In this document: positions 1 through 46,797 of the stretch, piece after piece
How positions within the stretch are numbered: position 1 is the stretch's first letter
How the letters are laid out: each line of letters starts with the position of its first letter
Origin: Gemmatimonadota bacterium
GTDB taxonomy: Bacteria > Gemmatimonadota > Gemmatimonadetes > Longimicrobiales > Gaopeijiaceae
DNA: 46,797 nucleotides
Assembly: GCA_009844885.1 (NCBI GenBank)
Contig: VYAQ01000184.1
Span: forward strand, 1 to 46,797
Direction: 5' to 3'
Notes under the pieces: generated by a model
Seen by the model: only the letters and a program-made list of their open reading frames with translations
Databases searched by the model: none
Told to the model about the DNA's origin: nothing
Position numbers and translations under genes: made by a program

Positions 1-1499
1 TACCCGAACCCCGCTTCGCGGATGTCGCTCACCCCCGCTCTGAACCCATCCGCATCCCAGTCCTCCCTGCCCCCCGGCCGGACCCGCGTCGACGCGATCG
101 CCTCCTCCAGCCCGTCGGCCGGAATCTCGCCCTCGACACCGACGAACATCCTGAACATCGCGGCATAGGTCACACCCCGGACGTAGGACACCTTCCACGC
201 CCACTCGGCCGGCGCCGGCGCCAGGTCCACATCCGGCGTCTCAGCCATCAGCCAGTCCTCCACAAAGCCGGTGATCATGCCGCCCTCGGGTGACGGATCC
301 GGCAGACTCCACTGGTTTTGCGCCACCATCAGCGTCACCCCCAATTCCGGCCACCCATAACCCTCCGTCATCCAGCCGAACATGTGGCCCCCGGCGTGCG
401 CGAACGACATGCTCCGCGCCCCGTGGTTCCGCAACCGCCACACAAGGCCGACCTGGATCCCCGGGCTCAGTTCCTCGTCGTACTGCGGCGTCAGCATCTC
501 GTCGACCGTCTCCGCCTCGAGCACCCGGTAGCCGTCGTATTCGCCGCCGTTCATCATGGCCGTGAGCAGCCGGATGTGATCGGCCGGCTTCGCCACCACG
601 CCGCCCGCCGGATAGTGGCTGAAGTACAGCGGCACACTCGGAACCCACGCCGAACCCATGCGCGCATACCCCGTGCTCATGTTCTCCCATATGTCCGGCC
701 GCACGTAGTCCTCGTGCTGCGCGGGCGGATACTGCGACGACTCCATCCCCAGCGGATCCATGACGTGCCGCTGCACGTAGTCCGAGAACGAAAGCCCGTC
801 CGGGTTGGCCGTCTGCACGATGAGACCCAGCGTCGCGATGCCGGGGTTGGAGTAGTTGAACTGAGCGCCGACCTTGCCGATCCAGAACGGAGTTGTCCCC
901 CCGAGCAGCGGGCTTGTGGCGCTGGCGTAGCTTGCCCTGAGTGCTTCTTCGAGCGGCACGGGCCTGTCCCATACCCCCTTGGCCCCGCCGCCGGAAAGCC
1001 CGGAACGATGCGTGAGCAGATCGTGGACGGTGACGTCGCGGTCGCCGAGCGGGTTGTGCACCTCGAACGGCAGGTGCCGGCTGATCGGGTCGTCCAGCGC
1101 GATCACGCCCCGGTCGACCAGGTGCATGATGGCCGTGGCCGTATACGTCTTCCCCAGCGAACCCGAGTGGTACACCGTCTCGGGCGTCATCGGCTTGCGC
1201 GCCGCCACATCCGCCCACCCGAATCCCGCCTCCCAGATCAGCTCGCCCCGGTAGCCCATGGCGAGGTTGAGCCCGGGGGTGCCGTGAGCGCGCATGGCGT
1301 GTAACACAAAGTCGCGTGTGGCGTCGATGAGCCGACTCTCGAAGGGCCGGTCGGCGTAGACGGTCTCCGTGATGGGGATGCCGGTGTCGGTGGGAGAGGC
1401 GCTTGGGGGCGACTCGCACGCGGCGATGGCCGCGATCGGCCCGAGCAGCACGAGGAGGCGCGCGGCGCGGGACATCCGGGAGCAGCGTCGGTGATTCAT
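1..1499 (-). CDS. Serine hydrolase, beta-lactamase class C / PBP4*-like (3' end beyond left edge)
   Basis: Manual reverse-strand reading from ATG at 1499: MNHRRCSRMSRAARLLVLLGPIAAIAACESPP..., lipobox-like IAAC, SxxK-type motif in HSGSLGKTYTATA, YSN motif in FNYSNPGI. Frame stays open to base 1, so the gene is absent from the ORF track. Confidence 0.85.
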   Translation of the reverse strand, partial: MNHRRCSRMSRAARLLVLLGPIAAIAACESPPSASPTDTGIPITETVYADRPFESRLIDATRDFVLHAMRAHGTPGLNLAMGYRGELIWEAGFGWADVAARKPMTPETVYHSGSLGKTYTATAIMHLVDRGVIALDDPISRHLPFEVHNPLGDRDVTVHDLLTHRSGLSGGGAKGVWDRPVPLEEALRASYASATSPLLGGTTPFWIGKVGAQFNYSNPGIATLGLIVQTANPDGLSFSDYVQRHVMDPLGMESSQYPPAQHEDYVRPDIWENMSTGYARMGSAWVPSVPLYFSHYPAGGVVAKPADHIRLLTAMMNGGEYDGYRVLEAETVDEMLTPQYDEELSPGIQVGLVWRLRNHGARSMSFAHAGGHMFGWMTEGYGWPELGVTLMVAQNQWSLPDPSPEGGMITGFVEDWLMAETPDVDLAPAPAEWAWKVSYVRGVTYAAMFRMFVGVEGEIPADGLEEAIASTRVRPGGREDWDADGFRAGVSDIREAGFG

Positions 1500-1607
1500 G
1501 GTCACATCCGGGAATGAGTGGCCGATGCGGAGATGATACGCATGGCAGCCCACCGGTGACACCCGCGCCGCTCCCGGACCCGCGCTGATCTCCCACCGCG
1601 TGACCGG

Positions 1608-2423
1608 TCAGGCCATGGCCGTCCGCAGCGCCTCCAGGACCCGCAGGGTCGCATCTTCAAGGAGCCGGTTCCTGTACGCGGCGCCACCCGGATCGTCCGG
1701 GTAGTGCAGGCTGGACCCGGCCGCAAGCAGCATCTCGACCAGCTCCACATAGGCGTCCTGACGCTCGTCGGCGCCGCCTGAAAACCGGGAGCCGTGGACG
1801 GCCCAATGCAGCGGTGAGGAATGGTGCACATCCTCGAAGATGTCGAGCGGCGCGCCCGCATCGATCAGGAGGCGAGCGTTGGCGGGCTGACCGAACCAGG
1901 CCGCCTGGTGTAGCGGTGTCCCGGAGTCGAGACCCCTCGCGGTCAGGTCGGCGCCGGCTTCGATCAGGAACGCCACGGGCTCGCGTTCGTTGCGGCCGGC
2001 GACGTCCGCCAGCAGGCGGTCCTCCTCGGGGTTGCCGGTACGGGCTACGCCGGGGTGGGCGGCGAGGATCGCGCGCGCTTCGTCGAGGCGTTCGTTCACC
2101 ACCGCCACCGCGAATCGGTCGGCTTCGTTCAGTTCGATGTCGGCTCCGCGCTGGACGAGCAGGACGGCGACATCGTCGAACCCGCGCCGGACGGCGTGTG
2201 CGTATGCGGTCTTACCGCCCGCCGTGCGCGCATCGATGTCGGCGCCGTGCGCAAGCAGAATGTCGACAGCCGAGCCGCGCCGGCGGCGCGTGGCCGTGTG
2301 AAGCGGGGTCTCGCGGTGCGGCTCGCCGCGCCGGTTCGGGTCGGCGCCCTCGTCGAGCATGCGACGGAGGACATCGTCGCCATCGGCACCGAAGTGGCAG
2401 TCCAGGAATTCGTGAAGGGTCAT
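1608..2423 (-). CDS. Ankyrin repeat protein, no evident signal peptide
   Basis: ORF 1608..2681; internal ATG at 2423 gives MTLHEFLDCHFGADGDDVLRRMLDEGADPNRRGEPHRETPLHTA..., with repeated TPLHxA...LLxxGAD units. Confidence 0.85.
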   Translation of the reverse strand: MTLHEFLDCHFGADGDDVLRRMLDEGADPNRRGEPHRETPLHTATRRRRGSAVDILLAHGADIDARTAGGKTAYAHAVRRGFDDVAVLLVQRGADIELNEADRFAVAVVNERLDEARAILAAHPGVARTGNPEEDRLLADVAGRNEREPVAFLIEAGADLTARGLDSGTPLHQAAWFGQPANARLLIDAGAPLDIFEDVHHSSPLHWAVHGSRFSGGADERQDAYVELVEMLLAAGSSLHYPDDPGGAAYRNRLLEDATLRVLEALRTAMA

Positions 2424-2529
2424 GGAGTGTCTCTGGCGGGAATGCGGGCGCTTGATCGCAACCATCCGGCCCGCGAGGTTGACGACCAGCCTCGCGCATC
2501 GCCACACAGTCCCGCAAGGAGTGCACCCC

Positions 2530-4275
2530 ATGCGCATCCTGCCCGCTCCCTCGCTGCGCAAACTTGCCGCCCGGCGCAAGCTCGCCGCCCCGCGCACGCG
2601 CATACTCCCCGCGTTCGCCGCCATCGGCCTGGCAATCAGCCCCGGCCACGCGGTCCACGCCCAGCAGGACCGGTCCGGCACGATGGCGGGCCGCTCGACC
2701 GTCTATGCGCCGAACGGGGTGGTCGCGAGCAGCCAGCCCCTGGCCACGGGCGCGGGATTGGCCGTGTTGCAGAGCGGCGGTAACGCGATCGACGCGGCAG
2801 TGACCACCGCCGCCATGCTGAACGTGGTCGAGCCCATGATGACCGGCGTCGGCGGCGACATGTTCGCGATCGTCTGGCTGGCCGACGAGGAGCGCCTAGT
2901 GGGGCTCAACGCGAGCGGCCGCGCCGGCGCGCTCATGACGCGCGACGCACTCGTCGGCCGCGGTCACGAGCAGATGCCGCGCTCCGGCGCCGAGACGATC
3001 ACCGTGCCCGGCGCCTTGGCGGGCTGGCAGACGCTGCTCGACAGCCACGGCACCATCTCCCTGGCCAAGGCGCTGGAACCGGCGATTCGGATGGCGGAAC
3101 AGGGGTTCCCCGCCAGCCCGGTGATCGTCGACTTCTGGGAGGGGGCGGCAGAGATGCTCAGCCGGGACGAGGGCGCCCGTGCGACATTCCTGATCGACGG
3201 CGAGCGCGCTCCGCGCCCCGGCGAGTGGTTCAGCAACCCCGAGTTCGCACGCACGCTGCGCCTGATCGCGGAGAAGGGGCCGGACGTGCTCTATCGCGGC
3301 GAGTTGGGCGAAGCCATGGTCGAGCGCGTCACCGAACTGGGCGGATTCCTCACCATGGACGACCTGCGGTCGCACAGGGTGGACTGGGTGGAACCTATCT
3401 CCGTGCCGTATCGGGGCTACCGCCTCCATGAACTACCGCCCAACGGCCAGGGGATCGCCGCCCTCGAAATCCTCAGACTCCTGGAGCCGTTCGATCTGAA
3501 GGCCATGGGACACAACTCGACCGCGTACCTGCACCACCTCATCGAGGCCAAGAAGCTCGCGTACGCCGATCTGGAGCACTTCGTCGGCGACCCCGGGAAC
3601 ATGAGGGTTACGCCGGACGATCTGCTGAGCGACGAGTTCATCGATGCCCGGCGCGCGCTGCTCGATCCGGAGCGCGCCATCGAGCGCGCCGATCCCGGGA
3701 CCGCGATCACCGCGAGCGAGACCACCTACTTCACCGTCGCGGACCGCCACGGCAACATGGTGTCGTTCATCAACAGCATCGCGAGCGCGTTCGGGTCGGG
3801 CGTGGTGGTGCCGGGGACCGGGTTTGCGCTTCAGAACCGTGGCGTCGGGTTTTCGCTCGATCCCGATCGGGCAAACGCGGTGGCACCGGGGCGGCGCCCG
3901 TTCCACACGATCATCCCGGCTTTCGTCACGAGGACAGCGGCGGACGGACAGGAGGAGCCGTGGCTCAGCTATGGGGTCATGGGCGGCTCCATGCAGCCTC
4001 AGGGCCACGTCCAGGTGCTGCTCAACCTCGTCGATTTCGGCATGGATCTGCAGCAGGCCCTCGACGCGGCGCGCTTCAACCACCTCGACGGCAACCGCGT
4101 GGCGATCGAGTCCGTCGTGCCGCTCGAGGTGCGACGGCAGCTGGAGGCGATGGGGCACATGCTCGCCGATCCCGAGGGTGTGTTCTTCGGCGGCGCGCAG
4201 GCGATCATGAGACTGGAGCGCGGCTGGGCCGCCGCCTCGGAGCCACGAATGGACGGGATGGCGGCGGGACACTGA
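2530..4275 (+). CDS. ggt: Gamma-glutamyltransferase / gamma-glutamyltranspeptidase
   Basis: Start MRILPAPSLRKL at 2530 after AAGGAG. Family motifs: GxAVLQSGGNAIDAAV, NVVEPMMTGVGGDMF, ETTYFTVADRHGNMVSFINSI (processing/catalytic Thr region), GGSMQPQGHVQVL. Confidence 0.93.
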   Translation: MRILPAPSLRKLAARRKLAAPRTRILPAFAAIGLAISPGHAVHAQQDRSGTMAGRSTVYAPNGVVASSQPLATGAGLAVLQSGGNAIDAAVTTAAMLNVVEPMMTGVGGDMFAIVWLADEERLVGLNASGRAGALMTRDALVGRGHEQMPRSGAETITVPGALAGWQTLLDSHGTISLAKALEPAIRMAEQGFPASPVIVDFWEGAAEMLSRDEGARATFLIDGERAPRPGEWFSNPEFARTLRLIAEKGPDVLYRGELGEAMVERVTELGGFLTMDDLRSHRVDWVEPISVPYRGYRLHELPPNGQGIAALEILRLLEPFDLKAMGHNSTAYLHHLIEAKKLAYADLEHFVGDPGNMRVTPDDLLSDEFIDARRALLDPERAIERADPGTAITASETTYFTVADRHGNMVSFINSIASAFGSGVVVPGTGFALQNRGVGFSLDPDRANAVAPGRRPFHTIIPAFVTRTAADGQEEPWLSYGVMGGSMQPQGHVQVLLNLVDFGMDLQQALDAARFNHLDGNRVAIESVVPLEVRRQLEAMGHMLADPEGVFFGGAQAIMRLERGWAAASEPRMDGMAAGH

Positions 4276-4325
4276 GGGGCGGGTGTTGGGTCGGCGCAGG
4301 CGATCTTCACGACAGGAAACCGCCC

Positions 4326-4352
4326 TTGACAGTCCAATTTCTGTAGTAACAT
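4326..4352 (+). promoter_or_regulatory. Possible sigma70-like promoter of brnTA
   Basis: TTGACA at 4326-4331 and TAACAT at 4347-4352 (15-bp spacer, slightly short), just upstream of the ATG at 4358, in a locally AT-richer patch. Confidence 0.4.
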
Positions 4353-4357
4353 TAATC

Positions 4358-4627
4358 ATGCGGATCGAGTTCGACGAGGCGAAACGCGCAGCAACGATCA
4401 ACGCTCGAGGGCTGGACATGGCCCGCGCGGAGGAGGTGTTCGCCGGCGCTACGCTGACCGTCGAGGACGACCGACAGGACTACGGCGAGGTTCGTTACAT
4501 CACCATCGGCTTTCTGGACGAAGCGATGGTGGTACTCGTCTGGACACGCCGCGACGACGTACACAGGATCATCAGCATGAGGAGGGCCAATGAACGAGAA
4601 CGACGCCTCTACGGCCCGAGGTTTTGA
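4358..4627 (+). CDS. brnT: BrnT family toxin
   Basis: MRIEFDEAKRAATINARGLDMARAEEVFAGATLTVEDDRQDYGEVRYITIGFLDEAMVVLVWTRRDDVHRIISMRRANERERRLY; typical BrnT layout ending RIISMRxANxxE. Confidence 0.92.
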   Translation: MRIEFDEAKRAATINARGLDMARAEEVFAGATLTVEDDRQDYGEVRYITIGFLDEAMVVLVWTRRDDVHRIISMRRANERERRLYGPRF

Positions 4628-4847
4628 CCGCGACACCGCTCCTGATCTCTCGAAGGACGGCTGGCCGGAGAAGTTCGCCAAGGCGCCTGTACGCCGGGGC
4701 CGTCCCCCAAAGGCGCGGCCGAAAGTATCGACCACCATCCGGTTGTCCCAAGGGGTCATCGACCATTTTCGCGTCGGAGGCCGGGGCTGGCAGACGCGGA
4801 TCGACCACGCCCTGCGGGACTGGATCAAGCAGCACGACGGTGCTTGA
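4590..4847 (+). CDS. brnA: BrnA family antitoxin
   Basis: ...RPPKARPKVSTTIRLSQGVIDHFRVGGRGWQTRIDHALRDWIKQH; ribbon-helix-helix BrnA signature; overlaps brnT by 38 bp. Confidence 0.9.
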   Translation: MNENDASTARGFDRDTAPDLSKDGWPEKFAKAPVRRGRPPKARPKVSTTIRLSQGVIDHFRVGGRGWQTRIDHALRDWIKQHDGA

Positions 4848-4881
4848 GGGAACCCGGGTCGTATCCGTCAGACCAGCACGC

Positions 4882-6453
4882 CTACCGGCAGCCTCCCCGC
4901 GTCCTCCGGTTAAGGAAGTCGTACTCGGTATCGTCGGCGCCCACCCCCGCGGGTGCCCCCGCGGCCACCAGTATTTCGACGACCGACTCGTACTTCAGCG
5001 CCCTGGCCTGGTCGAGGACCGTAAAGCCCTCGGCGGTCGTTATGGCTAGGTCCGCACCGGCGTCGACAAGCAGCTGGACCTTCTCCAGCGTCGCATGCTC
5101 GTGCTCCGCCGTGCAGACGCGCTCGTAGACCCACGGCCTTCCCGCATTGCTCATGCCGAGGGCCGCCATGAGGGTGGTGGTGAACTCCAGTTGCCGGGCC
5201 GCGAAGATTCCCGAAGTCAGGGCGCCGTCGCTGCCGGCGAAGTATTCGCTGCGGTGCACGAAGCGCGGGTCCGCACCGTGCGCCAGGAGGCTCCTCAGGA
5301 TGCCGGCGGTGCCGAATCGGGCGGCAAGCCACACCGGCCGGGCGCCGATCCAGCCATTGTGGAAGTAGAAGGCCTGATTGGACCCGCGCTGGTGGGGCGT
5401 GAAGGCCGCGATCGGGAGCGTGACGTCGGCCCCGTGCTCCAGGAGCAGGTCGACCGAGCGCTGGTCGTGGCGCAGGATCGCGGCGTGCAATGCCGTGAAC
5501 CTGTCGGATCCTGCGTCGGGGTCGGCGCCAGCCTCCAGCAGAAACTCAATGAGTTCCCTGTACCGGCCCGGCCGGAATCCCTCACGGCCACCCATCGTGT
5601 ACGGACCGCCCGACGAGAAGGCCGGCTCGGCCACGAGCGTGCGGAAGTTCGAGTAGGCGGCCATGGCCAGTGCGCTGACGCCGAATCCCGATCGGTCGTC
5701 CACGTCGGCTCCGGCGGCCACCAGGTGCCTCGCCGACTCCACGTCGCCGACCCGCGCCGCAAACATCAGGGCCGTGTTGCCACCGTGTTCGAACCACCCC
5801 TGGTTCTGGATGTGCGTGTGGGGCTCGTGCGCCTTCAACTCGACGGTCACAACCGTCCGGGGGTGCACATCCGCCCCATGATCCAGCAGGGCCTTCACCA
5901 CGTCCGGCGAGCGGTTCAGCACCGCCCATATAAGCGCCGTCTGGTCGCGCGGCCCCGTCGCGTTCGGATCCGCCCCATGCTCCAGGAGCAGCTCGGCGAC
6001 CCGCTCGCGGCCCGCCCGCGCGGAAGCCATGAGCGGGGTCTCGCCATGCCGCAGCGCGAGATTGGGATTCGCCGCGGCATCCAGGAGCAACGCCGCCACC
6101 GCCACGCTGCCGTTCTCGCCCGCCGCCCATAGCGGCGTCGCGCCCAGGTCGTTGGCCCGGTTCACATCGGCCCCGGCAGCGATCAGCAATGCCACGCTTT
6201 CCGGCAGATCCCGGTGGCTGGCCCATAGCAGCGCCGTCGAACCGTCGCCGCCCATGGCGTTCACGTCGGCGCCCTGCTCCACCAGCCTGCGGAGCGTGGC
6301 CTCATCGCCGTTCCTGGCGGCCTGCACCAGCGGGGGATCGCCGGTCGCGACGGCAAAGACATCGCGAGGCTCCCCGGCGGCCGCGGGCGTGATCACGCCG
6401 GCCGCACCGCCCGTCGCCGCGAGCACCACCGCGAGGGCCAGGGGCAGCGTCAT
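4882..6453 (-). CDS. Exported ankyrin repeat protein (Ank-1 of the cassette)
   Basis: ATG at 6453 gives signal peptide MTLPLALAVVLAATGGAAGVITPAAAGEPRD then many ankyrin repeats. ATGA overlap with the upstream EF-hand gene. Confidence 0.87.
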   Translation of the reverse strand: MTLPLALAVVLAATGGAAGVITPAAAGEPRDVFAVATGDPPLVQAARNGDEATLRRLVEQGADVNAMGGDGSTALLWASHRDLPESVALLIAAGADVNRANDLGATPLWAAGENGSVAVAALLLDAAANPNLALRHGETPLMASARAGRERVAELLLEHGADPNATGPRDQTALIWAVLNRSPDVVKALLDHGADVHPRTVVTVELKAHEPHTHIQNQGWFEHGGNTALMFAARVGDVESARHLVAAGADVDDRSGFGVSALAMAAYSNFRTLVAEPAFSSGGPYTMGGREGFRPGRYRELIEFLLEAGADPDAGSDRFTALHAAILRHDQRSVDLLLEHGADVTLPIAAFTPHQRGSNQAFYFHNGWIGARPVWLAARFGTAGILRSLLAHGADPRFVHRSEYFAGSDGALTSGIFAARQLEFTTTLMAALGMSNAGRPWVYERVCTAEHEHATLEKVQLLVDAGADLAITTAEGFTVLDQARALKYESVVEILVAAGAPAGVGADDTEYDFLNRRTRGGCR

Positions 6454-7109
6454 CCGATCCCCTCTCCCTTCAACAGCAGTTCCAGGTGCTCCTGGGCCAC
6501 GTACAGACCGCCCTCTCCTTCCTGCCACGTGACGCGCCCGTCTCCGTTCGCGTCCACACCGTTCCGGAGCTGGAAGCCCAGGGTGTTGAGTTCGTCGGAC
6601 AGCCGGTCCGCCTCCTCCGCCGACTCCGTCGCCAGGATGCGCTCGGTGAGCTCCAGCATCCTCCGGGCGCGCGCAAGGGTATTCCGCACACAGCTCACCA
6701 CGTGCCTTGCGTGCGCCCGCAGGCTGTCCGTCGCGTCGGGAGCATCGGCCGCCATACGAACGTGCGCAATGGCTTGGCGGGACGCTTCCACGAGCCCGAA
6801 GCCCAAGCCGGGGCCGCCATCCACCCGGGTGGGGTCCAGGGCGTGCAGGACGTTGCCGGCATGCGTCTTCATGGCCCCAAGATCGCCGGGGCGCTGCTGC
6901 CCGCCCGCCGCGAACGACGCGTACTCCGCCGCGGTGCCCGCCTCGCCCAGGGCCTGCCGCAGGAATCCCAACTCGGCCACCGAAGCCGCCTCGAGATTGA
7001 CCACCTGCAGAATGTGGGTGTGAGCGCCCTCCTGTGCCCCGACCGAGGCAGCAGAAACGCTCAGGATGGCGGCCACTACCCCGGGCACCACGGCAACCGG
7101 CCTGATCAC
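6450..7109 (-). CDS. Secreted hypothetical protein with EF-hand-like loop
   Basis: Signal peptide MIRPVAVVPGVVAAILSVSAASVGAQ; DANGDGRVTWQE matches the EF-hand calcium loop. 4-bp ATGA overlaps on both sides. Confidence 0.75.
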   Translation of the reverse strand: MIRPVAVVPGVVAAILSVSAASVGAQEGAHTHILQVVNLEAASVAELGFLRQALGEAGTAAEYASFAAGGQQRPGDLGAMKTHAGNVLHALDPTRVDGGPGLGFGLVEASRQAIAHVRMAADAPDATDSLRAHARHVVSCVRNTLARARRMLELTERILATESAEEADRLSDELNTLGFQLRNGVDANGDGRVTWQEGEGGLYVAQEHLELLLKGEGIG

Positions 7110-8059
7110 GGGTCCCCGACCTTGCGGTACTTCCTCAGATACCAGACTTCGGAAGCGTCATCCCAGAACTGGCTGTCGGAAGGCGCGGGGGTCGCGGCGT
7201 ACACGGTCCCCCGTCCGTCTACAGCGACCCAGTGAATGGCCTTCGTATCATCGATGGTCCCCAGGAGTTCGCCATCGCTCGCCCGGGCGATCCAGATGCG
7301 GGCGTTGACGAGGTCTGCCACGTACAGCCGGTCGCTGTCGTCGATCGCCAGGCCGTAGGGCGACCCCAGATGATCCCATACTTCCAGCAGATTGCCGTCC
7401 AGGTCGAAGATCTGGATGCGGGCGTTCTCGCGATCCCCCACGAGCACGCGGTTGCGCGCATCGACCACGATGGTGTGGGGCAGGTTGAACTGTCCCGGGC
7501 CGGTGCCGGGCTCGCCCCATGCCGTGACGAACTCCCCGTTGCGGTCGTACTTGACCACCCGGCTGTTCCCGTAGCCATCGGAGATGAACAGCTCCCCGTC
7601 GGGACCGAAGGCGATGTCCGTGGGACGACCGAAGAGGCCGGGCGTCTCGCCGGCCACCCCGTATTCGCCCAGGGTCAACAGCAGTTCGCGGCCGTCGTGG
7701 CTCCACTTCCTGGCCTGGTGCCCCTGCCCGTCGACGGTCCAGATCGCCCCATCGGGCCCCACGCGGATGCCATGAGCCCACTGAGCGAAGTCCTGGTCCC
7801 ACTTTTCCAGCAGATTCCCGTCGGCATCGAGCTTCAACACGTCGTTGGCGTCCCGGCGGAAGGCGTAGACATTGCCGTCGTCGTCGACGTCCACCGCCGT
7901 AACGGTCCCCATGTCCTCGCGGACGCCCCCCCAGCCTTCCACCAATTCGTAGCCGATGGCTTGCCCGCTACCGCGGTCCGCGTCCGGCGCCGGCTGGCAA
8001 GCCGAGGAGACCGCGAACACCATCCCTCCCACCGCCGTCCGGATCACCACGCTCCCCAT
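7106..8059 (-). CDS. NHL-repeat / 6-bladed beta-propeller exported protein
   Basis: Repeated blades (VDVDDDGNVYAF, IAFGPDGELFISDGYGNSRVVKYDRNGEFV, RVLVGDRENARIQIFDLDGNLL, LYVADLVNARI). Candidate lipobox SSAC. TAATG junction with the upstream zinc-ribbon gene. Confidence 0.85.
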   Translation of the reverse strand: MGSVVIRTAVGGMVFAVSSACQPAPDADRGSGQAIGYELVEGWGGVREDMGTVTAVDVDDDGNVYAFRRDANDVLKLDADGNLLEKWDQDFAQWAHGIRVGPDGAIWTVDGQGHQARKWSHDGRELLLTLGEYGVAGETPGLFGRPTDIAFGPDGELFISDGYGNSRVVKYDRNGEFVTAWGEPGTGPGQFNLPHTIVVDARNRVLVGDRENARIQIFDLDGNLLEVWDHLGSPYGLAIDDSDRLYVADLVNARIWIARASDGELLGTIDDTKAIHWVAVDGRGTVYAATPAPSDSQFWDDASEVWYLRKYRKVGDP

Positions 8060-8316
8060 TAGTGGTCGTCCGCCAAGTGGTCGTGCAACACCTTGTGGTC
8101 CTCGTGCCGCTTCTCACGGCGGATCCCGCTGGCGTGCGCACGGGCGCTCTGCCGCGCGCGCTTCCTCGAATGCTCGGAACTGACGGTGTGCAGGGAAATC
8201 AGCTTTTCCAGGTCTTTGCTGTGGCAGGCGGGGCATCGGGGCGGACGGGACGAGTGCAGGACCAGACACTCGAACTCCTCGCCGCAGTCCCGGCATCGAT
8301 ACTCGAAGATCGGCAT
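8059..8316 (-). CDS. FmdB-family zinc ribbon protein with His-rich C-terminus
   Basis: MPIFEYRCRDCGEEFECLVLHSSRPPRCPACHSKDLEKLISLHT... (CxxC...CxxC); tail RREKRHEDHKVLHDHLADDH. Confidence 0.85.
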   Translation of the reverse strand: MPIFEYRCRDCGEEFECLVLHSSRPPRCPACHSKDLEKLISLHTVSSEHSRKRARQSARAHASGIRREKRHEDHKVLHDHLADDH

Positions 8317-8342
8317 CGGTCAGCCACAGCCTCGCCGGCGGC

Positions 8343-9701
8343 TCAGAGTTCGCCGAGGGTGTCGATGGGAAGCCGCCCCGTGCTGCCGCCGACCTTGTCC
8401 ATCGGCATGTCCATCTTGTCCATGAGCGTGGCCAGCAGGTTCGCGTGGGTCGGTCCGCCCTCGTACCTGATGTGCTGTCCGCCGTTAAGCTTGCCGTTGG
8501 CGCCGCCGAAGACGACCAGCGGGATGTTGTCGCCCGCGTGACGCTGGCTGTTGGAGATACCCGACCCGTACAGCCCGGTGATCGAGTCCAGCAGCGAACC
8601 GTCCCCGTCCGGGGTGCGGCTCAGCTTGGTCAGGTGACGCGTGAAGAGTTCGACGTGGTACCGGTTGATCTTCGCCACGTACTTCACCAGGTCGGGCCGG
8701 TTGCCGTGATGCGACAACGGATGCCATGCCTCCGGCACGCCGATCTGCGGATACGGCCGCGCGTTCACCTCGCGTCCGATCATCATCGTCGACACCCGCG
8801 TGATGTCGGCCTGGTAGGCCAGGATCTGCATGTCGAGCAGCAGCTCGAGGTGGTCCTCCAGCGTCTCCGGGATGCCCTGGGGCTGCTCCATGTTGGGGAG
8901 GTCCACGTCCAGCTGCTCCTCCGCGATCACGATCCGCCGCTCCACGTCCCGCACCGCTTCGGTATACTGCTCGACGCTGCGCTGGTCCTCGGGACCCAGC
9001 TCGCGCCTCAGCGCCCGCAACTTGTCGTTGACCGAGTCCAGCAGGCTCTTCTGCTGGTGCAGGCGCCGCTCCCGCGGCTCGCGGTCGGTCGTGCCGGTGT
9101 CGCCGAAGAGCCGTTCGAAGACCGTCCGCGGGTGGTTCTCCATCGGGAGCGGCTGGGTGGGTGTCCGCCAGGAGATGGTGTGTGTGTACGCGCAGTTCAG
9201 GATGGCGCAGGTGCCGGCGTTGGGCGGGCCGTCCAGGGACAGCTCCAGCGAGCCCAGCTGCGTCTCCCCGCCCCACTCGCGCGCCAGCATCTGGTCGATC
9301 GACTCCGCCGCGATGATGTCGGTGTTGTCGACCGCGTCGATATCGCCAAGCGACCTTCCCACCATGCCGGTCAGGAAGCTGGTGGGACCGCCGGCGTGGT
9401 TGAAGTTCCACGACGCATTGACGCCGGTCGGAATGATGATCCTGTTCCTGAACGGTTCCAGCGGACCCAGGATTTCGGAGAGCGCGAAGTCACGGCCCTC
9501 GCCAGTCGGGGTCCAGTAGGGCATGGACTGCCCGTTCGGCGTGTAGTAGGCGAGGAACCTGTGCGGAGACTTGCGCCTGGGACCGCCGACGGCGGTCAGA
9601 CGAGCCGGCGTCATCGCCTGCAGGAAAGGCAGCATCAGCGCCGCCCCGGCGCCGCGCAGGACGGTGCGCCGCGAGATGTGCCTACCGGTAATCAGGTCCA
9701 T
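8343..9701 (-). CDS. DUF1552 (HXXSHH) domain protein, copy 1
   Basis: Tat-like signal ISRRTVLRGAGAALMLPFLQAM; motif WHPLSHHGNRPD matches HXXSHH; C-terminal HANLLATLMDKMDM... Confidence 0.92.
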   Translation of the reverse strand: MDLITGRHISRRTVLRGAGAALMLPFLQAMTPARLTAVGGPRRKSPHRFLAYYTPNGQSMPYWTPTGEGRDFALSEILGPLEPFRNRIIIPTGVNASWNFNHAGGPTSFLTGMVGRSLGDIDAVDNTDIIAAESIDQMLAREWGGETQLGSLELSLDGPPNAGTCAILNCAYTHTISWRTPTQPLPMENHPRTVFERLFGDTGTTDREPRERRLHQQKSLLDSVNDKLRALRRELGPEDQRSVEQYTEAVRDVERRIVIAEEQLDVDLPNMEQPQGIPETLEDHLELLLDMQILAYQADITRVSTMMIGREVNARPYPQIGVPEAWHPLSHHGNRPDLVKYVAKINRYHVELFTRHLTKLSRTPDGDGSLLDSITGLYGSGISNSQRHAGDNIPLVVFGGANGKLNGGQHIRYEGGPTHANLLATLMDKMDMPMDKVGGSTGRLPIDTLGEL

Positions 9702-12303
9702 TTCCTTCCCCTCCGGATTCGCGGTTCGAGGGTTCCGGCAGCCCGGTCGTCGGGCTTGTGGGTGCGCTCATCCTCATCAGGAACTGCGGGCTTTCCACAA
9801 TCCCCTGGATGATGGACGACCAGGTGTAGTTTTCCGCCTCCGCGTCGCGCATGATCCTGCGGATCGTCGGCTGGTCATGGTACTCGATATCGCGCCCCAG
9901 CGCATACTGCATGAGCTTGGTCGTCGCGGTGCGGACGAACTGCTCCCTGTTCTCCAGCAGGAGACTTCGGAGACCCGACAGTCCCCGGATCTCCTGGTCG
10001 GTCTCCGGCCACAGACCGGTGTCGTCGACCGGATTGCCGAGTTCGTCAATGAGGCGGCGGCCACCCGCGGCGTCGTACGCCTCCAGCGCAAAGCCCAGCG
10101 GATCGATGGTTCGGTGACAGCTGGCGCAGGTGGGATCGGTGCGGTGGCTGGCGAGCCGTTCCCGGATCGTCGGCTGTCGCGCGTTGCCATCCTCCTCGGG
10201 TGGTTCCAGGCTCGTGTCCAGGCCGGGCGGGGGCGGGGGCACGTGACGGCCCAGGATGTTCTCCAGAATCCACTTGCCCCGAAGCACCGGCGTGGTCCGC
10301 TCGGGGTACGAAGTGACCGTGAGGATACTGGCGTGGCCCAGAAGGCCGCCCCGCTTCTCCAGGTCCGGAAGCTGAACCCGGCGGAAGTGACTCCCTGCGA
10401 CACGGGGAAGGTTGTAGTGGTCGGCCAGCCGCTCGTTCACGAACGTGTAGTCGGCGTTCAGGAGCTCCAGCACGCTTCTGTCTTCGCGGACGTTGTGGTC
10501 GAGGAAGAGCCTGGTTTCCTCTTCCATGGCCTCGCGAAGGTTGTGGCTGTATTCCAGGTAGATATCGTCCTGCAGGAGCCGGTCGTCCAGCTCGCGGAGC
10601 TTCAGCCACTGGCTGGCGAAGTCGTCCACGAGCGTCTCGCGAGCCCGGGAGTCGTTCAGCATGCGCCGCGTCTGTTCCCTCAGAACCGTGGGATCGGTGA
10701 GCCGGCCCGCCTCGGCGTCCCTGAGGAGCGCCTCGTCCGGAACGGTGCTCCACAGGAAGAAGGAGAGCCGGGACGCGATCTCCAGGTCGCTCAGCGGGTA
10801 GGGGCTGCCCCCCTCCGGCTCCCGGTAGACGCGCAGCAGAAAGTCCGGATCGACGAAGATGCGCTCCAGCCCCAGCTGGATTCCGTGGTCGAAGCTCCCG
10901 CCCTCGTCCCTGCCCATCCGGTAGAAGCGCAGGAGAACTCCCGCGTCCTCGCCGGTCACCGGGCGGCGGTAGGCGCGCCGCGCCATTGCCGTCAGGATCT
11001 CCGTGGCACAGGCCTCCTCGGTGGCGGTGGACGCGGGCTCGCAGGTGAAGATCGCCTCCCGGCTCCTGGTGCTGGCGGCCACCGCCGTCTCGCCAAAGGG
11101 GCCGTCGATTTCCACACCGAGCACGCCCGACAAGCCGAAGTGCTCGTTGTTGAAGTAATCGATCTGGCCGCGTGTCTGGACGGGGACCTGCGGGAGGAGG
11201 TACTCCTCACCGTAGCCCAGATCCCTGGCATACGAGAGGCCGACGATGCGGCTTCCCGCCTCGACGCGCACGGTGGCTGCGAGAGGCGCCTCGGCGCCGA
11301 ACTTGGCGTAGTCTTCCCACTCTGGAGACCCGGGCCAGCCGGGACCGCCACCCGCACCGGCATAGCTGTTGGCCACCGGCCGGTGCTGCAGCCCCTCCCC
11401 GCCGAACGCGAGCGTGGCCGCCCGGGCTCCGTCGATGCGGATTTCGAGTTCCTGCCGCCACGCCAGCCCCCGGGCGTAACCCGCGTAGTTCTTCTGCAGA
11501 CGGACGCGGATCCGGTACTCGCCGTCCACCGGGAACGTGTGGCGGATCGCCATGCCGCCACGGGACCCGAGCGGCAGATCGTCGCTCATTCTCACGTTCT
11601 GGCGCTTGGCGTCGTCAGCGGCATAGCGGGACGAGCCCGCTCCCGCGGGAGGCAGCCCGACCGCCAGCCGCGTGACCGTTCGGGCAACGGACAGGTACCG
11701 CTCCATGTGCAGCGGCGAGATGCTGAGCGCGTCGGCCACGTTGTCGAACCCGCCGCCCATGGTCTCGTCCCCGGGGAGGGCGTCGACGACATCGACGTCC
11801 AGTCCCAGCAGGTCGTTGATGGCATTGTTGTACTCGGTCCGGTTCAGGCGGTGCACCGCGTTGATACGACCCACGTTGGGACGCTCCGCCCAGGCAGCGT
11901 CCAATTCGGACTCGAGCCAGCCCGCCACTGCGTCGTAGGTCTGTCGGCCGGGCCGTCGCACACCGCCCGGCGGCATGGCGCCCGCACGCAGCTTGCCAAC
12001 CACCTTCTCCCAGATCTGCGGGTGGGCCGCCGGGTTTGCGGCATCGTACTGGTCCAGCTCCAGGGATGCCGTGCGACGGACATCGTTGTGGCAGCGCACA
12101 CAGTACTCATTGACCATGGCCTGGGCCTCGGCGCCCGTGGCCATGAGCAGCGGATGCGTCTCCTGGATCTGCACCACCCGAGGCGCCGCGTCAGTCACCG
12201 CCTCCAGTTCGCCGGTCGCGGAGGTGGAAGGGAGCGTCGAGCACGACAGAAGCACCAACCCGGCGACCAACGGGCCTTCGTTCCTCGGCATTTTCGGCGC
12301 CAT
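9682..12303 (-). CDS. DUF1592/DUF1588/DUF1585-type (Planctomycete cytochrome-C-like) protein, copy 1
   Basis: Start MAPKMPRNEGPLVAGLVLLSCS at 12303. Heme-binding-type CVRCH and CASCH motifs, RLNRTEYNNAINDLLG, AYRRPVTGED, HVPPPPPG, TCASCHRTIDPLGFALE. Stop overlaps start of DUF1552-1 by 20 bp. Confidence 0.92.
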   Translation of the reverse strand: MAPKMPRNEGPLVAGLVLLSCSTLPSTSATGELEAVTDAAPRVVQIQETHPLLMATGAEAQAMVNEYCVRCHNDVRRTASLELDQYDAANPAAHPQIWEKVVGKLRAGAMPPGGVRRPGRQTYDAVAGWLESELDAAWAERPNVGRINAVHRLNRTEYNNAINDLLGLDVDVVDALPGDETMGGGFDNVADALSISPLHMERYLSVARTVTRLAVGLPPAGAGSSRYAADDAKRQNVRMSDDLPLGSRGGMAIRHTFPVDGEYRIRVRLQKNYAGYARGLAWRQELEIRIDGARAATLAFGGEGLQHRPVANSYAGAGGGPGWPGSPEWEDYAKFGAEAPLAATVRVEAGSRIVGLSYARDLGYGEEYLLPQVPVQTRGQIDYFNNEHFGLSGVLGVEIDGPFGETAVAASTRSREAIFTCEPASTATEEACATEILTAMARRAYRRPVTGEDAGVLLRFYRMGRDEGGSFDHGIQLGLERIFVDPDFLLRVYREPEGGSPYPLSDLEIASRLSFFLWSTVPDEALLRDAEAGRLTDPTVLREQTRRMLNDSRARETLVDDFASQWLKLRELDDRLLQDDIYLEYSHNLREAMEEETRLFLDHNVREDRSVLELLNADYTFVNERLADHYNLPRVAGSHFRRVQLPDLEKRGGLLGHASILTVTSYPERTTPVLRGKWILENILGRHVPPPPPGLDTSLEPPEEDGNARQPTIRERLASHRTDPTCASCHRTIDPLGFALEAYDAAGGRRLIDELGNPVDDTGLWPETDQEIRGLSGLRSLLLENREQFVRTATTKLMQYALGRDIEYHDQPTIRRIMRDAEAENYTWSSIIQGIVESPQFLMRMSAPTSPTTGLPEPSNRESGGEGNGPDYR

Positions 12304-12325
12304 CGCCCCCCCCGTTGAACGCCTT

Positions 12326-12343
12326 GTATCCGACGCTGGATAC
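12326..12343. promoter_or_regulatory. Candidate operator dyad A (GTATCCGACGCTGGATAC)
   Basis: Inverted repeat GTATCC-N6-GGATAC. A TAGAAT -10-like hexamer lies on the '-' strand at 12353-12348, which would place the TSS inside the dyad. Confidence 0.45.
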
Positions 12344-12425
12344 CAACATTCTAGCAGTCCGTGGATGAATCCGCACGAGCACCGAGACCGGTGAGGCGCC
12401 GCGCTGGCAAGGCGCGACGAGAGGG

Positions 12426-12442
12426 GAATAGCAGCGCTATTC
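12426..12442 (+). other. Perfect 7-bp hairpin in the leader of the methyltransferase gene
   Basis: GAATAGC-AGC-GCTATTC, followed by gaggaggga 10-20 nt before the ATG at 12460. Confidence 0.5.
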
Positions 12443-12459
12443 GCCCGAGGAGGGAGTCG

Positions 12460-13881
12460 ATGTCCAGTACACCATCGCGCGAGCGCGCAGGACACAGTTC
12501 GCGGACAGAGGTCGAGAGCCTTCTGCACGCCGTCCTCTGTCCCCGGTGTGCGGCTGCCCTCGACCTGGCCGCGCCGACGCTCCGATGCCGCAGGTGCGGA
12601 CAGGTCTACCCCCGGCTGGGGAGAATCCCCGTGCTCCTCTCCGAGCCACTCGCCTACCTCGCATCGTGCCGGCGGCAACTGGACCGGCTGGAGCGGCAGG
12701 TGGAGCGAACCGTCCAGGACATCCGGGAGCAGCTTCAGGCGACGGACCTGCTGCTGGCCACGCGGCGGCGCTGCGAGATCACGACCGAGGGAATCACCAC
12801 GCAACTCGCCGATGTCCGCGCCATCCTCGAACCCCTGCTTCCCGCTGCGATCCGCTCGGAGGGGCAGGCGTGGCCGGACCAGGCGCCCGCCACGCTGCAC
12901 CACCTGCCGTACCTCTACCGGGACTGGGGTTGGCCCTCGGAAGCAGACGGCGAAAACGAGGAGGCCCTGTCCATGGTGGAGGAGATGCTGGGGGACACCG
13001 GACCGGGGCGCACACTCGTCATGGGGGCCGGCGCGTGCCGGCTCGCCTACGACATCCATCACCGCCACCCGGATGCGGAGATCATGGTGATGGATCTGGA
13101 TCCGGTCCTCTTTGCGGCGGCCCACGCCGTGACCCACGGAGAGCCCCTGACCGTCCGCGAGGCCAATCTCGAGATGGGCGACATGAACCAGGCGGTGAAG
13201 GAGTGGTCGCTGGCCGCGCCGCAAGGCCCGGTTGACGATACCCGATTCCACTTCCTGATTGCGGATGCCGTCGACCCGCCGCTCGACCCCGGGGTCTTCG
13301 ACACGGTGCTGACGCCATGGTTCATCGATCAGGGACCCGAAGATGTCCGCGACCTGATCAGCACGCTTCATCGGATGCTGAAGCCGGGCGGGCGTTGGGT
13401 GAACCTGGGTCCCCTCCAGTACCACCTGGACGTGCCCGTCTCACGCCGCTTCGCCCGGGAGGAATTGTTCGACCTGGCCGAGCGGGCGGGGTTCCGCGTG
13501 GGGCCGTCGAAGAGCGCGACCGTGCCCTACCTGGTCTCCAGGCTGAACGGTCGAGGGAAGGTGGAGTGGGTGTTGGCGTTTTCGGCCATCCGGCTCGAAG
13601 CGCCGGAGACCGGCTCACGCCCGCACGTCGGTCCGCCGCCGTGGCTGGTCTTTCGACACTTGCCCATTCCGACGTTCGAGGGCCAGGCACTGTTCTGGTC
13701 CGAAGCCTCCATGATCCGTATGGTGGTCTCGTCCATCGACGGCCGCCGCACGCTGGACGACATCGCCCGCCGGGTGGCCGAGCGGGCGGACCAGCCGGAT
13801 ATCTCCATGAGCCAGGTCCGGACTGCGGTGCGGCAGTGTCTACAGGGTGTCCACCCCGCGTGTCGGGGTCGCCCCGCGTGA
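12460..13881 (+). CDS. N2227/carnosine N-methyltransferase-like SAM methyltransferase with N-terminal Trm112-like zinc ribbon and C-terminal helical extension
   Basis: MSSTPSRERAGHSS...; CPRCAAALDL...LRCRRCGQVYP (zinc ribbon); GAGACRLAYDIHH (SAM loop); FDTVLTPWFIDQGPEDVRDLISTLHRMLKPGGRWVNLGPLQYH resembles the N2227 block. Confidence 0.75.
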   Translation: MSSTPSRERAGHSSRTEVESLLHAVLCPRCAAALDLAAPTLRCRRCGQVYPRLGRIPVLLSEPLAYLASCRRQLDRLERQVERTVQDIREQLQATDLLLATRRRCEITTEGITTQLADVRAILEPLLPAAIRSEGQAWPDQAPATLHHLPYLYRDWGWPSEADGENEEALSMVEEMLGDTGPGRTLVMGAGACRLAYDIHHRHPDAEIMVMDLDPVLFAAAHAVTHGEPLTVREANLEMGDMNQAVKEWSLAAPQGPVDDTRFHFLIADAVDPPLDPGVFDTVLTPWFIDQGPEDVRDLISTLHRMLKPGGRWVNLGPLQYHLDVPVSRRFAREELFDLAERAGFRVGPSKSATVPYLVSRLNGRGKVEWVLAFSAIRLEAPETGSRPHVGPPPWLVFRHLPIPTFEGQALFWSEASMIRMVVSSIDGRRTLDDIARRVAERADQPDISMSQVRTAVRQCLQGVHPACRGRPA

Positions 13882-13883
13882 CA

Positions 13884-15971
13884 TCACCACTCGCGGTCCG
13901 CCGCCTCCCGCACGAGCGCCGCCGCGTCCCGCTCCAGCAGGTAGCCACCGGCCACCAGCTCCCGGCACACGCGCTGGACCTCGGCAACGTACGCGGCGTG
14001 CGAGGGATAGCGGTCCTGCACCGACCTGCGCGGGTCCCCCTGGCTCGACCGCTCCGCCTCGGTCCGGGGGAACGCCAGGTACGACCCCATCCACCGCGTG
14101 AGCATTCCACCCGCACCCCAGGAAGCGTCCCGCAGGTTCCAGCCGGTGTACGTCGCCAGCGGCACCGCCACGTGCGGCAGCCGGATCCCCGCCACCTCGT
14201 TGCCGTCCGCGTCGACCATGGGGACCAGCGTCCCGAATGCCGGTCCGGCTCTCGGCGGCACATGGTCGGCGATCCCCTCGGCGGCCCAGCGGGGGCCGGG
14301 ATCCAGGCGGCGCGGCCGATAGAAGTCCTCGGGCGCCAGGGCTCCGGGGACTGCGGGCCAGGCGGCGCGAAACGCCTCCAGATCGACCAGCGTCCCGTTG
14401 TCGATCCGCGGATAACGGCTCTCTGGCGGCTCGACCCCTTCGGCGGCCCACCGGTCGAGCGCCACGAGCAGCGCCCTCATCACGGGCCGCGTGGTGGCCC
14501 GGTTCACCGGACTCTGATAGACGCCGCCGGTCATCGAGTTGTGGGCCGTGCCCGCGATCAGATAGATACGCACGGAAGGATCGAGACCGGCGTCGACGGT
14601 CCCCTCGACATCGGTGTGCAGGAGCGAACCCGCCCGCGACCAGTACTCGGTGGACGTCTGCGTGAAGAAGATCCTCGGCACGTGCCCGCTCGCACGCGCC
14701 CGATCCAGCATCGATCCACTCGCGCCGGTCACCGGATCCGCCTGGTGGACGGAGTTGAAGGGGAAGAAGTCCGACGGATACAGCCCTTCCTCGTGATGGC
14801 TCCCGTGGCGTGTGGTCTGGCCAAAGCGATGGTTGAAGATCCCCTTCCCCGCCCCCGCGACATGGGGCATGATGGCGTCGAAGACGAACCGCCCCTCCAG
14901 ATCCGCGTTGAATCCCTCGTAGACGAAGTGGTGCAGGAAGCGGCCGGACTGCGACCCGCCGTAGCCGTAGGCGAACTCCACGGACCCGGCGAGGGGGTTG
15001 GCGCGCGGCCCCTCCTCGTCCGATGCATAGCGGAAGAACGAGATCACGTCGCGCGTGGCCGCGAGCCCCAGCCCCGTGACCCTGGGGTCCTTCCCTTCGT
15101 ACACGAGGTCGTAGAGCCAGCCCGGCTCGAACCCTTCCTCCACGTGTACCCACGTCGGATCGGGCACGACCGCGCCGTTCTCCAGACGCCCGAAACTCCA
15201 CTCGTCCCGCGGAATCTCCACCCCCTTCGCGCCGCGAGCCGGCCGCTTCACCAGGGTCGCTCTGCCGTTATCCGTCGCAACGGATGGATAGGGCAGCGAA
15301 CTCCCCCAATCGAAGGGCAGGCTGCGGTACCTGCGCGTCGCGGCGTCGCTGTCCGGCTCCAGCACATTCGCGATGTACAGGCCGTAGACGGTCGACTCCA
15401 GCTCGGCGTAGATGCGCCCGACGATCGCGCTTCCGTCGGCGTTGCGCGCGACCGGCACTCCGATCCGGACACGGTCGTTGCCGGCCGCCACGTCACCGCT
15501 CCACCCGCTCCACAGGATCGAGTAGCCCTCCTCCATGAGGAACCCGTCACCGGCGTCTGCCGCCGTGGCCGGATCGTTGCCGCCCCCTCCGTTGAAGGTC
15601 CCCAGCGCGACCTTGTTGCCGCGGTTGGCCACATCGTAGAGCAGCCGCCCGTTGCCGCGGCCGGGGTCGGCGGGCTTGAGGAGGAAGAAGTCGGTCCAGA
15701 CTTCCACGCGCCCGCGCTCGTTGGTCGGCGCCAGACCCAGGTCGCTCACGCGCTCATTGGCGGGGTCGTCGGGGTCGACCTCGATGTGGAGTCTCCCGAC
15801 GATCTTCTCGTACGGCCCGGTGTCGCCGAACGCGTGCCCGCCAGCGAAGGGGGCTCGCTCGTCGATCTGCACGCGGACGACCTGTGCGTCCAGGGGATGG
15901 GCGCCGGCGGCGTGCGCGATCGCGACGGTGAACACGGCAACGAGCGGAGCGAAAAAGGCGCGGGCGGTCAT
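13884..15971 (-). CDS. Exported alpha/beta hydrolase-domain protein (Abhydrolase_10-like)
   Basis: Signal peptide MTARAFFAPLVAVFTVAIAHAAGAHP from 15971; GYGGSQSGRFLHHFVYEGFNADLEGRFVFDAIMPHVAGAGKG; histidine in AGTAHNSM. Confidence 0.78.
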   Translation of the reverse strand: MTARAFFAPLVAVFTVAIAHAAGAHPLDAQVVRVQIDERAPFAGGHAFGDTGPYEKIVGRLHIEVDPDDPANERVSDLGLAPTNERGRVEVWTDFFLLKPADPGRGNGRLLYDVANRGNKVALGTFNGGGGNDPATAADAGDGFLMEEGYSILWSGWSGDVAAGNDRVRIGVPVARNADGSAIVGRIYAELESTVYGLYIANVLEPDSDAATRRYRSLPFDWGSSLPYPSVATDNGRATLVKRPARGAKGVEIPRDEWSFGRLENGAVVPDPTWVHVEEGFEPGWLYDLVYEGKDPRVTGLGLAATRDVISFFRYASDEEGPRANPLAGSVEFAYGYGGSQSGRFLHHFVYEGFNADLEGRFVFDAIMPHVAGAGKGIFNHRFGQTTRHGSHHEEGLYPSDFFPFNSVHQADPVTGASGSMLDRARASGHVPRIFFTQTSTEYWSRAGSLLHTDVEGTVDAGLDPSVRIYLIAGTAHNSMTGGVYQSPVNRATTRPVMRALLVALDRWAAEGVEPPESRYPRIDNGTLVDLEAFRAAWPAVPGALAPEDFYRPRRLDPGPRWAAEGIADHVPPRAGPAFGTLVPMVDADGNEVAGIRLPHVAVPLATYTGWNLRDASWGAGGMLTRWMGSYLAFPRTEAERSSQGDPRRSVQDRYPSHAAYVAEVQRVCRELVAGGYLLERDAAALVREAADREW

Positions 15972-16045
15972 GGTGCCTCCAGCAGATCGCGGGCGACGGC
16001 TCTTCGCGATAGCGTACCGACGGGCCCTCACGATGGCAAACTTTG

Positions 16046-17200
16046 TCATTGGCGGCGAATTCGGTGTACGTGCACCGACTCGACGCCGAGTTCGTCGCGG
16101 CGGATTCCGACGATGGCCGTGGGGGTGATCTGCGTCAATTCCAGGCCACCGGGGACTTCGATCGATCCGGCGCGGCGCCCATCCAGCGCAATGACCGACC
16201 ACGCTCCGCCGTTGTCGGCCCCTCCGACGTATCTGCCTCCCAGCGCGAAGGCATGCTCCAGGGGCTCATAGGGCTGGATCCAGAGGAACCCCTCCGGATC
16301 CACGAGGAAGTCCCAGAACACCGAGAGCTCGTCCGGAACGGGTGCCGCCTCGTGTCTGGCCCGCGTGGCCGATGCCTCGTCCGGCGGCGCTTCGGATGCC
16401 GCCTGGTCGATCACCCGGTCGAGGGCATCGCGAACCGCCATCGACTCCGTCGGCTCCCACGCGATCTCCCCATCCGCCATGCCGGGCGCGGACGCGCGGC
16501 GAATCACGGGCTCCAGGGTGTCCCCGTAGTAGAGATAGGTTCCATCCGCCACCACCACCGACCGCGGGGACAGAGGCTCGGGTCCACCGAAGTTGCCGGC
16601 GGAATACCGGACGATGCCACCGACCGAGACCAGCTCGCCGAGGTGACCGCCGCCCCGGTCGAAGTGATGAACCGCAATGCGGTCACGTTGTCCGGCAAAG
16701 ACAACGCCGCCCAGCACCCATCCTTGTCCCAGCGGACCCGCGCCCAGCCCGAGATCGGGGTATTCACCGCTGGCAATCGGGACCACTTCCGTGGAGCCGT
16801 CCGGCAGGAAACGCGTTACCCGCCGCAGCTCCCCGTCGAAGGCTTCGATGGTATCTCCCCGCGGCCAGGCGGCCGCAAGGTACATGAACTCGCCGGGACC
16901 CTCGCCTCGGCCGCCCAGGCCCTCCAGGAATTCGCCATCATCATTGAAGACGCGGATGTCGTACCCTCCGGAATTCGGCACCACCAGCCGCCCATCGGGT
17001 AGCAGGAAAGGCTTGACCACCCCGTCGAACTCCTGGTGCGAATCGCCCCCGATCACACCCACGCTCATCGCGCGGACGGCCTCGATCTCCACCGGCGCCC
17101 CCGACACCGCGGGTGCGGCGGAGCCCGTGTCCGACCGAGGGTCACAGCCGGCCAGCGCGACCACCGCACCGGCGGCGCACAGACGCGCACCCCGCTTCAC
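16046..17200 (-). CDS. 6-bladed beta-propeller lipoprotein
   Basis: GTG start at 17200, MKRGARLCAAGAVVALAGC (lipobox LAGC); DGRLVVPNSGGYDIRVFNDDGEFLEGLGGRGEGPGEF typical of the 6-bladed propeller family. Confidence 0.82.
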   Translation of the reverse strand: MKRGARLCAAGAVVALAGCDPRSDTGSAAPAVSGAPVEIEAVRAMSVGVIGGDSHQEFDGVVKPFLLPDGRLVVPNSGGYDIRVFNDDGEFLEGLGGRGEGPGEFMYLAAAWPRGDTIEAFDGELRRVTRFLPDGSTEVVPIASGEYPDLGLGAGPLGQGWVLGGVVFAGQRDRIAVHHFDRGGGHLGELVSVGGIVRYSAGNFGGPEPLSPRSVVVADGTYLYYGDTLEPVIRRASAPGMADGEIAWEPTESMAVRDALDRVIDQAASEAPPDEASATRARHEAAPVPDELSVFWDFLVDPEGFLWIQPYEPLEHAFALGGRYVGGADNGGAWSVIALDGRRAGSIEVPGGLELTQITPTAIVGIRRDELGVESVHVHRIRRQ

Positions 17201-17469
17201 TGGGCCTCTTCGCCGCTTCCCACCCTGTCCCCTCGCAGGAAGACCTCGATGCTGTGCACGCGATCCTCGACCCGCCCGATACGGGCCTCCACACGGTCGA
17301 TACGGGCCTCCACGCGATCGATGCGGGCGGTCAGTCGCTCCTCCACCCCGTCGATTCGGCCGGTCAGCCGAACTTCCACGCGACCGATCTGTCCCGACAG
17401 GAGCACGGCGACGACGACCAGGCTGACGATCACCGCGATCACCTGGCCGTTCTCCCTGAACAGCTTCAT
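17197..17469 (-). CDS. Small membrane-anchored coiled-coil protein
   Basis: MKLFRENGQVIAVIVSLVVVAVLLSGQIGRVEVRL... one TM helix then heptads RIDGVEERLTARIDRVEARIDRVEARIGRVEDRV. GTGA overlap with the downstream gene. Confidence 0.7.
   Translation of the reverse strand: MKLFRENGQVIAVIVSLVVVAVLLSGQIGRVEVRLTGRIDGVEERLTARIDRVEARIDRVEARIGRVEDRVHSIEVFLRGDRVGSGEEAQ
17277..17318. repeat. Near-perfect tandem repeat of 21 bp (2 clear units plus degenerate flanks)
   Basis: cgatacgggcctccacacggt / cgatacgggcctccacgcgat; encodes the RIDRVEA heptad on the '-' strand. Confidence 0.8.
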
Positions 17470-17648
17470 GGCACTTCCTCCTCCCCGAGTTCGATTATGC
17501 CGACGCGGGCGCCCGGACGGCAAGCCCAGTGAAGGGTGAATCGGGTTCGCGGGCGGTTCCATGCCTGGATGGGACCGGTTTAGTATTGGGCATGCCCAAA
17601 TCGACAATGCTACCCATCAGACCGGACCCGAAGGAGGCCGACGGCGCC

Positions 17649-18809
17649 ATGCCAACCAGTTCCCGCCGCACCCATCTGCCGATATTCGCGCTCATCTCCG
17701 CCGCAGTGCTTGCCGGCTGCCGCGGAGACGGCACCCAGGCGCAGCCGGACAGCGCCGAGACGACTCCGGTCAACTCATCCGCCGCCGGAGCCGAAGCCTC
17801 TCCCGTGCGCATGGCCCACGCGGCCCGCGAGTTCCTCGACGCCCTTTCAGCCCAACAACGGGCCGACGCCGAATTCCCCTTCGACGCCGACTCGCAGCGC
17901 ACGCGCTGGAGCAACCTGCCCGCGAGCATGGTGGAGCGCGCGGGGGTCAGGTTCGGTGATCTCTCCGACCCGCAGAGACGCCGGTTCCACGACCTGCTGC
18001 GTGCATCGACCAGCAGCCAGGGGTATCAGAAGATCGTGGGCGTGATTCGTTTGGATGAGGTGTTGCACGAGGACGCGTCCGCGGCCGTCGCGCGTGGTGA
18101 GCGACGCTTGCCGGAGAGCCTGCTGGAAAGCTGGACATCGGCCAACTACTGGATCTCATTCTTTGGCCGGCCCCGCGATCCGGCCTGGGGTTGGCTCGTC
18201 AACGGTCATCACCTGGCGGCCAGCTTCACGGTCGCGGGCGACCGGGTGGCGTTCACGCCGCTGTTCCTGGGGGCCGAACCGCACGAGATCGAGAGCGGGC
18301 TGGAAGCGGGCTGGCGGGTGCTCGCCAACGAGGGGGAGCGGGGCTGGTTGCTGCTGCAGGCGCTCGACGAGGGGCAACGCTCGATTGCGGTCCTTGGCGG
18401 TGAGATTCCGGGTGACGTACTCACCGGTCCCGGGCGCAAGGGAAGCCTGAGCGAGTTCTCCGGAATCCCCGCTTCCGCGCTGGACGAGGCCCAGCGCGCG
18501 CTCTTGTGGCAGCTCGTCGAGGAGTATGCGGCGAACGCGGACCACGGAGCGGCCGACGCACAGCTGGCCAAGGTTCGCGCGGACGGGCTGGACGCCCTGC
18601 ATTTCGCCTGGATCGGACCGGGCGATGACCCGTCAGCGCGCTATTACTACCGGGTGCATGGCCCCTCCCTGCTCATCGAGTACATCGTTGAGGAGGGCGT
18701 CGGAGGGGACGCGGCCAACCATGTGCACAGCATCATGCGGGACCCCGGCAACGACTACGGCGAGGATTGGCTGGGCAAGCACTACGAGGAGCATCACCAG
18801 CGGCGCTAG
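17649..18809 (+). CDS. DUF3500 domain lipoprotein
   Basis: AAGGAGG upstream; MPTSSRRTHLPIFALISAAVLAGC lipobox; RWSNLPASMVERAGVRFGDLSDPQRRRFHDLLRASTSSQGYQKI, GWLVNGHHLAASFTVAGDRVAFTPLFLGAEP. Confidence 0.87.
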   Translation: MPTSSRRTHLPIFALISAAVLAGCRGDGTQAQPDSAETTPVNSSAAGAEASPVRMAHAAREFLDALSAQQRADAEFPFDADSQRTRWSNLPASMVERAGVRFGDLSDPQRRRFHDLLRASTSSQGYQKIVGVIRLDEVLHEDASAAVARGERRLPESLLESWTSANYWISFFGRPRDPAWGWLVNGHHLAASFTVAGDRVAFTPLFLGAEPHEIESGLEAGWRVLANEGERGWLLLQALDEGQRSIAVLGGEIPGDVLTGPGRKGSLSEFSGIPASALDEAQRALLWQLVEEYAANADHGAADAQLAKVRADGLDALHFAWIGPGDDPSARYYYRVHGPSLLIEYIVEEGVGGDAANHVHSIMRDPGNDYGEDWLGKHYEEHHQRR

Positions 18810-18834
18810 GAGCTAGCCGCCAGCCACCGGGCAG

Positions 18835-20778
18835 CTAGCAGCTCACGCAGCGATGGTTGTTCTTCGCGCCCAGGCGTTCCAGTAGCGCCACGGTCTCGAC
18901 GAACGGCTGGATCCGCTGCACCGGCCCGTTTGCCATATCGACCGTGGTCCGCCCGTTGCGCGCCACGGCGGTGACGTCTGCGCCGCGTTCCACGAGGTAC
19001 AGGATCATCTCGTTGTCCCCGCGGGCGGCTGCGTGGTGCACCGGGGTGTAGCCATTCAGGTCGCGGGCGTTGACGTCGGCGCCCAACTCCTCGACCAGAA
19101 ACCGCATGGTGGGCATCCAGCCGTCCGGGGCGTGGCGGTGGGAGTTGCCGGCGAAGCCCTGGCCGTAGCCGACTCCGGCGGCCGCGTGGATGGGTGGGAC
19201 CGCGGGGCCGCCGATGGGGACGGGGGGCAGCCCGGAGTGATCGGTGTCGTTCCGCGGCCCGAAGCTGCGCTGCGGCACCTTGATGGTGGGCAGATGGGGG
19301 TCCGCGCCGTACTCAAGGAGGAGCTTCATGGCGGGTACGTCGGTCGCGTGCGTGGCGCGCCAGAAGGGGGTCGCGCCGGTGCGGTCCACGCCGAGCAGAT
19401 CCCGGTTGTAGGTGGTGAACCAGAGGGTGCGCTCCAGGCGGGCGTTCACGTCCGCGCCGGCTTCCAGCAGGGCGCGCATCAGTTCCAGGTAGCCCGTCTG
19501 CTGTTGCTCGTGCTCCAGCGGCTGGGGGTGCCGGGCCTTGGGTGCCCAGTGCACGTTGAGCACGGCGTAGAGCGGCGTCGCGCCGGCGTCGCTGGCCCGA
19601 TTGGGGTCGGCACCCATGTCCAGGAGTTCGGCCACGAGATCGAAGTAGCCGTTGATCGCCGCCATGAGCATCGGCGTGGTGCCGTCGGCCGCGCTGGGAA
19701 GGTCGATGTCGACGCCCCCGTTCAGCAGCGCCATGACCGTCGCCGTTTGGCCCTCGCGTGCCGCGAGGTGGATCGCGGACAGGCCTCCGTGCTTGCCGAC
19801 CAGGTCGGCGTAGTTCAGCGGAATGGGCTCGCCGGTCTGACGGCGCGCTTCGAGCGCCTCCTGCGCGGCTTGCCTGGCCTGCTCCTCCCGCGAGGTGACC
19901 GGGGCGGCTGAAGACTGCAGCTGGCGGCCCGCGACACCCGATTCGACCGGGTAGCTCTGGGCGTCCGTGCCCCCGCGCATCGCGGCGACCTCCGTCCGCC
20001 GCCGCCGCTCCGAGGCGCGATCCATGATGTCGCGCTCGACGAGGTCCATCACGCGCGCGGTGATCGTCGCGTCGGCGCCGGCTTCGAGCAGTCTTGTCAC
20101 GGCCTTCGTGCGGCCCAGCGCCGCCGCGAACATGAGCGGAGTCTGCCCCCACTCGGGCTCCGTGGCGTCGCTGGCCGCGCCGTGGTCGAGCAGCGTCGTG
20201 ACGGCGCGCACATCCCCGGCGGCCGCGGCAAAGTGCAACGGCGTGGCCCCCGTTTCGGTCACCGCCGCAACGTCGGCGCCCGCCGCCGCCAGGACCGCGA
20301 CGATCTCGCCGTGGCCCTCCTTGCCGGCGACGTGCAGCGGCGTATGGGCACCCAGACGGGTAGCCGCGTCAAGATTGGCGCCGGCCCTGATGAGCAGCCG
20401 CGCGATCTCCGCATTCCCATTGAGCGCCGCCCAGTGGAGGCCGGCCATGCCATCCCCGTGCGTGACGTCGACGTCGGCACCGTCGGCAAGCAGGGCCCGC
20501 AGGGCCTCCACGTCGTTCCGCATGGCCGCGTCGGCCACGGGAGAGATGGGGGCGGTGCGCTGGGCGGATTCGGCGGGCATTTGCGCCGAAGCGGCGGCCG
20601 GGAGGACGCCGCCGGGCGAGGCAGGCAGCCATGCGATCAGGGCCCCCAGCAGCAGAGGCGCGAGTCTTCCCGCAGGCGCCGCCGGGACGCGCTGCCCGCA
20701 GGCACGGGCGGCGGTGCCCACCGCACACGAGACGCCGGGCCTTCTCCAACCGCAGAACCCCGCCATGGCGATCCTCAT
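18835..20778 (-). CDS. Exported ankyrin repeat protein (Ank-2), C-terminal NNHRCVSC
   Basis: Ankyrin repeats after a hydrophobic N-terminus; SPVADAAMRNDVEALRALLADGADVD..., ends LGAKNNHRCVSC*. Confidence 0.9.
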   Translation of the reverse strand: MRIAMAGFCGWRRPGVSCAVGTAARACGQRVPAAPAGRLAPLLLGALIAWLPASPGGVLPAAASAQMPAESAQRTAPISPVADAAMRNDVEALRALLADGADVDVTHGDGMAGLHWAALNGNAEIARLLIRAGANLDAATRLGAHTPLHVAGKEGHGEIVAVLAAAGADVAAVTETGATPLHFAAAAGDVRAVTTLLDHGAASDATEPEWGQTPLMFAAALGRTKAVTRLLEAGADATITARVMDLVERDIMDRASERRRRTEVAAMRGGTDAQSYPVESGVAGRQLQSSAAPVTSREEQARQAAQEALEARRQTGEPIPLNYADLVGKHGGLSAIHLAAREGQTATVMALLNGGVDIDLPSAADGTTPMLMAAINGYFDLVAELLDMGADPNRASDAGATPLYAVLNVHWAPKARHPQPLEHEQQQTGYLELMRALLEAGADVNARLERTLWFTTYNRDLLGVDRTGATPFWRATHATDVPAMKLLLEYGADPHLPTIKVPQRSFGPRNDTDHSGLPPVPIGGPAVPPIHAAAGVGYGQGFAGNSHRHAPDGWMPTMRFLVEELGADVNARDLNGYTPVHHAAARGDNEMILYLVERGADVTAVARNGRTTVDMANGPVQRIQPFVETVALLERLGAKNNHRCVSC

Positions 20779-20788
20779 GCCGTCCTCC

Positions 20789-22198
20789 TCACACCGCCAG
20801 CGGGAACGCGCCCGTGCTGTTGCCGAAGCTCTGCACGTCGTCCAAACCCAGCTTGTGCATGAGGCTGAGCATGACGTTGGCCATCGGCGTTCCGGGGGCC
20901 GCGCGCAAGTGGAGGTCCCCGTCCATGCGGCCGTTGGCCCCGCCGACCACGAACAGCGGGCATCGCTTGTGATTGTGCACGTTGGAGTCGCCCATCGGGG
21001 AGCCGTAGAGCACCATCGTCTTGTCCAGCAGGCTGGCGTCCCCCTCCTGGATGCCCGCGAGCCGGTCCAGGAAGTACGGGACCAGTCCCACGTGATACCG
21101 GTTGATCTCGGCGAACTCGAGCACGTTGTCGGGGCGTCCGCCGTGATGCGACGACGGATGGAAGCCCTTCTCCACGCCGCTCTCGGGATAGACCCGGCTG
21201 GAGGCGTCGCGGCCCATCTTGAACGAAAAGATGCCCGTCACGTCCGCCTGGAAGGCGAGCGCCTGCAGATCGAACATCAGCTTGACGTGCTCGTCGAAGG
21301 AGTCGGGCACTCCCGCGGGCGCGCCCGGCAGCTCGCGCTGTTCGCCGCTCTCGTTGCGGGCCACCACGCGGGCGATCCGGCGTTCGAGTTCACGGATGTC
21401 GTTCAGATAGCGGTCCACCCGGCGTCCGTCGACCGGATCCAGCTCCCGCTTCAGCGCGTTCACTTCGCCGACGATGAAGTCGAGGATGCTGGCGCTGGCC
21501 CTGCGCCGGGCTGCCCGGGCTTCGGGGCTGCCGCCGGCGCCGAAGAGCTGGTCGAAGGCGACCCGTGGATCGCGGACCATGGGAAGCGGCTGATCGGGCG
21601 CGGCCCAGGAGATGGTGTCGGTGTAGACGCAGGCGTACCCATACGCACAGCCCCCCGCCTGGTCCACGTTCTCGATGCAGAGTTGCATGGACGGGATGGG
21701 GGTGTCCTGCCCGAACCGCTGGGCATACAGCTGATCCACAGAGGTGCCGACCCAGACGTCCGAACTCTCGGTCTGCTTGGGGTGGGACTGCGTGAGGAAG
21801 GTCGCGCTGGAGCGGAAGTGGTCGCCGCCGATCTCCTTGGGTTTCCTTGCCTCCGCACCCTCGACATCGGTGTCGCTGACGATCGTGAGGTAGTCACGGT
21901 AGGGTTCCAGCGAACTCAGCACGCTGGGCCCGAAGTCGAAGCCGCGGCCCGTCTCCGGGGGAGACCAGAGGTGCTGCGTCGCGCCCCACGCATTGCTGCC
22001 CGCCGAGCCGTGCACCATCTCGATCGCGACAAGTCGAGTGCGGTCGAGCGCGGTGCGGGCCCGAGTGACCGCCCACCGCTCCCGGGCCGGAGCCATCGCG
22101 TCCAGGAACGGGAGCGCGACGCTTGCGCCGAGGCCGCGCAGGAAGGTCCGGCGTGGCAGGTGCCGCCCGGTGATCAGATGCGGGGGGATTCTGTCCAC
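20789..22198 (-). CDS. DUF1552 (HXXSHH) domain protein, copy 2
   Basis: Tat-like signal LPRRTFLRGLGASVALPFLDAM; FHPSSHHGGRPD; TPMANVMLSLMHKLGLDD. Confidence 0.93.
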   Translation of the reverse strand: MDRIPPHLITGRHLPRRTFLRGLGASVALPFLDAMAPARERWAVTRARTALDRTRLVAIEMVHGSAGSNAWGATQHLWSPPETGRGFDFGPSVLSSLEPYRDYLTIVSDTDVEGAEARKPKEIGGDHFRSSATFLTQSHPKQTESSDVWVGTSVDQLYAQRFGQDTPIPSMQLCIENVDQAGGCAYGYACVYTDTISWAAPDQPLPMVRDPRVAFDQLFGAGGSPEARAARRRASASILDFIVGEVNALKRELDPVDGRRVDRYLNDIRELERRIARVVARNESGEQRELPGAPAGVPDSFDEHVKLMFDLQALAFQADVTGIFSFKMGRDASSRVYPESGVEKGFHPSSHHGGRPDNVLEFAEINRYHVGLVPYFLDRLAGIQEGDASLLDKTMVLYGSPMGDSNVHNHKRCPLFVVGGANGRMDGDLHLRAAPGTPMANVMLSLMHKLGLDDVQSFGNSTGAFPLAV

Positions 22199-22203
22199 GG
22201 GCT

Positions 22204-24744
22204 CTAGCCTCCGTTTCCGCTCGGCGCTTCTTCGTCGACCACCACGGGCGCGGCCTTCAGCAGGAACGCGTCGCTGGTCGCCACCCCGACGATGAACGCG
22301 GATACCCGGTAGTCTTCCTCGGCCGCGGCCCGGGTGATCCGGCGCACGGCCGGCATGTCATAATACTCCAGACGGCGCCCGAGCGCATATGCCATGAGGT
22401 TTTCGGTGAAGGTGCGCACCAGCGGTTCGGGCCGCTTCAGCAGCGCCGCGCGCAACTCCGAGGGCGTCGAAATGGGGGTGCCGTCGTAGAAGTCGCTGGC
22501 CGCGTCGATCGGAACGCCCTGGTCCCGGATCCGCCAGGCGCCGGTCACGTCGAAGTTCTCGAGCGCCAGACCGATGGGGTCGATCATGCGGTGGCAGGAG
22601 TTGCACGTCGGGTTGGCGGCGTGCATCTCGAGCCGCTCGCGCACCGTGAGGAAGCGGCCGTCGCCCACCGCCTCCTCCTCCAGCTCGGGCACGTCGGGCG
22701 GAGGTGGCGGCGGCGGCGTCCCCAGGAGCACTTCCATCACCCACTTGCCCCTCAGCACCGGCGACGTGCGGCCGGCGTGCGAGGTGAGCGTGAGGATGCT
22801 GCCGTGACCCAGCAGGCCTCGCCGCTCGTCGTGCAGGTAGCGGACGCGCCGGAAACGGTCGCCTGCGATGTCGGGGATGCCGTAGTGCCGCGCCAGCCGT
22901 TCGTTCACGAAGGTGTACTCGGCGTCGTAAAGGTCCATGACCGACGCGTCTTCGCGGACCAGGTTGTCAAAGAAGGTCTCGGTCTCCTCCAGCATCGCGC
23001 GCTTGAGCGGTTCGTCGAAGTCGGGATTGACGCGCGGGTCCGGCTGGATCCTTTCCAGGTCCTGGAGGCGGAGCCACTGTCCAGCGAAGCGCGTCGAGAG
23101 CGCCGCGGAACGGGGGTCGCGCAGCATCCGGTGCACCTGGCTCTCCAGCACGGCCGGGGCCGACAGCCGACCCTCGCGCGCCACCGCCATCAGCTCGTCG
23201 TCGGGACCCGATCCCCACAGGAAGAAGGAGAGCCGTGCGGCCAGATCGTGGTCGCCGACGCGGTAGGCCGCTGACTCCTCGCCCGTCTGGCCAGCCAGCC
23301 CCGCTGTGGCGGTCGGCTCCTCGATGCGGAAGATGAAGTGCGGGCTGGCGAGGATCCCCTCCAGCGCCATGCGCACCCCGCCCTCGAAGCCCTCGATCTC
23401 CGCGCCGGCGTCGTAGAGCCCCATCAGTGCGGCCATGTTCGCCTCGGTCAACGGACGCCGGTACGCGCGGGTGCCCAGGCGGGCGACGATCTCGCGCGCA
23501 CAGCCTCGCGCCGCCACCGCGGTCGCTTCCGGGTCGGCCCCGGTCCCGGGCCGGCAGGAGAACACCGCCCGGCGGCTGGGCGTGTCCGATACGCCCTGTG
23601 GATCGTACGGCCCGCCGATCGCCAGGTCCCGCAGGTGCGGGAGCACGGTGAAGCCGTAGCTGCCGGCGATACTGGTGCTGGCCAGCGACCAGTCGTGCGG
23701 CGAGATCAGATCCTGAAGCGGCCCTTCGGAGCGCCGTATGAACGCCGCCGCCACCTGGCGCGGTCCGGCGCGCACGAACACGCGTTCGGAGCGGATGTTC
23801 ACGCCGTCCGGATCGGAGGTGTGCATCCAGCGGTTGACCTCCAGCACCGCCACCGGTTCACCGTCGACGGAGATCTCCAGCAGCTCCGGCTCACCGTCCC
23901 CGGTGTGGAGAGCGTTGCGGCCGTTGCCGACGAGGGCCCCCGTGGTCTCGTGGTGGAAGGACACGCGGAAGCCGTAGTAGCCGTCGGCGGGGAAGTTGTG
24001 CAGCACCGACACGCCGCCCCGCGTGCCGTACGGCGCGCCGTCCACCCGCTCGCTCTGGGAGTCCCAGCGAGAAACCCGGTAGGTCGATTCGCTCGGCGTG
24101 ATGTGGGGGTCGCCGATCGCCAGCCGGCTGATCTCCGCGGCGGCACGCAGGTAGCCGTCGGTCAGCGTCGCCGACAGAAGCTGGGCGTCGGCGATGTTGT
24201 CGAAGTTCGCGCTCTTGGTATCGAGGGGCAGGTAGGCGCCCGCGTCGATCTCCAGGTCGAGAAGGTCGTGGACCGAGGCCCGGTACTCGGCGCGGTTGAG
24301 GCGCTGGAAGGTGCGGCGGCCGGGATTCGGGTTCTCGGACGCGGCGATGTCCATCTGGGATTCCAGCGATTCGATCAGGCCCGTCAGGACGGGTTCGTCC
24401 GGGCGCCGATTCCCGGGTGGGGGCATCAATCCCGCCCGTAGCTTGCGGATCATCTTCTCGGCGAGTTCGCCGTCGGCTGGCGCGTCGGTAGCGTCGAAGG
24501 CTTCCAGCGACATGTTCCCGAGCAGCCGCCGCTCGTTGTGACAGCGAACGCAGTATTGCCGGATGACCTCGTTGTCGCTGAGGGCTCCGCCGCCGGCCGG
24601 TCCGCCGATCCCGGAGGCCGTCTGGGCCGCGCCCCACCCAACCGCTGAGGCCGCCACCCGGTCGTCGGGCGTGGACGCAAACGAGACCCCGAGGCCGACG
24701 AGAACAACGCCGGCCGCCGCTACCGGGGCCGCGTGCTTCAGCAT
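22204..24744 (-). CDS. DUF1592/DUF1588/DUF1585-type cytochrome-C-like protein, copy 2
   Basis: Signal MLKHAAPVAAAGVVLVGLGVSFAS; YCVRCHNERRLLGNMSLEAFD; GTPPPPPPPDVPE; NPTCNSCHRMIDPIGLALENFD. Confidence 0.93.
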   Translation of the reverse strand: MLKHAAPVAAAGVVLVGLGVSFASTPDDRVAASAVGWGAAQTASGIGGPAGGGALSDNEVIRQYCVRCHNERRLLGNMSLEAFDATDAPADGELAEKMIRKLRAGLMPPPGNRRPDEPVLTGLIESLESQMDIAASENPNPGRRTFQRLNRAEYRASVHDLLDLEIDAGAYLPLDTKSANFDNIADAQLLSATLTDGYLRAAAEISRLAIGDPHITPSESTYRVSRWDSQSERVDGAPYGTRGGVSVLHNFPADGYYGFRVSFHHETTGALVGNGRNALHTGDGEPELLEISVDGEPVAVLEVNRWMHTSDPDGVNIRSERVFVRAGPRQVAAAFIRRSEGPLQDLISPHDWSLASTSIAGSYGFTVLPHLRDLAIGGPYDPQGVSDTPSRRAVFSCRPGTGADPEATAVAARGCAREIVARLGTRAYRRPLTEANMAALMGLYDAGAEIEGFEGGVRMALEGILASPHFIFRIEEPTATAGLAGQTGEESAAYRVGDHDLAARLSFFLWGSGPDDELMAVAREGRLSAPAVLESQVHRMLRDPRSAALSTRFAGQWLRLQDLERIQPDPRVNPDFDEPLKRAMLEETETFFDNLVREDASVMDLYDAEYTFVNERLARHYGIPDIAGDRFRRVRYLHDERRGLLGHGSILTLTSHAGRTSPVLRGKWVMEVLLGTPPPPPPPDVPELEEEAVGDGRFLTVRERLEMHAANPTCNSCHRMIDPIGLALENFDVTGAWRIRDQGVPIDAASDFYDGTPISTPSELRAALLKRPEPLVRTFTENLMAYALGRRLEYYDMPAVRRITRAAAEEDYRVSAFIVGVATSDAFLLKAAPVVVDEEAPSGNGG

Positions 24745-24751
24745 GGACGCC

Positions 24752-26560
24752 TCAACAGGAAACGCAGTTGTGGTTGTTCACCGCACCGAGACCTTCCAGA
24801 AGAGCGATGGTCTCCGGGAATGGCTGGATCCGCTGCACCGGGCCGTTGGCCATATCCACCGTCGTCTGCCCGCGCCTGCTGACGAGGGTGACATCGGCGC
24901 CCTGTTCCACCAGGTACAGGATCAGTTCGTTGTCGCCGCGGGCAGCAGCGTGGTGGAGGGGGCTGAATCCCTCGAGATCACGGGCGTTCACATCGGCACC
25001 GAGCTCCTCGACCAGGTAGCGGACCGCCGGTACCCAGCCATCGGGCACGTGGCGGTGCGCGTTCGCCGCGAATCCCTGTCCGTAGCCGACTCCGGAGGCC
25101 GCATGGATCGGGTAGACCGCCGGGCCGCCTACCGGTACGGGCGGCAGGCCCGAGTGGTCGACCTCTTCGCCGCCGCCCCGGCCGTACCGCCGCGAAGGGA
25201 CCCTCTCGGTCGCCATGGAAGGGTCGGCTCCGCCAGCGACAAGCAGCTGCATCGCCTCCACGTCGAGCGCGTAGGCGGCCCGCCAGAACGGCGTGGCTCC
25301 CTTCGCGTCGATCTGGAGCAGGTCGAAGTTGTAGGACATGAACCAGAGGTGCCTGGTGAGCCGGGCGTTCGGGTCGGCACCGGCTGCCAGCAGCTTCTCC
25401 ATGACCTCGAGGTAGGTGTGGTCCTGCTGCATGTAGATGTGCTGCTGCGGGTAGCGCGACTTGGGTGCCCAGTGGGTGTTGATCGCGGCAAAGAGCGGGG
25501 TCGCGCCCGCATGGCTGGCCATCGTGGGGTCGGCACCGAGCTCCAGGGAACGCATGGCCAGGTCGTAGTGCCCGTTGATGGTGGCCATCAGGATCGGGCT
25601 GGTTCCGTCGCCGGCGCTCACCTGGTTGATGTCCGCGCCGCCGTCGATCAGCGCCAGCGCCGTCTCGGCGTGCCCCTCGCGGACCGCGTGCAGCAACGCG
25701 GTGAGACCGCCGTGGCCGCCCACGAGTTCGCCGTAGGACAACGGCTCGGGTTCCTCGATCATGCGCGTCTCGGCTTCCGCCGCCGATGCGGCTTCGGCCA
25801 ATTCGCGCCGGCGGCTCTCCTCCTCGTGCTGACGGCGCACCTCGGCTGCCACCTCGGGCCCCCAGGGCTGCCCCTCCCGGATTCGCCTGTTGCGCTCGGA
25901 ACGCTCGATCCGGTCGTAAACGGCACGCGACGTGACGTCCATCACCCGGGAGTGGATCGCGGGATCGGCGCCGGCAGCCAGCAACGCGGCGACGACCTCG
26001 GTCCTTCCCTTCGACGCCGCGAAGATCAGCGGAGTCTGCGCCCACGATTCCTCGGCCGCGTTCACGTCGGCCCCGGCCGCCGCCAGGGCCCTGACGCCCC
26101 GCTCGCTCCCGGCCGCCGCCGCGAGGTGCAGGGGACGCGCAGCGCCTCCCACCGTGATCGGCGCGTCGGGATCGGCTCCGGCACCCAGGAGGAGCTCGAC
26201 GACCTCCCCCGCCCCGGCCTGCGCCGCCACGTGAAGCGGCGTGTAGCGCCCGATGCGGGTCCCGGCACCGATGTCCGCGCCGGCCTCCAGGAGCATGTGG
26301 GCAAGCCCGGGGTCCCGGTTGCTCGCTGCCCAGTGCAGGGCCGTCATGCCGTCGCCCTGGGCCGCGTTGACATCCGCTCCGTCGGCGATGAGGTCACGGA
26401 CCGCGGCTGCGTCGCCACGCATGGCCGCGTCGGCCACGGGGCTGTCGTGACCGACCGCGGCGGGGAGCAGCAGGGCCAGCAACAACGCCGAGACCCAGCC
26501 GCTCGCACGCAGGGCGCCGGTACTCGTTGCCGGTGGCCGGGGGTGACGCGTCGCTCCCAT
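24752..26560 (-). CDS. Exported ankyrin repeat protein (Ank-3), C-terminal NNHNCVSC
   Basis: MGATRHPRPPATSTGALRASGWVSALLLALLLPAAVGHDSPVADAAMRGDAAAVRDLIADGADVN..., ends LGAVNNHNCVSC*. Confidence 0.9.
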   Translation of the reverse strand: MGATRHPRPPATSTGALRASGWVSALLLALLLPAAVGHDSPVADAAMRGDAAAVRDLIADGADVNAAQGDGMTALHWAASNRDPGLAHMLLEAGADIGAGTRIGRYTPLHVAAQAGAGEVVELLLGAGADPDAPITVGGAARPLHLAAAAGSERGVRALAAAGADVNAAEESWAQTPLIFAASKGRTEVVAALLAAGADPAIHSRVMDVTSRAVYDRIERSERNRRIREGQPWGPEVAAEVRRQHEEESRRRELAEAASAAEAETRMIEEPEPLSYGELVGGHGGLTALLHAVREGHAETALALIDGGADINQVSAGDGTSPILMATINGHYDLAMRSLELGADPTMASHAGATPLFAAINTHWAPKSRYPQQHIYMQQDHTYLEVMEKLLAAGADPNARLTRHLWFMSYNFDLLQIDAKGATPFWRAAYALDVEAMQLLVAGGADPSMATERVPSRRYGRGGGEEVDHSGLPPVPVGGPAVYPIHAASGVGYGQGFAANAHRHVPDGWVPAVRYLVEELGADVNARDLEGFSPLHHAAARGDNELILYLVEQGADVTLVSRRGQTTVDMANGPVQRIQPFPETIALLEGLGAVNNHNCVSC

Positions 26561-26573
26561 CGAGCCTCCTCGC

Positions 26574-27956
26574 CTACACCGTCAGCGAAAAGTCGGACGT
26601 ACTGTTGCCGAACTTCTTCATATCGTCCATGCCGAGCTTGTGAGCCAGGCTCAGCATGACGTTCGCCATGGGCGTACCCGGCGCGGCGCGCAGATGGAGG
26701 TTGCCGTCCAGCCCGCCGTTCGCGCCACCGACCACGAACAGCGGACAGCGCTTGTGGTTGTGGATGTTCGGATCCCCCATGGGCGACCCGTAGACGATCA
26801 TCGTCCGGTCGAGCAGATGCGTGTCTCCATCCATCGTGCTCCCGAGCTTCTCCAGGAAGTAGGGGAGCATCCCGACGTGATATCGGTTGATCTGGGCGAA
26901 GTCAGTGATGTTGCCCTCGTTGCCGCCGTGGTGCGAAGCGGGGTGGAAGGGTTTCTCGACGCCGCTCTCGGGGAAGATCCGGGCCGACGAGTCACGTCCC
27001 ATCTTGAAGGAGAACACCCGGGTCACGTCGGATGCGAAGGCCAGCGCCTGCAGGTCGAACATGAGTTCCACATGCTCCCGGAACGAGTCGGGCACGCCGG
27101 CCGGCGCCTCGGGCAGTTCGCGCGCCTCGCCGCTGGCGTTCTGCACCTCCACGCGTTCGATCCTCCGTTCGAGTTCGCGCACATGCTCGAGGTATCGGTC
27201 GAGGCGGACCATATCGGCCGGCCCCAACTGGCGCTTCAGCTGCGAAACCCTGCCCGTGATGAAGTCCAGGATGCTCCTGTTCACTCGTCGGCGCGCCGCC
27301 CGCTGCTCGGGACTGCCCCCGGCCCCGAAGAGCTGATCAAAGGCCACGCGCGGATCCCGCACCATCGGCAGCGGGTCGGTCGGCGACGCCCAGCTGATCG
27401 TGTCGGTGTAGACGCAGGCGTAGCCGTACGCGCAACCGCCGGATTGGTCCACATTCTCGATACAGAGCTGCATCGACGGAATCGGCGTGTCCTGACCGAA
27501 TCGCTTCGCAAACATCTGGTCGATCGACTCCCCGACGAAAATGTCGGACCCCTCGGTCTGCCGGGGGTGCGACTGGGTCAGGAAAGTCGCGCTGGAGCGG
27601 AAGTGGTCGCCGCCGATCTCCTTCGGCTTCTTGGCCTCGGCAGGCTCGATGTCCGTATCACTGATGATCGTCAGGTAGTTACGGAACGGCTCGAGCGGGC
27701 TGAGCGCACTCGGGCTCAGGTCGAAGTCGCGTCCGGTCTGCGAGGGCGACCAGTAGTTCTGGCTCCGGCCCCACGCGTTGCTGCCCGCGGCGCCGTGCAC
27801 CATCTCGATCGCTACGAGCCGCGTCGGGCCCTCGGCCGCCGTGCTCCAGCCCCGGCCGGCCGGGACCATCGCGTCGAGGAAGGGCAGAGAAACCGAAGCG
27901 CCAACCCCCTTGAGAAATGTCCTGCGGGGGATCGCCGTGCCTGTGATGTATTGCAT
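26574..27956 (-). CDS. DUF1552 (HXXSHH) domain protein, copy 3
   Basis: Tat-like signal IPRRTFLKGVGASVSLPFLDAM; FHPASHHGGNEG; close paralog of copy 2. Confidence 0.93.
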   Translation of the reverse strand: MQYITGTAIPRRTFLKGVGASVSLPFLDAMVPAGRGWSTAAEGPTRLVAIEMVHGAAGSNAWGRSQNYWSPSQTGRDFDLSPSALSPLEPFRNYLTIISDTDIEPAEAKKPKEIGGDHFRSSATFLTQSHPRQTEGSDIFVGESIDQMFAKRFGQDTPIPSMQLCIENVDQSGGCAYGYACVYTDTISWASPTDPLPMVRDPRVAFDQLFGAGGSPEQRAARRRVNRSILDFITGRVSQLKRQLGPADMVRLDRYLEHVRELERRIERVEVQNASGEARELPEAPAGVPDSFREHVELMFDLQALAFASDVTRVFSFKMGRDSSARIFPESGVEKPFHPASHHGGNEGNITDFAQINRYHVGMLPYFLEKLGSTMDGDTHLLDRTMIVYGSPMGDPNIHNHKRCPLFVVGGANGGLDGNLHLRAAPGTPMANVMLSLAHKLGMDDMKKFGNSTSDFSLTV

Positions 27957-27987
27957 GATCGCTCCGTTCCTATCGGATTGGTCGCCG

Positions 27988-30333
27988 TCAGTCGTGCGTC
28001 CCGTGACCCGCCGGCTCCTCCACCAGAATATCCGGCCTCGACATGCGGAAGGGGTCGCTCAGCACCACCTCCTTCACGAACGCCGAAAGCCGGTAGTCGT
28101 CTTCACCCACGGCCCTCGCCACCTGGCGCACCGCGGGCATGTCGTAGTACTCGATCCTCCGCCCGAGAGCGTAGGCCATGAGGTTCTCGGTGAACGTCCG
28201 CACCAGCGACTCGGGACGCCTCAGCAGCGCCGAGCGCAGGTCCGCGGGTCCGTGCAGCGGGGTGCCGTCGTAAAGCTCGCCCAGCGTCTCGACCGGCGTA
28301 CCGGTGTCGCGGATGCGCCAGGTCCCGGTTACGTCGAAGTTCTCGAGCGCGATCCCGATCGGGTCAATGAACCGGTGGCAGGAATTGCAGGTCGGATTGG
28401 CCGCATGCTGCTCGAGACGCTCGCGCACCGTGAGGAAGCGGCCGTCACTGGCCTCGGCGGTCGCGTCGAGTTCCGGGACGTCGGGCGGAGGCGGGGGCGG
28501 AGGCGTGCCCAGCAACACTTCCATCACCCACTTCCCCCGCAGCACGGGTGAGGTGCGATTGGCGTGGGAAGTCAGGGTGAGGATACTGCCGTGGCCCAGA
28601 ATGCCGCGCCTGGCGTCATCCGTGTACTGCACCGGACGGAAGTGCTCGCCGGCAACCCCGGGAATACCGTAGTGCCTGGCCAGCCTCTCGTTCATGTACG
28701 AGTGATCCGCGGTCAGGAAGTCCTGCAGCGTGCCTCCCTCGCGGACCAGGGCGTTGAAGAAGGTCACGGTCTCGCGGCGCATGTCGCGCTTGAGCTGGTC
28801 GTAGAAGTCCGGATAGCGCAGTGCGTCGGGGTGGACCTTGTCGAGGTCCTGGAGCCGCAGCCACTGCGCCGCGAAACGCGTGCCCAGCGCTTCGGCACGG
28901 GGGTCGGCCAGCATGCGCTCCACTTCGGCCGCAAGCGCGTCGGGATCGGACAGCCGCCCCTCCGTTGCCGCATCGACGAGTGCCGCGTCGGGAAGATGTC
29001 CCCACAGGAAGAACGACAGTCGCGATGCCAGCGCGATATCGCTGATGGGGCGCATTCCGCCCGGGGCCTCGGCGTCCGGAGAAGGCTCTTCAAAACGGAA
29101 GACGAAGTCGGGGCTGGCGAGGATTCCCTGGAGCGCGGTCCTTACTCCGATGTCGAAACCGCCCTCGGCCGCGCCCTCCTCGAACAGGCCCATGAGCCCA
29201 TCGACCTCGGCGTCGTGGACGGGACGGCGGAAGGCGCGTGTCCCCAGTTCACCGATGATCCGGCGCGCGCAATCCGGCTCGTCGGCAGCGCTGGCCGGAC
29301 GGCAGGTCATCACCCTCTCCCACGCGGGCGTACGCGTCACGCCGGTGATGTTGTACGGCCCGCCGATCGTGAGATCCCGCAGGTGCGGCACACCCGTGAT
29401 CCCGTACGAGTACCCGATCTTCTTGTCGGCAAGCGACCACTCGTGCGGCGAGGTCAGGTCCTCGACCGGCCCCTCGGTCACCTTGATGAAGGCGGCAGAA
29501 ACGCGGTGTGGGCCCGCCGTCACCCGGATCGGATCGGTCACGACCTCGACCCCGCCCGGATCCTGGCGGTGCATCCACCGGTCCAGGGGGATGAGCGCCA
29601 CGCGGACCCCGTCGATCGACACCTCGACCTCTTCGTCGAACGGCGCAGTCTGGCCGAAGAAGTTGCCGGTCGACTCGTGCTGAAAGGCGAGCCGAAAGAA
29701 GTACTCGCCATCGGCAACGAAGTTGTGAACGACGGAGATCCCGCCGCGGGTCCCGTACGGCGTGCCGGGCACGTGTTCGCGCTGCTCGGCGTACCGCGAA
29801 ACCTCGTACGTGGCCTCGGCGGGGGTCGCGTTGGCGTCGCCCAGGGCCAGCCGGCTCACCTCGCTCGCGGCCGTCAGGTACGACTCGAGCAGGGTGGCCG
29901 ACAGATTCTGCACGTCGGCGATGTTGTCGAACCCGGCGCTGACGGTCTCGTTCGGAAGGTAGGCCGACGCATCGATCCCGATTCCGAGCAGGTCGTGGAT
30001 CGCCGCCGCGTACTCCGCCCGGTTGAGGCGCTGGAAGGTCCGGTTGCCAGGGTTCGGATTGCGCTCGGCAGCGGCGTCGAGCTCTTCCTCGAGACCGGTG
30101 ACGAAGGCCGTGATCTCCTCTTCTGGCGGGCGGCGGACCCCGGGCGGCGGCATCATGCCGGCCCGCAGCTTGCGGATCATCTTCTCAGCGAGCGGCGCAT
30201 CGGCAACCGGGTTCGCCGAGTCGAAGTCCTCGAGCGACATGTTGCCGAGCAGTCGCCGTTCGTTGTGGCAGCGAACGCAGTACTGCTGCACGATGTCCGA
30301 GGCTGGGACGGCGGGAGCGGCGGAGGCAGGCAA
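27988..30333 (-). CDS. DUF1592/DUF1588/DUF1585-type cytochrome-C-like protein, copy 3 (true N-terminus probably upstream of the called TTG)
   Basis: QYCVRCHNERRLLGNMSLEDFD; GTPPPPPPPDVPE; NPTCNSCHRFIDPIGIALENFD. In-frame codons upstream of 30333 encode PVPVLVLAVVLGLSLPSG. Confidence 0.88.
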   Translation of the reverse strand: MPASAAPAVPASDIVQQYCVRCHNERRLLGNMSLEDFDSANPVADAPLAEKMIRKLRAGMMPPPGVRRPPEEEITAFVTGLEEELDAAAERNPNPGNRTFQRLNRAEYAAAIHDLLGIGIDASAYLPNETVSAGFDNIADVQNLSATLLESYLTAASEVSRLALGDANATPAEATYEVSRYAEQREHVPGTPYGTRGGISVVHNFVADGEYFFRLAFQHESTGNFFGQTAPFDEEVEVSIDGVRVALIPLDRWMHRQDPGGVEVVTDPIRVTAGPHRVSAAFIKVTEGPVEDLTSPHEWSLADKKIGYSYGITGVPHLRDLTIGGPYNITGVTRTPAWERVMTCRPASAADEPDCARRIIGELGTRAFRRPVHDAEVDGLMGLFEEGAAEGGFDIGVRTALQGILASPDFVFRFEEPSPDAEAPGGMRPISDIALASRLSFFLWGHLPDAALVDAATEGRLSDPDALAAEVERMLADPRAEALGTRFAAQWLRLQDLDKVHPDALRYPDFYDQLKRDMRRETVTFFNALVREGGTLQDFLTADHSYMNERLARHYGIPGVAGEHFRPVQYTDDARRGILGHGSILTLTSHANRTSPVLRGKWVMEVLLGTPPPPPPPDVPELDATAEASDGRFLTVRERLEQHAANPTCNSCHRFIDPIGIALENFDVTGTWRIRDTGTPVETLGELYDGTPLHGPADLRSALLRRPESLVRTFTENLMAYALGRRIEYYDMPAVRQVARAVGEDDYRLSAFVKEVVLSDPFRMSRPDILVEEPAGHGTHD

Positions 30334-30477
30334 TACGGCGGCCTGCCCCGGCCGGAACGACTCCGACGCATGCCGCGCAGAATCGGTCCCTGAGGGGAGG
30401 CTAAGTCCCAGTACGACCGCCAGTACCAGGACAGGGACGGGTCTCGTCGGACCGGTGAGAACAACCTCCTGGTCGCA

Positions 30478-30495
30478 GTATCTGTATCTGGATAC
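30478..30495. promoter_or_regulatory. Candidate operator dyad B (GTATCTGTATCTGGATAC)
   Basis: Inverted repeat CAGTATC-N8-GATACTG (30476-30497). 14 of 18 positions match dyad A. '-' strand TTGCGG-N17-CAGTAT promoter-like elements overlap it. Confidence 0.45.
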
Positions 30496-30614
30496 TGCCG
30501 CACGGGGGCCGGTTCCGCAAGGTCACCGGCGGCAACGTCGTACGGGGTCTGGCGCCGGGGTCGTCGGAGACAGGTTCGCCGTTCGAATGCCGGGCGATTC
30601 TGTCCGCGGGCTGC

Positions 30615-32378
30615 CTAGCCGCCGCCGGCCGCCAGGACCACCGTGAAGACCATCCGTTCGCCGTCGCGCAGAACCGTGATTTCCACCTCGTCGCCCGGCT
30701 CGTGCTCGCTCAGCGCGTACATGTAGCCGTACACGTCCTCGATGTCGTGGTCGCCGAATTTCACGATGATGTCGCCGCCCTTGATGCCCGCCTGCGCGGC
30801 CGGGCTGCCCTCGCGGACGCCCGTGATGCCCATTCCGCCCGATTCGCGGGAATAGTCGGGGATCGTCCCAAGGCGGACCCGAAACCCGCTCCGTGCCGGG
30901 CTGCCGTCCGTGGGCCCCGCCACGCCCCGCGGGTTGCCGGCGCCCTCCACGGGCGTCAGCGAAGCCAGGCCCGCGGTCGGGAGCACCTCCCGGACCACGG
31001 AAACCAGGAGATCGGTCACCCGGCTCATCCCCTCGGGGTTGACCAGCTCCCAGTCGTCCTCGACGCGGTGGTACTCGGGGTGGGTGTTGGAGAAGAAGTG
31101 GAGGACGGGGATCCCCCGCGCATAGAATGAACTGTGATCCGATCCGCCGAAGCCGTCGCTGTTGTAGCGCAGGTCGAGGGGGGATGGGGTCGCCGCGTTC
31201 GCGCGGTCGAGGACGCCCGTCCACTCCTCCGCCGTCCCCGTGCCGAATACGGTGAGCAGGTCGTCCTTGACCCGGCCCACCATGTCGAGGTTGAGCATGG
31301 CGATCGTGCCGTCCAGCGGGAGCAGCGGCGCTTCCATGTAGTGCGCCGAACCCCACAGGCCGCGTTCCTCGCCCGTAAAGGCGATGAACAGGACGTTCTG
31401 CGCCAGTCGGGGACCCTTGGCGAGGTCCCGAGCGGCTTCGATGAGCACGGCGGTCCCCGACGCGTTGTCGTCGGCGCCGTTGTGCACTTCGCCGACGGCG
31501 TTGGGCGAGAGCGAGCCCGCGCCGCCGAACCCGAGGTGGTCGTAGTGGGCGCCGATGACGAGGGTCTGGCCACCGTGCGGATCCGTGCCGGGAAGCAGGG
31601 CCGCGACGTTGCGCGCCTCGCGCCTGACCGGCTCGACCACCGTGACGAGGTTCGCCGGCGAGCCCGAGGCGGCGGCCGCACGGACCCGGTCGGCAGCGGC
31701 TCCTCGCACGGCGATCACGGGGATGGCGAGGGGGGCGCGCCGTTCGGCTGCCAGGGACGGGAGCGGCCTGGAGCCGTCCAGCAGCACGATCAGCGCGGCC
31801 GCTCCCATGGCCGCCGCGCTCGAACCCACCCGGTGGGCGTCGGGGGCGGCCGCGTGGGGATGGGGCGCCGCGCCCTCGATCACCAGGGCGCGGCCCTCGA
31901 GCTGGCCGTGCGCCGCGCCGGCGCCCAGCTCAGCGGTTTCCCCGGGCGCGTCCATGAGCTCGGCCCGGACGCGGGTGGACGCGGAAAATCCATAGGGGAT
32001 CCAGTCTTCTCCCAGCGCGAACGGGGTGCCGTCGGCGCCGGCCAGCGCGAAGGCGTTCCCGGCCCCCGCCGCGCTCCCGGTGCGGACCATCCAGGCCTGG
32101 AACCACGTGCCCCCGTCTCCGGCGGGCCGAAGACCGAGCGCACGAAACTGCGCCGCGATGTACTCGCCCGCGCACCGCTCGCCGCGCGTGCCCACGGCGC
32201 GACCTTCCAGCAGGTCGTCCGCGAGGTACCGTACGTGTGCGAGGGAACCGCGAAGGTCCCCGATCAGGGAGGCGGGATCGGGGCAGCGCCACGCGGACTG
32301 CTGAGCCACGACGCGGGGCGGGGCGGCGGACGCTGCCAGGACCAGCAGCACCGTGCCAACGATGAGACGGCAAGACAT
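30615..32378 (-). CDS. M28 family aminopeptidase with PA insert and C-terminal PDZ domain
   Basis: Start MSCRLIVGTVLLVLAASAAPPRVVAQQ; LVIGAHYDHLGFG, HNGADDNASGTAVLIEAA, FIAFTGEERGLWGS, FFSNTHPEYHRVEDDWE; PDZ-like GITGVREGSPAAQAGIKGGDIIVKFGD. Confidence 0.92.
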   Translation of the reverse strand: MSCRLIVGTVLLVLAASAAPPRVVAQQSAWRCPDPASLIGDLRGSLAHVRYLADDLLEGRAVGTRGERCAGEYIAAQFRALGLRPAGDGGTWFQAWMVRTGSAAGAGNAFALAGADGTPFALGEDWIPYGFSASTRVRAELMDAPGETAELGAGAAHGQLEGRALVIEGAAPHPHAAAPDAHRVGSSAAAMGAAALIVLLDGSRPLPSLAAERRAPLAIPVIAVRGAAADRVRAAAASGSPANLVTVVEPVRREARNVAALLPGTDPHGGQTLVIGAHYDHLGFGGAGSLSPNAVGEVHNGADDNASGTAVLIEAARDLAKGPRLAQNVLFIAFTGEERGLWGSAHYMEAPLLPLDGTIAMLNLDMVGRVKDDLLTVFGTGTAEEWTGVLDRANAATPSPLDLRYNSDGFGGSDHSSFYARGIPVLHFFSNTHPEYHRVEDDWELVNPEGMSRVTDLLVSVVREVLPTAGLASLTPVEGAGNPRGVAGPTDGSPARSGFRVRLGTIPDYSRESGGMGITGVREGSPAAQAGIKGGDIIVKFGDHDIEDVYGYMYALSEHEPGDEVEITVLRDGERMVFTVVLAAGGG

Positions 32379-32433
32379 CACGATGCTCCTTCGGGCTTGA
32401 CCGCTGGCGGCCACGACGCTCCCGCCTCCGAGT

Positions 32434-32628
32434 TCAGCGAATGATCGCCAGAGGCAGAAGTACGACGTAGCCGACCACAAGAAGGACGGGGGCCAGAGTG
32501 ATCGACCCCAGGCTCAGCACATAGTATCCCGCGGCGACCGTGGCGAGTCCCGCCAACGCAAACCACAGGTTGGCCTTCGAGAACCGAAGGGACGCTTCGG
32601 CCGCGGCCGTCTTTCTTCTTCGAGCCAT
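32434..32628 (-). CDS. Small membrane protein (two predicted TM helices)
   Basis: MARRRKTAAAEASLRFSKANLWFALAGLATVAAGYYVLSLGSITLAPVLLVVGYVVLLPLAIIR. Confidence 0.72.
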   Translation of the reverse strand: MARRRKTAAAEASLRFSKANLWFALAGLATVAAGYYVLSLGSITLAPVLLVVGYVVLLPLAIIR

Positions 32629-32637
32629 GTTCGGAGG

Positions 32638-33630
32638 CTACCGAGACGGTCCGCGCGGGTCAACCGGCGATTCCGCGCGAGACGCTTCGGTCGCGTCGTC
32701 GGGCATGACCCAGAACGGGGGCGTGTCCGGCGGCTCGCCTGCCCTCAGCCGGGCCATCTGCTCTCGGCGATACCGTCTGCGGACGAGGAACATCGCGGTG
32801 AGAGCCGCGGCAAGCACCGCCCAGAACAACGCGGAATCCGACAGCACGATCAGCCAGCCGTACCGTCTCTTTACCCATCTCCGCCAGTCGGATTCGAGTT
32901 GGGCGGGTGTCGCACCATACACGCCTCTGAGCGCCGCGTCGTATGAGCGCCGCCGCTTCCATTCGGCAAGGAAGGTCTCGAGACCGCGTGTCCCGCTGGA
33001 TTCCACCAGGTACTGGATCACGGACGCCGAGAGCAGGTAGGCCAGTTCTGCGTGAACGCGCTCGCGGGGCCATGCGAGCGTGAGCGAGTCCAGTGGGGGC
33101 CCGTCCCCAAAGGCGAGCGCCATGCCCAGCCTTCTCGCGCCGCCGTCGAGCCACGCTCCCGCCGTCCATTCCGCGTATCCCTCGTTGAACCAGCGCGGGA
33201 TGCGCAGATTGCCCATCTCGTAAGCGAGGGCCAGGTGCGCCCACTCGTGGCGAAGGATCCGCGCTTCTTCCAGCGGAGAAGCCGGCCAGAACCGCCCACC
33301 CGGAATGATCATCTCCATGCGCTCGGGGATCGCCACCGCACCCGCCCACTCCGGGACCCTCCCCCCCACCAGCGAGTCCATCACCTCGCGGGTCGGAGCG
33401 ACCGTCAGCACGGCGCGCATGCCCGTCTCGCGCAGGCCCGGCAGCCGTCCCACCGCGTCGAGCGTCACCAGTGCCCGGGCAGCCCTCAACGAATCCACCC
33501 CCTGGTAGCGCGCCGTCAGGGACGCACCGGCGAGAGCCCGCCACCCGTCGTCCTGCTGATTCGTCGTCCGGTGCGCGGACCCCGTTCCGGCCAGCGCGGC
33601 CAGCAGTGCCAGCACGACCCGGACCCTCAC
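32638..33630 (-). CDS. Peptidase MA-like zinc metalloprotease, membrane anchored
   Basis: GTG at 33630 overlaps the rluD stop (GTGA); HEWAHLALAYEMGNLRIPRWFNEGYAEW (HExxH plus distal E); C-terminal TM ALFWAVLAAALTAMFLV. Confidence 0.8.
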   Translation of the reverse strand: MRVRVVLALLAALAGTGSAHRTTNQQDDGWRALAGASLTARYQGVDSLRAARALVTLDAVGRLPGLRETGMRAVLTVAPTREVMDSLVGGRVPEWAGAVAIPERMEMIIPGGRFWPASPLEEARILRHEWAHLALAYEMGNLRIPRWFNEGYAEWTAGAWLDGGARRLGMALAFGDGPPLDSLTLAWPRERVHAELAYLLSASVIQYLVESSGTRGLETFLAEWKRRRSYDAALRGVYGATPAQLESDWRRWVKRRYGWLIVLSDSALFWAVLAAALTAMFLVRRRYRREQMARLRAGEPPDTPPFWVMPDDATEASRAESPVDPRGPSR

Positions 33631-34631
33631 GACGCCGGCCTCCCACCTTGCGATACGGCCCATTCCCTCACCGCGGCGAGATCGTCGGGCAAGTCCGACT
33701 TGAAAGTCAGGCGCTCACCGGAATCCGGGTGACGAAACTCCAGCCTGTGCGCGTGCAGAAACTGTCGTGGCGTGCGCTTTGCCAACGCCGCCGCCCATGG
33801 GCGCTGCTGCCCCGCGACCCCGCGCTCCCGACCGGCGCCGTAGAGGGCATCGCCCACGACCGGGTGTCCGATCGACGCCGCGTGTACACGGATCTGGTGC
33901 GTCCGCCCGGTCTCGAGTGCGACTTCGCACATGCTCGCCCCGGGCCAGGCCTCCAGGTGCCGGAATCGCGTCCGCGCCGGCCGGCCTTCCGGAACCACCG
34001 CCATGCGCAGACGGTGCCTCGGATGTCGCCCGATCGGCCGGTCGACAACCGTGGGAGAGCTCTTCAGGGTGCCCCAGACGGCGGCCAGGTAGGTGCGCCT
34101 CACCGCCCGCGCCTTGAGCGCGGCCGCGAGCCCCTGGTGCGCTCGGTCGGTCTTGGCCACCACCATCAGCCCGGACGTATCCATGTCGAGACGGTGCACG
34201 ATCCCCGGCCGCAGCTTCCCCCCAATTCCCGACAGGTCCCCGACGTGGTGGAGAAGTGCGTTGACCAGCGTTCCGTCCGGGTGTCCGGGAGCGGGATGCA
34301 CAACGAGCCCCGGCTGCTTGTCCACGACGACGAGATCGACGTCCTGAAAGACGATCTCGAGCGGGATGTCCTCGGCCGCCGCGTCCAGCGGCACCGGCTC
34401 GGGCACCTCGACTTCCACCAGTTGACCCGGGCCGATCGCGTCCGACTTCTTCGGGCGGGCACCGTCCACCCGCACGTGTCCCTCTTCCAACAGCGCCTGG
34501 ATTCGACTGCGAGACAAATCGAGCCTGGCGGCCAGATAGCGGTCCAGCCGCCCCGTCGCCCCGGCGCCTGCCCGCCACCTGTGAGTTCCGGCCCCCCCGG
34601 CCGCAGGACCCGCGCCTGACTCCCGACTCAC
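33627..34631 (-). CDS. rluD: RluA/RluD family 23S rRNA pseudouridine synthase
   Basis: N-terminal S4-like RLDRYLAARLDLSRSRIQALLEEGHVRVDG; IVHRLDMDTSGLMVVAKT; ALETGRTHQIRVH. Confidence 0.92.
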   Translation of the reverse strand: MSRESGAGPAAGGAGTHRWRAGAGATGRLDRYLAARLDLSRSRIQALLEEGHVRVDGARPKKSDAIGPGQLVEVEVPEPVPLDAAAEDIPLEIVFQDVDLVVVDKQPGLVVHPAPGHPDGTLVNALLHHVGDLSGIGGKLRPGIVHRLDMDTSGLMVVAKTDRAHQGLAAALKARAVRRTYLAAVWGTLKSSPTVVDRPIGRHPRHRLRMAVVPEGRPARTRFRHLEAWPGASMCEVALETGRTHQIRVHAASIGHPVVGDALYGAGRERGVAGQQRPWAAALAKRTPRQFLHAHRLEFRHPDSGERLTFKSDLPDDLAAVREWAVSQGGRPAS

Positions 34632-37600
34632 GAGTGGCGTGAAAGCCCGAGTTCGGCCGCCTCCCCGTCCAGGACCGCCTCGCTCCGGAATTCGAAATCG
34701 CCGTCCATGCCCCGCCCGACGCGCACAGCCACCGCCAGGGTTTCCCGCGCGATCACCGCCTCATGCTCCCGCACGGCCTCGCATACCGCACTGGTGCCCT
34801 CCACCGCCAGTCGAATCCGGTCGGTGATGTCGAGTCCCGACTCCCGCCTCAGCCGCTGCACGCGGTTCACCAACTCGCGCGCGAGGCCTTCGCGGCGGAG
34901 TTCGTCGGTCAGGACGGGGTCGAGCGCCACCGTGTAGCGTCCTTCCGACCGCACGATCCACCCCCCGCGCGCCTCCTCCAGGACTTCGATCTCGTCGCCG
35001 CCGACCCGGTGCGCCTCCCCGTCCACCTCGAGGCGCACCGTCCCGCCCGCGCGCACCGCGCCCAGCTCTTCAGCGCCGAGCTCCCGAATCTTCCGCGCGG
35101 CTTCCTGGGTGAGCTTGCCGAAGCGACGGCCGAGCGCGCGAAACACGGGCCGCGCGACGAGGGTCATCAGCCCCTCCGACGAGGCCGTGAATTCAACCTT
35201 CCTGACGTTGATCTCGTCGACCAGGAGCGCGAGCACCTCGTCCGCGGGCGGCGCCCCCGGCACAACCGCCAGCAGGCGGTCCAACGGCTGCCGCACCCGG
35301 ATTCTCACCCGTTCCCGCGCCGACCGGGCAAGCGTGCTGAGGCTGCGGACGTCCGCCATTTGAGCTTCCAGCACCTCGTCGATCATCGCGGGGTCGGCCT
35401 CGGGGAACCGCTCGGTGTGACTCGACCGACCGGTCAGTGCCCGGTGGAGCCAGTCGGAGACGAACGGCGTGATCGGCGCGATCAGGAGCGCGACCGTGCG
35501 AAGCGCCTCATGCAGCGTCGCGAAGGCCGCCGCCGAGTCCGCCGCGTCGGTGTTCCCCCAGAAGCGGGGGCGGGCCCGACGCACGTACCAGTTCGACAGC
35601 TCCCCGTCCACGAACGCAGCAACCGCGCGATAGGCGCGCGTAGGGTTGTAGCCGTCGATCTCGGATCGCACGACCGCCACCAGGCCATGGAGGCGCGACA
35701 GCAGCCAGCGGTCCAGCGGCGGACGGCCCGCCACATCCGGCGCCGCGTTCGCGCCCGCAGCTGCCGCCTTCGAGCCCGCACCGCGAGCGTCCGCCCGCGG
35801 CGCCCAATCCTCGACGTTCGCATAGAGCGCGAAGAAGCGGTACGTGTTGAGCAGCGTGTCGAAGAACCGCGCCGCCGATTCCTTCACGCCCTCCGGGTCG
35901 AAGCGGGTCGGCAGCCAGGGGTTGCTCACGGTCACCATGTACCAGCGCACCCCGTCGGCCCCGTGATCGGCAACCGCGTCCCAGGGGTCCACCACGTTCC
36001 CCCTGGACTTGGACATCTTCCGCCCCTCGGCGTCCAGGATGAGGTCGTTGACGATCACGTTGCGAAAGGCGGGGCCCAGCCCGAGCATCGTCGAGATCGC
36101 GTGCAGCGAATAGAACCAGCCGCGCGTCTGGTCCACCGCCTCGCAGATGAAGTCGGCCGGGAAGTGCCGCTCGTACAGCTCCCGGTTCTCGAAAGGATAG
36201 TGCCACTGGGCCCACGGCATGGCCCCCGAGTCGAACCACACGTCGACGACCTCGGGAACGCGGCGCATGGTGGCCCCGGTCTCGGGACACGTCCACGTGA
36301 TCTCGTCGATGAACGGCCTGTGCGGATCGAAGTCCTCCGGCAGCTCGCCGGCCTTTTCCGCGAGTTCCGCAAAGCTCCCGATCCACTCGATCCGCTCGGG
36401 GTCGTCCTCCGACACCCACACCGGCAGCGGCGTCCCCCAGTAGCGGTCCCGGGACAGCGCCCAGTCGACGTTGCCCTTCAGCCACTCGCCGAAACGCCCC
36501 TCTCCGACCTCGGGCGGATGCCACGACACCCGCGCGTTGTTCTCCAGCAGGTCGTCCCTGAGCGACGAGGTGCGGGCGAACCAGCTGTGCCGGGCCATGT
36601 ACACCAGCGGCGTGTCGCAGCGCCAGCAGTGCGGGTAGGAATGGGTCTCGCGCGTCGACCGGAAGACCAGCCCGCGTGCCTTCAGGTCCGCCAGGAGCAG
36701 CTCGTCGGCATCCTTGAAAAACACGCCCCCGACGAGCGGAAGGTCGGCGGCGAAGGTCCCGTCGGGCTGCACGGGTTCGAGAACGGCCAGGCCGAAGTCC
36801 TTCCCCGCCTGATAGTCGTCGGCACCGTACGCGGGCGCCATGTGTACGATCCCGGACCCCTCCTCGTCGGACACGAAGTCGCCGGGCACGATCTCCCAGG
36901 CCTTCCCCCGCACCGTGTCGGCCGCAATGAGTTCGAACGGGCGCCGATAGCGCGCGCCGATCAGCTCGGCCGCGTCCACCGTCCCGCCGATGTGCTCGCT
37001 GCCGAAGAGCGCCTCCGCCCGGCTTCGCGCCAGAATGAGACGCCTGCCGTCGTGCGCGACCTCGACGTACTCGATTGCGGGATTCACGGCCAGCGCCGCG
37101 TTGGACACGAGCGTCCACGGGGTCGTGGTCCACACGAGCAGGTGGCGTCCGGATCCGTCGAGGAGTTCGAGGGTGACCCAGAGCGACGGATCCTTCACGT
37201 CGCGGTATCCGAGCGAGAGTTCGTGCGAGGAGAGCACGGTCTGGTCGGAGGGGCACCATGGCACAACCTTGTGGCCCTGGTACAGGAGCCCCCGGTTCGC
37301 CATCTGCTTGAGCAGCCACCACCCGGTTTCCACGTATTCCGCGTCGAACGTCACGTACGGCCGCGAGTAGTCCAGCCAGTACCCGATCCGCTCCGAGAAA
37401 CGCTCCCATTCGTCCTTGTAGGTGAACACCGACTCGCGGCAGCGCTCGTTGAACCAGGCGATCCCGCGCTCCTCGATCTCGCGCTTGTCCTCGATCCCGA
37501 GCTGCTTCTGCGCCTCGATCTCGACGGGCAGACCGTGCGTGTCCCACCCCGCGATGCGCGTCACATGTTTCCCCAGCATGGTCTGGTAGCGGCACACCAG

Positions 37601-37807
37601 GTCCTTGATGGCGCGGCTGATGATGTGGTGCAGACCCGGGCGGCCGTTCGCGGTGGGCGGACCCTCGAAAAACACGAACGGCTCCCCGTCGCGGGTGGCG
37701 TCGAGGGTGCGCTGGAAGGTGTCCTCCTCGCGCCAGGTGTCGAGAACGGCTTCCTCGAGCACAACACGCGAACGTGGCACGGCGGGGTAGCGCATCGGAG
37801 CGGTCAC
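34628..37807 (-). CDS. ileS: Isoleucyl-tRNA synthetase (type-2-like)
   Basis: [41 protein letters not shown] (HIGH); [27 protein letters not shown]. GTG start overlaps the PNP stop. Confidence 0.95.
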   Translation of the reverse strand: [1059 protein letters not shown]

Positions 37808-38646
37808 GGGCTGTCCCCCGCGCCGATCTCCCGCAGCACGCCGGTCACCAGGGTGGTCAGCTTCGGTTCGGCCGCTTGCGCGGTGGCGATGATCGTCGGC
37901 ACGTCGGCCTCTTCCAGCGCGTCCGGAAGGCACTGGTCCGTGATGATCGAGAAGGCGAGCACGCGCATGTCCATGTGGCGCGCCGCGATCACTTCGGGCA
38001 CGGTGGACATGCCCACCACGTCCGCGCCCATGGCCCGGAGCATGCGGTACTCCGCCCGCGTCTCGAGCTGCGGGCCCACCACCGCGACATACACGCCGCG
38101 GCGCAGCGGCACTGCGGCAGCCATGGCCACCCCGAGGGCCACCTCCTGCAGCCCGGCATCGAAGGGTGCCGACATGTCGGGAAAGCGCGGCCCGAGTTCA
38201 TCCAGATTGGGGCCGACAAGGGGGCTGGACCCCATGAGGTTGATGATGTCGTCCAGCACCATCAGGTCACCGGGTCCCCACAGGGGGTTCATTCCGCCGC
38301 ACGCCGCCGAGAGAATCAGCGTGTCCGCGCCGAGCAGCTTCATTACGCGGATCGGAAAGACGATCTGCTTGAGCGAATACCCCTCGTAGCGATGAAACCG
38401 GCCCTGCATGGCCACGACGGGGACGCCCTCGAGCGTGCCGAGGAGCAGCCTGCCCTCGTGGCTCTCGACCGTGGAGACGGGGAAGTGGGGCAGGTCCGCG
38501 TACGCGACCGAAGCCTGCACGTCGATGGCGCCGGCCAGGCCGCCCAGGCCGGTCCCCAGGACGATGCCCACCCGGGGCAGCGGTCCTCCGAGGGCGCGAA
38601 CCGCCTGCGCCGCCTCGTGAAGACGCGTCATCTCGCTTGGCGTCAT
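37804..38646 (-). CDS. punA: Purine nucleoside phosphorylase (trimeric PNP-I family)
   Basis: MTPSEMTRLHEAAQAVRALGGPLPRVGIVLGTGLGGLAG; LPHFPVSTVESHEGRLLLG; MQGRFHRYEGY; AACGGMNP; VVGMSTVPEVIAARH. Confidence 0.92.
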   Translation of the reverse strand: MTPSEMTRLHEAAQAVRALGGPLPRVGIVLGTGLGGLAGAIDVQASVAYADLPHFPVSTVESHEGRLLLGTLEGVPVVAMQGRFHRYEGYSLKQIVFPIRVMKLLGADTLILSAACGGMNPLWGPGDLMVLDDIINLMGSSPLVGPNLDELGPRFPDMSAPFDAGLQEVALGVAMAAAVPLRRGVYVAVVGPQLETRAEYRMLRAMGADVVGMSTVPEVIAARHMDMRVLAFSIITDQCLPDALEEADVPTIIATAQAAEPKLTTLVTGVLREIGAGDSP

Positions 38647-38716
38647 TTCGGTCGTTTTCTCCCGGCAGCCTGATCCCAGGCGCACCATGATGTCGAGCGG
38701 GCGGTTGCCCCAACAA

Positions 38717-38757
38717 GGGAACGCCCCGCCAGCCACTCGGGCCGGCGGGGCGTTCCC
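38717..38757 (-). terminator. Long GC hairpin downstream of tonB-2
   Basis: GGGAACGCCCCGCCAGCC...GCCGGCGGGGCGTTCCC. The single imperfection is a G.U wobble on the '-' transcript. Only weakly T-rich tail (CCCTTGTTG). Confidence 0.65.
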
Positions 38758-38779
38758 GCGTGCAGGGCGACCGAGCGCG

Positions 38780-39460
38780 CTAGTTGGTTCTGAAGGTAAT
38801 CGGAAGCGATATCCAGACGGCAACCGCCTTGTCCCGGTTGAGCGCCGGCGTGAACCGGAAGACGGGTGCCACGCGCAGCGCGGCGTCGTCGAGCGCCTTG
38901 TGCCCGGAGGTCACCTCCACCACCTGGTTCCGTACCACACCGTTTTCGTCGATGAAAAACGCCACCTGGACGGTGCCGCCGATCCCGGCGTCGCGCAGCA
39001 GCGGCGGATATTCGCGTTCCAGCGCGCGCATCACTTCGGCGGCGTTCGTGTAGGCGGGCTTGACCGTATGGGGGACGAACACCGGCGCCGCGGAGACGTC
39101 CAGCTCCACCTCACCGGGCGGCTCGGGCAGGTCATCGACGGAGAGGGACGTGAAGGTGGTCGGGTCTATGGTGATGTCGGTCTCGATGTCCGTGGGGGCG
39201 ATCACCGGGATCGCGGGTCTGGCGATGGCCTCGGGCGCAGGGGGCAGCACAACGTCCGGCGGCAGGTTGATCACCTCGGGCGGTTCGCCGTTCAGGCTCA
39301 GGTCCGGCGGCTCCGCGAATTCCAGATAGGCAAAGAACCCGAAGTGAACCATGGTGGCACCGATCATCGAGCTCCAGAACCAGGACGAGAACGAATTCTT
39401 GAAGCGGCCGTTCGCACTCTCGGTCCGGATCGGCTCCTGTCGGGTGATTGGCTCGTTCAT
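38780..39460 (-). CDS. tonB: TonB family energy transducer (copy 2)
   Basis: N-terminal TM after KNSFSSWFW; C-terminal EVMRALEREYPPLLRDAGIGGTVQVAFFIDENGVVRNQVVEVTSGHKALDDAALRVAPVFRFTPALNRDKAVAVWISLPITF. Confidence 0.93.
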   Translation of the reverse strand: MNEPITRQEPIRTESANGRFKNSFSSWFWSSMIGATMVHFGFFAYLEFAEPPDLSLNGEPPEVINLPPDVVLPPAPEAIARPAIPVIAPTDIETDITIDPTTFTSLSVDDLPEPPGEVELDVSAAPVFVPHTVKPAYTNAAEVMRALEREYPPLLRDAGIGGTVQVAFFIDENGVVRNQVVEVTSGHKALDDAALRVAPVFRFTPALNRDKAVAVWISLPITFRTN

Positions 39461-39596
39461 CGTCTTTCGCTCCCTGTGCGGCAGTTGTCGACACCTTGGT
39501 AGTGCTACCGCTCCCGGGAGGGAAACGTTCCGTCGAGCCGGGTCGCCAACGCGCCGGTGGGGCGGGCGGCGGACTCACCCGGGACGCTCGGCGGAC

Positions 39597-40307
39597 CTAC
39601 CCGGGACGCGCTCCCAGCAGCGTCGTACCGAGCCTCACCATCGTGCTCCCCTCCTCCACCGCGATTTCGTAGTCGTTGGACATGCCCATGGAGAGTTCGC
39701 ACCCCTCCACTCCCGGGGTGCCTGCGGCTGCCTCCATCACCTGGCGCGTCTTACGGAAGGTGGACCTCAGCACGGCTTCGTCGGCCACGAACGGCGCCAT
39801 CGTCATGAGGCCCAGGACGCGCAGCCCCCTCAGCGCGGCCACCGCCCCGACCCCGTCCAGCGCTTCCGCCTCCGGGAAGCCCCCCTTGGTGGCTTCGCCG
39901 GACACGTTGAGCTGGACGAGCACGGGCACGCGCCGCCCCTCGGCCTCGCCGAGACGCGACAGCTTCTCGGCGAGGCGCAGCGAATCCACGCTGTGAACGA
40001 GCCCCGCAAGTCGGGCCGCGGGGCCCGCCTTGCGGCGCTGCACGTGCCCGATCATGTGCCAGTTGACGGCGAGATCGTTCAGCACGGCACGCTTGCGCCG
40101 GAGCTCGTCCACGCGGTTCTCGCCGATGTCCCGCAGCCCCGCCTCGACGACCGCCTCCACCGCGCACGCGGCGTGCCCCTTGGTGACCGCGACGATCCTC
40201 ACCCCGGCAGGATCGCGGCCGCTGCGCTCAGCCGCGGCCGCGATCCGATCGAGCACGCGCGGCAGCCGCGCCCGGATGCCGCGATAGTAAACATCCTTGT
40301 TTACCAT
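39597..40307 (-). CDS. yggS: YggS family pyridoxal-phosphate-dependent protein
   Basis: IVAVTKGH, IGENRVDELRRKRAVL, WHMIGHVQRRKA, VQLNVSGEATKGGF, LSMGMSNDYEIAVEEGSTMVRLGTTLLG. Confidence 0.95.
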   Translation of the reverse strand: MVNKDVYYRGIRARLPRVLDRIAAAAERSGRDPAGVRIVAVTKGHAACAVEAVVEAGLRDIGENRVDELRRKRAVLNDLAVNWHMIGHVQRRKAGPAARLAGLVHSVDSLRLAEKLSRLGEAEGRRVPVLVQLNVSGEATKGGFPEAEALDGVGAVAALRGLRVLGLMTMAPFVADEAVLRSTFRKTRQVMEAAAGTPGVEGCELSMGMSNDYEIAVEEGSTMVRLGTTLLGARPG

Positions 40308-40380
40308 TCTCGTCCCGTTTCCAAGGTGTGTCGCGGGGGCGCCCGCGCCGGAGCCCGGCCGGCGCGGGAGTCCACGACAA

Positions 40381-40420
40381 GGGAACGCCCCGCCGGCCGC
40401 TCGGCCGGCGGGGCGTTCCC
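40381..40420 (-). terminator. Perfect 18-bp-stem GC hairpin downstream of tonB-1
   Basis: GGGAACGCCCCGCCGGCC-GCTC-GGCCGGCGGGGCGTTCCC; near-identical to the 38717-38757 hairpin. Confidence 0.7.
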
Positions 40421-40442
40421 GCTTCGCGGTCAGCCGTTGGCG

Positions 40443-41120
40443 CTACTTGGTCGTGAAGGTAATCGGCAACTGCACCCAGACCGGCACCGCCTTATCGCGG
40501 TTGAGGGCCGGGGTGAACTTGAACACCGGGGCCACACGCAAAGCCGCATCGTCCAGCGCGGTGTGCCCCGACGATTCCTGCACCTGCTGGTTGCGCACGA
40601 TCCCCTGCTCGTCGATGAAGAACCAGACCAGGGTCGTGCCTCCGATTCCCGCGTCACGCAGCAGCGGCGGGTATTCGCGCTCCAGGGCGCGCATGACCTC
40701 GGCGCCATTGGTGTAGTCCGGCTTCACCGTATACGGGGTAAAGACGGGCGCAGCGGAGATATCGGTCTCCACATCGTCGGGCGGCGGCGGCAGATCCTCG
40801 ACCGAGACCGACTCGAACGTCGTCGGCGCAATGGTGATGTCGGTCTCGATCTCGGCGGTCGCGACCACCGGCGTCGCGGGCCGGGCAATGGCCTCGGGCG
40901 GCGGAGGGATCTCGATCTCGGGCGGAAGCTCGATGGCTTCGATTTCGTCCATCGACAGGCTGACGTCCTCGGGCGTCATCTGCGGCCAGAGGGCAAATAT
41001 GGCAAAATGGAGCACCGTCGCCGTGGTCATCGAGCCCCAGAACCAGGACGAAAACGACTTCTTGAATAGATCGTTGGCGCTGTCCTGAACGGCCGATTCC
41101 GTGATTGCTTGCTCGCTCAT
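40443..41120 (-). CDS. tonB: TonB family energy transducer (copy 1)
   Basis: Same architecture and high identity to copy 2: SFSSWFWGSM..., EVMRALEREYPPLLRDAGIGGTTLVWFFIDEQGIVRNQQVQESSGHTALDDAALRVAPVFKF. Confidence 0.93.
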   Translation of the reverse strand: MSEQAITESAVQDSANDLFKKSFSSWFWGSMTTATVLHFAIFALWPQMTPEDVSLSMDEIEAIELPPEIEIPPPPEAIARPATPVVATAEIETDITIAPTTFESVSVEDLPPPPDDVETDISAAPVFTPYTVKPDYTNGAEVMRALEREYPPLLRDAGIGGTTLVWFFIDEQGIVRNQQVQESSGHTALDDAALRVAPVFKFTPALNRDKAVPVWVQLPITFTTK

Positions 41121-41563
41121 CGTCTCTCCCTCGTCATGCTCTGTTCAAGCTCGGTCGCAAATACGACCCGGACTATGCCCGCTGCGACCAGCTCCTGCTG
41201 CAACTGGTCGATGAATCGGTACGGAACACCGCGATCCGACCGCACCGAAATCACCAGTTCGCGGTTGTCGCGGTACATCGGCGCCACCAGAACGCGGACT
41301 TCATCCATCGGACGGAACACATCGTTGATGTAGATGTCACCGTTGGATTCGACCCAGATATTGAGAATGTTCTTCTGCTTCTGGTCGATCTTTTCCGTGG
41401 CTTCCGCGGCCGCCCAGTCGATCTGCCGGTTGCGGTCCTTCTGGAAGACCGTCGACACCATGAAGAAGATCAGCAGCAGGAACGCGATGTCGGCCATGGA
41501 GGACGACGGGATTTCCTGCGACGCCTTTTGCTTGCGCTCCAGTCCACCGCCTTTGAGTCCCAT
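41117..41563 (-). CDS. exbD: ExbD/TolR family biopolymer transport protein
   Basis: QEIPSSSMADIAFLLLIFFMVSTVF; ATGA overlap with tonB-1. Confidence 0.93.
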   Translation of the reverse strand: MGLKGGGLERKQKASQEIPSSSMADIAFLLLIFFMVSTVFQKDRNRQIDWAAAEATEKIDQKQKNILNIWVESNGDIYINDVFRPMDEVRVLVAPMYRDNRELVISVRSDRGVPYRFIDQLQQELVAAGIVRVVFATELEQSMTRERR

Positions 41564-41569
41564 TGCGCT

Positions 41570-41992
41570 CTACTCCAGAAGTTGGAGGGAGATACGCTCG
41601 GCGCCCGCGCTCTGCAGGGCGTCGAGCACATCGATCATGAAGCGGTACGGAGCGTTCGGATCCGTCTTTACCGCGGCGATCAGATTCTCGTTCTGCGCCA
41701 CATCCTGCCGCCAGATGGACTCCACATCGTCGGGACGAACCGTCTGCTCCTGCTGGCTCTCGCCCCGACGGATGTTCACCGCCCCCGTGGGCGTAACGAT
41801 GATGTGAAGGATGTTCTTCTGGCTGACCTCGACCTCGGACTCGCTCTCGGGGAGGAGGATTGCGAGCCCCTTGTCCTTCGGGAAGGTCGTAGTGACCAGG
41901 AAGAAGATGAGCAGGAGAAACGCGATGTCGGCCATCGACGAGGAAGGGATCTCGTCGGAGACCTTGGATTTCTTGTTGCCGAGAACCGCCAT
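41570..41992 (-). CDS. exbD: ExbD/TolR family biopolymer transport protein (second copy)
   Basis: MAVLGNKKSKVSDEIPSSSMADIAFLLLIFFLVTTTF. Confidence 0.93.
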   Translation of the reverse strand: MAVLGNKKSKVSDEIPSSSMADIAFLLLIFFLVTTTFPKDKGLAILLPESESEVEVSQKNILHIIVTPTGAVNIRRGESQQEQTVRPDDVESIWRQDVAQNENLIAAVKTDPNAPYRFMIDVLDALQSAGAERISLQLLE

Positions 41993-42100
41993 GGGGTTTT
42001 CTCCCGTGTGGTTGTCCAAGTTCCCTGTTTGTCTTCTACCGCCAAAAGGCCGCGGAGTTCCGCGCCCGGATGGGGCGCCGTCCGCGCCTGCCAAAACGCT

Positions 42101-42760
42101 CTAGGAAAGAACCTGAAGCTTCCCTTCCTTTTCCAGATCCCACGCGATGTTGAGGATCTTCTGCGTGCTCTGCTCCATGTCCACGATCAGGGTGTCGATC
42201 CGCGCGACGAAGTAATTGTAGCCGATATTGACGGGGATCGCGATAGTGAGCCCCGCCGCGGTGGTCAGCAGCGCGACCTTGATGCCCCCGGCGACCAGCG
42301 CCGGGTTGACGTCGCCGGCGGAAGCGATCGATTCGAAGGCGACGATCATGCCGGCTACCGTGCCCAGGAAACCCATCAGCGGCGCGACGTTGGCGATCGT
42401 GGCCAGAATCACCAGGCCGCGCTCCAGGAAGCTCAGCTCGATCGCCCCGGTCGTGGAGATTACCTGCTCGAGTTCGCCCTTGTTGAGCGTGAGGTTGCGG
42501 ATCCGGCGGAGCCCCGCCAACAGAATGGCCGCCGCGGGGCCCGGAGTGGTCGCAGCGACCTCGGCCGCCTCGTCGAGCCGCCCGGACATGGCCGCCTCTT
42601 CAACCTGTTCGATCACCGCAACCGTCTTCCGATGGGCCACCATCAAGGTCCAGAACTTCGCGATGATGACCCCGAGACCGATGAGTGAGCAAAGGACGAG
42701 CGGGTACATCATCAGGCCGCCGTCCGCGAAAAGTGTGAGTAGACCGTAGCTTTCGCCCAA
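42101..42760 (-). CDS. exbB: MotA/TolQ/ExbB proton channel family protein
   Basis: LERGLVILATIANVAPLMGFLGTVAGMIVAFESIASAGDVNPALVAGGIKVALLTTAAGLTIAIPVNIGYNYF. Confidence 0.94.
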   Translation of the reverse strand: MGESYGLLTLFADGGLMMYPLVLCSLIGLGVIIAKFWTLMVAHRKTVAVIEQVEEAAMSGRLDEAAEVAATTPGPAAAILLAGLRRIRNLTLNKGELEQVISTTGAIELSFLERGLVILATIANVAPLMGFLGTVAGMIVAFESIASAGDVNPALVAGGIKVALLTTAAGLTIAIPVNIGYNYFVARIDTLIVDMEQSTQKILNIAWDLEKEGKLQVLS

Positions 42761-42950
42761 CGCTGGACTCCCTGGTCAGCAGTGTTCGCAAGTGGACTGA
42801 GTTACCGGCGGGAATGTAGGATGCCGGACCCACGACGTCAACGAAGTCCCGATCACCGGCGGGGCACGCAGGGCGAGGCGTGGCGGACCGCTTTCGCGAG
42901 GCGCGGGCCCGGCCACGTCCGCTTCCCGTATTCGTTATCGTTGACGGGTC

Positions 42951-43763
42951 ATGAACGGCTTCTTCCAGCAGCTGCAGTTTCTTCGGCCGGGGTGGAACGA
43001 CCTCGTCGAAATCCTCATCGTCTTCCTGCTGGTCTACCGGCTCCTCCTGCTCCTGCGGCAGACCCGCGCGATGCAGATGCTCCTGGGTGTCCTGCTGCTG
43101 GCGGGGCTCTATCTGTTGGCCGTCATCCTGGACTTCTCGCTGATTCGCCGCCTTATCGAGGCGCTCCTCCAGTACGGTGCGATCGCGGCGCTGGTGGTCT
43201 TTCAGCCGGAGATGCGCGCCGCCCTCGCCCGGCTTGGCCAGAGCCGTCTGGTGAACGTGCTGAGCGCCGGCCGCAAGGAGCGCATCGTGGACCACCTGGT
43301 GGAAAGCGCAGAACAACTGGCCCGCTCGGGGGTAGGCGCGATTCTGGCCGTGCAGCGCGAAACGGGGCTGCGCGAGTACGCGCGAACGGGAAAGCGCGTC
43401 GGCGCGATCGTCTCGCCCGAGCTCCTCGGCACCATCTTCGCGCCGAGTTCACCGCTGCACGACGGCGCGGTGATCATCGTCGGCGACACCATTCAGGCCG
43501 CCGCCGCCATCCTGCCTCTCACGCAGAATCCGGTCGCCGACAAGTCGATGGGGACGCGTCACCGGGCCGCCATCGGGCTCAGCGAGGAAACCGACGCGAT
43601 CGTGATCGTCATCAGCGAGGAGAACTCCCGCATCTCGGTCGCGATCCGGGGCCGCCTCGACGTGGGCGTCGACAGCGACCGGCTCCGCGACATCCTGGAG
43701 CTGTCGCTGCCGAGGTCGGCCACCGCCCCGCTGGGTCCGTCGACCGTCCTGGACCCCGTCTAG
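42951..43763 (+). CDS. cdaA: Diadenylate cyclase CdaA (membrane DAC domain)
   Basis: N-terminal TM helices; SPLHDGAVIIVGD (DGA motif) and GTRHRAAIGLSEETDAIVIVISEE (RHR motif). Confidence 0.95.
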   Translation: MNGFFQQLQFLRPGWNDLVEILIVFLLVYRLLLLLRQTRAMQMLLGVLLLAGLYLLAVILDFSLIRRLIEALLQYGAIAALVVFQPEMRAALARLGQSRLVNVLSAGRKERIVDHLVESAEQLARSGVGAILAVQRETGLREYARTGKRVGAIVSPELLGTIFAPSSPLHDGAVIIVGDTIQAAAAILPLTQNPVADKSMGTRHRAAIGLSEETDAIVIVISEENSRISVAIRGRLDVGVDSDRLRDILELSLPRSATAPLGPSTVLDPV

Positions 43764-43822
43764 CGCAAGGCGCCGGGGGGCGACCGCGGGCGGCGCGACG
43801 ACAGAGGCCGCAGGGGGCCCGA

Positions 43823-45814
43823 CTAACCGGGCGAGGGCAGCGGTTCCGGCCCCACCAGTCCCGTCTTCGGCTTCGTTACCGATTTCGTTTCCGCGCCCGG
43901 CAACTCGGGCTGGGCCGGTTCGGCCTCGAAGTCATCGGTCAGCGGGGCCAACTCCTTGCCATCCACCAGACGCTGGATCTCGTCGCCGTCCAGAGTCTCC
44001 CGCTCGAGCAAAGCTTCCGCGAGCTTGTCGAGGAGCGCACGGTTGGCTTCGATGACCTCGCGGGCCCTGGCGTGGGCCGCGTCCAGAAGCCGCTTCACCT
44101 CTTCGTCCACCTGCTGCGCGGTGTGATCCGAAACCTCGCGGCGCTGGACAAGCTCGCGGCCCAGGAACACTTCCTGATCCGAGTCTCCAACGGCCATCAA
44201 ACCGATCCGGTCCGACATCCCGAACCGGGTAACCATGCGGCGGGCCATGCTCGTGGCCCGTTCGATGTCGTTCCCTGCGCCAGTGGTCACCTTTTCCGGG
44301 CCAAAGGCCAGCTCCTCGGCCACCCGGCCCCCGAACAGCATCGCCAGCTGGCCGTTCATCCAATCCAGGGTGTGGGAATGCCGGTCCTCCTCGGGCAGCG
44401 AGGCGGTCAGCCCCAGCGCCCGGCCCCTCGGCACGATCGTGACCTTGTGGACCGGATCGAGGCCGGGGATCTTGACTCCGATCACGACGTGCCCCGCCTC
44501 GTGATACGCGGTCAGACGCCTCTCTGCGTCGGTCAGGACCATGCTGCGCCTCTCGGTGCCGAGCATGACCTTGTCCTTGGCCTGCTCGAAGTCCTCCATG
44601 GCCACTCTTTCGACGTCCCTGCGCGCCGCGAACAGCGCGGCCTCGTTGCAGATGTTCGACAGATCCGCGCCGCTGAGGCCGGGCGTGCCCCGTGCGACCA
44701 GGGACAGCTCCACGTCCTCCTCGAGGGGCAGCTTCTTCGCGTGGACCCGGAGGATGCCCTCCCTTCCCTTCACGTCCGGGAGGTCCACCACGACCTGCCG
44801 GTCGAACCGTCCGGGGCGCAGCAGCGCCGGATCGAGAACGTCCGGACGGTTTGTCGCGGCCAGGAGGATCACGCCCTCGTTGGCCTCGAAGCCGTCCATC
44901 TCCACCAGCAGGGCGTTGAGCGTCTGCTCGCGTTCGTCGTGGCCACCCCCCAATCCCGCTCCCCGGTGGCGGCCCACGGCATCGATCTCGTCGACGAAGA
45001 TGATGCACGGTGCGTGGGCCTTTCCCTGTTCGAAGAGGTCTCGTACGCGGGACGCGCCGACACCCACGAACATCTCGACGAAGTCGGAGCCCGACATCTG
45101 GAAGAAGGGACGGCCCGCTTCGCCGGCGACCGCGCGCGCCAGCAGCGTCTTGCCCGTGCCTGGCGGGCCAACCAGGAGCACGCCCTTGGGAAGGCGGCCG
45201 CCCAGGCGCGAGAACTTGGGCGGATCCTTGAGGAACTCGATGATCTCCTCGAGCTCTTCCTTGGCCTCGTCGGCCCCGGCCACATCCTGGAAGGTGACCT
45301 GCGGAGTGTCGGGACTGATGAGCCGGGCGCGGGAGCGGCCGAACTGGAACGCGCGGTTGCCGCCGCTCTGCATCGCCCTGAGGATCCAGATCCAGAAGAC
45401 GATGATGAGCATCCACGGCAGGAAGGTGCCGATCAGCGGCAGCCACCCGGGCGACTGGGAGCGGGCCCGCACCTCGACTTCCTGCGCCGCGAGCTCTTCC
45501 ATCATCGTCGCAGCGACGCCCGGCACGATCCGCACGACGAATTCGTCCACGTCGGCCTCATCGAGGACGATCGTGTTCTTGAACTCTCCGCGGACTTCCG
45601 CCTCGCCGAAGAAAGTCACCTCGAGGATGTTGTTATTGGCGAGCTGACGCTGAAACTCCGACTGGCTGATCTCACCCGCCGTCTGCTCGCCTCCCCGCAT
45701 GAACTGGAACGCGAGGACAGACATCAGCGCGAGAAGCACCCAGAATGACGCGGTCCGCGAAACCCGCTTCAGCTTCCGGGGCGGTTCGTTCGGTGGAGGA
45801 TTGTTGTCGGGCAT
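43823..45814 (-). CDS. ftsH: ATP-dependent zinc metalloprotease FtsH
   Basis: [18 protein letters not shown] (Walker A), [40 protein letters not shown] zinc site, two N-terminal TM segments. Confidence 0.97.
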
Positions 45815-45829
45815 CAGTTGCCGGGCTAT

Positions 45830-46375
45830 TCAGATCGATCCGATATAGGGAAGGTGCCTAAAACTCTCCGCAAAATCCAACCCGTAGCCGACCAGGAACT
45901 CCTCTGGAGCGTCGAACCCGACCCAGCGGGGTTCCTTCTTCGGATGGGACAAGCGTTTGTGGAGGAGCGTGCACAGCTCGAGGCTGGCGGGCTTCCGGTC
46001 CAGCAGAAGCGGTACCAGCCGGTTGATCGTGGTGCCGCTGTCCACGATGTCCTCCACGAGGACGACATGCCGCCCCGCGATGTCGGTTCGCGGGTTGTAC
46101 ACCAGTCTTACCTCGCCGCTGCTCACGCGTCCCTCGCCGTAGCTGGACGCCAGGATGAAATCCACCTGAATCGGCCGCGGGATTTCGCGGACCAGATCCG
46201 CTACGAACACGAAGGACCCCTTCAGCAGCCCGAGCACGAGAATGTCGTCGCCCGGCTCGTACCAGGCGCCGATGTCGCGGCCCATCTCCCGGACACGTCT
46301 TCGAATCATGAGCTCGGGGAATACAACGCGTTTCAGTTCCTGCGTACCCAGCTGGGCGCGGGCGGTGGCGTTCAA
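45830..46375 (-). CDS. hpt: Hypoxanthine phosphoribosyltransferase
   Basis: LGLLKGSFVFVADLVREI, VVLVEDIVDSGTTINRLVPLL, VGYGLDFAESFRHLPYIG. TTG start at 46375 overlaps the tilS stop (TTGA). Confidence 0.93.
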   Translation of the reverse strand: MNATARAQLGTQELKRVVFPELMIRRRVREMGRDIGAWYEPGDDILVLGLLKGSFVFVADLVREIPRPIQVDFILASSYGEGRVSSGEVRLVYNPRTDIAGRHVVLVEDIVDSGTTINRLVPLLLDRKPASLELCTLLHKRLSHPKKEPRWVGFDAPEEFLVGYGLDFAESFRHLPYIGSI

Positions 46376-46797
46376 ACCGGACCTCCTCGGTCGGCATGGT
46401 TGGGGATGTCGGCGTGGTTGCGGATATCGGCCAGGTGGGGCGTGTCCCGGACGACGCGTACCTCCACGCAGCACGTGGGTGGCTTCCGGCCGGCCTCGGG
46501 AGCCGTGGCGTACGGCTCCGCGACGCCCGGAATCCACCGCACGGTGCCGGCTGCATCCGCCACGACCGGGACTCCGTCGCGACGGTCGGCGGGGATACGC
46601 GCTTCCAGGAGGACCTTCTTCACCTTCTTGATTCCGTATGACATTCTCATGCGGTCTCCCGGCGCCCAGGGACGCAGGGAGAGAGGGAAGCTAACGCTCC
46701 CCGGCGCGAAGTGCGCCACGTGGGGATAACCGAGGCGCGGAGCCGGGCTCCACGCAGCCTCGACCAGCCAGCCGTTTCGCGCGTACCAGCCCTGTCC
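46372..46797 (-). CDS. tilS: tRNA(Ile)-lysidine synthase C-terminal region (5' part beyond right edge)
   Basis: Frame open to the window edge; SLRPWAPGDRMRMSYGIKKVKKVLLEARIPADRRDGVPVVADAAGTVRWIPGV is TilS C-domain-like, adjacent to hpt-ftsH. Confidence 0.82.
   Translation of the reverse strand, partial: GQGWYARNGWLVEAAWSPAPRLGYPHVAHFAPGSVSFPLSLRPWAPGDRMRMSYGIKKVKKVLLEARIPADRRDGVPVVADAAGTVRWIPGVAEPYATAPEAGRKPPTCCVEVRVVRDTPHLADIRNHADIPNHADRGGPV

Follow-up and report, generated by a model that had tools for sequence, protein, structure and literature searches.

Operator-like palindromes at the predicted starts of two DUF1592-led operons, and a promoter remodelled by a MITE-like repeat, in a small clade of Gemmatimonadota

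The operators of repressors, for example those of the TetR or Xre type, can overlap the -10/+1 regions of sigma-70 promoters. The ends of insertion sequences or MITEs can create promoters. To our knowledge the DUF1592 and DUF1552 proteins have no known function, and either name is rarely mentioned in the literature searched. Among described operators, that of HipB at hipBA of E. coli has the consensus TATCC-N8-GGATA (PMC3376134). The locus considered here has two palindromes that compare well with TetR- and Xre-type operators in general, in that each is 18-24 bp long and lies across a predicted transcription start upstream of an operon. They differ from such operators in being present in one small clade only, and their role as operators is our interpretation.

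Our tentative reading, to which we give a probability of roughly 0.43, is that both palindromes are operator-like, sit where transcription of the two DUF1592-led operons starts, and most likely serve repression by one dimeric helix-turn-helix protein. The reading starts from the sequences, placement and species distribution of the palindromes, together with the remodelling of one of the two promoters by a repeat.

The window takes up the entire contig G000:C18, 46,797 nucleotides long, in the 4.9-Mb draft assembly of the source genome G000. It holds two minus-strand operons, each headed by a DUF1592 gene (DUF1592-1 and DUF1592-3). The best database relatives of the DUF1592-3 protein are in Gemmatimonadota and Longimicrobiales metagenome genomes, most of which are probably sponge-associated, judging from isolate names. 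The features that matter for the argument are these:

8343..9701, minus strand: DUF1552 (HXXSHH) gene downstream of DUF1592-1, assigned with Pfam.
9682..12303, minus strand: DUF1592-1 gene, which heads its operon, with Pfam domains PSD3/PSD5/PSD4/PSCyt3/PSD2.
12326..12343, minus strand: site A, the dyad GTATCC-AGCGTC-GGATAC (6-bp arms), at about +1 to +18 if the start is placed from the -10 box.
12348..12356, minus strand: predicted extended -10 of DUF1592-1, TGC-TAGAAT, from comparison with relatives and with other copies of the repeat.
12351..12452, no strand assigned: partial, truncated copy of a MITE-like interspersed repeat, which replaces the promoter of relatives.
12460..13881, plus strand: divergent methyltransferase gene (CARME/Methyltransf_25 matches), with a predicted ATG start after GAGGGAG.
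18835..27956, minus strand: remainder of the DUF1592-3 operon, namely DUF1552, ankyrin protein, DUF1592-2, DUF1552 and ankyrin protein.
27988..30456 (start approximate), minus strand: DUF1592-3 gene, from Pfam and orthologue alignment.
30475..30498, minus strand: site B in full, a 24-bp perfect palindrome GCAGTATC-CAGATACA-GATACTGC, with its core at 30478-30495.
30492..30520, minus strand: predicted DUF1592-3 promoter, conserved in orthologues, with -35 TTGCGG (30520-30515), N17 and -10 CAGTAT (30497-30492).

Away from the two operons, at 38740-41084, there are two adjacent diverged direct repeats (300 nt, 76% identical, 1663 apart). They are probably duplicated genes. The plus-strand ORFs scanned around them have no Pfam match.

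An earlier note on this DNA described a dyad GTATC-N8-GATAC shared by the two operons. The dyad is indeed present at 12326-12343 (site A) and 30478-30495 (site B), just upstream of a DUF1592-led operon in each case, and the two 18-mers agree at 14 of 18 positions. The note also placed a minus-strand TAGAAT beside site A, which was found at 12348-12353, and put site A about 23 nt from the DUF1592-1 ATG, which holds for the ATG at 12303. It was likewise right that the internal DUF1592-2 gene has no intergenic space (22204-24744 begins 7 nt past the preceding gene). What it missed is that site B extends to GCAGTATC-N8-GATACTGC, which gives arms of 8 bp.

Site B is best considered together with its promoter. 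A promoter of the form TTGCrr-N17-CArTAT(CC) can be read by eye in 13 of the 19 aligned DUF1592-3 orthologues, and site B reaches into the predicted -10 box with its left arm. The box ends with the dyad's left half, which many orthologues have without the right half. Four of the 19 (G000, G004, G017 and G001) retain the whole dyad. The 15 others lack the right half, although many of them resemble the left half in their -10 region. Across the order, the full palindrome is found in 4 of 154 genomes, at the DUF1592-3 promoter only, and is absent from the other 150. IleRS identity makes the four carriers a nearest group, at 92-95% against at most 85% for the rest. The arms are invariant in all four and the spacer varies (CAGATACA, CAAATACA or CAGATATA). 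The spacer changes abolish an extra internal GATAC, and the outer pair remains.

The palindrome at B is no proof by itself, since about 1% of shuffled upstream regions attain 8-bp arms. A comparison of G001 with G000 is more useful. Counted by eye, there is 1 difference over the block of about 50 bp that runs from the -35 through the palindrome, and there are about 8 differences in the 56 bases after it; the sequence upstream of it is unalignable. On this comparison the upkeep of B in G001, despite fully diverged upstream sequence, is a better argument than the palindrome itself.

The start of the DUF1592-3 gene is unusual in its own right. At 30453-30465 the ATG of relatives is replaced by CTG (G001, G004) or CCG (G000, G017), and G000 has no ATG, GTG or TTG where relatives have the ATG. 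The genomes that lack this ATG are the same four that hold palindrome B, and the signal-peptide reading frame is retained. The protein (27988-30333 coding) compares at 87% with those of G002, G014 and G016 (90% from residue 51) and at 84% with those of G004 and G017. In this it is unlike its promoter, which matches G004 and G017, the nearest relatives. The mismatch between protein and promoter affinities suggests a recombination within the gene.

Site A has a different history. Only 3 of 9 DUF1592-1 orthologues (G000, G004 and G017) have the perfect dyad. It is broken in G001 and five other relatives, all of which are without the repeat at this promoter (e.g. GTATGC...GGATTC); G001 has GTATACAATTTCGGATTT at this position. 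The dyad differs from the relatives by two substitutions near the new start, and these are either gains here or losses elsewhere. The DUF1592-1 promoter of G002, G006, G010, G014 and G016 reads TTGTGA-N17-TACAAT, followed by sequence like GTTGGTATGCAGTCTCGGATTC. The repeat has removed the TTGTGA box in G000, G004 and G017, and it sits between site A and the divergent methyltransferase gene, which the earlier note suggested site A could also affect.

Full copies of this repeat are about 170 bp long (some are 245 bp), with inverted ends CAGTCCGTGGA...TCCACGGGCTG that often adjoin CTAG. It is MITE-like in that it is short, multicopy and has terminal inverted repeats. Matches number 22-53 or more in each of G000, G004, G017 and G021, 17 in G001 and 9 in G016. 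G021 has tandem copies at about 171-175 bp. The edge next to site A is matched by a sharp boundary at the same point in other copies. The end of the repeat would give the TGC and the TAG of the extended -10 TGC-TAGAAT, and the older flank would give its AAT. Site A starts a few bases after this box. A strict-consensus promoter scan called neither the promoter at A nor that at B, and a terminator scan found nothing at either site.

If both sites are operators, a putative dimeric helix-turn-helix repressor would recognise the GTATC(C) half-sites. At B it would lie over the -10 box and the start site, so that binding of RNA polymerase would be blocked. At A it would lie at about +1 to +18, just past the extended -10, and block initiation or escape. 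We infer repression over activation here, and one protein for both sites. There is an evolutionary scenario that goes with this, though we consider it unlikely. The repeat would have swapped a -35-dependent DUF1592-1 promoter for an extended -10 in the ancestor of G000, G004 and G017. The adjoining sequence would then have become a palindrome that matches the DUF1592-3 operator, and both operons would have come under one repressor. That would be a recent rewiring driven by a mobile element.

Coincidence comes close behind a shared operator in likelihood. The -10 box (CAGTAT-CC) would then simply account for the left half of B, A would be similar by chance in a few close genomes, and the pair would have been noticed through whole-genome pattern scanning. 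Two findings fit coincidence: DUF1592-3 orthologues without the right half conserve the -10 element CArTATCC, and shuffled 120-nt upstream regions often contain perfect 6-bp arms. G004 and G017 add little independent support for A because they are about 91-92% identical at DUF1592-1. The genome counts, obtained by pattern searches, fit as well. Sites A and B are the sole two exact matches in 4,895,221 bases, with none elsewhere in the genome, against about 1.1 expected from base composition (68% GC, 4.9 Mb). One-mismatch matches number 42 against about 42 expected on the same basis. Since these counts are near the base-composition expectation they are not significant alone, and the signal is the shared placement at two DUF1592-led operons. 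Within the window there are 2 dyads against 0.04 expected from dinucleotide shuffles.

What argues against coincidence is that such sharing is rare for a given pair. Shuffled pairs of upstream regions shared a dyad this rare in 0 of 20,000 cases, and any dyad with arms of at least 5 bp in 0 of 20,000 (60 nt) to 5 of 20,000 (100 nt). Among 5,359 real pairs of dissimilar DUF1592 upstream regions the score was reached only by A with B and by A with the G017 form of B. The full B palindrome is also kept in G001 while its flanks and spacer change. These significance figures are overstated, because the motif was chosen after being seen. An event of about 1 in 10,000 is within reach when each window holds about 15 transcription units and many windows are read. 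Both sites co-occur only in G000, G004 and G017, the source species and its two nearest relatives, so the arrangement is a shared switch of recent origin or else a coincidence.

The earlier note went further and proposed a common regulator for both operons, with a motif that should be associated with DUF1592 genes across the genome and conserved at their orthologues. Part of this stands. The dyad is shared beyond simple chance for the pair, both positions are suited to blocking initiation, and the arrangement recurs in G004 and G017. The wider part does not. One-mismatch sites are at chance genome-wide, which gives no wider regulon. Upstream of the other DUF1592 genes in the genus, 79 regions in all, there are 3 sites with 2 mismatches (2.3 expected) and none with 0 or 1. 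Conservation at orthologues, at the counts given above for A and B, is confined to the nearest relatives. The offset from the -10 box also differs, as B covers the box and A follows it. Taken together, the chance counts, the absence of enrichment, the few orthologues and the differing offsets leave a common regulator possible only as a recent, clade-limited arrangement, and a general DUF1592 regulon outside this clade is not supported. Seven near-matches in the genome were inspected, and most are in coding sequence, one of them in what we read as an rpsA-like gene. Another immediately precedes the start of a predicted secreted repeat protein, and a third is between divergent genes; all are within chance numbers. 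No transcription-factor family or cognate regulator was found among the window proteins scanned with Pfam.

Other patterns were tried and rejected. The other paralogues carry about as many GTA-N10/12-TAC dyads as base composition predicts, which speaks against a general family of them in all DUF1592 promoters. The TGTA-N10-TACA dyad of the paralogue on contig C175 is upstream of the likely promoter, and its spacing differs. A general housekeeping promoter TTGC-N19-CAGTATCC was dropped: it had 9 matches in 23 genomes, and these operons account for 6.

Orthologues of DUF1592-2 are worth a separate remark. The one in G007 (C175, 15974-16004; L102) is preceded by a promoter of its own, which carries the TTGC-N19-CAGTATCC signature of the DUF1592-3 promoters and is followed by GTGTACA, as is the case at the DUF1592-3 of G007. 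The one in G021 (L096) appears to have its own promoter too, and its upstream region contains the perfect 7-bp dyad GATGTAA-N8-TTACATC.

It is improbable that two different regulators each have their own operator, one at A and one at B, or that B alone is functional. Of the two, site B is by far the stronger, with 8-bp arms in four genomes against 6-bp arms in three close genomes at site A; the bases beyond the shared 5-bp arms differ, and so does the -10 offset. Against this, the arms and the N8 spacing are identical at the two sites. Least probable is that the dyads act as RNA, as 5' stem-loops that alter message stability or translation: site A would give a 6-bp stem at the 5' end (leader -12.2 kcal/mol) and site B as RNA an 8-bp stem (z -3.9), but the z-score at A is only -1.45 and relatives fold differently, the transcript from the predicted B start folds to only -1.7 kcal/mol, the B hairpin is disfavoured since its left arm is the -10 box and hence absent from a transcript started at the predicted site, and Rfam has no match in the window.

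If the shared operator is real, it would offer a way to learn under what conditions these operons are switched on, and would point to a regulator and perhaps to an inducer. The case of a mobile repeat caught rebuilding a promoter is informative whether or not the palindromes share a regulator. The interest, modest overall, is chiefly in the promoter that the repeat has remodelled and in how well the palindrome at B has been kept.

How do these sites compare with named systems? HipB is a dimeric Xre-type repressor at a promoter, like the protein proposed here for A and B, and the half-site TATCC/GGATA is common to its operator and site A. The spacing differs, as the HipB half-sites are N8 apart and those of site A are N6 apart (TATCC-N6-GGATA). 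On one side of site B, GGATA is replaced by AGATA. There are four operator sites at hipBA against one site here, and the hipBA operon stands against operons of DUF1592, DUF1552 and ankyrin genes. Since spacing and operon content do not fit, we reject A and B as HipB operators; HipB is the nearest named operator by half-site, and a lead only. A further comparison is with promoters made by insertion sequences or MITEs. The repeat copy at DUF1592-1 differs in being truncated, and the promoter here is predicted from sequence. Just as in those promoters, it is the end of a small repeat that supplies the TGC-TAG of the predicted extended -10 at DUF1592-1.
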